A stretch of DNA of 64,000 bases from Ceratodon purpureus (taxonomy: Eukaryota > Streptophyta > Bryopsida > Pseudoditrichales > Ditrichaceae). The position numbers were made by a program, and so were the translations under genes. Shown one piece after another: positions 1 to 64,000 of this stretch. The notes beneath the pieces are model-generated. The model was not told where the DNA came from and did not search any database. It saw only the letters and a program-made list of their open reading frames with translations. The stretch covers positions 47,173,611 to 47,237,610 of the forward strand of contig CM026426.1 of assembly GCA_014871385.1 (NCBI GenBank), given 5' to 3'. Position 1 is the stretch's first letter. Every line of letters starts with the position of its first letter.

Positions 1-3000
1 AAGATAATTATAATTAAAATTAAATAAAAAAAAAAAGATTAAAGGCACGTAGACTAGAATGGATGAATTCTAGTAATGATGAGAAAATGTTACGATATTA
101 AAGGTTACTTGGTCCCTCTTAAGAGGTTCAATACCAATACATTTTAAGCAGTAATTTGCATATAAATGTGAGGGGATAAGGGGAATGAATGTATGCCTGA
201 ACTAGTTAGAGGGAGTTTGAGCATAGTAATTAATGCGCGTCAAAAAATTAATCACCAAGAAAAGAGAAAACAAATTACAAATTCAATGAAAACAGTGTAA
301 TTAGTCCACGGTTATAGGGTCAATTAAATTACTAAAATAAGATTATTTCTAAAAATATACGAAGAATATTCGAATCTTCTAATTTTGTATTTTATATTTA
401 GTAAAAAATCTATTTTTAGTTTCAATCCCCCATTTTGTGCTCTCTGCTCTCCAAATCTCCGCTCACCGCTCTCTGCTCACGTACAAGCTACCCCCATTGG
501 ATATCTTAAGATTCAAACATGGTGATAGACATCCGATGCAGCATCTAAAGTGCAGCATTTCTCAACTTCACCTTTAGATAGGGTCTCGGCATTTTTTGAA
601 GTCGTAGTGGTTTGGCTTCATGGAGCAAGTAAGTTCTCTTAGTTTTTGCATTCTCTATATGACTCCAATTTATTATCATTAACAACTTCTTACCTAATCT
701 ACGTGCTCTATTGAAGCTCACAAATAAACTCTTTTCAATTGTAGTGCCTAATTGTAGATAAACATGTAGAAATCTTCTTCCATTGTTGCAGATATTGTCC
801 AAGACAAGTGAAAGCAACAACTCAAGATTTAAAGAAAGCACCTGAATGTAGCAACTATAGACAACTTTGTTTGAACCTTCCTGCAATGTGTGGCGTACTA
901 CAAGTACCTCAAAGGCAAGTGCCTCCACATTTGACCTTCTAAAAACAAATTGAAGCTTAGAAGTAGTCAAAGTTGGCGGAGGAAACTGGAAATCCTAAAT
1001 TCATCCATAAAGCATTTTTGAAGATGTTAGGCAACCAGAATATCTACACAAAGACTCCTCACCTTGAAGGTAAAGTAGAATTTGTGTCTCTTATAACGAA
1101 ACATGACACAATTTTAAGTTTTGAACACAAATTTCATTAACAAGATTAGCATGTCATGACCGCACATCCAAACAAGATCAACATGCACAAACAACAACCG
1201 CAATCCTTCATGAACTGCGATATTCCTTGAATCTTTGAATTAATTACATCAGGAATAGTTGCTCCTTCAAGCACACCAATTTACTGGTTAATTTTATTGC
1301 TACCAAGTCATTGCATTGGAGGATATTGCATGCGACCCCACCAGATTGCATATTGCATACCCACCAAAGACATCTGCCAAAGTGTGCTTTGATCAACATG
1401 CAATTTTCAAGATGAAGTAAGTTGCCCAGATTGTGCACAACATAAACAATACAATTGCTCCAACCTGCATTAACATGACCAAAAAATACAAGAAGAATAG
1501 GAAGCACTTTATGCAATTCTTCTACTACATTGACAACATAAAACAAGTTGTAAAGGACACTTGCAAAAGTGGTTGATGTCAAGACCGGAGGTTTCAAAGG
1601 TATGGCCTCTTGCATTAGGGACCAACTTACCTTGCAAAGAGATTTTGACCTTTAAAAATGCCCGCTTCACACTTCCACAACGGAAGAGTTCTTGCCAATC
1701 CGGCTCTTTCACGACCACCCATTATTAGTGGACTTATATGTGTACACAACTCTGACATTTCCTAATAAATTCCTTCCTTGCAGATTTAGGAAGAATATTT
1801 GTTGCAACAACAAGACCTTATAACCAAGCATGCCAACAACTATACTTTGGCTCTGTTACTTTAAGGTAGCAAGAGCAAGTCATGCATACTTCTTGCCCTA
1901 ACGCTTAAATGTATCGTATCATTGGAAGCTAGCACACCACCAAAGGTCTAGCAATATTACTTGACAATTGTTTTAGCTAGCTACTTGTACTTGTCTAAAT
2001 TTCATAGAAATGGTGACAAAGTCAATTGGTAAGCTTAATCATAAAGCCAATTGTAAGCATCTATATTATGAATATATGGTCATTTGTTAATTGGATCATG
2101 AGTCTACTACGTTCATGGATTTGTTAGCTTTACCTTTAATGAAGTGAAGCAAGTTCTAGACAATAGATTGCTCAACCACCTTCATACATAGATTGGTTCA
2201 TTTTTGAAATAAAATTATTGTAATCATCCTCAGATTATTAATGCACTAGTGAGCTTAAAAGGGCCACACCAAGATATATGCGTTATATTATTTTTTGTTT
2301 CATTTTCGTTGTATGAATTAAACTCCTACTCATGACCTTTAACCTTTCATTCCAAGATGATATAGAGGTCTATCTTAAAATGATCTAGAATCCAATTACC
2401 TTTTATGATATTAAATAGATGAAATTCCGTTGTACTTGTATTTAAATTATTATTTATACCGTTTGGGTCCTCACACTTCATCGCAGGTTGAACCACCCTC
2501 CCTACTTCTTTTTTGTAGGGTTCTTAACAGGGCTCTACTTCAAAACATACCAGTGGCTATGGCAAGAGAAATCTCCCTCGCTGGCCTTCACGGTCAAGCA
2601 GGGTCATTTGCCAATGCAAGGCACATGGACCCTTACAACGGCTTTGCTAGGCAGTGATATATTTAGTCGTTGGAACAGACACAAATGAAAACAATGTGAA
2701 AACAACATGCAAAGAGGAAGTGAGAACAACATAAATCAATTTTATTTGTTCACCATAGATATTTGCTAGAGGTCTTATCTTTTGTTGAGGAGATAGTTTC
2801 ACAGCATGAATACCAAGCAACTCTGCCTTGGTGCTAAAGAGGAGGTCAAATCCTTTAGTACATTGCAACTCCGCATTACTAGACCGCAGGTTGCTAATGA
2901 ATGGGCACCGCATCTTTATCTAATGCCGCGCATGTGGATTCCTCCACATGCACACGCCGCTCTGTTACACCTTGTGAATCCACCTTCATTGGCCGCATTG

Positions 3001-4114
3001 AATCTGTGGATGCTACAACACCTCTATCTAGGTTCTACAATCCACAAATTCAACCTACATTCTACCCTCTGTAAAATATCACTTTTAGAGTTTGATTCTC
3101 AATAGAGAGAGGAAGCATGACGACAATAACGGTCTAGACTTTGCAGAAGCAGGACCTTAGCAAAGTAAGAGACAACAAGAAGATGGACAAGATAAACAAA
3201 GCTAAAGGATTGGATGAGGTAGCAAGTTATTATATACACTAAGTGAGAAGTGGTTTGTTACAATGAACGAGGAGATCCGATAGATATTTGTAAGTTAGCC
3301 GAATGAAAGTGCCAAACTACTGATTTGATTTTGGACGTTTAAGATTTTATTAGGTTTAAAACCTTAATCTTACTCAAATATCACATTAGTATCATACATA
3401 AATTACTCAATAACCTTAATAGAAAGAAGATATAGTTGGATGACCTTTAAGACTTCCAAGCCTTGGTATGGTGGGCATGAACGCAAGTTCTTTTTTGGGT
3501 TTGAATTGGCTAAACGCATGGCGTGATGATTAGCAAGAAGAGACGGATGATGACATGCACATGGGCGGATAAAGGTCCTTCTAGAGTCAGTGGTGGGCCA
3601 ATGGTGGGCCATTAGCTTCTTGTTTGACCCTTGCACAGCCTCAATATTTAGCAATCATTGGTGTTTGGTCCTATGATCTTGCATGAGCATCTTGCTTATC
3701 AATAACATCTAATTTTTGACTCAGCCTTTTCCATGTTAGACTTTTCAGGTCCGTTTCCAATTATACTTTGCAAAGACCGTGGATAAAAATTTAACACCCT
3801 CACAATTTGGGAAACAATACCTCTTTTGTATGAAAGGTGTCATCAATGAGGTTTGGAAAGAAGTTCGCAATAGTAGGAGATGTTACAAAATGGCCCTTCA
3901 AGTGCCACACTAGCTAAGATTATTCTTTAGTGTTAAAAATCAGAGAATATTTCCTATTTTGGTGCTCCTTTAATATTTGCTTACTACTACTCAAATATTT
4001 TTTGTTTTCGTAAATGTTAGCTAATATCCGTTGTTGAAAGTGTGTCGTGTGTACATCTATGTAGGATTTGCAACTACTAAAGAATGTAGGTGGGAACACA
4101 CGCTGTTTTAAGGA
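1..4114. other. AT-rich flank, no supported gene
   Basis: This stretch is AT-rich. It holds only short open frames that I cannot tie to any family, and none has a plausible start, domain and end together. A perfect 9-bp hairpin (gcatgtgga / tccacatgc) lies near 2930-2953. Some minus-strand frames (about 545-970 and 1244-1718) could be remnants of old coding DNA, but I recognise no motif in them. It ends at the left target site of the large hAT element. Confidence 0.6.
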
Positions 4115-4122
4115 TGTAAGAC
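4115..4122. repeat. Left 8-bp target-site duplication of the large hAT element
   Basis: The sequence tgtaagac lies immediately outside the left terminus and is repeated without mismatch immediately outside the right terminus. An 8-bp duplication is the hallmark of hAT superfamily insertion. Confidence 0.93.
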
Positions 4123-4190
4123 CACGGTTGTTCAAACAGACGTCCGACCCGGCTCCGGACGTCCAGACGTCCGACCGGGACGTCCCCCGT
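4123..4190 (+). repeat. Left terminal and subterminal repeats of the hAT element
   Basis: The terminus CACGGTTGT is followed by four copies of the palindrome GACGTC (4139-4144, 4158-4163, 4166-4171, 4179-4184), mostly in the context GACGTCC. A CCGGGACG...TGACGTGG stretch reappears in the complement of the right end. Clustered subterminal motifs are where hAT transposases normally bind in addition to the terminal repeat. Confidence 0.8.
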
Positions 4191-4237
4191 CCCTGACGTG
4201 GCGTCCCCGACACTCGAGAATTACGTCGCGGTAAAAA

Positions 4238-4895
4238 TTATGCGACCCCGGGGGGGTAAAAACATCCCCCAACCGTCCGATGGGCCGATCCCGCCACCAC
4301 GCCCCATCTCGGCCGTCCGTTCGCGGGAACGGCCGCAGGGACGGCCGCGGAGACGGCCGCGGGGTCGCTGGAGACGGCCGTACCTCGATTCGACGGCCAA
4401 GATGCGGCCGTCCCGGCACATCGCGGGCCGTCGCATGTGGGCGGCCCTCTTGGGCCGTCGGATCCCGCGGCCGTCCCCGTGGCCGTCCCCGCGGTCGGCC
4501 ACGGCGACGGCCGCGAGATCGGACGGCCCGCGGCCGCCATGGTAGGCTTGGGAGGGTCGTCTGATCGGGCGGCCGTCCCCGGGTCGGCCGCGGGGACGGC
4601 CACGGGATCGAACGGCCCGCGGCCGGCATGGTCGGCCGCGGAGGGCCGTCCGATCCCACGGCCATCCGCGTGGGCGACCGCGGGGAGACGCGGCCGTCCG
4701 CGTGGCCGACCGCGTGGAGATGCGACCGACCGCGGAGACGGCCGCGTCGGGCGACGGCCACGCGGCGCCATCGCACGACGCGGCCATCCGATCGGACGGC
4801 CGGCGCCTTCGGGCGGAGTCGCGCCGGATCGGACGGCCGCGGGGGCCGTAGATCCGACGGCTGCGGGGACGGCCGTGGGGACGGCCGCGAGGTCG
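4238..4895 (+). promoter_or_regulatory. CpG-dense CGGCCG/GGCCGTC island A, upstream of gene 1
   Basis: Extremely GC- and CpG-rich DNA in an AT-rich setting, built from irregularly spaced words CGGCCG, GGCCGTC and the complement GACGGCC in both orientations. Long open frames run through it in several frames on both strands, but they are Arg/Pro/Gly/Ala-only translations of the repeat words and are not credible genes. It ends exactly at the TATA hairpin of gene 1. Similar islands precede the other three genes of the element, so a promoter, enhancer or protein-binding role is likely (inference). Confidence 0.7.
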
Positions 4896-4918
4896 GCTTC
4901 CCCTATATAAGGGGAAGC
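4896..4918 (+). promoter_or_regulatory. TATA box inside a perfect inverted repeat, gene 1 promoter
   Basis: Perfect 8-bp arms gcttcccc (4896-4903) and ggggaagc (4911-4918) enclose tatataa (4904-4910). It lies at the downstream edge of CpG island A, about 278 bp before the ATG at 5182. The same design occurs before genes 2 and 3. Confidence 0.7.
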
Positions 4919-5181
4919 TGCCTCTTCATTTTTTACCTTTTTTCTCCCATTTCGAGTGAGGCTGATTGCTACTGGTGGGGGATTCTCTCCTTCTCCGTTG
5001 GTCGTTCTCACCGGGAGGAAAGGGGTCATTCATTTGGAGGGGGGGGGTGGACTTTTCGAATTTTTAAATGGTTTTTTTCAAAACCCTTTGGATTTGTATT
5101 GCTCTTATTAATCTTTGAGGGAATTGAGGGTTTATTTGGAGTTGCGGATTCGATTTCTTGTAGCCTTGAAGGCTTTCCACG

Positions 5182-5592
5182 ATGCCGAAGAACAAGAAGC
5201 AGAAGAATGTGGGGGAATGGACGAACAAATTCGATGACATGCCGAGCTTACGTTGCAGGGATTATATTGTGGCATTCATCGTGGAATTTTACCAGGAGAA
5301 CACCCTTGTTTCATTGAATGGTCGTTACGTTCAGTATGAAGAAGATGGGCCCAAGAAATTCAAGTCAGAGATGGAGGGAAAGATTAGGGATCGTTTGACG
5401 GATCTGTGCTGGCATTCGGATACACAGAAGCCCGGTTACGATCATTTCGTGTCACAGCGTGCACAAGATGCGTTATGGAATGCTCGTGAGGTTATTTCTA
5501 AGTATGCAAAGGCGCAAAGGGGGGGAGTCCAGGCCTTCAAGGATACTATTGCAAAGGCAGATTGCTTCACGAGACTAATGGCGCCCCTATGA
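5182..5592 (+). CDS. Gene 1, N-terminal part, unknown domain (136 aa to first stop)
   Basis: First part of the kinase-like gene, starting at the first good ATG about 280 bp after the TATA hairpin. The N-terminus is Lys/Asn-rich (MPKNKKQK), then comes a mixed alpha-type sequence with several Trp and Tyr residues. I recognise no family. A TGA at 5590-5592 ends the frame. Beyond it the same frame still reads like protein (KLKKASTGVYYLVEFSDWDG) up to a second TGA at 5662-5664, and the kinase domain continues in the next frame. Either this is the first part of one gene damaged by a nonsense change and a frameshift, or an intron lies between about 5530 and 5730. A G-run at 5520 is a possible indel site. 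I see no convincing splice pair. Confidence 0.55.
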   Translation: MPKNKKQKNVGEWTNKFDDMPSLRCRDYIVAFIVEFYQENTLVSLNGRYVQYEEDGPKKFKSEMEGKIRDRLTDLCWHSDTQKPGYDHFVSQRAQDALWNAREVISKYAKAQRGGVQAFKDTIAKADCFTRLMAPL

Positions 5593-5728
5593 AAGCTCAA
5601 GAAAGCATCGACGGGCGTCTATTACTTGGTGGAATTCTCCGATTGGGATGGAGACGGCGGCTGACTTACGTAGACGGCATTTGACTATCTTGGCAGACTT
5701 CGCAATTTTCTATTACTTGGACAAGTAA

Positions 5729-6661
5729 GTTCAGAGAGGTGGTTATGCTACCATATGCAGGGTTCGTATCGAGGGAAACCCGGAAATCCCACCATTCTGG
5801 GAGTTTGCTGAGAAACGGCCGCTCAATTGGTCTATGAGGCCGGATTTGGCACGTGTGGACCACAACAATGAATCTCTTGCGATAAGGATTCCCCATCCTG
5901 GAGTCATCCGCTTCATAGCCATTCATCAGTTGGAACATGTGGGATTCATGTACTGGTGGAACGGTGGGTCCCTTCGAGCCATGCTACAGAGAGACAACGA
6001 GGCCCCGGGTGACCTCTCCATCGACTACATCTTCAGAGGGAATGCAGAGGACAGTCCAACTCTAGGAAATCGTCTCCGACTTTTCCAAAGTAAAAGTACA
6101 GAGCTTGCTTGGGCATTGTGTAACATCATAGATGCTGTGCACAAATACGGTTACCTCCACAATGACTTGTCACCGGACAACATCCTACTTCACTTTCCGG
6201 AAGATGAGTCCAAGATCTACATCGAGGTTTGTGATTGGGGCTTGATGACGAAGACACTAGAGAACAGAAGGTCGCCTTGGGTTTTTGAGAGTGTCCATCA
6301 GAAGGAGGAGACTATGAGGAGGCGATACTGGGTGGATCCTCGCGTGGTATACGTACACAAGGAAAACCAAGATATTCAAATCATTCCAGATTTGACGGTT
6401 GCATCGGAGGATTTCGCAGCCGCAAAGATTGCGGCAAAGATTAACAGGGACAACATGTGCACGGCATACCACGAAGCGGAGCCAGTAGAAACACGCCATT
6501 TCAAAAGGATCAGAGAACTCGCAATGGTTTTTGAAGGTTACCTTGAGAGAGTTTGCCAAAACAACAGAGGAACGATGGGTGGACTCGGACATCTTATTAA
6601 CCGTTTCAGAGATACACACAACTGGCCCACTCCCTTCGAGCACTACCGCGTGGGTTACTGA
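5729..6661 (+). CDS. Gene 1, protein-kinase-like domain
   Basis: An eukaryotic protein-kinase fold can be followed through this frame, which opens after a TAA at 5726-5728; the first ATG is at 5834. In order: a degenerate glycine loop (GGYATICRV), the ATP-anchoring Lys in FAEKR, the alpha-C Glu in NNESL, a hinge region with MYWWNGGSL, the catalytic loop HNDLSPDNILL with the usual Asp and Asn, and a DWG metal-binding motif in place of DFG (EVCDWG). WVDPR stands near the usual APE position. All core catalytic residues are therefore present, with HND for HRD and DWG for DFG. I cannot assign a kinase subfamily. Its first strand lies before the ATG at 5834, so a product starting there would lack the glycine loop and Lys. 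The real product must start upstream or the gene is broken. The C-terminal 80 residues are less kinase-like. Confidence 0.65.
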   Translation, partial: VQRGGYATICRVRIEGNPEIPPFWEFAEKRPLNWSMRPDLARVDHNNESLAIRIPHPGVIRFIAIHQLEHVGFMYWWNGGSLRAMLQRDNEAPGDLSIDYIFRGNAEDSPTLGNRLRLFQSKSTELAWALCNIIDAVHKYGYLHNDLSPDNILLHFPEDESKIYIEVCDWGLMTKTLENRRSPWVFESVHQKEETMRRRYWVDPRVVYVHKENQDIQIIPDLTVASEDFAAAKIAAKINRDNMCTAYHEAEPVETRHFKRIRELAMVFEGYLERVCQNNRGTMGGLGHLINRFRDTHNWPTPFEHYRVGY

Positions 6662-7596
6662 TATGGAGAGACATATCTACCTCTCCGTATTCCTATAATT
6701 TCATAATGTTTTTTTTGTTACCAGACGGCGGGCATAGCTCTCAGTAGTGAATAGTTATATTTAGACTCTATATTATTATGAGATGTTGGCATCTCAATTT
6801 TTGTACATGGGTCAATATTTTGTTTATAAAGTTTACTTGCATTTGGTTCAAATATGGTCTCTGTACTGAGATTGGTCTATTTCTACCCCTTGTATTATGA
6901 GGAAAACGGATTGGCTCCACACATCCAGCTAAAAGTCGATAGTCTCAATTCTAATTATGAAAATGATGCGATATGTGAATTGTAACCGTTATGCTTTGTA
7001 CGTTTTACTCTTAGAAATATTGGCAAGCGTATACTCAAGTTCTTTTCGTGAAGACGAAAGCGTAAGGGCCGCATAACATGATTGCTCATAATCCCCGGTA
7101 CAAACAAATACCTTAGATATAAATATGCATCCCTCAAAAAATATCATTCACGATATTCTTATTAATTTAGCAAAAAAAATATTTGAAAATTATTTTGCAT
7201 ACTTGTCTTGAGATTCATAATATTCAAGTGGTTGTAACCCATGTCAATGGTAAGTTGTCATTTAAAAAATAGTGATATTGATATTAATGTGCACTTAGAA
7301 TACCGCCAAGAGAAGATTAAAAAGACAAATTCCTTTCAAATGTCAAGACAACTACAATATAGAAGACAACACAACTACACTCTATTCCACTAATTCTATC
7401 TATTCTATTTGCAATATGTGGCAGGTGCCAATTTTCTTGAGTCCGTACATTTTAAACCTCCATCTACAAAACTGCAAACTACATACACACTATGCTTGCA
7501 TCTTTTACTTTACGCTGTAAATTTGTAATATGCGATGTCCACATTAAAGACTCGGTACGCTCCGATGCTGTAGAAAGTACTACCATGCACCCCATT
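6662..7596. other. Spacer between convergent genes 1 and 2
   Basis: AT-rich DNA between the 3' ends of two converging genes. It must hold both 3' untranslated regions. I see no clear AATAAA signal or gene. The 60-codon minus frame near 6955-7137 has no recognisable feature. Confidence 0.6.
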
Positions 7597-9159
7597 CTAA
7601 TAGTCTCCCCTCCACCCTAATCCATTGTAGTCATATGGATGATAATAGTTCCCATCATTGGGGAGTTCGCTTGGACCTCCCCGATCGTACGTTTCTTGTG
7701 GCCCGCGCCCTGCATAATTTGTGGAGGCTCTCAAAAGTCTCTCTCTCTCCTCCATCAATCTTCGATTATCCCGTCTAAGGTGAAACGCATGATTCTCCAT
7801 CAGTAGTACGTAATTTTGCCTTGTCCGCTCCAACTCTGATTCTTCCTCAAAATAGCTATCTCTTACAACTCGACCGGGAGGGTATCCAAAAGGAAGAGGT
7901 GGTACTCTGTCATCGGGATGAAGTACGTTGCGGTTGTCCCCGCTATTGTGATCAGTACCGTCGGTGTGATAACCTAGAGGTGGAGGAAATATTCTAGGCG
8001 GAGTGTGAGAAGATGATCTGTAATCATCTTTTGCAAAAACGGCAAATGGGGTAGCATGACCACCAAATCCGCGGTATGGAGGGGGAGTTGCGAAATGATC
8101 ACGTCCCAGTCTCTGCGTAACTTCTACGCGATCTAGGGAATGACCGTGAGGTTCCTCTCTTGCAGGTGTTCGATGGCGCGGACTAGCACTCCTTGGAGGA
8201 CTCGGTATTTCCGACCAGCCGTCCTCATAGTTACTAAAGTATCTTGATCTTGTTGCATAATCTGGCCAAGGTCGTCCCCCATACGGTCCATACGCACCAT
8301 CCGCAAAGTCAAAGGGTAAATCAGCTCCTTCCGGTTCCCCGTGGCCATAGCCTCGTTCGTGGGGTCCCATGTCTTGACGATCTCGCGAACGGTGTCCCCC
8401 GTGGGCAGAGGTTTGTCCATACTCCTCATGGTTGGTACGCGATGACTCTCAGCCACGATGCCCTCTGCGATTCCTAGGATTTTCGTTTGAGCGACGCCCT
8501 CGATAGTTGTCTTCATCATCATAGCTTAAACGACGTCTCTCATGTTCTTCATCATTATATTCGATGGCTAGAGTTTTTATTCCTGCATCTTGTGCCGGTG
8601 GACTCCGACGGTTTGAAATATGTAGTGGAGGACAATCGCTATGTCCAACCCAGGTTGTGTCAAGATCCATGCTTTCTCTATTCATTCTATCTGTCCTCAG
8701 GCCCAAGATTGTGGTCCAATCAACCCTCTTGTGTAAGACTATCTCCGCCCACACCATTGCCATATTCGAATACAACATGATATGAGGTCGGGAGTTTTGG
8801 ATTTGTGCTGCTCGAAATATCTCGTTATATCTAATTTTGAAATGATTACTTTCACAATTGTCAATTCTGATCTCTCCCCGTGTTGCCTGTTTCTCCGCAG
8901 CCTCGGTACGTAGATGTACTGGGATCAACTTCATGAGGTGCTTCATCTTTACATATTCCTTGCAAGTTACCATCCGCCATGGTGATGGTTCCCCCTCCCA
9001 TCCAAACTCTGCTACGCAATCAGGGTCATTCGTAGCGTATGGATCCAAGGGGTGTTTCCTTTTAGGAGTGGAGGATCCTCCCCGATCGTTACGAGGCATG
9101 GCGAAAGTCCGGTAAGCGAGTACCTGTGAAAACTGTGTATCGAACCAACCTTGTAACAT
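7597..9159 (-). pseudogene. Gene 2: new N-terminal domain, low-complexity middle, coiled coil; one in-frame TGA
   Basis: A single 520-codon frame, broken only by a TGA at 8451-8449; without it the frame runs on for 257 more recognisable codons after the next Met. The start is ATG at 9159 or, more likely, at 9099 (MPRNDRGG). Residues about 49-150 form a domain shared with gene 3: VAEFGWE, YVKM, HFKIRYNEI and MVWAEIVLHKRVDW. About 190-380 is disordered and rich in Arg, Gly, Asp, Tyr and Ser (RRRLSYDDEDNYRGRR and similar), resembling RNA-binding or phase-separating tails. Near the C-terminus there is a charged heptad-like coiled coil (FEEESELERTRQNYVLLMEN). No enzyme motif is visible. It could be a DNA/RNA-binding or scaffold protein of the element (inference). 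The TGA would have been CGA (Arg) before one C-to-T change. Either the gene is dead, gives a 236-residue truncated product, or relies on readthrough. Confidence 0.65.
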
Positions 9160-9434
9160 TGGCTGTAACTTCCCTCCACCGTATAAAAGTTGATTTAATC
9201 TCGTATATATCTAGTGCATAAGGACCAAAACAAAACCCAGAACTCCTGCCAGAAAACCGTACGTATGAAGCACTATTTTGTTGGTTTCATAATAACCAAC
9301 AAACGGTGCTGACAACCCTAAACACAATCCCACGATAACCCGTGGGGAAGTAGACGAAGCTTGGTGGAACGCAACTGAGCTGAACTAAATCCAGCACATG
9401 TAGCACAAGCACCCAAGTGGAGAAAAAGGATGCA

Positions 9435-9457
9435 GGGCCAGCCTTTTATGCTGGCCC
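9435..9457 (-). promoter_or_regulatory. TATA-like box inside a perfect inverted repeat, gene 2 promoter
   Basis: Perfect 8-bp arms gggccagc (9435-9442) and gctggccc (9450-9457) enclose cttttat, which reads ATAAAAG on the coding strand. It sits between CpG island B and gene 2, about 290 bp before the ATG at 9159 (350 bp before the alternative at 9099). Confidence 0.68.
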
Positions 9458-9486
9458 GAACCTCTAGACAGCCAGTTAGGTCAAAC

Positions 9487-9703
9487 AACGGCCCTCCTAC
9501 GGCCGTCCCCGGGGTCGGCCGCGGCCCAACACGCGGTGACGGTTGTGGGCGACACCGCGGTCGGAGGCTGCGGCCGCGTGGACGGATGGCGTCCGCAGCC
9601 GTAGATCTTCTTGGCGGAGAAGATCCGACGGCCGTGGGCGACCGCCGTCTACGCGGGGTCGGCTGTGGCCGTCCCCGGGGACGGCCGGGGGGGGGGGGGG
9701 GGG
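9487..9703 (-). promoter_or_regulatory. CpG-dense island B upstream of gene 2, ending in a 17-G run
   Basis: Same word usage as island A (acggccgtcc, ggtcggccgcgg), with a run of 17 G at 9687-9703 on the + strand, so a C-run on the coding strand. Shortest of the four islands. Overlapping open frames here are compositional artefacts. Confidence 0.65.
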
Positions 9704-9927
9704 TCGAAGGAACTCCCCTCCCCTTGTGTTTTCTCTCCTCTCCTTTCCCCCTCTCCTCCCCTACTCTCCCCCCTCCTTCTCGTCCCAAACAATCCCACTT
9801 GGGATTGTTTGGACAGCGTATCTCCCCCAAATGGAAAATTCAGACATATCTCGGATATTGTGGGGAATGTCCTGAAGATCCTGTGATCGGGGAGGTAGGG
9901 TCAACGTTTAAAATTGGGATCCAATGA

Positions 9928-12360
9928 ACTATGTGATATTTTGGTACTTTGGCGGTGGATCAACCCCTAGGATCTACAAATAATGTGAACACGTTTATGA
10001 AGAAGAATATATATCCTATTGAATGGAAAGAACCGTAAACATTGTGGGTATACTAAAACAGTTTTTACCAATTTTCATTTAAAGAAACCAAGTTACTCAT
10101 GTTTTAGCATATGGTAATGAATTAACATTTTATAATAACGAATCAAAAGAGTAAATGTCAACAACGAGATGATAAAAGGAACATCGCGGAGAAATTGCAT
10201 TAAAAGTAATTAAACGCATAAATTCATGTACACACTTGTTTTTTCATGCGGTGCAACTTACGTTTACATGGTTAAGAGATTTGCATTTATATTTTACCGG
10301 TTTACCGTTTCATAAATCTCTTAGAAATATAGATCCATTTTCTTCTCGAATAGTGGTACACAATGAAAATTTTTATATAGATTCTTTGACTCTAATTTTT
10401 TATGGAATGATTTATACCACTTTTATTTCTTTAATTTTACATACTCCCGTGCTTTAGTATTTTGATAAAATCAAAAATAAAAACATAAATAGTAGTTTAG
10501 ATTATAAGAGAAACTGGAGATAAAATTAAATTAAAAAAACAAAAAAAAACATTCAATTCTCTTAGAATTATGGAATTTATGGGAGGAATAAAACTCAAAT
10601 CATTGTTTTCATAACCAATGGTCCAATTCTAATTTCTCACGCCTAGTTTAGAGTTATATGAAATATAAAAACTCTCCTTGCACTTTTATGTCTTTTATTT
10701 TACACACTCCTATACCCTAGTACTCTATTAACATTAAAAATAAAATAAAATTACTAGCTCACATTATGAGATGAGAAAGGGATAATAGTAAAAAACAAAA
10801 CAAAAACAGAAAACATTCAACCGTCACTGAATAATGCCAATTTGTGAACGACTAAAATTGAAATCATTGTTTTTATAAACAATTCTAGTTTTCCACGCCC
10901 AAAATTGAGTTGTAACTTATATGAAATAAAATAAATAAATTAGGTAAGACATTTACATTATATACTATAGGAATATATGTTTATTCATATACACTTTAAC
11001 GTAAATATAAATATGGAATTGGATTCCAACTTGTATAGTACATACGTACAAAAGTAATCACTTACTAATGACACAATGAGAGAATTTAACAAGCACGATA
11101 ATTCATAGAGACACATAGACTATACTGTACCAAGGAAAAATTAAAAAGTCACGACGTGAAATACTTGGAGCTACAAGTACGGAAATAAAATTATTACACG
11201 AAAACGTATATTGACGGGACATAATTTTAGAAATAAATATATTATTGGAATACTAAAAATGCTGATGAACGATGTTTGGTAGGGTGGTATTGTTTCGGAA
11301 TAGTAATTAATTAAATTAATGAACAACACAAAGAACAAGAGGTTTGAGGACGGATATGAATATTAGAACTATAACGACGACGGGTGTAATATTAAGAAAT
11401 AACGTATCGATACACTTGGGGAAAGCTGTGAAGTAGAAGTATATTCATAAGTAAACAAATGAGTGAACCATCGAAATAATAGACGAAAAAAATAGAGGTA
11501 GAGAGGGAAAGTAACGAAATTATAATTATTAAAATAAATAGACAACGGCCATGATGTAGTGATACATGGAGAGTTCAAAACGTATATATGAAAGAGGGGT
11601 ACAGTACTCAATAAAAACTAAAGCAGTAGGGTACATCTAGTAAAATATAATTTAAAACTAAAGCAGTAGGGTAGAATTAGTAAAATGGTGGAATAGTGGT
11701 TGAATTAGTAAAATATACTTTGACATGGGTCGTGGAGGAAATAAATCGAAATAGGAACGTTTGAAACGATATAAAAGGAAGAAATTCACGAAATGACATT
11801 TATGGAGCTTCGAGGCTTGCCGTGGTAGATTAGACAAATTAGACGTTAAAAAAAGGGCATAAACTAGGGGGGAAAAAACATAGAGGAAAATAAAGAAGAA
11901 GTAAATGAAAAACATATTCGAGAGTGGAAATTGTATAGAGGGAAGAACGTTAAAAGTACATAAAGAGATGGTAACCCGAATTAAATTGAGAATATGAAGC
12001 CGTTTAATGAAAGTATAATAGAAGTATTTATGTATTTAAAAAAAAAAAAATTCAAAGCGGAGAATAAGAAGACGGAGGACTATTAAGATTACAATTTTTG
12101 AAACGGGTTTAGATGAGTTCGATTTCTGCAAAGAACTTCTAGAGTGGGATGGTAGACAGTATGAAATACGTACGACTAAAATAAAAAAACAAATGATTCG
12201 AATAAATGACACATACATTAACTTGGGTGGAGGGTACGGAATAATGACTCGCTGAAGAATTTAGATGGTTTGCATACCATGAAGTCTTTTAATTCATGTC
12301 AACATTAACTGTTGTTCTGATTTTAATTGGTGAAAGAAATTAACAAGTTTAGTCTAATAT
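9928..12360. other. AT-rich central spacer of the hAT element
   Basis: About 2.4 kb of very AT-rich DNA separates the two gene pairs. No frame is convincing: the longest plus frame (10236-10457) and the minus frames at 11369-12218 are Phe/Leu/Ile/Tyr-rich translations of A/G-rich DNA. From about 11.1 to 12.2 kb the + strand is strongly purine-biased. A short tandem repeat containing actaaagcagtagggta occurs twice (about 11616-11690). It could be filler between two ancestral halves, a regulatory spacer, or decayed DNA inserted into the element. Confidence 0.6.
10433..10930 (+). repeat. Diverged tandem duplication of about 255 bp
   Basis: Two adjacent copies start at about 10433 and 10690. Shared blocks in the same order are ttttacatactcc / ttttacacactcc, an A-rich stretch ending in acattcaa, tcaaatcattgttttcataa / tgaaatcattgtttttataa, and a cacgccta/cacgccca block followed by gagtt...atatgaaat. 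By eye they are clearly related but substantially diverged. Confidence 0.6.
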
Positions 12361-12414
12361 GTGGTCGGAAGATGTAGCATTATATGTTTTTATCATTTTG
12401 TATTTAAAAAAACA

Positions 12415-12440
12415 GGGGGGGGGGGGGGGGGGGGGGGGGG
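12415..12440 (+). repeat. Run of 26 G at the distal edge of island C
   Basis: Uninterrupted homopolymer at the border between the AT-rich spacer and CpG island C. It could form a G-quadruplex. Its exact length is doubtful in any sequencing or assembly. Confidence 0.85.
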
Positions 12441-12905
12441 AGTTTCCCGCGGCCGTGGGCCGTCTCCACGAAGGGCCGTCCGCGGGGACGGCCCTTCGAC
12501 CACGGCCGTGATCGAACGGCCGTCTCCAAGGCCGTCTCCAAGGCCGTTCCCGCGCGATCGGCCGCCATCGGACGGAGACGGCCGCAGAGACGGTTACGAT
12601 CGGAGGGCCGCAAGCCGCCCCTTCGGGGGCCGTCTCGAAGGCCGTCCCCTCGGCGACGGCCGCCATCAGATGGCCGTCGCCGAGGAGATGGCCCGATCGG
12701 ACGGCCGCGAAGGCACGGGCCTCCGCGACCGTCACTGTGGCACCCGACCCGACGGCCCCCAACGGCCGTCGTCAGGTTCGGGACGACGGCCATTGGCCGC
12801 GGCCGTAAAATCGAGGGCCGACGGCCCTAGGCTCGGGGGCCGACGGCCCTAGGCTCGGGGGGACGGCCGTAGGGTTGGGGGCCGTCGCCATATATGGCGA
12901 CGGCC
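12441..12905 (+). promoter_or_regulatory. CpG-dense island C upstream of gene 3
   Basis: CGGCCG/GGCCGTC words on both strands, including near-tandem copies (gtctccaaggccgtctccaa; ctcgggggccgacggcccta). It ends at the TATA hairpin of gene 3. Overlapping frames on both strands are translations of the repeat words. Confidence 0.68.
12881..12904 (+). promoter_or_regulatory. TATA-like box inside a perfect inverted repeat, gene 3 promoter
   Basis: Perfect 9-bp arms gccgtcgcc (12881-12889) and ggcgacggc (12896-12904) enclose atatat (12890-12895). The ATG of gene 3 is about 258 bp downstream, the same spacing class as gene 1 (278 bp). Confidence 0.68.
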
Positions 12906-13025
12906 GTCTCCCTCTTCCTTACTTCACTCTCCTCAATTGTCCCTCTCCTATTGCTACAGTTTCCCAATTCACTTGGGAGCTTGTTGGTACGTGGAGGTGA
13001 GGAGATGGGGGTCCATTTTTATTGT

Positions 13026-13043
13026 GGGGGGGGGGGGGGGGGG
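13026..13043 (+). repeat. Run of 18 G in the gene 3 leader
   Basis: Homopolymer between the TATA hairpin and the ATG of gene 3, so probably in the 5' untranslated region. Gene 1 has a 9-G run at the equivalent place (5039-5047). Confidence 0.85.
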
Positions 13044-13147
13044 TGTTTTTGAATTTTCTGTATTCGTTATTTTGTAAACCGTCATTTATCAACTCCTTGT
13101 TTTCTTTAAAACAGAACCATAACTTATTTGTTTAAAACGAGGTTACT

Positions 13148-16100
13148 ATGGCGGATGCGCAACATGATGAGATTGGAGGAACCGGGAAAAAGAATAGGCC
13201 AAAGGGAACGTGCCACAACTTTTCATGGGAGATCCTAGACAACAAAAACATCGTAGCGGAAGAAGGGTGGGAATCTGTGGGGGAGATTTTCTGGACTTTC
13301 AAGGAGTGCAAGAAGTATGTGAAGATGTATCACATTGATAAGTTGTGGCCCCAAGAACAACACGATTTAAACACACGGAGTTTTACCTGCAAGCCCTGGT
13401 CATGCATCGATGACCATTTCTTGCATCGAGCATATGAGGTCTGGACTACTATGTTTGGGCAACGTAAGCCTAGCAAAGGCCATTTCAATTATACCATTTG
13501 CAATATGGTATATGCCGAGCTAATATTGAAGCAGAAGATTAGTTGGTGTACGTACCCCACTACGAAAGACAGGCCGCTGCAAATTGGATGGATGATAAGA
13601 GACATTCCGGATTTATATCTGATCGATCCTTTGTAAGCAAAGAAGGTCGTAGCGGAGTTCCGAAAGCGGCAATGACCACATCTAAAGAGCTTTTCGAAGA
13701 ATGAAGTAAAAAAATTACAGAATGAAACTCCGCATCGTCCAGAGGAAAAGAAGCCCGTTGCCATTGCCAATGTGATCGCTACAATGTTCCCCATTGCCAC
13801 GGAAATTAATGTCCCTGTTATTCCTAGAGCAGACCTGGGAATCACGGTGAAATCTTCCAACGATACAAAGGGCAAGGCGGCCGTAGATGAGGTGGAAGTT
13901 GAGGTGGACAATGACTGTTCAACACATCTTACGGCTGCAGAAGCTGGATGCTCCAACCCTCGTTCAGTGGACGATGGTCCGAGTTTCTTGGCAATAGTAC
14001 AAGTGCCTACCAAAGAGGATAGCACAAAGGATGCAGTTCATTCCATTTCGGAGATTATGGAGCTGGTAAAGTTGATGCCAAACAACGAATCATTGAAGGA
14101 GTTACTAGATTTTAGCATCAAAGGGACGGAGGTGTCCTCTGATGAACAGCGTGAGGGCTTTGAGAATACCACGGTGGGAGACGATGCAGGAAAAACCACG
14201 GAGGAAGTGCAACAAATTCATAATGTGTTGAAGATTGCACACACCCTGAAAGAAGGGGCTTCCGTATTAGGCACTATGGCACCAAAACTCATAAACATGG
14301 CTCATGCATTTGGAAGTATCACTCCGGGCATGATACATGGTGCCCTCGGCTTTGAGACTTTGGCATCTTCCATTAAGCCTCTTCTGGAAGACCGTGTGCA
14401 ATTAGGCGAAGAGAACGTGGCCCTGAGTAAGGATTTAATGGAGGCAACGCAACAAATCAAGAGTTTGACAAAAAGCTTGGACAAAGTGAAGATGAATTGG
14501 AGTGTACAATTGGAAGAGTGCAAAAAGTTCCACCCGATAGTTAAGGAGAAAAACAAAATAAAAGAAGTGAAGCCTACGGTGAAGAAGGAAGCGGTGAAGG
14601 TGGACGGAAAGAATGGTGTCATTGAAGTACTGAGCAATGATGAGGATTCCGATGACCTCGGCCTCTCTAAATTCTCAAATAAAAGTGGAGATGGGGCCAC
14701 ACAAGGGATGGCGTCTCAGAAGTCTAAAAGGACATCTAGTCCAGTTCCATTGGACATTGGCTCTAGCCAAGCAACACCAAGACATGAGGATAGAGGAAAA
14801 GGGCCAATGGATGATTCAAAGGAATTAGACATTCTTTTACGGGATTTGGAGGTGGCTAGAAGGGAAAGAGACGAGGCCCGTACAGAACTGGAAAAGCTGA
14901 AGACCACTATACAGATGGTAGATGATACACCATCTTCCACAAGGGCATTATCATGGCTTGGTTGGGTCTACAAACTACGAGATAAGGAGACAATAGTCTC
15001 TAGAGCACAACAGGATATGAAGAAATGTGCAATTACTTCCATGGATGTCGAAGAAGCTATCCAATCATCTTTACAGAAGTATAACAAGGCAGCAGCCAAG
15101 GGCGGCGAGGATGCTACAAAAATCACGATATGGCGCGATGTAGGAGAAATGATGGAGCGCACATTACATAGTTCCAAAAATAAAGAAGGGGTCATTGATT
15201 GGGCGCTAGAGGTCAAGGAGGGGTGGATGCCGTACGATGTACTATCATCTCATTTGGATGAATCGAAACGTGTGGTTATCCATACCCGCAAACCGTCGGA
15301 GGAATATTCGAAGGAGACGTGTCCCATGTGTCAACAATATTTTACGCCGGAAGGGGCCTTTGAGATGGGAAATTGTAATCACAAGTTCCACATAACCTGC
15401 ATCGCGAAGGCTGCTTTAAACAACAAACAGTGTGTTATGTGCCGCTCCCCAATTAGTTCACGTTTTTACGAGATGCTCGGACTACAACACGTGATGCCGC
15501 CCGGGCATGAGTTTGATCGGTGGAATTTACCACTAGACCAACTACCTAAGAAAGAGCTGAATTATTATGATTGAGGCAAATCACTGGCTTGGAACCCGGA
15601 GACAATGACTCACCAACTATCTACGGCTGGCAATTTCGAATTGGACGATCTTTCATGGATGACACACGACTATGAGGTGGAGATGAGGGCACGTGAAATT
15701 CCGGATGCCAAGGAGCAAGAATTTTTTTGTAGGAACTTCGGTGGACATTGGAGTATACATGGTAATCGCTTCTTCCGGTTTCCAAAACCGGAAGTTGTGG
15801 TAGATGCCGACGGTAAGAGGAGAGAAGTTGAACGTGACTATGGCCAACTTGATGAGTACAAGATGTATGACAGAACCCCGATTGGGAGGGCACTTGTATT
15901 GGCCAAACTAAAAGAAGCCATTTAGCATCGTCGCACTTTTGCAGAGGAATCCTTCAAATATTCGGACCTAGACTACTGGGTGATCATTAAGAAGTCTGAC
16001 GATGCTCTTCAGAAAATAGTTTGCGACTGGAGAAGGGCACTTCATGCGGAGGATAATTCCTCTTGTTGGTCACGCACTAGGATTGAGAAGATTGTGCAAG

Positions 16101-16318
16101 AAACAGTAGCCAAGATTGAGAAGGCAATGGAGTTGTGGGACGGGAAGAATTCCAAGAAGCGCAATCAAGACGCCCCTTATGAAGATGACCCTGAATGGAG
16201 GGTAGATAATCGTCGTTCTTTAGAACGCGTGGAAGAAGAATATCGAGCGGGGGGTACGATTACACATCCAAGCCAGCGACGCCAAACTCGGAGGTCAAAT
16301 GCAAACAATGGACGTTGA
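13148..16318 (+). pseudogene. Gene 3: one 1056-codon frame with RING finger, broken by four in-frame stops
   Basis: From ATG 13148 to TGA 16316-16318 the sequence stays in one frame with protein-like composition. It is interrupted only by TAA 13634-13636, TGA 13673-13675, TGA 15572-15574 and TAG 15923-15925. Coding character continues straight across each stop, for example AKKVVAEFRKRQ between the first two and HRRTFAEESFKYSD after the last. Order of parts: residues about 36-135 are the domain shared with gene 2 (VAEEGWE, YVKM, HFLHRAYEV, MVYAELILKQKISW); about 170-480 is acidic and helical; 491-503 is a SUMO-interaction-like motif (VIEVL then acidic); about 555-595 is a coiled coil; 725-765 is a RING-H2 finger; the last 240 residues are unknown, charged and rich in Trp/Arg. 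Each stop is one C-to-T step from CAA, CGA or CAG, which fits decay by methyl-cytosine deamination; readthrough is the alternative. Confidence 0.7.
13772..15574 (+). CDS. RING-H2 / SIM-like protein (600 aa uninterrupted part of gene 3)
   Basis: Longest uninterrupted part of gene 3; the ATG at 13772 is simply the first after the second stop and may not be a natural start. The RING reads C725-x2-C728-x14-C743-x-H745-x2-H748-x2-C751-x10-C762-x2-C765 in whole-frame numbering, with all eight zinc ligands present. RING-H2 fingers recruit ubiquitin-charged E2 enzymes, so E3 ligase activity is the expected role. Upstream, a hydrophobic VIEVL followed by an acidic Ser/Asp stretch resembles a SUMO-interaction motif. 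SIM plus RING is the combination found in SUMO-targeted ubiquitin ligases. A coiled coil (about 555-595) suggests dimerisation. Targets are unknown; the transposase or host chromatin proteins are possibilities (inference). Confidence 0.7.
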   Translation: MIATMFPIATEINVPVIPRADLGITVKSSNDTKGKAAVDEVEVEVDNDCSTHLTAAEAGCSNPRSVDDGPSFLAIVQVPTKEDSTKDAVHSISEIMELVKLMPNNESLKELLDFSIKGTEVSSDEQREGFENTTVGDDAGKTTEEVQQIHNVLKIAHTLKEGASVLGTMAPKLINMAHAFGSITPGMIHGALGFETLASSIKPLLEDRVQLGEENVALSKDLMEATQQIKSLTKSLDKVKMNWSVQLEECKKFHPIVKEKNKIKEVKPTVKKEAVKVDGKNGVIEVLSNDEDSDDLGLSKFSNKSGDGATQGMASQKSKRTSSPVPLDIGSSQATPRHEDRGKGPMDDSKELDILLRDLEVARRERDEARTELEKLKTTIQMVDDTPSSTRALSWLGWVYKLRDKETIVSRAQQDMKKCAITSMDVEEAIQSSLQKYNKAAAKGGEDATKITIWRDVGEMMERTLHSSKNKEGVIDWALEVKEGWMPYDVLSSHLDESKRVVIHTRKPSEEYSKETCPMCQQYFTPEGAFEMGNCNHKFHITCIAKAALNNKQCVMCRSPISSRFYEMLGLQHVMPPGHEFDRWNLPLDQLPKKELNYYD

Positions 16319-16793
16319 GTAGAGTATTTACGTTGGACATGGTACCCGCATTACTTCGGTTAATGTGACAATACACTAGGTGATAGTCGTATTTAGAGCA
16401 ATATATATATATATATTGGTTGCGTAGCCGGGTGTATGGACTTTACTCTACCTCTATATGTACTTGCAAAAATTACCTCTGGTTTTAATACAATTTCATT
16501 TATGTTTTCTCGGAGTTGCATTTGTGTTGAAAGAATTGTAAGTACTTAGATGCATCAAACTTCATATGTAGATTTTGTACATTCATTACAAGAAAGAAAT
16601 TGCGAGAAGTACAATCAAAGTAAACATAAGTATACAACGTGGAGGACAATATTGAGGAGGCAAGCACCACCGCTTAAAAGTTAAATGTATATGATATGAT
16701 AATGGTTTCTAGAAATGGACATTCATAAAAGAGTGGCATTCTAGGGTGGTGCACTGGAAATTCTGCCTTCTAACTATTGTGCGCAAATTGCAA
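16319..16793. other. Spacer between convergent gene 3 and the transposase gene
   Basis: AT-rich 3' regions of two converging genes, with a short (AT)n run near 16400-16420. No gene or clear polyadenylation signal seen. Confidence 0.6.
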
Positions 16794-19778
16794 TCATGCC
16801 ACATAATCGCTGTCGTCCTTTACTTCGGCCCCACTAGGACCGGAAGAATCGTATTCGTCATCGCCATCGCTCTCGCTTACCTTCTTCACCCTCGCCTTAG
16901 TCTTCTTCTTTGACTCGAATGGGTTCATGAATTTCTTTGGGCCATTCGGGTCATCCAAAGGAGTTTTTGGCTTCCCAGGATTGAAAGCCAACACCTTCAG
17001 AGTCTTGTCTACAGCCTTCCGCTTGGACATGGCTCTAGCAGGGGGTTTTTTAGGAAATATGTACGGTTTTCCCAAAGCCAACTTCAGCCCAAAGAGATGC
17101 CCAATTGGAAGTCCATCATCAGTAGAGAGGATGCCCGGGTCCGCTAGTCGGGTTTGGACCAATCTCTTCCTACATTTCTCCGCTACTTCAGCAGCCTTAG
17201 CATATGCCTTCATTTTTTTAGACAACTCAACCAACCTCGTGGACGATTTGAACCCACCAACTTGGACCCTAGTCTTTGCAGTTCCAAACAATGTCCGAGA
17301 CGCACCCGATACGGGTACGGGCACATCCTCCTTTGTAGTGGCTGGAACCATTTCCTCCTTTAGGCGGTTGAAGTTTGGAGAAACAACCATAGAAGTATTA
17401 AGGGTGGGGTCTTCCTCTTTCTTTGGTACGACCAAATCCACGGTAGTATGAGAGGATCTTCCCCGCAGAATCTTATCACTGTTTAGTAAACCGTCTCCAT
17501 TCAGAAAAGAGGCAAGATGAATCGTATCCTCCTCGTTGGTACCTTCTTCTTCGACATCATCATACTCGAAAGCATGCTCCATCAGCGCAGGAGAACAACG
17601 GGATTTTCCTTTCGGTGAAACCTCGAGGTCGTCCACTGGGTTATCAATGGAGGGGTCAATTGATAGATCGTCGAAGGGTACATCAACATCAGACTCACTA
17701 GAGTAGTCAACGTCCTCGGTTTCCATGGCCTTCGGATCCTCCTTCCCCTCCAACTCCCCATAGAACCTCCCTAAGGCACTCAACTTAGACTGGGAAATTA
17801 TCTTGGAATTTGTATGAACAAACACGAGGTCATTAGCCCTTTCCGGAAGTAAATGGTTTCGCTTCCTGTCGTGGACAAAGGAGTAGCTACTCCAATTCCG
17901 CTTGCATGAAGAAGAAGACAGGGGTTGAGCTAAAATCCTTTTTGCAATTGGGGAAATGAATTTACCAGCGGATCCGTATATATCCCACCAACCAGAAGGC
18001 GGAAATTGTGACTTAGAGGAGTCACGTACATCACGAAACGGAGGATAAGCTTCACGAAATGCAAAGAACTCTTCTATGACCACTCCCTTCAATGTCGGAG
18101 GAGCCATCGACAACAAGACCGCCTTCGCCGATGCCATCGCATCAATATCATTGTGAAGGTCCTCATCGTCAATAAGATAAGGGTTTAGAAGTGCAGTAGC
18201 ACACTTTAAGGGTGATTTGACCATGGCTTTACGCTCATAAAATGAGTCCTCGCAGAAATCACCATTATCAGAGTCTAGTTTGAAGGGCTCATGGCGTAAA
18301 GAGAGAACATGCTTCTCAAGGTTGCGGAGAACGACGTAGGCTTTACCCAATGCCGATTCCTTCGCATCAAACTCTCGAAGGGCATATACAACGTGACTCG
18401 TCATCCACTTGAAGTTTGCACATTGCTCCCAGAAAACGTCATCCAAGACAACCCTCTTAATATTGCGTGAGATCTTTGCTTTGTCACGGGCAGATAAGGT
18501 CTTCTTTGTTTCGTAGTTTCTCCAGTCAGGATCCACAACGCTTTGCTCCAATGCTCCTTGGACCTTCAACAGACGCGAAATCATAATGTAGTGCGATGCA
18601 AACCTAGTCTGTCCAGGCATCAGCAAGCTAAGTTTTGCCTTGTGCTTTCGAAATACCGAGAGTGGCATTTGCCTTATCTTTAAGAACTTAACCAAGTTCT
18701 TAGCCCGATCTACGAGCTCTTTGACCCACATCATCTTACTCCAGTCCTCCAACAAAAGGTCCATCGCATGGGCAGTACATCCTTGGACAAATATGGATGG
18801 ATAGAGTGCTTGGACCAACTTTCCGGCATTAAGCATCACCGGAGCATTATCGTAGCATACTTGAATGATGTTCTGTTCTCCAACTTGTTGGATAAACTTC
18901 TCAATGACGGTCGCTACGAAAACGGCATCCTTCTCTTTCCCACTCGTGTCAATGGCTCCCAAGAATAACTCACCAGCAGGAGATACCAGCATTGCGTTTA
19001 TTAGAGGGCGACTGCTTAAAGAAGTCCATCCATCGAGGGCCAACGTTCCCCCGTACTTCCTAACACTGGAAAAAATCCTATCATTCAAGGAAGTCTCCAA
19101 ATCAGACCTTGCTTGGGCTAGTAAATTTGTTCGGAGATGGTGGAAAGATGGAGGTGTGTATGATCTCTTCATGTTGGACGTCTTCAACACCGCGTCCTTG
19201 AAAGAGGCACTCCGAGCCACGTTAAACGAGATACTGTTCTCGTAAAAACATGTGGCCCATGCTTTGTCGCATTCCCGCCTCTGAGTCTCTTCGAAGCCCT
19301 CTTGAAGGGTAGATTGCCTCTTTGCCTTCAAAGGAGGAAACTGTCCACTACCTTCCCCCGGAAGAGTGGAAATGAAAGGTACACCCTCACCAAATAAAAC
19401 GGGTTCATTCTTTGGAGTAGAAACCCGGGATTCAGCGCATGAGTCCACATCCATGGGAGTGTTCACTCTCGGGGATATATTGCCACGAGTCACGGGGGAA
19501 GTACTATGCTCCGACATGAATATTCGGGAGTCGTCGGGGAATTTGCCACCGCAATTCTTGAACAAGGACTGTATAGCGGGTGACAAATTAGTGCAACGAC
19601 CTACTCCACTAGTCCGTACCCCTAGAACTTTGTCATAGCCCAAATGACTGAGCATCCGCTCAATCCTCTTTGCGAAAGTGTTCTTGCATAGCATACATTG
19701 AATCATCTCAGTCTTCTTCTTCTCCGCATCGATCATATGAACTTCAGTATACCATGGTGAGTCACTTCTAGACGCCAT
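16794..19778 (-). CDS. hAT-superfamily transposase (BED-like zinc finger, DUF659, hATC), 994 aa
   Basis: Uninterrupted frame. It is also open upstream to 19871 but has no ATG there, so I take ATG 19778 (MASRSDSPWY) as start. In this numbering there is a BED-like zinc finger, C28-x2-C31-x13-H45-x16-C62; then a DUF659/RNase H-like core with the first two catalytic acids D249 (in ALDGWTS) and D310 (in CYDNAPV) and the GCTAHAMDLLLEDW motif; then a hATC dimerisation region with RILAQPLSSSS, RNWSSYSFVH and NDLVFVH. Residue K626 (codon 17903-17901) stands where the family has the Glu of the C-E-R-N-W motif, taken as the third catalytic residue. After hATC there is an unusual tail of about 300 residues, first acidic and then Lys-rich. 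It would bind the element's ends and perform cut-and-paste transposition in the nucleus. Length is above the usual 600-800. Confidence 0.9.
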   Translation of the reverse strand: MASRSDSPWYTEVHMIDAEKKKTEMIQCMLCKNTFAKRIERMLSHLGYDKVLGVRTSGVGRCTNLSPAIQSLFKNCGGKFPDDSRIFMSEHSTSPVTRGNISPRVNTPMDVDSCAESRVSTPKNEPVLFGEGVPFISTLPGEGSGQFPPLKAKRQSTLQEGFEETQRRECDKAWATCFYENSISFNVARSASFKDAVLKTSNMKRSYTPPSFHHLRTNLLAQARSDLETSLNDRIFSSVRKYGGTLALDGWTSLSSRPLINAMLVSPAGELFLGAIDTSGKEKDAVFVATVIEKFIQQVGEQNIIQVCYDNAPVMLNAGKLVQALYPSIFVQGCTAHAMDLLLEDWSKMMWVKELVDRAKNLVKFLKIRQMPLSVFRKHKAKLSLLMPGQTRFASHYIMISRLLKVQGALEQSVVDPDWRNYETKKTLSARDKAKISRNIKRVVLDDVFWEQCANFKWMTSHVVYALREFDAKESALGKAYVVLRNLEKHVLSLRHEPFKLDSDNGDFCEDSFYERKAMVKSPLKCATALLNPYLIDDEDLHNDIDAMASAKAVLLSMAPPTLKGVVIEEFFAFREAYPPFRDVRDSSKSQFPPSGWWDIYGSAGKFISPIAKRILAQPLSSSSCKRNWSSYSFVHDRKRNHLLPERANDLVFVHTNSKIISQSKLSALGRFYGELEGKEDPKAMETEDVDYSSESDVDVPFDDLSIDPSIDNPVDDLEVSPKGKSRCSPALMEHAFEYDDVEEEGTNEEDTIHLASFLNGDGLLNSDKILRGRSSHTTVDLVVPKKEEDPTLNTSMVVSPNFNRLKEEMVPATTKEDVPVPVSGASRTLFGTAKTRVQVGGFKSSTRLVELSKKMKAYAKAAEVAEKCRKRLVQTRLADPGILSTDDGLPIGHLFGLKLALGKPYIFPKKPPARAMSKRKAVDKTLKVLAFNPGKPKTPLDDPNGPKKFMNPFESKKKTKARVKKVSESDGDDEYDSSGPSGAEVKDDSDYVA

Positions 19779-19982
19779 TGGTGCACTTGATAGATCGCCC
19801 GGAAAAACTTCAAAAAATCGGGGTACCACGTCCTCAAGTGAACTAGAGCCTCCGAAGAAGCTCCAATTCAATACACTTCTGAACGCCGCCGTTCACCATG
19901 CAACAGATACACACGTATATTAGTGCAACTAGTAGCACATGGAGTACAATTCAGAAGTATTATGCCAACTTCCAGGAGGGGT

Positions 19983-19990
19983 CTTTTATA
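19983..19990 (-). promoter_or_regulatory. TATA box of the transposase gene
   Basis: The coding strand reads TATAAAAG about 212 bp before the ATG at 19778, between the gene and CpG island D. Unlike the TATA boxes of genes 1-3, it is not enclosed by a good inverted repeat. Confidence 0.6.
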
Positions 19991-20036
19991 CTCATCCCAT
20001 GAAATGCCAAGGGGTAAGCCCTAAAAATCAAGGGAG

Positions 20037-20240
20037 GACGGCCGTCGAGGCCGTAAGTCAAGCGGGGGGCCATCGGATCATGGGTTGTCACGGCCGTCGA
20101 AGGGGCCGTCGCCGGGGACGGCCCTCCCCCTCCGCAGCGACGGCAAGGGGCCATCGCCGGGGACAGCCCCCCCCCCCCCCCCTCCTCGGCGACAGCAAGG
20201 GGCCGTCGCCGGGGACGGCCCCTTCCCAACGCGGCCGACG

Positions 20241-20277
<37 letters not shown>

Positions 20278-20290
20278 CGGCAACGGCTGC
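20037..20290 (-). promoter_or_regulatory. CpG-dense island D upstream of the transposase gene
   Basis: CGGCCG/GGCCGTC-type words with a near-tandem palindromic unit ggggccgtcgccggggacgg (about 20113, 20149 and 20199), and C-runs of 16 (20167-20182) and 33 (20241-20273), which are G-runs on the coding strand. Overlapping frames are Gly/Pro/Arg artefacts. Confidence 0.68.
20082..20098 (+). repeat. Internal copy of the terminal repeat
   Basis: gggttgtcacggccgtc matches 16 of 17 positions of the right terminus read on the complementary strand (gggttgtcacggtcgtc, 20454-20438). It faces right, so it lies in inverted orientation to the true right end about 360 bp away. It may be an accessory transposase binding site or the relic of a smaller ancestral element end. 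Confidence 0.6.
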
Positions 20291-20381
20291 ACCCTCCCTC
20301 GCAACCCCTCCCCCGAGTTCAAGGTGTGGTTTCACCCCGGGGTGAAACCTGTGCGGGTGATTTTTTTTTTCTAAGTCGCAT

Positions 20382-20456
20382 GACGTCCTGTGGCGCTGGC
20401 GGACGTCCGCGGACGTCCCCACGTCACGAGCGTCCCGGACGACCGTGACAACCCTG
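20382..20456 (-). repeat. Right terminal and subterminal repeats of the hAT element
   Basis: Complementary strand begins CAGGGTTGTCACGG. Three GACGTC palindromes lie inside (20382-20387, 20402-20407, 20412-20417), mirroring the four at the left end. Confidence 0.8.
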
Positions 20457-20464
20457 TGTAAGAC
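20457..20464. repeat. Right 8-bp target-site duplication of the large hAT element
   Basis: tgtaagac, identical to 4115-4122. A further tgtaagac occurs a few bases later (20470-20477), apparently part of the original target locus. Confidence 0.93.
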
Positions 20465-22040
20465 CCCCTTGTAAGACCATTTCTAAGGCTGGTTGTAAAC
20501 ATACCTTTATATGGCTAGATTTTAAGTACTTTGCACATAGTTTCAAGAATCTTAGATCTCTACATTGAGCTCACTCTATGCACCACTCTTGAAGAGTCCA
20601 TTATTTCTGACAATTCTAAATATATTATAGACTTTATGTTATATTATTATCTTTGGAGGTGGCTTTGCACCGGCTTTGGAAGACACCTTAAATTTATAAA
20701 CTTTTTGTCTTACAGCCCAAAGTGTGCAAAAGTGAAACTAAGTCGAGATTGTAACCCACTATCTTAGGGGTCTTTCTGTCCCAATTGGGGTTTTGAAGTT
20801 TGTCTCAGATCTCTTTGGAGGGACGCTGCTCTAGAGAGGGTTGGTTAATGTTGTTGCATGGCTCTGACCTACTCTCACATTTTGGAAATTGCCTTTGATG
20901 GTAATGGGATAATTAAAATCAGGAGGCTTGGGCAGTTTTAGATTGCTTCCCACAATCTGGGGTTCCTGATGGTTGGCTAAGTTAGAAGAGCGTGAGCGGT
21001 AGCAGTTGCAAAGCGCATGAAGCACTTGAATCAAAATTCCAGAGCCTATCTGCATGCCCTATCGAGGTTACCTTGGAGTTACAGCATTTAGAGGTCAAAA
21101 GACCTTAACGACCACTATGATTGAAAAAGAGCTCCGAGAGGTGGAGAGCCCTAACAAAATTTGGGTTACAAATGGTGTGTCTGTAAGAGTGTGTCCCCTC
21201 TTTGTATACATGTACCCCGGTTTAAAAGAGCAAGGATGAAACGGCGACACTGCATGAGGGCAACGATGGCCAGATTGATTGCGCATAGCATGCGACGAAT
21301 CAGTTTGAGGAAACTGACTGCAGCTAGGCTATGTGCAACATTTTATTCGATGTTATTTTATTTTCTTTGAGTGAAGGCAGGTGGGCAATGCAGAGAGCAA
21401 GCAAACCGGCAAGAACAAAGGAGGAGAGCAGGCAGTCGCAAGGGAGTGGAACCTTGCATGCGGAATCTAGGGAGCGAAACCTTGCACGCGGAGCTGAGTT
21501 TGCAAATTTAATTGCATAAGTGGGGGTGCACCATCGCGCCTGTGCAATTTACTTAAGTTGAATTTCAACTAAGCTCTGTGGGTTAAATTTTTATATTTCC
21601 AGAGGGAAGACGAAGAACTGAAGCTGGACGGTTGTCTTCAAAATCAAAGGTTTTTTAAAATTACTAATATTATTATTTAAAGTACTTTTAACCACTTTTA
21701 ACCTCTTAAAATTATTTCTAATAATTGTGTCAAGAATTGTTGCACTTACTTTGAATCTGAGCTGAGATTGGGAGGCTCTGTTGGTTGAGTTTTAATAAAT
21801 TTGAATAGTTTTTCTTAAGAAACAAAAAATGGGACTCACAAATTTATTCTCTTCATGATACTTCGGTCCTGAATATTCAATGTGGACGTCTTTCTATTTT
21901 CATGCAACATTGTATTTGGGTAGGAAGTTAAGAACCATGAAGGTTAGGTCTAGAAATTACCTAATCAGAAGTTATAGAGTAATGGATTTGGTTAATCTTT
22001 TGAAATATAAAAATAATAAGTAAGGTCAGATTATAAGTCA
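20465..22040. other. Right flank of the hAT element, no supported gene
   Basis: AT-rich DNA with short frames only. Nothing in the translations around 20531-20767, 21054-21370 or 21331-21519 matches a family that I know. Confidence 0.55.
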
Positions 22041-22059
22041 AAAGCTAGAAGGGAATAAC

Positions 22060-22530
22060 CCCTAAAGTTGAAAGGCCTCAAAACTACCAAAAACCCTCCA
22101 AATTAGACTTTTTCAATACTTGGTGTAAGTTTTTGAGTTTTGATGTATTTTTGGGGGATTAACTGTAGGATCTTGTACCTTACTTGTATATTTATATGTA
22201 ACTTAAATATTAGATTCAAACTCCTTATCATTTGGGTGATCGTAACGTTTTAAGTTGAAAAAAAAGTTTTTTCTCTTGTTGCAAAATGGATTTCAAGTGT
22301 TTCATGAGCCAAAAAAACAATTTCAAAAGAAAACTCGATGTAAAGCTCTTCAGATTCTTGATCCTAGATGAGTTAATAATATGTCCATAGAATTTTTTCC
22401 CTCATATGACCTACAAAATCTAAAGAAATGCTTGATTTTTTACATGGAGGTATGTTGAAATTCAAATGCAAAGGCCAGTCTATGATAGTAAAAAAGGCAT
22501 ACGGAGAAATATTGGGTTGGAAATCCAAGT
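22060..22530 (-). repeat. Copy of the CCCCTAAAG-terminated repeat family
   Basis: Begins aacccctaaagttgaaagg and ends near ggcatacggagaaatattgg. It is the reverse complement of 54670-55137, which shares the same landmarks (atatttctccgtatgcc at one end, gactttaggggtt at the other). Non-coding. Confidence 0.6.
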
Positions 22531-22619
22531 AGTGAGATCATACCTTCAAATTGTATTTACATGTACAAAAAAAAGCTTGAAAAAAAAGTAATATCTCAAT
22601 TTTTGGTGAATTTTTGAAG

Positions 22620-23550
22620 TAATATCTCATATTTGACATACTTATTGATGCCCTTCTGCATCATATCATTAGTAATGTTTCAATAAACAAGCTCAAAATG
22701 CCCAGCAGTACGATCTTTCACAAAGTAACCCACCATTCTAATGAATATGTGAAGGCCAAATCCTCGAAGCACTTTTGATGTCAGATGACTACAAGGTGGG
22801 GCTATTGATGGGTTGTTCTAACCCAAATACTTCTTGATGAGCTTATTCACAACTTGAGCTTTCGTGGATATGATTCTAATAACCATTTGGAAGTGTAATC
22901 TCATAAGAGCACCTCCTCTCTCAATTGCACACAATCAGCAATGCATTCCTTATCTATGATTTCGTCAACCTTTGCAAGCCAATGCAAGAAAATATCAGCT
23001 AACCCTACGGCTATGGTGACACTAATGTCTAAAGGTGTTGCTGGAGCTTCATGTGTGGGCACTCGAGGCTTCTTTGCAGCTCGAGTCTTGGAATCAGCCT
23101 CTGTAGTCTGACATGGCTTCTTTGTAGCTCAAGTCTTACGAGCAGCCTGTGCATTCTGAGGAACAGCTTCAGGATTCTGTGGAGCACCCTCTACAGTCTT
23201 TTGAGGAGAGGCTGGATGCTTCCTGGCAATTACATGAATTTTAGCAGCTACAACTACAGCTCAATTTTGTTGAGTGCATGAAGGTGCAGCTTCAAGTGTG
23301 TGTAAGGATGCTTCAAGATGGACAGCCTAGGCTGAAACTTCAGCATTTGCACCCTTTTTCCTCCGGGCTTTAGCCTTCATGACTTGGGATGAAGAAACAA
23401 TTATGCCCCAAAAACACATAAAAACATACAAAGTGAGATACAACCTTAAAAACAGTAGAAAAACATACAACAGATAATACAAAAACATACAGACCAAACT
23501 CACTATCTCACACATCTGACTCACATTTGAGTTCATCGCTATCAGGGATA
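22620..23550 (-). pseudogene. Decayed Ala/Pro/Lys-rich protein gene
   Basis: On the minus strand one frame reads GANAEVSA, then AVHLEASLHTLEAAPS, VVVAAKIHVIARKHPASPQK, ATKKPCQTTEADSKTRAAKK and TPLDISVTIAVGLADIFLHW. It is interrupted by TAG at 23329-23327, TGA at 23263-23261 and TGA at 23131-23129. Each stop could come from CAG or CGA by one C-to-T change. The product would have had a basic, Ala/Pro/Lys-rich linker followed by a helical region. I do not recognise the family; a transposon origin is likely from context only. Confidence 0.45.
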
Positions 23551-24044
23551 CTCTCAGTAACTACGTACTTTCTCCTCACTTAAGCACTTGAAAGTAGAGA
23601 GTCAAGATTAGGAGCAAGTCAACATGGTGCACTGAAACTAGGCATATTTCTTCACGCACCAAAAATAAGACTATCTTCTGGGATTCGAATTGCTCTTGGT
23701 TTAGACTGAGAGAAATATGTTATACCCAATTGAACTGCTTCAAGGTTGATATGGAGTGGAGAGAGAGAAACTTGAGTACATGCTTGCTTACTTGAACAAG
23801 GTAGATTGCATAGCTGGAGAAAGAGGTCCCTTTGTAGTGCACCCTCTATTTGTCCTACTGTGCCTAGAATGACTTCAGGCTTGGGTGAGAACATTGGAGC
23901 ACAATAATCTTGAGAGCATCTATACCTAATATTGGAGCACAATACCTATCATTGGAGCACAATAATCTTGAGAAGCTTTTAAAGACGAGGAGGTACAAAA
24001 GTCGCATCTTTATACGAAATTTTCATTCCAACGTTTCTAGCAAT

Positions 24045-24045
<1 letters not shown>

Positions 24046-24105
<60 letters not shown>

Positions 24106-24160
24106 TTATATATATATATATATATATTTATTTATTTATTTTTTATTTATTTTTTATTAA
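24046..24160. repeat. (TA)n / TTTA microsatellite
   Basis: Long alternating TA run passing into tttatttattt. Simple repeat; overlapping frames encode only Ile/Tyr runs. Confidence 0.95.
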
Positions 24161-24704
24161 TACAGAAAACTCCTCCGTATGAGCTGTCTTCAGTATCTAC
24201 AGAATCTACCTAGTATATTGCGGCTATGCATACTGTGAAAGCTTCGAAGAATGCATACATTTCCTTGAAAACCATACAAAATATGTACCACTCACCATAA
24301 TAACGCCATCGCATTCATTCATTCACTCTTTCACTCGCACACTCAACCTCCGAAACGGCAAACAGACAACACTGCCACAAATCGCGTGCTTCTAATGCAA
24401 ACCCGAGACTTACTCGGTGTTGACCCCCTTCACTTCACTGCACTGCCTAGCAAAACGCCTCTCTCCATACCTGCAAACACACCTGCAACTCACCCCAGAA
24501 TTGATCAGAAAATCAAACGCCTCTTTCTCTCACATGCTCTCCTCACCACAACACAATCTTGTCCGACTAAAACATGAAACTTAAGCAACACAACCCAACC
24601 CAACCCAAACAGAAGGAAACAAAAATCGACACAAACCAACAAACTAGCAACACAGTCATCATGATCCAAGGTGCTCACTGTCTTGTTCCCCTTCAAACTG
24701 CTCG

Positions 24705-24962
24705 GTGCTTGGCTCCTCGCAAACAAGCTGCCTCCAAATGCTGACGTTGTCTCAGCTCTTCAAAACCCACACAAAACCTACGAGCCTCCTCCAATCTCAA
24801 AGAAACCAATTGCACAACGGAGTCAACTCCAGAGATGTGTGGAGCACACCGGAAATGCCTCGAAGGAGGGTTACCAATCAAACCCTAGCACCCCCGAACA
24901 GCCCTCCGGTGCTTGCTGCTTGGCTGCTCCCGACCAAGCTGCCTCCAAATGCTGACGTTGTC
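24705..24962 (+). repeat. Duplicated segment about 205 bp apart
   Basis: aagctgcctccaaatgctga followed by cgttgtct occurs near 24725-24752 and 24936-24962, each preceded by a related gtgcttgg...gctcc stretch. Downstream, shorter caaatgctg/caaatgcag units follow to about 25028. Possibly part of a decayed Pro/Ala-rich coding sequence; no family recognised. Confidence 0.55.
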
Positions 24963-25073
24963 TGCGCGCCAAATGCTGGTGTTGATGCCGCACCACCAAA
25001 TGCAGGTGCCGATGCCCCAAATGCAGGACTGCTCTGTCCGAACAAGGAGAGGACAAAGCTTCGAACGTTGCGC

Positions 25074-25466
25074 TAAGGTATACACACCCATGAGGGATCA
25101 CTTACCCATGAGGGATCAGTAGGCTTCCCCATTCCAGAGCAATGGGAAACTAGTGAAGGATAATTGATGAACAGTAGATTTAGGGTATTTCCTCCAATAG
25201 AATGCCTCTGTGAGTGTGACGGAATCTGTTTGTTCACTGATCTGAGTATGGTCGGTCATTGGTACACCTATATGTCAATCATGGGTAACACTAACTTTTG
25301 GACAAAAAAATTTGTAGTAATTTGAATTTTACTGAATTAATTTTGAAAAAATGCTCATTCTTCATGAACCTTATGATACTACGTGCAAAAAATAACTCCT
25401 TATTGAAAACCCAAGATTTACTATGCTGAAATGCTTAAGTGATCGGTCATAGGTGTGTATACCTTA
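25074..25466. mobile_element. 393-bp MITE with 30-bp inverted repeats ending in TA
   Basis: Left end taaggtatacacacccatga (25074 onward, continuing to 25103) matches the complement of 25437-25466 at 27 of 30 positions. Both ends finish in TA, consistent with a TA target duplication as in Tc1/mariner-type MITEs. No coding capacity. Class assignment rests only on the TA ends. Confidence 0.65.
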
Positions 25467-26290
25467 CCGAACACAGGTGCACACTGCAGATCCTAGCACA
25501 CAAACTATGTGGACCCCCCCTGGACCCACCAGAAATCTACGTGGACCCCTCCCCACCCCCCTAATTATTTAATTAATCTGGGGTGGTTCCGAATTTTGGG
25601 CACATAGATAGTGTTAAGATGAGATTGCAGGTTCAAAGCATGACAGGGACTCAACGTGGCACTAAAGTTTTGCTTGCACTCCATTATAGAAATAAAGTAC
25701 CAAAAAGAATTGGATTTCAATAGAATAGGTCTTGCAGCAAGCGCCATATTAAGCAGCACCTTTCCAAATGCAGACGAAACATCAAGTGCTTTTGAAACTT
25801 AGGTCAGGTTTATGGTTAGATTGGAAAGTAGTTGGGAAGGAAGTATCCTACAACATAGAATTAGAAACCTTTAAGGTCCAAGGAGGATGGAGAATTATTT
25901 CTAGCTTTGACTACGTTGGAAGTTATTAAAATTAACAATAATTGAACTTTCTATACTACAAGTCTCCCTTGTTCAAAGCTCCTTAGTCTTTTTACTATTA
26001 CACATTCTTATTATGTGTTGGAAGTGGTGAATAATGGCACGTTCAATCATTAATTAGTTAATGATGAACTTACTAGAAAAAATCTAACTATCTAACACTA
26101 CAATTTTCTTAGACAGGTTGAAATGTGTAACTTTGGTTCGGATGTTTTTAAGATGAATGTATTTTTCCTCTTTAAAGGTTGATTTTCTCTTTAAAACAAC
26201 AGTTCTAAAATTTTAGAGTTTTTTAATGAATCTTTCAATAAGAAATGTAATGAAGAAAACTCGTGATTTATGAATTTTTGTTGAAATATA

Positions 26291-26295
<5 letters not shown>

Positions 26296-26364
<69 letters not shown>
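26296..26364. repeat. (TA)n microsatellite
   Basis: Uninterrupted alternating AT of about 69 bp. Confidence 0.95.
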
Positions 26365-26366
<2 letters not shown>

Positions 26367-26626
26367 ATAAATTTGATGGAAAACGAAGTATATCAAATAT
26401 ATCACAATTGTATGTCATCCTTCATAATTGCTAGATCTTTATATAAGTCAAAAGTTGCTGATATCAAATTTGTAGTGCATATCCAATATACATTGTCTTC
26501 GATTACATATATATGTGTTATATTATAGGAATCACTAAAAGAAAAACTTTAATTAAGTATGCTAATTGAAAAAAACATACGCTAATAGTGATTATATTTT
26601 GTTGATGTCATCTTTACTTGATGTAT

Positions 26627-26649
26627 TTAAATATATATATTATATATAT

Positions 26650-26683
<34 letters not shown>

Positions 26684-26684
26684 C
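26627..26684. repeat. (TA)n microsatellite
   Basis: Alternating AT of about 58 bp with small phase breaks. Confidence 0.93.
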
Positions 26685-27213
26685 ATATTGAAGTATATTT
26701 TTCTACTCTTATAATTACAGAGTGCTTTAATTTTTTATAAATCCTTAATAAATTATTTATAGAATAGTCCTTACAAAATTCCTCTAAAGGTTGGAATGAA
26801 AATTTTATCAATATTTTAAATTTAATTTATTTTTTGATAAATACACATCATTTATATATCTACATTTTGTTTCAAACAATGATAACATATTGAACATATT
26901 ACAGGAATGATGCTCAATTACACAACTAGAGTAGAAGCAAATACAGGTTATCCTCCTGGATACAAAGAAGATGCATTTGCAAGATGTAATTATATGCGGC
27001 TTCTTGTAAGTTAACTTTGCATACTTCCACAACATTTGATTAGAATGAATCCTATTATAATTTCATATCTTATATTCAAAATTATATATGTATAATTTAT
27101 AGTGTTAAGAAGAATGACAACAGAAAAATGTATCCATAGAAGATTTATATAATGATTAATAGATTAGTTGCGTATAAGATATTGCATAGAGCTACATTGT
27201 ATAAAAACTTTAT

Positions 27214-27950
27214 GGGGGGAAGCACAATAAAGTGTACCACAAAGTGCAATATGTGATCACTAAGAAGTGAATATGAAGTGTGCTGTTTTTTAAAGCTCAA
27301 AGCTGATTTCGAGCATTTTGGTGTAGTTTTTGAGCATTTTAGTCACTTTTTAAGCTGTCACAGGTATCTTATAGGCATCTCAATAAAAAAAACATCTTCA
27401 ATTGAAACTTAATTTGACCGCTAGTTCTAAATCATGAAAATGAACTTTTCCAAAGTCTCAATTTCTTCATTTTGGGCCCTCTATTGTCTATAGAGGATGT
27501 TTTTTCCAATTTAAAAAACAATATACGGTGAAAAAAACCTCACAAAAAGTTTCACGGAAAACAGTGTTTTGAAAACGTCCCTGAAATACTTCTCGTCCGC
27601 CCAAACTTTCATTTGAAGTGGTCATTGTCATTTCTACAATCGCAATTCACAAACGAAGGTCCTCATGGAATCAAAAGTGATTTTCAACAACATTTGACAC
27701 TTGTTCTTATCACTTTATCAAATGACTGCATTCACTTTGTCGGGCTTTGAGGTTCTCGTACGGCATTGTAGAAGACGCAAATTTGTACCGTATTATTCCA
27801 CACTTTAGATAATCAATTCTATTTTCTATACCTAGACTTCGTCCCTACATACCAACAACCAAAATGCCACTTTTTTATGTCTCTGCAATAGGGGCTGAAA
27901 TTGGCAATGAGCAGAGCACTTTTTTGGCACACTTTATTGTGCTTCCCCCC
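27214..27950. mobile_element. 737-bp non-autonomous element with GGGGGGAAGCAC ends
   Basis: The left end ggggggaagcacaataaagt and the complement of the right end share at least 22 identical bases, then further similarity (CCA...AAAGTGC). The flanks read ttat on both sides (27210-27213 and 27951-27954), a possible 4-bp target duplication. No coding frame. Related pieces occur at 31765-31872, 55405-55870 and 56127-56165, so it is a family. I cannot assign the superfamily. Confidence 0.65.
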
Positions 27951-30900
27951 TTATCCATCAAAGCATATCACTAGTGGAAAAGGTGTTCACATACACCAAA
28001 GATGAATACCAAGCAGTGCACTATTACACCAATAAAATTGTAATTAGAAAAGAATGGCGTTATTTTGGACTATAGTATTTCTAATTAGAGGAAACGAAGA
28101 GTTTTATAGTTTGCGTCTATGTAATAGGTAGTTGGCACAAATAGAGAAATACAACACAAGGTTGTGACGGTGTTATCCAAAGTGCATGCAACATTCAACG
28201 AAAAATTAAAAGTAAAAATGTATCATTGATGTGTCATAAAGCAGTGGAATGAGTATTATAGAAAGTACTTGCCAAGTCTTTTCTATCACAATGTATAGTA
28301 ATGTGGAGAGAGAATGTCAAAGGGACTATTCATAATTATATCAACATAATTAGGATTACTTATACATTCATTGCAAATAGTAATACGTACTTCAAATGTG
28401 AGTATGTGATAGTGTTTTTAGAAATGGCCTTTTGTAAGCAATGTGTGATTGCTAGTCATCGAGGTTGTGCATACAGGATAACAAAGAGAACTATGAGGAG
28501 CCTACAACGAAGAGGGTGGCCAAATAGGCAGACAAAGCACGTTATCTGTCCAAAAAGAAGAAGGTGAGGGGAAGTTTTGCACAAGTAAAGGCGTTCAATG
28601 ACTTGCATAGAAAGGCCATTTGTTACATATTGTTGAACTTCTATGTGACATTTGGCCACCCCACAATAGACAAGCGTGTGTTGCAATTTTAGTGGTTAAC
28701 TATGCTTAAGACCATAAGATCAAAATCATGAAAAGGACAGATTTTGTGGCCCTTTCTTGACCATGTTATGTAGTCGTTTTGATGTGGGGATATGGCTGCT
28801 TATAGATCATAGACTTCTAGAGATAGTAGCCAAGTTTTTGGCAAGCTAATCATGGCTAAAATGGAATTTATGTGGAGAAAAGAAACTAGAGGGTTGGAGA
28901 AGAGATCTCCAAGATCTTGTTAGCCTGATCTTAGTGAAATTCGTTGTTGCTGCTTGATGCCTTCAATTTGATTGCTTAGCAATCACAACAAAACAATTCC
29001 TCCCCTTGAATGTCTCTACTTGTGTACAAAAGGATTCGTTAGAACCTGATGAAAACTATTTGAGCTGCCTAATAGAGTCATTAGAAGCTTTAGCCCGCTA
29101 TTCATGTGATTTGGAACATTGCATTGGATATAGAACAAGGACTAACGTCTAGTTGCAAATCCGGTAGCTCTATGGCCGCTTCATCACCTTCAACATGAAG
29201 AAGTTCAAGCTCTTACTCTCCTTGTTTAATGTATCAAATTTCATTTGATATACATGCTTTCTAACACGATGGACCTTTTAACTATGTGCATAAGAACCTG
29301 AAGCAATGCCAAAGGTGGTATAAGATGCATCTGCAGTGTTGGCAACGGAGTGGAAGGTGGTAATCATGAATTTTGACAAGGGTTATAAGGCGTTAGCGAT
29401 TGTCGTAACTAGTTGCATGATTGTGAGCCTTGTGGGAGGCATGGTGCACGGCTGGAAGATTGGGTAGGGCAATGCCCTAAATATTTGTTTTTATTTTTTA
29501 ATGTTCCAGGATTGGAAGGAGTGTTTTTATTCAATGGCAACAACAACAACGACCCTTAATGGTTTGCTTGACGAACGCACTTTATTGCATGACCAAGTGG
29601 CATGTTGAAGCATTGAGGGCACCTCAAATTGCATGAAGTAATGTCTTTATAAGAAGACGTTTTATATATTGATGAGAATTAAAACCACTAATGCTAGATA
29701 ATGACTTTGTCTAAAGTACATGGCAATTGGCTTGTATAGAGATATTCACTACTAAATACAAATAAACTTATTTACAATTTTTTAAACTCACAATTGTGTC
29801 TTCGTTTGTAGCGCCTTTTCTTCCAATGCCCAACCTGTATATCATTATAAATATCCAATAATTGATCTAGTATTTTAGCAATTGCACCCGATAATGTATG
29901 ACTACAATATGTCATAATTGCTTGTGATGACTAGAGAAACACCTAGTCCTGGTATTGTGATTATTAGTCACCCAATGCATTACTCTATGAAGTCATATGA
30001 CCAGATACATATCAGTAGCAAGGTGACTATTGCAAGTCATGCAATGTTCTTTCTTCACCAAATATTCTTATTAGAACCAATTATCTTCCTCTCGCACTCA
30101 AAATGAAATACAATTGGCAATCTAAAAAACATGACTGTAAGCAATCACACACTAAGAGTAACATTCCAATTTGGCCACCACATCGGTCCAAATACGACTT
30201 GACATAGTCATATCCCATATCAGCCAAAACTATCACTACCACTCTCATCCTACATGGATGGAATTAAAAGCCAAAGTAGGACTCTTCATAGCCACATTCC
30301 ACGTCAGCCAAAGCGACTCCTAGATTTAGAGTTTGCCTTGTCTCATCACACGTCAAGTTCTAAAGTCCTCCTATAGTCACACTTTAATTGCGGTTTCGTA
30401 ACAGCACATAGTCATAAATGCCTCTTACAAGTGGGATAGTTTCTTGCAGTGTATTCCAAGGAATCAATACAAAGTTTCAAATTCCAAAGTTGTTGATCCA
30501 TTCAAATTTGGTTGGGTGCACTTGGGCGTACCTTTTCCATTCTACCATGAGGTCATTGCCACTAAGGCAACAGAGGTTCAAATCTTGCTGATAGATATGC
30601 TGCAGGGCCGTAGTGGTTGGGAGGTGTGTAAATCTTAAGAGCCAACTTGCAAAAAGAAACATGCTTGGGGCGGTATACTAAGTCGCCTCTCACCGGATGG
30701 AGGGTAACAGACATGCCATAAGACTTACAAAGGGAGAAAGAGTTCTAATTAGCGTTGTAAGCCTCGTTTCTTGACTTGATGTACCATGATATGTTCTTAT
30801 AATTGCAATTGCAAGCCATGGTCCATTCAAATAATTGAAAGGAGAATGAAATGAGAAAAGACTAGTGCGCCGCTCACTTATGGACACATGGACTAGCAAT

Positions 30901-31764
30901 GGAGGCAGAGCATGGCCAATGGCTGCCAAATTTAAAAAATGAAAGGGTAGGAAGTAGGTTTGAGTGGGCAAAGGGAGGTAAGAAACGAATTTTTTTAGTA
31001 TAGTACTAAGCCAATGCTGCATAAAGGCGTCAATCCAATTTGATAGGAGAGTGTTAATTTTGGATAGTAGGAGGGTGTTGAACGAGGGCGTTAGTAGAGT
31101 TTTGGGTAATTTTAATAACCACGGTCACAAAATAAATGTCAACAATGAGATTGTGGCTAGTTGGATGTAGATTGGCGTCTTTGATAGTTTTTGGTTAATA
31201 TCACTTCACAAAGAGGTTTGCTGAAGTTGTGAAGTGATACAAGTTGTTTGCTGAAGTTGAATGTTGTCAAAGAAATATCAAGGCTTGAGTTTGTTGATGC
31301 TGTCAACAGTAGGGTTTGGGTTAAATTATCACCAGCAAGTAACAAAATTATGTTATTTGATAAATGGTATTGAACTTGATGGAGTCCAAATCACTTGTAT
31401 TTGATTTTATTGGAATGTTTTTTAGCACCTTTTAGATACTAAAGACCCAATTCATGTAATAAAAACCAATGAGTAATACTAGCGACATATGTCTATTATG
31501 TCCTATTTCATTAATAAATGTCTTGGATACCAAAAGCTTTGTAATGATCTTTGTCTAAATACTTGAGGTCAGCTGTGTGAGCTACTAAAACATGTCGAAG
31601 AGAAGATGCCATAGAGAAGTTGAGAGGTTATATGACACATAGTTATATTGAAAGCTATTATATAAGGAAGCAATATTGTTGGCATGTGTTGAATCATATC
31701 ACTATGATTATTGTTGACTAGCTTCTAAAGCAAATGGACAATCACCTTGCTTGTGGATTTGGTT
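27951..31764. other. No supported gene
   Basis: AT-rich DNA with scattered short frames. A CACTA-like start (cactagtggaaaagg) occurs at about 27971, the same sequence as one end of the MITE at 52641-52759, but I found no matching opposite end nearby. A frame at 28301-28567 is Arg/Lys-rich without a recognised motif. Confidence 0.5.
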
Positions 31765-31872
31765 TCCCTACATACCAACAACTGAAATGCTATTTTTTTA
31801 TGTTTCTGCAATAGGCCTAAAATTGGCAATGAGCGGAGCACTTTTTTGGTACACTTTATTGTGCTTCCCCCC
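31765..31872. repeat. Right-end fragment of the GGGGGGAAGCAC family
   Basis: About 108 bp, from ccctacataccaacaac to gtgcttcccccc, matching 27848-27950 with a few differences. Only the right end is present. Confidence 0.75.
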
Positions 31873-32310
31873 TAATTCACAAACCATAACGTTGTACTTC
31901 AAAATGCATATATTGGTTGCTATGTTGTTGTCAAATTAGTTTATAGTTTATAATACAACAAACATGCATAATACTCCATGTTCACTTTGAATCAAGTTAA
32001 ACAACGTAGAGGAAAATTGTAGTAACAAAATGACCCACTAAATTCCACCTCCTAGAGATGACCCACTCCCTTTTCTGCTTGGTAAGCCTACGGCTGCATT
32101 GCCAAAGAAGTTGTAATTGTAGCTTAATAATTGAGCAAAAATAACAAAAACGGTTTTCTTTTAGCATTCTGCTCGCTACTCACAGCAAGACAAATATTCA
32201 AGTAACAGTTGTTTTCCTTATCGTTGGTCACACGCACAAAGACATTGCTGCGCACTTTAGTTACCTTCGAAGCTCATTAAACAAAAGAACACATTCTGTC
32301 TTGCCAAGTT

Positions 32311-33079
32311 GTGAAGGGATTCATCGAATCACAAAAGACAGTTGCCTTCATTCCAAAGGTTGTTCATGAAGTGGCTGACTTTAAAAGTTACAGAGCCAAT
32401 TTTCATCACAATGGAAAGAATAAGATAGAAGGACATGGTGACATGCATCCATTTAAGTTCTATCTAGAAGAGGAGGGAGATGACGTGGGGTGGCCTATGA
32501 TGAGGTACAAGACGCACACAAGTGATGCATCATGGCTCCCACTTGGTAAACCTTTGAAAATGTGGAGGGCAGAGGCAAAGGGCAAACCACGTTTGCGAGT
32601 CGGTGATCCAAAACTAGTTCCCTATTAGCACTTATGGGGAAGTGTCGAAGTTGATAAAGAAGTTGCACGAGCAAAAGAGAGTTTTGGAAAAGAGGATTTC
32701 ATTCGAAGTTAGATATCTAAATACATTGAGTACTAGAGAATTGACATGGCTTACGATAAAAAAATATGCACAAGACATGTTATCCTATGTTGAATACTAC
32801 GAGCATATTTTAGAGGAAATCAACGAGCTACTACCTAATAATCCTGCCATTTTGCAAAACGGATTTGTGGCCAATCTCACACTAGAAACGGGATCATGTC
32901 AGCGCGTTCCCATTAGACGACAATTATATAAGGGATCTAACAGACGAAATAACATATATAGGTCTATAACGCTGGTGACCTTAGAGGAAGAATTTGTTGA
33001 GAGTAATGTTTACCTTTGTAGGTGTTATTACATAAACAATGTAAACGTTGTGGTGTTTTCAAATAATATTTTTACATGA
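32311..33079 (+). pseudogene. Protein-coding relic, probably transposon-derived
   Basis: The first part (32311-32628, 105 codons) reads like a conserved domain, with AFIPKVVHEVADFKSY, HGDMHPFKFYLEEEGDD, VGWPMMRYKTHT and WLPLGKPLKMW. The second part (32642-33079) continues in the next frame as a helical, Leu/Glu-rich segment (KLIKKLHEQKRVLEKRISFE). A stop at 32626-32628 and a frame change separate them, so it is probably a broken gene or has an unrecognised intron. I believe the first domain occurs in plant transposon-related proteins, but I cannot name it securely. Confidence 0.45.
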
Positions 33080-36000
33080 CAAAGCAATTTTATTGTCACC
33101 TAATCTTCTATTATGCTTAACTTTGTCTTTACTTTGTCTTGTTCACCTATTCTTCAACAAGGCTTTAGAACTGACCGGCTTTATATTTGTTGCAGCTAAA
33201 ACCAAATATGATGATTAGATATTTATTTATTTCATTTTTTGCAATTTCATGAACATCAAAAGTTAAAACTAAGTAATAAAAATGCCTCCCTTTTAGGGAT
33301 TATAGATATCTTTTTCAAATTCTGTGACATTTTGTGGACGTTTATATTACTGTCCACGTGTATATCAATTCGAGCGATGAATGCATTATGTAGGTTCAGT
33401 GCACTAGGATTGGCTCTCTACGTTGGCAACTACTTGACTAGGACCTACTGTATACGTCGGTGGCTAGCTTACAAGGGCCTACCAAACAGTATGGCAGAGT
33501 CTTAGGTCTAGAACTAGAGGACCTTTATCCTGCAAACAATGTAAATAACCCACATTGTTTGCTAACCCCGTTCTAGTGTAAATTTTAATAAAAACAAATT
33601 GCTAACCTAGCGGGTTTGATGTAAAACTTATCCAAACTTCTTTACTATGGAAGGAGCTAGTTGTCCTTTGAGCTCCGCTCTCAACGGACAATAAAAACCA
33701 AACAAGATAAGAAACTTGTTTTTTATATCTGTTTTTTAATCCACATTTTGTAACATTCTATCAATGTGTATCGTTTTCTCCACGTATACAAAAATAGGGA
33801 CGTAAATGAAATACGTAGATTGAGTACACTAGGCTAGGCTCTCCACGCCGGCAGCTAGCCGACTATGACCTACTCAGGACTTCCAGTACGTTATTACTCT
33901 TGTGTTTGGAAGATGGATCCGAGAGAGGTGAAGAGCCTTCACAGAATTAGTCACAAATGAGACAAGCGCAACATTGCCATCTCCTTGACGGCTAGTCGAC
34001 CATAGCCTTCTCCCAACCCTTTTGATTTCACATATTGTATCGCGGAGGGTGTCTTTATTTTTTTGAGAATCTTTAGGTTTTCAGGGTTAGGATTTAAAGT
34101 TAAGGGTTAGGGTTTAGGGTATATGGTTGAGAGTACTGACCAATAAAGTGGTGCGTATATTTTTCAAATTTTCATATTATTAAAAAAATCTACAATGTTT
34201 TATTTCCTTATAAGCGGGATGTTGACATAAAATGCATTTATCCTTAAATGTTCAATATTTTTCTCCAATATTTAAGTGAAACACATCACATGCACTTTTA
34301 GTGTTGATAGAGTGTTCTTCTTGTGTAGTCAATAATTCAACGTTTCGTGCGTAATTACTTAAATGTCCTTTAAAAGTTAATATCAACTAAGTTTATATCT
34401 ACATTTTGTCAAGTTCTCTTTGTAAGCAATTTTTGGATGTGTCTTTAAAAAACAAAGGTATTTGTTTTACCAAGTTAAATTTAGCAAAATATAGAGAAGG
34501 ATGAATGTTTGGAACTTTATTATCAATTTTTTGTGGATGTGAGAATCTCTAAGGACAAATGTTTTGAAAAATCGTACTAGCACAATATGTTTTAATCAAC
34601 AAGTTTCACTTAAAGTGACTTTTGAGTGTACTTGTTAAATTTATTAATCCCATATTAACTATTTCAATGCTACATTCAAAGAATTGTTCATTAAAAGGAA
34701 TTTGAAAGAATAAATTATTGCATACCATGTAACTGAGGTAAATGATACTTGCTAAGCAACTAGCAAGAACCTCAAGTATATGGACCCATATGATTTTGGC
34801 CATACTGCAATAGGTGCCCCTTAAGGCATCAACTCTCCCAACCCCGCACCGCGTCATCTCTCATGAGATATTTTACTTTCTCCTACTGATGAAAATATTT
34901 GCACAGGACTTCCTTGTCAAGTAAAACTTTCCTTCAAGATTGCGCTTGGAGCATTGCAAAGAAGTTAGAGATTGATTAAGGATTAGGATTCATTAGAGTT
35001 GCATATCTATTCGTGATTGGAGCGCAACGTGAAGAAAGAAGCAAGGGTCTCCTTTACATGGCATGAATATGAGCATAAGGTTTTCTTTTTGAGGTTAATT
35101 TCTTCAAATTGCGCAGTCTTTAGCAATGTTTGCAATTGCACGTTGCTTATTGCGCTTTTTTGTGAGTGTAAAAATAGTTTAAGAATAGTGCCTACGGCAT
35201 TTGAGGAAATTCTTTGTTACTTTAAGTGTGACGTTGTCAAAAGGTCTTCTGCATATTTGTTTTCCAAGATATAGTGGAAATTTCCTTCATTTCATTTCAG
35301 GAGACGCGGAAATTTTGTAGCTTCTAAGCGCAATAAGGTGCAATTTACCATTTTCAAGTTGTATTATGTGTTGTGCTTGTATGTTATGGATTTGTAGCTA
35401 GTTTTAATTGTCAAATCCCTAGAGAATAACATCTTATGGGTGAATATATGTCTATAGGCTCTTTGTTGTGCTGTCAATTAGTGTTTAATAGTTGCTTTAA
35501 GTTAATAGAATTTTCAATGTGCGTTACTTGTGAATGAATTTTTTTTATTGATTAGTATTCTATGCACATTATCTTAAATATTGTATCTCTTGATGCAATT
35601 CATGAGCGCCCACAAATTTGTATCTTGGTGATGTTTTTTTTGCAATCTTTTGTTAGTTTGGATCCAACGTACTTCTATGACTTACAATTAACCTAATAAT
35701 ATAGTTAAAAATTCTAAGTACAAGAGGTAATCACATCAATAGGCACTTTTTAATATGAAAAAAATCCATCATCACATTCTAGAGCCATACCATATATTCC
35801 TACACTTCACTTGTGTGTATTTGTTTTGATAAAGTTTGTAGTTGAACATATTCCTTGTGTAACATAGGAGCTAAAGAGTACAAGTTTGTATCTTCTATAT
35901 GCCATTTACTTTACTAGATAAAGAAGAAAAAAATTGTGATAAAAAATTCAATGATGAAGGCAACTTGTATATGGTAGTGAGCGAGGAGTATAGACTAGAC

Positions 36001-36544
36001 ATTAGAATAAAATTGCTTTAGAGCAAAATTTAGAGAGTCTTGTCTATAAGTTACCAATTTATTCACAAAATTTAAAAATTTGTATTCAAGATATTTAAAA
36101 TTTCATGTTATATCTTTTTTTAGTAAAACAATTGGTCTAATATTTGTGGTTTGGAGTATGATATAATAATTTGTGACCTTTGTTTTCTTTGCAAGAACAA
36201 ATATTGCCTTGATTCCTTTGTAGGACTATGCATCATAGAAGAAATGTATAATACTGCCATTCTACTCAATGATTATAATGGCACATTTCGACCATATGTA
36301 GAGTTGAACAATGAAGAACCAAAACAAGAGTAAAAAAAGTCACAACCACTACATAAAGAAATTGATGTCAAGTCTAGTTTGCCTCAAGTCGTAGTTTGTT
36401 AAACATTTTTATAAGAGAAATTGAAGAAGTGCTTTGGAATTTCTTTCATATGTTGGAAGAATGCATGCATTTTGAGATTGAGTGTACATATATGTCTTTA
36501 GAGGCTTAAGATTGAGTGTATGTGTGTATAAGAATATATTACAT
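33080..36544. other. No supported gene; short telomere-like run
   Basis: AT-rich DNA. At 34083-34120 the sequence tcagggttaggatttaaagt...gggttagggtttaggg resembles degenerate plant telomeric TTTAGGG repeats in an interstitial position. Short frames elsewhere have no recognisable features. Confidence 0.5.
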
Positions 36545-37420
36545 GTAGTGTTATCAATTTAGACTTTAGAGATAAAGGTTTCTTAAAGAAAGCGTGATAA
36601 TTTATTAAGAAGGTGTGTGTCTTTGAAGATGTAAGATTGTAAGTTTCTAATGTATGATTAAAGGATTCACACCTTGGTAAGTTGGGAGCTATGTTGCAAC
36701 TCATAGAGACCAATTTGGATAAGGATTGAGATGCAATTTAGAAGAGGAGGATAATGCAAGCTAAGATAGAGAACATGGAAAATGAGCAAGTATGACCATA
36801 TTCGTTATTTTGAGACAATTTCAGAACTTTGAGACTTTTTTACTACAATTTCAGCAATTTTTTTGAGACAATTTGAACTTTTTTTTGACTTTTTAATTAA
36901 AGATTATTCTTGACTGGAGGATAATCTTTCCATATATAGTAAAAAAAGTTTTTGATAAATATAGAATCAATCAAGAAATCAATGAAGAATCTAAAGTCAA
37001 GCATTAAATTGAGACTATGAAAAGTCTCAATTTAAGGAATATGGTGTTAAGTGCTTCAAACCTCATAAGAAACAATTGAAAGTGTTGAAGAGTGCATGTA
37101 GAGGAAGATGACCATCTTAAAATTGTAAACAAGAAATAAGGATGTGAGGAAATTAAATAAGTAGAGCTTCAATCTTCATGTAAACATTCAAATGCTAGAA
37201 ACTGCAAGGAAAGTACGTTAAAGAGTCATCCTCATATCTAAGTCCACGAGGATGTTTAAGTAGATCTTATGATTGCAAAGTAAGTGTAAGATGTGTTCTT
37301 TCTAGTAAGTCTTATACAAATGAAATCAATTAAAACACATTTGATGGTAAAAATTCTGTTGTGCCACTAGATCTATATGTTAGAGGTGCTAGTTGTCAGA
37401 GAGAGTAGGGTACTTTGTTC
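36545..37420 (+). repeat. First copy of a diverged direct duplication
   Basis: Shares an ordered series of blocks with 38470-39075: agagataaagg-tttct, accaatttggat-aggat, agaagatgaccatc, gaggatgttt...gatcttatgattg, and aaaattctgttgtgcc...gaggtgctagttgtc. The second copy lacks about 250 bp found here near 36790-37040. The two lie in the same orientation about 1.9 kb apart. Confidence 0.65.
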
Positions 37421-37864
37421 CACATCATAGGTTCTATTTTAGCATATGTTTGAGTTAGTCATTGATGCCTTGAACAATGCATATTGATGCATAGATATGT
37501 CTATCCAAATAACCAATAGGGATTCCAAAAGTAACACATTAGAAGCCTCCAAAAACAAGTTCCATCAAATTTCAAAGCTTATTCATTAAGATTCCAAAAA
37601 TCAATTAAAGGTAGCATTGATGCCAAAGTTTCCTTACCCCCGTCACTTTGGGATCCAAATGCTCCCATTCAAGTATGAACCAAGCTTCCAAATTTTGCAA
37701 GCAAGTATGATAACTCACCATGTTTGTCTCAATAGAATCTTAAGACAAGAAAATACACTAATCATCTACAACATTCAATAAAATAGAGGTTAAAATTTCT
37801 GCCATCTCACCGTTGGGACCCTACCCAAAGCACTCTCTATAGGGCTCACTATATAGGGCTCACA

Positions 37865-38330
37865 GCGCTGAGAGCCCTACAAGGTGTAATTAAGGCACGT
37901 TCCCAAAGTGCAAGTAAACCTACTTTGAGGGGTATCGTAGTGCTGCAACATCCTTTCTTGAGGGAAGTGATGGAGTTTGGAACCTTGCCCTAATGCCACT
38001 TTGTAGGATCGTTGGTGCCAAGAGCCTAAGTTATGATAATTAGTGGCGGTTCTAAATCTCATTTGAATTTCACTCCGAAGGGTCTCTCAGTGACAAGACA
38101 AGTTGTTTATAGAAGTATGGTCTTTGTTTGGGACATACAACAATGCATTTATAGGTCTCTCATTGCTAAGAGCCTTATAAGGGATAGTAAGAATATGATG
38201 CTAAATTGCATCAAAACAGACTTTGATGGATACCTTACAATCAGACGCATACTCTTTAGAAGTATGGGCGTGTTTAGGACTAGGATCCTATGGCCTTATG
38301 TAGGTGTTGAGAGCCTTGCAAAGGATTGTT
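37865..38330 (+). repeat. Degenerate tandem array, period about 147 bp
   Basis: The landmark g(c/t)(t/c)(g/a)agagcc(c)t recurs at about 37867 (gctgagagccctacaagg), 38018 (gccaagagcctaag), 38166 (gctaagagccttataagg) and 38308 (gttgagagccttgcaaagg), spacings of 151, 148 and 142 bp. Related units appear inverted near 40205 and 40385 and again at 57160-57420. Confidence 0.55.
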
Positions 38331-38469
38331 GAGGCGCGGTTTTGAGAAGCACCAAATGTTACTTCTTTGGATTCACAAAAGATTAGAAATCCACGAGGGC
38401 TTCAAGGACATTCATCCTCGAGGATACCAATGTAGGGGCTAGTTCTCCCACGCTGGTTACTCATTTTCA

Positions 38470-39075
38470 ACATAGAGATAAAGGGTTTCTAAAGTGAGAT
38501 TAAATAGAGAGTGATTGTCTATCAAGAAAGTGTAAGTGTGTCTTAGAAGATAAGGAATTGTATGTTTTAATGTAGGGTGAAAGTATTTACACCTTTATAA
38601 GTCAAGGACTATGATGCAAGACATAGAACCAATTTGGATCAGGATGAGAATGAGAGGGGGGTAGTGCAAATCAAAATTGAGGACATGGAAATTGAAAAAG
38701 TGCTTTAAACTTCATCAGAAACATATGAAATTGTAGAAGAGCGCATATAGAAGAAGATGACCATCATTAGGACATGGACAAGATGCAGGGAAAGGAGTAA
38801 GAGAAACAAGCAGAGCCGCAAATCTCAACTAAACAATAAAACAATAAAAAATTGCTAGCAAAGTATTTATAAGATCTATCTATTACTAAAAGTTTACAAG
38901 GATGTTTGAATGGATCTTATGATTGTGGAGTAATCGTTGAATAACTTGTTTTTGATGAATCTAATGTTGAAGACTCCTGTCAAAAGAAATTTGAAGCTAA
39001 AAATTCTATTATGCTGCTAAATAAAAATGTCGGAGGTGCAAGTTGTCTTGGAGAATGCCAAAGTATCTATTTGGA
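38470..39075 (+). repeat. Second copy of the diverged direct duplication
   Basis: See the blocks shared with 36545-37420. It continues into a short coding-like relic (about 39200-39310, frame containing DVDLQVLSKKM) that is also found near 55270-55320 (DVDLKVLNK). Confidence 0.65.
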
Positions 39076-39681
39076 TATAGTATTCTATGCTTCAATTTGG
39101 AGTGTGCTATGCATCACTATTGCATTGTTATGTGCATCAACGACTAACTTAAAATGCGAGCAATTTTTGATGATTTTGCACCTCTCCGAATGTTGGAGAA
39201 ATTGCTTCAAGTAGATGATCAGCCTAAGGAGGGTCTAGTACAAGATGTTGATCTTCAGGTGCTTTCTAAGAAGATGTCTTACATCTATGACAACACTTAT
39301 TATTACGCAATGTAAAGTAAGACTACTATACTAAAATAAAGGATACAAATGGCCTTATCAAGAACAAGAATAATGGATATCTAGATTATATGGGTTTTCA
39401 AATCATAGCAAATGAATATCTTATTTTTATGAAAGACATGCATCAAGTGAACATATAAGTTAAATTATATGACATTTATTTTGTAGATGAGATGTATTGG
39501 CTGCTCTAAATAAAAATACACCTTGGCATAAACTTTGATTTGATCACACCAAACAAGAAAGCAATTGCCAAGACAAAATAAATTTGATTAATACAATGAA
39601 CTAGCATAGCCAATTGCTCAGGAAACACTAATAGAATCTCATCTTTATATTGGAGTGCTTTGGGTTTAAGAGCAATCATAC

Positions 39682-39930
39682 TCAGTCATGGAATCCACTA
39701 ACAGCTAAGATTTTGTCACATTTTCTATTGAAGAATTTGTCACATTTTCTATTGAAGAAAATGCACAGTAACATGATGGAACAACATGCATAAAAATAAA
39801 GCGCAACAACAAGCATGAAAATAAAGCACAAGCCATAGAAGACGGTTTGCAACACTTTTAAGTGGCTTAATCCACCAGGAAGCAAAGAGGTCCTAAGATG
39901 CCTAATGCAATCAATCTTTTCCAACAAAAG
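39682..39930 (-). repeat. Coding-like inverted repeat, arm 1
   Basis: The minus-strand frame reads LEKIDCIRHLRTSLL, LSHLKVLQTVFY and MLVVALYF. The plus strand at about 40800-41038 encodes the closely similar LEKIDCIRLLQTSLL, ISHLKVLRTIFY and MLVVALCL. A third, more degraded copy lies at about 56430-56560 on the minus strand. A 17-bp segment (tttgtcacattttctat) is duplicated in tandem within this arm. Confidence 0.6.
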
Positions 39931-40799
39931 TATCTAGGGAGTTTCAAATAAGAGCTTTTGCAAGCTTCATTCCATTGAAAACCAAAATCACTAAAAAGGT
40001 TATGTAGTCAAAATAAGTTATATTTTTTTATAACAGATGGAGGGGATCTCAAAATAAATTTTAGTTTGACTGGTGTCCTTGCAACAAGACACCCCTAATT
40101 TAGATGAATGGGCGCATATTAGCACCGCATATTTGAGTCAAAATAAGTTATAATTTGTTAGACCGGTCTCAAACAAGGTTTAAGTGCGGTTGGAGACCGC
40201 CCCCACACTATTTAGTGCAAGGCTCTCGACGCCAAGCTTCCTTCACAAGGATTTAAAGACGTTGTCCCAAACCGTGCCCATTGTTCTTCTAAAGAAGTTT
40301 CTTAAAGCAGAACCACCTCTTAAAGTGGGTCAAACCTAGATAGCGACCGGATCCAAAGTAACTCATGTATAGTTGTCGGCTCTATAAGCCCTATATAGGA
40401 TCTTTAGCACACAATCCCCTACATTGAGATGCTAGAATTTTGGACTCTAGACTTTTGGATGTAGTCAATGATTGGTGCATTAACTAGTCTTGAGACTTAC
40501 TTCAAACCTATTTTGTTGGGTTTTTTAAGTGCTCGCAAAGTTTGAAAGCATGTGTCATATTTGAGTCTAAGCATTGAGATCTCAAAGCAAAGGAGGTCAT
40601 GAAACCTAGGCATCTATATTGCCTTTGATTGGTTGTTTGAATCTTCATGAGCATTTATTGAGTCAAGATAGAATTCCTTTGAGAGGCCTCTATGATACTA
40701 CTCATAGAACTGGCTATCAATTGTCCACCTCACAAAATAGGTTTCTACCAAATTCTAAGACCAGGAATTGCACCAACCATCCACAATTATTTGAAATTG

Positions 40800-41038
40800 C
40801 CCATATCTTTCTATTGGAAAAGATTGATTGCATTAGGCTTCTTCAGACATCTTTGCTTCTTGATAATATAAGCCACTTGAAAGTGTTGCGCACCATCTTC
40901 TATGACTTGCGCTATTTTGTCATGCTTGTTGTCGCGCTTTGTTTGCATGCATCTTATTGCCCTATGTTTTCATACACTTTCTTCTATGAAAAATGTGACA
41001 AATGTTTAGCCATTACTAAGTACCACGTCAAAGTATGA
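40800..41038 (+). repeat. Coding-like inverted repeat, arm 2
   Basis: Inverted partner of 39682-39930, separated from it by about 0.9 kb. Conservation at the protein level with frames kept open suggests a relic of a transposon gene rather than random DNA, but no family is recognised. Confidence 0.6.
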
Positions 41039-44000
41039 TTGCCTTGATATTTATGGCATTTTAAATTTTTTTTTGGGCATTGACTTGTCCCTCAATTAAA
41101 ATTCTAGTATTGTAGAATTTTTTCTAGAGATAGTTTCTTTGTGTGCAAAGTGCTCATGGTCTCTAATATTACACCATTTTCTTCTTCTAGATGCCTTTTT
41201 ATTAGTAAACAGGAGGAAAAAGCTCTTAGGTCTATGGCTTCTTCTATCCAACCCAAAATATATATATATATAATCCAAGAGTTATAACTAATAGCAGAGG
41301 TACACAATACATTTACTACAGCAAGAATTTGCTTTTCTTACAAGCATAAAAATATTAAGTTGGACAAAATTTGTAGTTTATAAGTGTTTTTCAACTTGAT
41401 AATGAGGTGGGCCATGATTCACCAACAATTTCAAATTCACATCAAACTCTTATGCAAGCCCTTCCACCAAGCAAGAATGTGTATTGATATTTTTTATGTT
41501 TCTCATTACAATAAGTTTTCATGGCTATACAAAAGAGCTTATGTTTTATTTTTGTTTTTATGAAGTCCAAAATCTTTGTCATATGTAATTACAATGATTT
41601 CATTACTATGCTATCAAATTCCTTTACAATAAGCCAAGTTGAGAGTTGTGCACATATTTTCTCTAGAATTTCTACAGTTACTTTTAAAAGGAGATTTTCT
41701 TACAAAGCTCATTACACACTCCTAAAGAAATTTGTAAACAATAAAAGTTATCCTAGTTGCAATCACTATGTCCTTTGCACCTCTTTGTCATTTTACTCTT
41801 AGAACTTAATCTACAAATCCTACCAGTATCATACCGTCTTATTTACATCGAATTAATGCTTTGGAAATTCTTTGCTTCAGTAAAAATCGCAAAGTTGTAA
41901 ATAAAGGGCTATTGGCTCTCAATGTTTTTACTTAGAAAAATCCCAATACCTTCCCTTTTTAAGAGTTGGTCCATCCTTTTAACATTAATACATTCTTTTA
42001 TTCCTAGATAAAGACCGCGACTATATAAAGTCGTCCTACTTGAACAACACTGCCATGTTAGTTGGTTTTAGTTACCCTTCGACGTCATCAAGGGCTACTA
42101 TGTATAGCAAGGGGGAATGTTCAACCACAACTATTAAATGGTCGTGGTTAAACTTCTAAGCTCGACAACTACTATCTTTTAACTACTACTCATGGAAGAC
42201 AGTGAAAACTTCTTTAATAGTTATCAAATTAGTCGTTTACTACTAAAGAAGGATTGATTGGTTTAGTAAGCCTTTTGCAATTTTACAATATTAGAGAATT
42301 CATTCTTTCACAATATGCCTTCAATTTCATTCTAATATTCTTTATGTAGGCACACTTGCACTAACATTGTTCATTATAAAAACTTAGTACATTCATATCA
42401 ACTAACATATAAACACACATGCTCCAAATATGAACTTACTAACACTCTTAGCTTAAATATTCATTACACACAAGTGTGTTCTCAAAGACATGTATATTGC
42501 ATTGAAGCTACTACAACAAGCGATATTCATTGTACTCGATACATGCAAAGTCCTTGCTATCTTATATGCTACTCCAATTTTTATGATCATAAAATATCAA
42601 GGCAATTAAAGATAAAACATTATGAAATAAGGTTTGATCATGACAAAAGCAAAAAAAGAATACGTCAATTCTAACAAGTCGTTACAACCCAAGGCAATAT
42701 TTTTGAAACATGTGCTTCTTAATTAGATAGTTTAAAAGACAGATTCAACATATCACAAATGGTAAAGTTAATTATACTCAGTGACTTTAATTAACACAGG
42801 GTTTCTCACACCAGCAAACATCTACGCATAAAATGGAATCCAATAAAGCATCTACATTGAAACACATGGTATACACCCACATGTAAACAAGTCTTGTAAA
42901 TGTCAAGCAAATTGTAAATAATACGAAGAATAAAGTAAAAATAAAAATTGAAAAAAAATAAAAACGAAATATTATAAGATAAGGTTCACAATGAAAAAAA
43001 TAAATATAGATGGCTACCTAACACAAAATCAAGATTAAAAAGAAAATGAAACAAAAATTATTGAAGGTAAACAATTGTTGGTTATATAATCATAACACAC
43101 AGACATCAACCTTAATTTATTCTAATGAAGGGAAGAAATTCTTTTTTTTGAGATCTCACTCGCTTGAAATAAGTCAAAGTTTTCTATTTTCACAACAAAA
43201 AATTCCAAACTACATACTAATTTTACCCAAAATTTCAAACTAATAAATGTATTGAGAAAAAAAACCACTACTAAATGGGTGGTTGATTCTAAAATGGGAT
43301 TATTAATTTTTATTTTCAGCACTTCAATTTTTGCTCAATATTGTCTACCCTCCAATTTTTGCCTATATCCAACCTTTCTCATCTAACATCACACTCTTTA
43401 ATAACTTGGATATGTTCAAGAAAGAATCTTTGTTGTTCACTATATTGGTTGCAAATTTGCTTGCATTTGAGATCCTTCCTAGACATTCTTGGATTCAAAT
43501 ACATGTCCAAATGAAGAAGAAGTCAAGTCTTACCATTGAGACAAATGAAGAACAAGTCAAGTGTCAAAATCAAGACAAATGAATAACAAGTTAGGTGTCA
43601 CAATTGAGATAACAATTATTTAATTTGTTCAAGAAGAAGCATCTAACAAATGACTATGTTTTATCAAGCAATTGCCTTCTTAACAAGTTTATATAATGGT
43701 GTGACTCTCTTACACAACCACCAGCAAGCTACATACAACTTAGTCAAGGTAACAAGACTGTTAATTAGCTCTTACATTCTTGTGCTTTTGTAACTTTACA
43801 ATAACAACAAATTGTTCTATACTTGGTTCATAACTCGGCCAAAGAGTGGACTGGATGCAATTGCATTAGAACTCAATTGAGAATATCTGCAAACACATAA
43901 TCAAAATGTTGTTGATGAGAAGTTTTAATATAACAAAGTATACATTTGTTTCTCTTGAAGGCATATAGGCTAGAGATACAAATGAAGGAAAGAAAAAATT

Positions 44001-47000
44001 GTTTAATTTTACCTTTATAGAGAAAATAAACAATTATGTTCCACTTTCCATATCCACATTACGGCCAAATACAGTCCATACTCAGAGGTATTCTTCAACA
44101 ACAGATCAATTTTCCATATATTATAATTCTCCACATGCCTCTCTATAGTTAGTCTTGCCCTTGTGGAAGCCACCTTTTACTCAAATCAAAGAATTGCCTT
44201 TGCTCAAGAATGTTGTGGTAGCAATGTCTTCAATACTTAAGAGGTGGAATTTATATCACCTACATCTTGAAAAATTTGTATATGAGATCTGACAAGGGAT
44301 GGAAATAACAACCATAAATAACCAGTATTGGTTGCTTTGGTATCACTAGAAACAACCTTGGCATCTTTGTGAGCACCAACTCCATTCAAGAGCTGAAATC
44401 TACAAGTTTTGCCACAATCTCGGGTGCTAAAATGTAACCTTTGCTCTTGATGTCATTGTTAAGCAATTAGGCCTTATTGGCAACATTGCTTCAATTTCCG
44501 AGGAAATCCAAGATCAAGTTTAGTCATTTCTTCAACTCAAAATTGAGGCGCTACATCTCTTAGCTCTAGCTTACCACTTCCTTTGCAAATTTTGGCATCA
44601 GAGGTATCAATTTGACATTCTCACCTTGTTTCACAGCCAAGTTTGTCTATTAGAGCACCATCTCCAACATCCAAACTATGTGTCTAGATTTGCAATCATT
44701 CAGTAGCTTGCATGGCTCCTTGGATGCATTCTCTTACCTAGCGTATTGACTATAAAGTTGGTCTATTTTCTTGCGGATTTGTTGAAAGGAAATTGCCAAC
44801 TTAGTGGTCTCATTAAAAACTTGCCTTTTTGTGCTTGGTATATGTACTTCTTCCTCAACTCTTGGGTATTTTTCTAGAATACTTGGATCATATCCGCATC
44901 AAGCGGCTATTGTTTCTAATCTACATTTAGAATATTTAAATGAGCGTCCGCTTTTGATGCAACATCAAACTTAAGCATGGTCTTGGTTGTTACCAATTCT
45001 ACCATCACGTCTTTATTTAAGCACTTGGTCTTGTGGTAGAGGTGGGCAAAATATAGGTAGGTAGAGGTTGGTTTTTCCTTCTCCACTTTCAAAACTAGCT
45101 TTTCAACTAAGTCCAACATGTTGTTGCCTTAGTTCATAGGTCTCTCTCCAGACAAAAATCCAATTATTTTCTTTGCATAGTAAAGGTCATCTGTGTTGGA
45201 TTATCTTTGTATACAATAAAAAGTATATACTCTAGTACCCTCTTCAGACTTATGCAATGTTCTATTGGATACCAATCTTTGAAGTTCACAAGATTGGAAA
45301 ACTAACTTGTGTCATATTGTTTGTTTGTGAGGCCTTTTTGTTCCTATGCTTTAAAAGTTGTAAAATATGGTCTATTGATATGCAATCAAAATCTTTGTAT
45401 CTCTAATCACCTTGTTTTCCTGCTCATTGGTATGTGCTCAAATAAACTCCAACATTATTTCCTTAATCCTTAAATTCGATAGAAATCAAATAGTCCTTCA
45501 CACTCCATCGAAGTAAAGGCATCTATTAGGCTTTGCTTCTCTGCCTCATTTCATAGAAGACTTGCTAGAGTTCTTGAACTAAGCGTGATTGGTTGCCCTA
45601 ATTTTAATCTAACATTTGTAAAGAATAAGTTTTGTGAATTGATTCTTTCAATTTCTTTCACCAAATCCGTCTTATTTTAATTTATGAACCACTCAAAAAA
45701 AAATTGTCTTAAGCTAGTTCTGGTTCTACCTTAATTTGGGAATTTCTTGATTCTCTGTGCTTCCACATGGTGTCACAAACTTGATTTGACAACCATGTTC
45801 ATACTGTTGTTGGCCTAGACATAATTGTAACATTATTCGATATAGCTATTCTATTGAATACAATAAAGTGCAGCAAGATCCCTACTTGAATACAAAAAAT
45901 ATACATTATCATTATTTTAGAGTTGTCAGCTTATCAAATGTTGAGTTCCACAACAGGATATCATGAGCCGGTCTTAAAATTTTTTAATCTAGTACATCTT
46001 CTTCTCATCACGTCTAATTTCCTCACTACTATTGTAATCATAATTCCAATGCAAAGTCACGGCCCTATGAAAGCATTAAATAGGGAAATATTAGGCATGG
46101 TTGGCTTCGCTTGTGCAGAGGTGGGAGGAGACAAAGTCTTTGTAACTGCTTCCAACAAACCTCTAGGTGTTGACTTCCTCACTTCTTATTGCAATTATTG
46201 TTCTTTAGCAATAAAATTCTTCTTAATCTTTGGATGAAATATGAACAACTTTATGGTTTCTATGCCATCTGTCAAATATTGCAAAAATTTTACATTCACA
46301 TCAAATTTCATGTCTTAAACCGGAAATGACTCAAGTACATCCTTTAAGCCTACTTAGTACTATTGTACCCCCTGTTATCATTGGTACGTTGTTGTGATTT
46401 CAAGAGAACGTTGTATGTACATATGGTCTTTAAATCTTGTCAACAGCTATTTTGTAGGAAATGGTCATGTTGTTTACTATATTCAGGGCATCGTTACTCA
46501 CATCTTGTCTAGCCGAGCAAAAGGAGGGTCCCTTCCAACATGACATGTAGCGCGCCATGCAAGGGGAAGGGCCCTCCTTCACATGCCCTCCTTCCTTCCA
46601 CCTTCTCCTCCATGCCTTCTCCTTCTATCCTCCTTCCTTCTACATTTTCTTCTACACTTTTTTCTTCCATCTATTCTTATACAAGCTGAAAATTTGTGTT
46701 TGTGTAGTAAAAGTCAATTTTTCATGTCGAGAATGGGTCACTCCAAATTGCTGTCTAATGGACTATGTTTGGAGTGGCTAATACCAATTTTAGTGTTAGC
46801 AGGATCATGCGTGGTCATTGTGCCATGGTTCACCCTCCCAAATTTGGCATTAGTGCTTTTGTTGGAGTCAATAGTGGAGATGACTCTAGCTTTTACATTA
46901 ATAAATAGCAATCTTTAACTTTCTTTTAAAGTGTGTTCTTTTGGTCCAAGGAAACATTCTCTACTAAGGTTCTCAACTTCATTTAGTCATGATAATTGAA

Positions 47001-50000
47001 CAACATGTACTCCATATATTTCTTGGCTACAACCTCTGTTGCTCTATTCCTTGTAGCTATTAAAAACGTATTGTAAAGTGTTTTACAAGACTTGCAATAT
47101 TCATCAGACATATCTAGAATCCAATGGCTTAGTCTTTAATTGATGTTTGTAAATGTGTTGAATTGGTATCCAAATATTGACATTATATTTGTCCTCTTTG
47201 TCATTTAAAATATGTCAACGCTTGCAGATATAGGAGAATTATCCATGGATTTGAATTGTGTGCTACTAATTGACATGATTATAGTCTCTTTAAGGTGAGT
47301 TTGGAAAATTAACGCCCCCTTTTATGTCCCCAATAGTGGATCAACAACAAGAGACTGTAAATTTGAGGTTCTACATGTCTTCTCTTCTTATGCATCTCCA
47401 CTTCAAGATCCAGTTCTTTGTGGCCTTTACTCTCACAAGCAACATCCTCTACACTCTTTATATACCTTTGACTTTTATATGCCAAATCCTAGTTTTACTA
47501 GATTGCAAGACCTTCCAAAGAAAGGATCTAGGCCTCACGACGTTTTCTTTGCAAGCTTCTAGCTTTGCTTTAGATGCCATGAACTTTAATTTTTATGATT
47601 TAGAAGCTACCTTTTCAACTTGTGGTATATAAGGAGAAAATTAAGCCTATAAAGGAATTAATCTCACGTACAAGGTCTCAAAGGTTGCAACTTCCATTCA
47701 ATCCTGCTTCTCATTTGTGATACACAACTTTATTGTAGTTTAGTTTTAAACACTTAACGGACTTAGAGATTTGTTTTGGTTCTCTAGTGAATTTAGGCAA
47801 GTTCTTATTATCTTGATAATTTATTTTATTTTTTTGAATATTTAGTGAAGAGAGACATGTGTAAAAACTTTCAAACAAAACAATTCACATCAAATTCTGA
47901 TACATATTAAAAGAATTTTCCATTGCTTCCTACCACATTCTCATCAATGGAATTAACATTGTTGTATTTTATGTGAACATAATCACTGCTTTAGGTTTTG
48001 TTATCATTTTATCCCTCAATCTACCTTATAACTTTTTGAAAGGTGAGTATCAAAATTTCTTCTTTTGATTTTTTTTGTAAATTATCATAGTTTTGTTAAA
48101 ACATGTCACAATATTAAAAGAATTAACTTGCTTTATCAAAAGGTTTTTTATGATCTTTTTAAAGAGAAAACACTCTATTTCGTTTTGGGCTAAATTCCTA
48201 TATGTTCCTTCTACTTTATGATAATTCCACATACTTTGAACCTGTTAAGGTAATTTTGTTAACTTTCAATCCATATAGTAACATTCAGTGAATTATATGT
48301 GAGTAGGTTGCTTCTGCTTCAGCTCTCATTAAGTTTTGATTCATCTGGTGTTTAGTATAAAATTAAATTATATAATTACATGAACATAGAAATAATCCTA
48401 TTTTAAATACTTCTAATTCTTATTATTTTTTCTATGTGTTTATCTTTTCAATGTTTGCTTTTTACATTGTGAACTTCCATCGTAAATAAATACTGATACT
48501 TTACTTCTTAAAATTTACAATCATTTTACAAATTTAAAATAGAATTTAAAATCTACTTACGAGGAAATATCTTGTTTGTTTATTTTTCTTTGGTTCAATG
48601 TTTTGTGATAACCAATTTCAGCAATAATGGACCTTTATCTTGTTATTAAGAGAAACTATAGATGATAATTGTGACATATAGAAATTTATAAATAATATTT
48701 AAACTTAAAGTATAAAGATAGGTTTTATTATACTATCTTTATTATAAACGTACATATGAATTAAACCACAAACATTAACTTGAAAAGTACCATAAGTGTT
48801 TGGAAATTCTTTACCTTAACTTAAATTTATTTGCACAAAAATAGTAATTACGTGAAAGTAACTTAGAAAATCATAGTAAGGCACAATTCATCAATAAAAA
48901 AGTGTATTGTGAAGCTTTTGCTTTGCCAATTATTTTAAACTCAAACCTAGTCTCTAGCAATAAAAGATCTGTCACATTTTAAATCCGATCACTACAAGTA
49001 GAATTTTTAATAACGTAATGGAAGTGTAAGAAAAATATGTAAAGATTTTTATGTAAAAGATGCCATCTTTTTAGTTGAAATCAACAAAAGTGTCCATGAA
49101 ATTTCAAAATCCACAAATTAAAAGTACAGGATATTGATGTTTTCAGAATACATAGATAATCATTAAAAATGTTACATGACAGTATTAGAACTCATATGCC
49201 ATGTTCACTTTACAGGACTTGCAAAGCCTGGGAGATTGTCGTCATTTGAGATATTCATGCAATGATTGCCAAATGTATTATCGAAATTGGGTACTGTTTT
49301 CAAAATAAATACCCTGATATACAACATCACCTATTTAATTGAACTTTTTGTTTAACGATAATCTATAAGTATCAAATAAAAAAATTGTACTTCAAATGTA
49401 TTGTGCATACACTTTGACTATAATGTGTAGATTAAGTCTTTAATCTAAATTGAATGCTTTGTAGCTATGTGCATTGGCATTTCCACGATGTTTAAGTTCA
49501 AGTGGAACAGTGCAACATCCAATAACTTATCGAAAGATTGATGAGCTACCTTTAAATGGTGGTTTAAATGGAACCATATATATGATGAAGCCTTGCAGAG
49601 CACTTTGCTTTGGTGTGCTGCAAACATGTCAAGCATTTATGAACTTTAATGTACATATTTTTCAAATTCTACAAAGCATATTAATATATATTGTGCAAAA
49701 TACACAAGAATGGAATAGAACAAAATAAAGTAGATGAATTTAAATTTAATGGGTATTAAAGCACCTTACAAACATCAATATTGTAGCCAATTATGTTTGG
49801 CTACAAGGAATACCAAATTTTTTGGTATTTTCCATAAATTTGAAGGTTTTTTTTTCCTATGTAGTATTTGGAAAAAGAATTGAAAATGTCCGCATACGGT
49901 GAGAATTTATATGGAATTTTCTGTATTAAAATTAGAAATGATCTTAACAAATATGCAATTTAAATCTCAAATTTTAAAATAGTTTTAGCTCACTAAAATG

Positions 50001-50843
50001 CATTGGCCAATCTTTAATAAGCATTGGATAGGTAAAACACAGGTTTTATAGATTGTACAATTGCATTTGATACGTGCAAGCAACCATCATCAATATAGAA
50101 ATGTACTCTGTGCAATAAATAAGTAATAGTGATGGATGAGTGGATCAATCAGTCGCCAACAACAGAAGAAATTGTAAAGGTTTGAAAACCAAAGTTGTGG
50201 GAATACGTTACTGTTGTCTGGATTCTGGATAACATGTACACAAGAAATGAAGAACAAGATAATATGTCCAAATAGGATATCTCCCATCTATATTATATGC
50301 ACAATGAAGTAAGTTAGGTATGAAAGAGATTGAGCTAAGAAAGCAAAAAGAAGCTTGCAAATATTTGCGTGTGGATGTGTGTGCGGGTTTGTTTGAGTGC
50401 CTGCGTTCACAGGCACACAGTTTTGGATGGGTGGATGTGTCGATGTGTATTTACATAGTTGGCAAGGGATTAGGATGACGACGATGGACTTCCATTGTCG
50501 TTGTCCTTTTTGTGAGAGAGGTGTAGACGCTTCAATTACATACAAGGTTGATGGCGTTACAACCACTATCAAAGATCCTTCATACACCATCAAATTAACA
50601 ACTGTAAATTCAACAATTGTAATGGCCACAGGAGACTATAACACAACCATGATCTTGCCCTTTGTTTGTTGGAGGATGCAAAAGGGATGGGCTACATTAA
50701 ATATCACAAAAACAAACACACACACAACTTAGAAAGATTCTTCCCCTTCTACCAACATCTAGTCCACCATCCGAGTGTGCCCAAGTACCACACCTGCACA
50801 TAAATTTTTATTCTACACTCTCTAAATTTGACAAACGATGAGC
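41039..50843. other. About 9.8 kb with no supported gene
   Basis: AT-rich DNA with short, scattered frames on both strands, none with a recognisable domain. A Pro/Ser/Phe frame at 46557-46918 comes from a pyrimidine-rich tract (cctcc/ttcct repeats). I see no terminal repeats or RNA gene. Confidence 0.5.
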
Positions 50844-51902
50844 TTAACCCCTAAAGGACAATCATCCACATTTGGGCTTTCTTAGAATTTGGGCATGTAC
50901 CTATGACTTCACTTTAAGTCGTGATAATTGGAATTTTTTTGTAATGTGGGCCGTTACAAGGACTTTGAAGGAATTTTTAAATTTTTTTTAAATTTTTTTT
51001 ATTTATTTTTTAAAATTTTGATTTTAATTTTTTTCAATTAGACATTTAAAAAAAATAGTTATGGTACTCAAAGTGAAAATTTATGTTCAATAGGAAATTC
51101 TAGGAGCTTTCTAAATACATCTCTTATTTATGAGATTTTTTCTGTAAATACCTAATGTTGTATTCTTTGAGATTTTCCAAAAAATAACTTCTTTTAGGTT
51201 AAAATGTTCACTCCACAAAATATCAAAGTTTTCTCCCCATTTCGGGCAGTGTATTAAAAAACTTCCTCTTTCCTTCATAAAAGTTACAATTTTTTTTTTG
51301 GAGCTTTTTCTTTTTTGTACTTACAAGATAGACATCAATCTTTACTTTGACCGTTTGGATTGGGACATTGTAGCATAATGAAATTTCAAGGAAAGAAATA
51401 TGTATTAGCATGCTTTTGTATTGAACTTAATAAAAGTAATTTTTTCAACATGCTATACTTGTCTTTTTGTATATAGATTTTTTTATAGAACTAGCTAACT
51501 TAGTCTTCGTTGTCATGCACCAAAACCCAAAAATGCATAATGCAAAAATCCTAAGGATAAAAAAGTTAGAGTGTGTCAATATAGTCAAAAATCGTGTCAA
51601 ATAGGTTTGTTTTCAAATTTCAATTGCTACAATCTTCTATTCTCTACGGTCAATCATGATGAAATTATTTGAGCTATCTACTACAATAGTCCTTTTGAAG
51701 ATCTTACGGTTATAATTAGAATATAATGATTTTGAAGTCATTCATGCTTTTTGAAGTGGAAATGGCAGTTTTGAAGCGTTTTTTGGTAAAACATAGTGAA
51801 GGAAGCTTAGGATTTAAAATAAATTTCCTCTTCAGGCTTCATTTCTATGCGCGTGTGGCTGTTACATTTGATGATGTGATGAGGTTCATCAGCAGGCTTA
51901 CT

Positions 51903-52489
51903 GAAGTCAGGTACAACTCATTTACAAATTTCTTGCATTCACAGTGGAAAAAAAGCTTCATTGCTGCCAACTTTGCCGCCCTACCAAAAGCTCAAAAACT
52001 GGTATTTTACCATGAAATATTAACCACAACATCATCTTTGAGTTAATAACATGTGTACCAAATTTCAAGGCCAGAAGATCTACACAAAAAAAAATATTCA
52101 AAATCTACCAACATGTGTAGCTAAGAAAAACAAAATCAATATTTTGAACTTGAAATTTTTCACACATATTATCAACATAAAGATCATCTCGTGCTAAATT
52201 TTTCATGGCCAAGTTCTTTTTTCCAATCTCTCGGAGGGTGTCAAAGTTGGTAGTATTGATTTTGTTTTTTTTAGCTACACATGTTGGTAGATTTTGAATA
52301 TCTTTTTTTGTGTAGATCTTCTGGCCTTGAAATTTGGTACACATGTTATTAACTCAAAGATGATGTTGTGGTTAATATTTCATGGTAAAATACCAGTTTT
52401 TGAGCTCTTGGGAGGGCGGCAAATTTGGCAGTAATGAAGCTTTTTTTCCCGTGTGAATGCAAGAATTCGAAATGAGTTGTACTTGACTG
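51903..52489. repeat. Foldback structure of about 590 bp
   Basis: The left arm (about 51903-52143) and right arm (about 52255-52489) are inverted copies. Blocks paired in order include gtacaactcattt, tcttgcattcaca, tggtattttaccatgaaata, tgtgtaccaaatttcaaggc and agatctacacaaaaaaa. The unpaired centre is about 110 bp. A transcript would fold into a long hairpin. Confidence 0.8.
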
Positions 52490-52640
52490 TACATTTTAAT
52501 TGATTCGATGTAACTGAGAGGAATTTGTCAGAAACACATTTTACAAGTACATGAATGTTGTGTGTCTAGCTGAAGGAGGTCAGGCTAGTTGAAGTGAGTG
52601 TTGCTCATGAAGTTGAAGACAAATAAGCAACGAGGAATGT

Positions 52641-52759
52641 CACCAGTGGAAAAGGAGTCTTTCCCCCCAAGAAAATTTGGAGGAATCGGGCACAGTTGGA
52701 GGAACTGTGCCCGATTCCTCCAAATTTTCTCAAGGGGAAGAACTCCTTTTCCACTAGTG
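52641..52759. mobile_element. 119-bp CACTA-type MITE forming a near-perfect hairpin
   Basis: The ends read CACCAGTGGAAAAGG and, on the complementary strand, CACTAGTGGAAAAGG, typical of CACTA (En/Spm) termini. They are flanked by a 3-bp duplication tgt (52638-52640 and 52760-52762), as expected for the superfamily. The arms of about 55 bp pair almost completely around ggagg. No coding capacity. Confidence 0.8.
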
Positions 52760-54669
52760 TGTGTACTTGCAAGCGCAATGATGGTCTTAGCACCTTTAAT
52801 ATGATTTAGAGAGCTTGAGTCAAACTTCTCTATCCAAACCAAGGTAAGAATGAAGAGTTTCCTGTAGATGGTGCACAGTATTCACTACCTTCCAGTAAAT
52901 ATTGATGGATTGTAAAGGCTTATTCCGCTTACGCTTTGCCCCAACCTTTCCGTTGCCATTATGTAAGGATAATCAGGAGTGGCTGTGGACAGCTAACAGA
53001 ATTTATTCAACGTCACTGACACAAAGAAGCCAATGCCGTTGGTTAGAGACAAGACAATTGCTTAACTCCTAAATTTGAAATCAACTTTGATCAGGCTCTC
53101 AGTTTCTAAATATAAGGACAATTATCCTAAAATCAACATCCTAAGGATTCTAAGCTTTTTTTTTGCATGGTTATTTTTGGGGAATCTTTTTTCCATGCAA
53201 GAAAGTTGTTTTCTAACATAATGCATTTTTTTTTGAATTTTCTTCCCAATACTGGAATAGATATAAATTTCTAAAGGAAAAAGTACTTTCTAAAGGAACT
53301 TAGGTCTTTGCATTGTCACATTATATGGTACTAATTTTCACTCATGATGATATCCAAAACCACCAACTTTTTCTTTGCAATGATTGGTCAATTTGAATTG
53401 TAAAATTGGTGATTCTGGGTCTCAATTGTGGTGGCAAAAGAAAGGTCTATATGTCAAAAATGGGCAAGGTGGTGGTTTTAGGACACTCGACCTTAGAGCA
53501 CATGAAGCTGAAACTTTTCCAAGATCGTGCAGTTTTTCGAGACCTTCTCAACAAGACCATTCATGCTTCAAAATTCCTCATATTTAAGAAAATATTTGCA
53601 GTCAAAGTTTAAAAATACTATTAGGGCATGCAAAAATGTGCCCAAAATTGCTGTGTATGCTCATTTAACCTCAAATCTTTCCAAAATTAATTATATTATA
53701 GAAACTTTAAAAACTCATTAAAAATTGACATTTCACTTTTTAATCTGGTTTCATTTTTTGTACATGTAAATAAATTTTTTAAAGCATGATCTCACTGCTT
53801 GGTGATTAACCCCTAAAGTTCTGTGGGTATATTTCATTAAAAATGCCTCAAAACAGCCCCTCTTCAAAGCAAGGTGAATTTTGTAAACATGGGGTCTTTT
53901 TTAGTACATCTAACCGTAAGATCTTTTAACTAACTTCTATGTCTACATGTCCACCAAATCTTACACACTCATCCCTCACCAATTGCAAGATCGTAACGTT
54001 CAAAGTTGGAAAACAAGTTTTTATTACCTGCACAAAAAGGTATCAGCAGAGTTTTGAAGGCCCAAAAAACCATTTTTTTGCATCATGGATTTTGGGGGTT
54101 TTGATGCACGTCAAAGAAGACTGAGTTAGCTAATTGTATTAAAAAAATTATAATAAAAAAAATTGTAGAAGGTTGCCAAAAAAATCATTTTCCGCTAGGG
54201 GGTATACTGAAATTCACAAACAAAGACCGTTTTTGGACAATAAAAATAGCATGTGAAAACATTTTGGATTAAAAATCCGAACGGTGGGAACATGCTTTAC
54301 TGCCTTTTCTATACATAGAAATTTTTATTTTTGAAAAATATCAAAATCTCAATTTTTGGTGGAATTTCAAAGTTTCGTCTTTGGGCAGTTTTTGGAGATT
54401 TTCTCAATTTTGGGCAGTTTTGGGCAGAATTTGCTGCATTCAGAGTGGCTTAGAAAATTTCAGCAGCTACCCAACGAGCAGCGTTTGACACTTAACCCTT
54501 CATAACTTTTGATCCCGATGTCGGAATTGAAAAATAAAAATACGCACACGAAGATCTTTGAACGACCCATCTTCAATAAAAATTTCAGAAAATCCCGATG
54601 TAAATTGCATTCATAGGTACATGCCCAAATTCCAAAAAAGCCCAAATGTGGATGATTGTCCTTTAGGGG

Positions 54670-55137
54670 TTAAATCCAATATTTCTCCGTATGCCTTTTC
54701 TACTATCAAAGAGGAACCTTTGTATTTGAATTTCAACACATCTCTTTGTGAAAATTCAAGCATTGGTTTAGGTTTTATAGGTTGTATGAAGGTAAAAAGT
54801 GCATGGGCATATCTCTAATCCACCTTTGAACAAGTATTAGAAGAGCTTGAAGTCAACTTTACTTTTAAAATAATTTTTTTGGGCTCACTAAACACTTCAA
54901 ATCCATTTTGCAACATGGAAAAAATACTTTTTTTCCCAACTTGGAACATTATGATCTTACAAACGGTAAGGATTTTGAATCGAAGATTTAGGGTACATAT
55001 ACATGTACAAGTAAGATACTAGATCCTATGGTTGTATTCCTCCAAAATACATCAAAACTTAAAAGATTACATCTTGTATCAAAAGAAATCAATTTTGAGG
55101 GTTTTTGGCAGTTTTGAGCCTTTGACTTTAGGGGTTC
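54670..55137 (+). repeat. Copy of the CCCCTAAAG-terminated repeat family
   Basis: Directly abuts the TTAA element and ends gactttaggggtt. It is the reverse-complement counterpart of 22060-22530. Together with 53810-54669 it may represent one longer element whose ends both read CCCCTAAAGT. Confidence 0.55.
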
Positions 55138-55404
55138 AAAAAATTTCTAAATAAATTATTTCACAAAAAAATCCATATACAATACAACAAGGTCATTTTT
55201 TCATTTTTTCTGAGGCGCAGCCTGTGCAATAGGTCTTCTTGAGACTTCCTAGGATTTTGACAACAATTGAGGAGAGTCTAGAAGGAGATGTTGATCTCAA
55301 GGTGCTCAATAAGTAGATTTTCAATATTTACAACAACAATTACCGTAATATAACATGGAAGTGAATCATTAAGATGAATCATGCATTCGATTAAAACATA
55401 TATA

Positions 55405-55870
55405 GTGGAGAAGCACAATAAAGTGGACCAAAAAAGTGCTTAACTAGATGTCAGGTTTAAAAATTGCACAAAAGTGATGGAAAGATGTAATTGAAGTCAT
55501 TTTGTTCTGCTAATATAGGTTCTCGACTTGTTTTTGTACAACTTTGAAAAGTTTCATGCAAAGTAGACACTTAAAAGTTATTGTATGAAGGCTTTAAATC
55601 CAAGCAAAGTGAATGTAGTCAATTGAAAAAGTGATTATAAAAGAATAAAAAACTATCAAAAAATCACTTTTAATTAACTGGTACCCTCTGTATGTTTAAG
55701 AGGTATTATAAAATAGTCAATTCATATAATCATTAATTGGTTTAGGGTTCCAAAAGTATCGCAAGGATGTTTTTAAGAGGGTCACTTCTTCGGTACTTTT
55801 TGTGCGTATGTTTTCACCGAACATTGCTTTTTAATTTGAAAAAAACATCCTCTTAAGACAATAGAGGGCA
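55405..55870 (-). repeat. Degraded inverted copy of the GGGGGGAAGCAC family
   Basis: Starts ggagaagcacaataaagtgg, then ccaaaaaagtgct, like the complement of the right end of 27214-27950. The interior matches the complement of about 27410-27730 (caaagtgaatgtagtca; acatcctcttaagacaatag). A separate left-end piece (agcataataaagtggaccac, then aatgtgcaatatgtgatcac) lies at 56127-56165 in direct orientation. Confidence 0.65.
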
Positions 55871-56429
55871 CCAAATGAAGAAATTAAGACTTTGGGAAAC
55901 AACATCACATTTGTCTTCAAATGTTTCTTGTCATTTAAATAAATGAACTCAAAATTCAAGCCAACTTTACTTTTTGTATAGACAAGTCAACTCTTTTCTA
56001 AGAAGAAATAAAAGACATGATATAACTAACGTATTCAAATGCCACAATACCTTTATAATTGCAGAATAGCCACTTGCTATGATATGAAGGACCATGCAAT
56101 ATTCGCAGCCATTATTCTTGAAGGGTGAGAGCATAATAAAGTGGACCACAATGTGCAATATGTGATCACCCTAGGAAGTTTCCACATTACCTTTATAATT
56201 GCAACTTTGAGTTGACATACAAATGTATGTAGATGCTATTGGAATTTCAGACCAATCTCATCTCAAAAGAGGAGCCTTGAGTCCAAAATCAACATACTTG
56301 ACATGGTATGCACTGACAACAAAGCATTTTGTCACATTTTTGTTTTTTTGGTAGGTTGTCAAGACCTATGTTTTATAAATTCCCATCCCTCCAACTGAGT
56401 TCAAGCATTATAGTATCCCTTTTAATTTT

Positions 56430-57610
56430 GACATGTAAAAAAACATAGGTCAAGCTACTAATGATGGTACACAACATTATCGTTTGTCTCAACCCACCAA
56501 GGTAGCAAATGAGTCTGAAGATGCGTAATGCAATCAATCTTACTCTACAGAAAGAAAAAGACAACTTCAATAAGCTGATTAGCAAGCTCCAATTCATTGC
56601 AAATCTATGTCAACCTAGTAGCTTTATGGACAAAGTAATTTTGATTCTTGTTCAATTAAAGGGCTACGAATATAAAGATATACTTTGTCAACTATTTGCT
56701 AGTTCCAATACTGTTTTCATTAGAGCCTCCCAAAATGGTTTTTAGGGTAAACATCCCTTTATATACCTAAAAGGGAAGGGAAAATTAAACCTCCAATAAT
56801 GTCATCAAATGCTATCGATAGTCAACAAAGAGCAATCCCTTTGAATTGACTTTTTAGTTTCCAAAGAACCTTATAATCTTATAAAATTCATGTGCACATA
56901 ATTCAACTGAGAAAGACCAATTCTTCAGGTAGTTTGATACAATATGAACAAAGCATTTTAGCAGCAATACACTAAGTTCCATAATTTTTTACTCTATATG
57001 CTTTATAAATCATATATATGCACTTGAATGATAAGGGTTTTTGACCCTTCCCACTTTGAAATTTTAATGCTCTCAAATGGAACAATTAATTTATTTAATC
57101 ACATTAGACAAATTACTCAGAACTTGGATTCAATGGGCAAATCCCTTTGATCCTTCTTTACAATCTATTGTAGGGCTCTTGTTGCCAGAAGTTCTATAAG
57201 TAGCTCCTCAAGGGAAACCTTTTTATCCCTCTTTAGATCTTGATGCTGAAGTTTTGGCGCCAAATGCCCTACGAAGGGCTTGAAAGTAGAGATAAAATAT
57301 ATGCCCTATGTAATCCAATGTTAAGTATTTGGCTTTAACAACTCTCTAAAGAGTTTCAAAGAGAGTTCTTTGGATAGCCTCTTTGTAACCAATTTAGACC
57401 TCTTGGTGCTGAGAGCCTTGCACTTGATTTGAACAGACTTATTAAAAAATGCAGAAGGCCAAAAATTTGACTTTTTATTCAAAGTCGTAGGATGACTTAA
57501 GTTTAATAAAGGTATAAATTTTAATAAAATGTAAATTGGTATAGTCTTTGATATGCACACCAATTCCTTAGGAGAGATATGTATTCTCAAAGGAGCCTTT
57601 GACATCCACA
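56430..57610. repeat. Relics of the 37-41 kb repeat families
   Basis: About 56430-56560 resembles 39850-39930 (atgc-taatgcaatcaatctt). About 57160-57420 contains the gagagcc landmarks of the 147-bp array (tgctgagagccttgcac near 57408). No intact gene. Confidence 0.45.
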
Positions 57611-58079
57611 TGTGCTAAAAAAATTGAGCCCAAACCGTGCACTTTTGATGGTGGCACTAATGGCGCCATCTTACTAACAACAGTGCAATTCCATGGGTTG
57701 AGTGAGGGATCCAACCAATGGTCGATGCCAACGCTACTTATATTGCCAACACTACCATTACCTTTAGCATTGTCGCTTTTGACACTGACAGCGAGGAGCG
57801 ACATGCACCAATGGGCTTTTTTGTAGAGAGGTGTCTGGGCAACAATTTACCTACCACGGGTTGTCTTACAAGGCTCCTTTAAAACCCCATTTTTCTCCTT
57901 ATGCATGGGTTTTATCTGGTCCAGATAGGGAAGGAAATAATCTCAAGACGAAGGGATCAAAAAACCAAAGCATTCTAGCGGCCTCTTTTTAATCTCTTGA
58001 TAATTGATTTTTACTAGAAATGTGAAGAACTTCTAACTAAAGTGATTACAAATGAAGTGCTTTTAGTAGGCGAGAGCTT

Positions 58080-61000
58080 GTGTAAAGACGGTGCGTGCAC
58101 ATGTTACCGTAGATATCAATGAGGAAATAGAAGAGATGGCAGTGTACATTGGATCTTGTCGGTCACATAAGTCCAAAGCTTCCACACGCAGGTTGGTAGT
58201 TTAGAAGGTGATTTTGGCCTTCTTGAAGGATGAGGTAGAGGAGCAAGTGCTGAAGACGTTACTGGAGATCAAAGAATACGATCAACCACTAGAATAGCCA
58301 AAGAGTTGGAAGGATGTCCAATTGGTGACTAAAATAATCAATCGGTGAGACAAAAGTGTGCACTTCCATCCAAACAAATGGGGAGTAGATGAGTGGCGGA
58401 GCAGATACAGCATTTGCAACGGAGGTTGAAATTGCTGAATAGAGGGACAAATTCCTAGGCAATGAGTTTGTCTAATTTGTTGACTTGAAAGAAGGTTTCA
58501 ACTAGAAGGATAAGCGGGATCTAGAAGCATGACTAGTAAAAGGGTTTGTGAACTCTATTTTCTATCCAAGGATGCCTTGTTATATGGTGGCCAAAGGCCT
58601 CAATGCTTCTAGGAGCTATGAAGGGGAACTTCATGGTCAAGAAGGTTGGTTTGATGCAAGAGTTGGTGGACCGGAAAGTGAAGAAATCTGGAACCCCTCT
58701 TCTTTCCTCCCTCTCTGACCAATTCTCTTGCATAGGAAGTCTAAGAGGAGAAGGAGGAGGAGGTGCAAACATACAAGATCACCATGGCGATATAAGACTT
58801 GGTAGGTTGAAGGGAGAAACTTGCAAGAGCAAAGAAGTAGAGGAGTTCTAGACGCCCTCCTTCTCCTCTTTGTCTTTCTAAACGAAGAAGAGGAGCCGGT
58901 CGACACAACATTGGCCCAGACAAAATTCTCTTGAGCAGACACCTAAATGACGGAGACCAACTTGATGGGCCTGACTAAAGATGAGGCTCTAGTAATGACT
59001 AGCCAAGAGGTCAAGAATTTCCTAAGTCCGTCCCAGCACATTGGATACCATACAACGTTTATTGCACAAGTGATAGCGGAGTACAAGAAGGTGATAGTAG
59101 AGCTGCTCGAGGAGATCGGAGTGTCAAACATCAGAGAAACAATGGAGCAGCTTTTGAAGCATTAGCAGAAGAAAGCTTGGATAGAATCTCACGCCTTAGA
59201 GCACAAGAACCTGGTCCGAACGATTATAGGTCTTTGGACAGTGATGTAAACCTTAGAAAAGCAGCTAAAGGGCGTCTTGAACACCTTCAAGACCAGATGA
59301 GCAAGAACGGCAGAGTTATGCCAAGTGTTAGTTGACGTAAAATCCGCCCTTGTAGTTCTGTGGATGTTGCGTACCAGGCCTCCATGTTCCAAGAATGACT
59401 GCAAAGGAGTGAGATGCCAATTGGATATCCATCATCAAGTTCATTGTCGACCAAATTTAAAAGATGGAAAAGACTCATAACTAGATGAAGGAGCTGTTGG
59501 CAAACATTCCTCTAGCCACGTGAGAGGAGAGGGGGACGTATGGTCTACAAGATTTTAGCATGTAATGCTGCATAGTCGTCATTCAAGAAAAACAGGCCGT
59601 AACTTCCCTCTTTATGCCAAATGAAGGGTGGCAGAAACTGAGGAGTTTACAGGGCTAGGGATCTCAAAAGAGCCTACGATCGCTTCATGTAGTGAGCTAG
59701 CTACTACAGGCGCAAGCAAAAGATATCAAGATGGTGGAGGGCTCCACAGAAGGGACATCTTAGACCAATTGGACCGATACCTCTCAGGTCCAAAGTATGC
59801 GCCGAGAGTCAACCTCACCAGTTTCCACAAGGGGGGCAGGAGTATCAATCTTGCCTGATGGATTTCACTTGCTACTTCAAAAAGAAATCAATGGTGGAAG
59901 TCATACATATGCCCGAAAGGTGGTGACAATTGCATAACCATTGGCCAGACCCTTAGCAGCAGTTTAGGGTCAGCAAACGAATTTGATCCCTCCTTCAGCA
60001 GGCAAGACGATTAAGTGATTCTGGGTGTTTGCCGGAGTTCTTACAACCTCTCTTCTGGAAGCAGTCCAAAGTAGAAGTAGGGTAGATTATATACGTCCAA
60101 GATATTGAATAGCAACTATCGTTGGGACTCAATTGCATTGAACTATCAATCTAGATGTTAGAGTCACGGAGGTGGTAGTCTTAGAATCGGAATCATAGTT
60201 TCTCGATTATCTCCAACCTCAAATCCGGTATTATAGGATCTTAATGACACTTAGGCTGCAATAAAATCGGATAAGGTTAGTTAGATCACCGATACTTAAA
60301 TCAAAAAAATTTAAGAAGCAAGGGCCTTGTTTCGTATTCTGTTTGTAATATCATAATTCTAGAATATTTTTTTAATATTTTGGTTGTGTGTCAAGAAGGA
60401 AGCAAACAAGGTCCATTGCGATTCCGGTTCTCAACTGTTGTTATTGCTAGTAGGAGTCGTGAAGAGTCAAAGGATGGTTTGACTAGGAACAATAGATCGC
60501 TTGGAAGCATAGAAGAAGTGTCAAGTGAGAAGTTTGACGGACTTTTGGGTCCAAAAGCATCCAAGAGGGAAAGGAATGGACGCTAGAGATGAGCCTCGTA
60601 GTCCTTAGAATACACTTGACTGTGTAGATACGAAATTTTAAATAAGACCAATATCTCCATAACAATAGGCCAAAAGTCTATTCCAAAGGCGTTTGTTGCC
60701 TTTCAGCGTCGGCAATAACGCAGAAGTACACTTGGTAGTCGATCCGGAATGTTGTTCTAGTTCAAATACTCTTCATTCTAACCGTTATAAAACAATGTTC
60801 TAGCAAGACAAGGTAAGGAATCCGGAGTATATGCCAACCTAATGGTTGCTAGGTTAGGAAGATAGTGGATGACTACTCACTTTAAGCCACGGGTCAGGGG
60901 AGAATATATCCATTCTAAAATTAGAGGTTAAGTGGGAATCAACTACTTGGATAGATGTTTGGAATAGGAGTAGAACCTCAGAAGTTAGTTCTAGAAGCTG

Positions 61001-61560
61001 ATAGCCGTAAGATTCCCATAGCTAGGGATAAATGATAGGTTAGACGAACTAGAAATTTGTTGGTGTTGAAAATTGCGGTAACCGCCAAAGATTATATGCC
61101 AGTCATGGTGGACAAACAAGCGGAGCAGGTTTTGGAGGACAACCTGATGAAGCAAATTTTGTTCTTTCACTCGTGTTTGGTGGAAGTTATGACTCGGTTG
61201 GATTTAAGAAGGAAATTACAAACAACTAAAAGAGAGCAAGCAAGGGTCTTAGAGGGGTTGGATAAGCTCTTGGAATTCAACGGTAAGGTGAAGAAATTGT
61301 AGAAGCAGCAGAAGGGGACTAAGCCAATTTACAACGAACTGGCCAACCTCAAACATGAATTAGTAGAGAGATTGAAATGTTGACTATTCAACTCTAGGAG
61401 GCGACGAAGAAGTCCACTTCCTTGAAGGGATCCTTGTCCGAGACCAGGATTGTATGTGTAGGTAGACTAAGCTGCTGGAGGAACAAATTTAGAATACCTA
61501 GAGGGTCCGGACAATATTGGTAGCGATTAAGAGTATGATTGTATAGTTTTTAGAGATCTA
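58080..61560 (+). pseudogene. Extended decayed coding region, helical/coiled-coil protein
   Basis: Plus-strand frames broken by many stops still read as protein in places: AEQIQHLQRRLKLLNR near 58400; a 72-codon frame at 58947-59165 (LTKDEALVMTSQEVKNFLSP, FIAQVIAEYKKVIVELLEEI); 59628-59858; and 61057-61302 (MVDKQAEQVLEDNLMKQILF, REQARVLEGLDKLLEF). GC content is higher than in the flanks. It resembles the non-enzymatic (gag- or coiled-coil-like) part of an old transposable element, but no diagnostic motif remains. Confidence 0.4.
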
Positions 61561-64000
61561 TGTGATGAGATTGAAAAGATATAAGTTGTGAATGTACTTG
61601 AAATTCAAGTTTTGAGGATGAGGATTAGAAGGTAGTCCATTTGACTTGTGGATGTTGCAGATCTAGATTGTGAGCTGGTCGTCTTATAGACCACACTTAG
61701 AGGATGACAAGTATACATTTGATCTCTAGAAAAGCCCTAGAATTGGATCAGATTAAAGTTATATCTCCTGCCAAATGCTAAGATCTATTAGCATTTGTAT
61801 TTTTAAAAGAACATACTAGAAATGCATTTTATAAATTTGAACGACATAGAATTCCAATTTGACATTTTCACCATTTTGGTTATTACATGCAGGCTACGAG
61901 GATAGACTGAGTTGATCAAATTGTTTTTATTGGCATTCAATTTTTGTTGGAGGAAATCATTAATGAGTCTTCCTTAAATGATTCCAACTTCTGAACACAG
62001 CCCAACTACATGGGCTTACCTTGAATGTGAACTGTGATTGTTCTACTCAAATTAATATTCAATACAAAACTAAGAATGATTTAACCAATATAACTATTCT
62101 AATCCTTAGTGCGAAATATAACAATTACCCGTATACTTTGGAGGAAATTGCATCATCCTCCTTGAACAGAATTAAATATCAAAAGATAGTAGAATAGGAC
62201 ATTAACTTGCTTGCCGTTGATTAATTTCACACTAAGAGACAAAAGTATCTAAGACCACGGGAAGAGTCAAACTAGGCTAAGCAATTGTAATTGACGTTGG
62301 CTATTGAGTCAAAATGAGTTGTATTGTGATATGCAAAGACAAGCTTACATGGCAAGCTCTATTGCTAAATTCTCATCAAGTGGTGCAACAATCATGTGAG
62401 TATAATATGATCAATCCTTCTAAAGATGATTTTGCCTCTAAGAAACAACATCAAGGTTTTAAAGAACTTCTCCATCAACACAAGCATATTCTTCTAACTT
62501 GAGCTAGGCGTAATCTAGTGGCAATCTTCTAGCGCTATGATATATGCAATCCATTCAACTTTCCTTTCTATAATATGAGGGTTCTCTAAAAACTTCCTCT
62601 ACAACTTGCTGATTGTGAAGAGTCCATACAAATTCTACTGAGGGCATATGGAACTGAGATTTAACAATGACAAGAATCTCCAAACCAAGTATCAACCTTA
62701 TCATTTGATCTTGCTAGGGAAAGAACCTTTAGAATGTTGTATTGCAATTGAGCCATGACTTCTTTCTTATCGGCCTCTTCGTTGATACAAACACTTCTCT
62801 CTTTAAGTCACTAATTTCCCAAAATGCAAGCAATGTTTATGTGAGAACAATACATTTGTGATGCTTCTTGCGTGCGTTTGTGCTTTTGGGGCTTTGTTAA
62901 GTTGGGGCAATGTTCATTGGAAATGGAGTAGTTGAGATGAAATATTGGAAAAGGACACGATTCCTCCTACTCGACTTAGTTGCACTAAACAATGATTACT
63001 AGCTACATTTTTTCCTATTGCCTTCAATTGAATCAGTGTCTAATGACGATTCTTGGTTTTCCATTAATGATATCCTTGCACCTTAATTGCATCATGGCTC
63101 ATTACTTAGCTATTTAACTTCGATACATTTTGCATTCTGTAGCAAAATATGATTCCTGTGCTATCTTCACAATATTGAAATTTTGAATTTAATATAAATG
63201 CAAGAGTATGTAAGCTTTAGTTGATTTTGTCAGTATTTATGAGTATAGTTTTAACCACAAACATGGTCCAAAACTTAAATGATGATTAGTAGCAAGTGCT
63301 TCTTATGAAGATAAAAATCAAATCATCTTCTTTCTCTCAGCCGTTTATTTTTATTGATTACATATCAATTTTTCCCCTTATTCATTCATCACATGTTTAA
63401 TTTCAATGATTTTATTTATCTTTCTTGGCGCTAGCACCATCTGTGCTTTCAATCCTTGATTTTACATTCGAGTTTCCAAAGGTATTGTTGTTAGTAAATT
63501 TGAGTTTTCTAGAATTCTTTTATATAATTCTTTGGTGAATGTAAGTTGCAACTTGGCACTGCAAGAAACCAAAATCCAAATTATTGACTATAATTTTGGA
63601 GCAAGCATCAGAATTACAGTCTAAACTTGATAATGTCACACCATCCATTACATCAGAGAGAGTGTTATAAACAAGGTGTGACATAATTGATAATGTCACA
63701 TTTTGAAGATTTGTGCATAATGTGATATTATTTAAAAAAAAGTAATAAATCAGGTTAAAATCACAAAATAAAAAGAAAATAACAAATAAAAAACTTCAAT
63801 GTTTTTGATTGTAAAATCTAATACAATATTGTGAATCACAAAAGGAGCACATTATAATGTGTCATTGAGATTAGGTAAAGACCTCTCACTAGAGACAAAG
63901 AAGCTTCTAATGTCACATTATTTTGTTGATGTTTAATGTGCAACACCAATTCTAATGCCTTGTCATGGATGTTTTCCATTCCAGACAATTCCAAAGTGTT
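61561..64000. other. No supported gene
   Basis: AT-rich DNA with only short frames. Near the end, aatgtgacat/taatgtcaca words recur several times (about 63630-63930), perhaps a small repeat. No terminal repeats or RNA genes seen. Confidence 0.5.

Follow-up and report, generated by a model that had tools for sequence, protein, structure and literature searches.

A multi-gene hAT transposon family in the moss Ceratodon purpureus whose accessory genes are candidates for self-regulation

The window (the whole 64,000-nucleotide stretch of Ceratodon purpureus DNA that was analysed) lies on the sex-chromosome contig (110.5 Mb) of a 362-Mb moss assembly. Positions 4115–20464 of the window were confirmed to be a single hAT element, which carries three accessory genes beside its hAT transposase gene: gene 1, which is kinase-like; gene 2, whose tail is variable; and gene 3, of the RING-H2 type. 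The kinase-like, RING and low-complexity genes of the preliminary description were seen inside the element, in two convergent gene pairs separated by an AT-rich spacer (9900–12410) whose longest listed frame has 125 codons.

The 8-bp target-site duplications are perfect, as had been described, with TGTAAGAC present at 4115–4122 and repeated exactly at 20457–20464. The left terminus (4123–4146, plus strand) is a few bases off the 24-base left end that is identical in 17 of 20 other copies, and the right terminus (20433–20456) reads inward on the minus strand. The termini had been described as matching; both are present and start with CA, but in the window copy they agree at 8 of 9 bases (CACGGTTGT versus CAGGGTTGT), so the match is not full. 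Searches of both strands of the window for CASGGTTGTY returned two exact matches only, which are the termini of the element. By themselves, 9-bp inverted termini (no more than one mismatch) flanked by a duplication of 8 bp are not rare, there being 13 such places in the window versus 6.4 per first-order Markov shuffle; when a CA start was required of both termini, one such place occurred in 3 of 30 shuffles. The claim of GACGTC-rich subterminal DNA was borne out by motif counts, with 9 of the 11 GACGTC sites in the window inside the element, four of them clustered near the left end (4139–4184) and three near the right end (20382–20417).

The transposase gene (16794–19778, minus strand) is an open frame of 994 aa with Pfam matches to DUF659 (2.2e-34) and Dimer_Tnp_hAT (7.7e-9), which upheld its earlier assignment to the hAT superfamily. 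The transposase alignment (14 of 22 transposase matches plus the window copy) showed PF05699, the C-terminal dimerisation region, and PF04937 in all 15 members. At the D, D and E positions taken to be catalytic in this family, both D residues were found in 15/15 members and the C-terminal E in 14/15, the exception being the window copy, which has a Lys there. The E was present in all six other genome copies whose motif was read.

Gene 1 (5182–6661, plus strand) encodes a kinase-like protein of 491 aa in intact copies. Its Pfam kinase match (4e-6, 26.8 bits) is below the Pfam cut-off of 31.7, and the kinase K, D, N and DWG-D residues were invariant in 25/25 aligned homologs, a set drawn from the database kinase matches and picked mostly for full length. 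Gene 2 (7597–9099, minus strand; 500 aa in intact copies) has a conserved N-terminal domain followed by a variable low-complexity tail; pairwise identity was 29–40% in the tail versus 64% in the N-terminal part, in an alignment that leaves out P0068 (a kinase), and a Pfam scan of gene 2 gave no match. Gene 3 (13148–16318, plus strand; 1056 aa in intact copies) shares its N-terminal domain with gene 2 (hhalign, 1.2e-22); a search for a link between gene 1 and this domain found none. The RING part of what had been called a RING/SIM gene is supported, as gene 3 has a Pfam RING match over the cut-off (1.8e-6) and all eight RING-H2 ligands are kept in 7/7 members. A conserved SUMO-interacting motif was rejected because the motif is not kept across the gene 3 family. 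In the window copy all three accessory genes are broken, gene 1 by a frameshift near 5590, gene 2 by one in-frame stop and gene 3 by four, and this copy looks dead at present.

Full-length relatives of gene 3 were found in public data (e.g., at 81, 65, 40 and 39% identity), as were full-length relatives of the kinase and gene 2, and two relatives are annotated as hypothetical proteins of C. purpureus. Relative to the majority of copies, dN/dS was 0.44, 0.50 and 0.52 for genes 1, 2 and 3, respectively, and 0.30 for the transposase, although some pairwise values were near or above 1 (up to 1.16 for gene 2). Judged from these values, below 1 in all four genes, the genes are evidently under purifying selection. 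Scans of viral contigs with the RING, transposase, kinase and gene 2 alignments identified no relatives, and a scan of bacterial genome contigs with the transposase found none either. A single weak bacterial kinase match (L001, about 70 residues) was taken as a generic kinase. Among solved-structure sequences there was no match to the kinase profile (E 0.001) or the transposase profile (E 0.01).

All 53 GGCCGTC/GACGGCC sites in the window lie inside the element, distributed ahead of gene 1 (22 sites, 4311–4886), gene 2 (4 sites, 9501–9686), gene 3 (20 sites, 12458–12908) and the transposase gene (7 sites, 20037–20220). In each of the six four-gene copies in which they were counted, such sites preceded all four genes, in varying number. 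The TATA box of gene 1 is the centre of a perfect palindrome with 9-bp arms (4896–4918, plus strand) that is present in several other copies. A palindrome search placed that of gene 2 in a perfect palindrome with 8-bp arms (9435–9457, minus strand); ahead of gene 3, a TATA-like ATATAT sits within a perfect palindrome of 26 bp (12880–12905, plus strand). Taken by themselves, the GGCCGTC arrays could be promoter DNA only, which is a counterpoint to the anti-silencing role considered below.

The assembly contains at least 87 kinase copies, these being the best-scored of 1124 candidates. Among 21 copies examined, both ends were found in 11, one of them with its flank letters unread, and the right end was not found within the fetched sequence in the other 10. 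Ten copies, counting that of the window, had scoreable 8-bp duplications; nine of these were perfect and all different from one another, and the tenth was 7/8. Nine of the 11 two-ended copies have CAGGGTTGT at both ends; the window copy and C6:17.65 each have a one-base difference at one end. Linkage of the four genes was read in 11 long stretches rather than genome-wide, seven of which held all four genes in the same order and four of which lacked one or more. In one copy, C11, all four frames are open (491, 500, 1056 and 994 aa). Further copies of the kind anticipated by the preliminary description, which match the window element in boundaries and in the four genes but not in their 8-bp duplications, are C13b, C6b, C4 and C11, and C6a with a 7/8 duplication; in all of these, as in the window, the accessory genes sit within the terminal repeats.

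That the element is one mobile unit, as first proposed, was borne out by C6b, a 17,010-bp copy that split the transposase gene of another hAT and can be removed as a single piece. In this one empty-site comparison, taking the insertion out restores an uninterrupted target gene bearing GTCATTAC once, and the joined flanks align over the junction without a break (P0005, residues 1–693). At the level of sequence, these data show that the four-gene unit of 16–17 kb is inserted whole and duplicates 8 bp of its target.

The same diverged transposase into which C6b inserted is adjoined, in the same genome, by relatives of the kinase and RING genes, which suggests that the association of accessory genes with a transposase is old. 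The ends of this diverged hAT region were not found, and membership of its three genes in one element is putative. The region, which is on contig C6, has only three scattered GGCCGTC sites in 25 kb, and its kinase is interrupted by an internal stop and reads CNWG rather than CDWG. The gene 2 label of P0087, also in this region, is doubtful, as it aligns where the kinase lies. Outside the Ceratodon genome, linkage was inferred for the transposase and RING genes only, from contigs of equal length; no kinase or gene 2 contig there was paired with a transposase or RING contig, though four kinase contigs were 14–28 kb.

Usual hATs span a few kb, and those of plants are usually described as small cut-and-paste transposons. 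The moss element resembles the DUF659 branch of the superfamily in its target duplications of 8 bp, its short inverted termini that start with CA, its DUF659 and Dimer_Tnp_hAT domains and its D/D/E residues. It differs from that branch in its size of 16–17 kb and in its three accessory genes, which are conserved and have promoters of their own. Its inverted termini fall within the 5–27 bp given for hATs in the accessible text of one account (PMC12506042). Another parallel is with VANDAL, a plant DNA transposon for which the available text describes the extra genes VANA, VANB and VANC, variable regions in VANC and noncoding tandem motif arrays that vary between copies, and names no kinase or RING (PMC5735166). 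The moss element likewise has genes beyond its transposase, one of them for an accessory protein that is variable in part, and its noncoding tandem arrays also differ from copy to copy. However, VANDAL is Mutator-like, whereas Pfam scanning of nine translated window stretches identified no Mutator domain, finding hAT domains instead, and the DUF1985 and DUF287 of VANC are absent from the Pfam matches of the moss element.

ToxhAT, of wheat-pathogen fungi, is a 14-kb DNA transposon with a passenger gene that was first called a hAT; as ToxTA it is now assigned, in the available part of that account, to Tc1/mariner, with a 2-bp TA duplication and 74-bp inverted repeats, and is likely non-autonomous (PMC12506042). 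It shares with the moss element its large size and a passenger gene, but neither its superfamily nor its likely lack of autonomy. Starships are also large cargo-bearing eukaryotic DNA elements, but their mover is described as a DUF3435 tyrosine recombinase (same source); no such captain was identified in the nine translated stretches, and the moss element has a hAT transposase. Pack-type elements likewise hold non-transposase genes within DNA-transposon ends, but are described, in the accessible passages, as carrying gene fragments without a transposase (PMC6431247, PMC6446971), unlike the full genes plus transposase of the moss element, with four genes including the transposase in 7/11 stretches. 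Searches of the openly accessible literature yielded no multi-gene hAT of this kind.

Based on these analyses, we consider it rather probable that the window element is one inactive copy of an autonomous multi-gene moss hAT family in which genes 1 to 3 are self-regulating, their most likely role being anti-silencing. The transposase would bind the GACGTC-rich ends and cut and paste the element. Genes 2 and 3, with their common N-terminal domain, and the kinase would act together as a self-regulation module that sustains expression of the element. This module would most likely recognise the GGCCGTC arrays ahead of all four genes and counter host silencing, as VANC does for VANDAL; the kinase may phosphorylate, and the RING protein ubiquitinate, either the transposase or host proteins of silencing or repair.

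A serious if less favoured alternative gives the accessory proteins a direct part in transposition, or an effect on the host (repair, cell cycle or transposase turnover), in place of a role against silencing; the arrays would then be no more than strong promoters. The conserved catalytic residues of the kinase and the RING-H2 ligands fit protein-modifying enzymes rather than DNA readers, and the palindromic TATA boxes resemble core promoters. Such direct action leaves unexplained, however, both the tandem motif that is common to the four promoters and absent elsewhere in the window, and the VANC-like variable tail of gene 2.

We regard it as improbable that genes 1 to 3 are cargo serving the moss or a sex-chromosome drive, with the transposon as a vehicle. 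In its favour, the annotation of the sex chromosome treats the kinase as an ordinary gene, and C6, the sex-chromosome contig, has more than its share of the scored kinase copies (52/87 versus 30.5% of bases; binomial p = 2.8e-8), although this enrichment rests on the best-scored 87 of the 1124 candidates. Against such a service, copies bearing stops are commoner on C6 (24/52 versus 6/35 elsewhere), the pattern that decay of copies would give where recombination is absent, and stop-free kinase copies occur on ten other large contigs.

A Pack-type load, in which an ordinary hAT had recently captured three host genes, appears very improbable and was rejected. Two reports document that plant DNA transposons capture pieces of genes (PMC6431247, PMC6446971), but here the genes are full-length and open, with public relatives of the same length. 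Since dN/dS is below 1 in all four genes and relatives of two accessory genes lie beside a deeply diverged hAT transposase, recent capture is unlikely; the initial view had been that gene capture alone would not account for the uniform promoter design. The protein searches detect relatives sharing exact words, so that distant host paralogs are outside their reach. Finally, two adjacent or nested elements (genes 1 and 2; gene 3 and the transposase) mimicking one are scarcely credible: C8 is a 7.8-kb unit of genes 1 and 2 only with its own perfect duplication, but its outer ends are both outer ends of full copies with the middle absent, the window has no internal exact terminus, and the empty site of C6b contradicts this reading.

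If genes 1 to 3 do self-regulate, we tentatively extend the anti-silencing reading to the family's history. An old moss hAT lineage with its own toolkit (kinase, RING ligase, domain-sharing regulator pair, and promoters with arrays and palindromic TATA boxes) may possibly have a sequence-specific anti-silencing system independent of VANC. Such a system could have enabled its spread to at least 87 copies and the loading of the sex chromosome with kinase genes annotated as host genes.

With the moss family it becomes possible to test whether hATs actively counter silencing by the host, as VANDALs do. The family bears on annotation too: the kinase copies that belong to it number at least 87, of which 52 lie on the sex-chromosome contig. 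The sex chromosomes are reportedly gene-rich, according to the title of the Ceratodon genome paper. In light of these kinase copies and the two relatives annotated as hypothetical proteins, sex-chromosome gene counts may include transposon genes.

The window copy was enclosed exactly, over 16,334 bp, between two copies of the 8-bp duplication TGTAAGAC, in agreement with the perfect target duplications of the preliminary description. The claim of matching short termini held for eight of nine bases, as CACGGTTGT and CAGGGTTGT differ at the remaining one in this copy, and nothing else in the window fits CASGGTTGTY exactly. On its own, the signal of duplication plus inverted terminus is weak, because a scan for 8-bp duplications with 9-bp inverted termini returned 13 places in the window versus 6.4 per shuffle (at least one place in 3 of 30 shuffles when both termini had to start with CA). 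The case for an element is strong because these ends coincide with the GACGTC clusters, which were indeed present at both ends, because all 53 GGCCGTC/GACGGCC sites of the window lie inside, and because a transposase is encoded within. The octamer tgtaagac was found again five bases past the right duplication (20457-20477), and the insertion site therefore lies within a short local repeat.

The genes of the window copy form two convergent pairs, as originally proposed: kinase-like gene 1 (5182-6661, + strand), gene 2 (7597-9099, - strand), the RING-H2 finger gene 3 (13148-16318, + strand) and the transposase (16794-19778, - strand). Gene 1 carries a frameshift, gene 2, for which no Pfam match was found, has one stop, and gene 3 has four stops. 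The transposase frame is open and contains DUF659 and Dimer_Tnp_hAT, which bears out its assignment to the hAT superfamily. It has Lys where 14 aligned relatives have Glu, a residue that we take to be the catalytic Glu of the hAT family, and the window copy is thus probably unable to move itself. One strand of the spacer at 11101-12100 is purine-rich (61-69% A+G per 200-base step) and has no long open frame. Outside the element, a hairpin of 61 bp was seen at 52670-52730; its 28-bp stem is perfect and its loop is 5 nt long.

The window represents positions 47173611-47237610 of C6, a 110,524,308-bp contig of the 362-Mb assembly, to which the protein P0032 is a 100% match. C6 is called here a sex-chromosome contig, U or V, because the locus tag reads VG and because a commentary gives sizes of 110.5 Mb for U and 112.2 Mb for V in the part of its text available (PMC9273592). 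From 1124 candidates in the assembly, at least 87 kinase copies were scored, a minimum that leaves out even the broken copy of the window; 57 of the 87 had no internal stop. C6 holds 52 of the 87 versus 30.5% of bases, and stop-bearing copies were more frequent there (24 of 52, versus 6 of 35 elsewhere).

We examined 21 copies, named here by contig: ten as 20-kb stretches, ten by their ends only, and the window. Both ends were located in 11 (window, C6a, C13b, C6b, C4, C11, C8, C6:17.65, C8:4.69, C2:25.0 and C6:72.95), ten of which were scored for duplications, the left flank of C8:4.69 containing unread letters. Nine of the ten had perfect duplications, no two alike (TGTAAGAC, ATTTAGTC, GTCATTAC, GAAACAAA, ATTTTTTT, ATTGGGAA, CTTAAAAC, TAGCTCAC and GCCCTATC), and that of C6a matched at seven of eight bases. 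The further copies with different duplications that the preliminary description called for therefore exist. Among the remaining ten copies nine had a left end only and C5 had neither; insertions, deletions or stretches that stop too early might account for this. Of the 20 fetched copies, 17 share the same 24-base left end. The right flank of the C11 copy (stretch L023) contains an inverted fragment of the same family's left end, 86% identical, close to the intact C11 element itself.

All four genes, in the order + - + -, were found in 7 of the 11 long stretches, so that C6a, C13b, C6b, C4, C11 and C1 share the gene content of the window. C3 had gene 1 with pieces of genes 2 and 3, C13a and C8 had genes 1 and 2, and C2 had gene 1 with gene 2 far off. 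C11 has four open frames (491, 500, 1056 and 994 aa); in the other copies one gene or another is broken. The C8 unit (L024-L025, 1349-9151 of the joined stretch) is 7.8 kb long, is bounded by the two outer ends and has a perfect 8-bp duplication; its middle is gone, with the kinase and gene 2 retained and gene 3 and the transposase lost, and it may have been moved by transposase from other copies. The 17,010-bp C6b copy, with duplication GTCATTAC, sits within the transposase gene of a second hAT. When its flanks were joined at one duplication, residues 1-693 of protein P0005 aligned unbroken across the junction (38%), which supplies an empty site for this one copy. Together, the duplications and the empty site establish, at the level of sequence, that the family transposes as a hAT.

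Selection was estimated from changes against the majority of copies, with stops counted separately. Gene 1 gave a dN/dS of 0.44 (distinct changes in 13 copies, p=1.6e-4; one stop), gene 2 one of 0.50 (6 copies, p=0.004; five stops), gene 3 one of 0.52 (3 copies including the window, p=3.5e-5; four stops) and the transposase one of 0.30 (4 copies including the window, p=4e-17; no stops), in tests that assume independent changes and draw on few copies, chosen by good kinase matches and hence biased toward an intact gene 1. In pairwise comparisons, gene 2 ranged from 0.32 to 1.16, gene 3 from 0.39 to 0.58 and the transposase from 0.12 to 0.42. Since private changes include decay after insertion, these figures may understate the selection acting on active copies.

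Database searches gave 22 transposase relatives among 7999 candidates scored, with identities from 93% downward, the most distant listed being a Chara braunii protein (29% over 40% of the query). Seven gene 3 relatives were obtained among 8000 candidates scored, four of them of similar full length (81, 65, 39 and 40%). One composite search gave 58 kinase and gene 2 relatives, the closest being C. purpureus KC19_VG055000 (92% over the kinase part). P0055, a kinase relative, is recorded publicly under a Bacilli MAG and looks like plant contamination. Two transposase/RING pairs came from the same source and contigs of identical size (7321 and 8444 bases), with 0.011 expected under jittered sizes; kinase or gene 2 contigs gave no such size match to transposase/RING contigs, though four kinase contigs are 14-28 kb. 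The kinase K, D, N and DWG-D were invariant across 25 aligned homologs, and the eight RING ligands were kept in 7 of 7. The gene 2 and gene 3 families have an N-terminal domain in common (144 aligned columns, hhalign 1.2e-22; 7e-10 by BLASTP on single members), and pairwise identity within gene 2 is 64% in the N-terminal part versus 29-40% in the remainder.

The region around the host transposase of C6b (the L016/L017 flanks, L050, L051 and L052) was read without the insert as 24,982 bp. It contains a transposase frame 45% identical to P0020 and, about 1 kb beyond this, a kinase relative (41% to P0088, 1e-108). A gene lying about 3 kb upstream combines the shared N-terminal domain (30%, 3e-15) with the RING part (31%, 4e-22). 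All are on one strand, so gene order and orientation are unlike those of the four-gene family. This diverged copy looks decayed, because its kinase has an internal stop and CNWG in place of CDWG and its RING gene is spread over two overlapping frames. Its ends were not found in the 24,982 bp, and the three genes are neighbours in a putative common element. GGCCGTC occurs there at three scattered sites, without an array.

Predicted TATA-like boxes lie about 215-354 bases upstream of the four start codons. In the window copy those of genes 1-3 are within perfect palindromes, and that of the transposase is outside any such palindrome; second-order shuffling of the element yielded no such arrangement in 50 trials. 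The palindromes of genes 1 and 3 were seen again in several other copies and were unmatched in some; the gene 2 palindrome was present in 9 of 10 other copies, with its core altered in six. Across seven copies there were 549 GGCCGTC/GACGGCC sites in 108,677 bp of element. The flanks, 31,323 bp in total, had 20, every one of them adjoining C11, where the inverted left-end fragment lies. Array size differs among copies; the transposase gene, for example, is preceded by 7 to 26 sites.

The element showed every hAT feature tested. No multi-gene hAT like this one was found in the open-access literature, as far as its texts were accessible, and an earlier mention is possible in the Ceratodon genome paper, Repbase or elsewhere. 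The 14-kb ToxhAT has since been reassigned to Tc1/mariner, according to the accessible text of one article (PMC12506042), and the word hAT is absent from a review of giant transposons (PMC6431247). The nearest studied precedent is VANC, the anti-silencing protein of VANDAL (Mutator-like) elements, which, in the available portion of the report, strips methylation from its own elements at targets that are often tandem repeats, variable between copies (PMC5735166). The hAT family, known here from sequence alone, resembles that system in its tandem arrays (element-only within the window), an accessory protein with a variable tail, and a plant host.

We are almost certain that the element is a single, multi-gene unit under selection. 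That genes 1-3 would act, like VANC, against the silencing of their own element is a tentative proposal drawn from this analogy. A joint reading, in which the selected multi-gene element and anti-silencing are taken together with regulation in a wide sense, seems reasonably probable to us, at a confidence slightly reduced by the decay of the diverged lineage, for which no ends were found.
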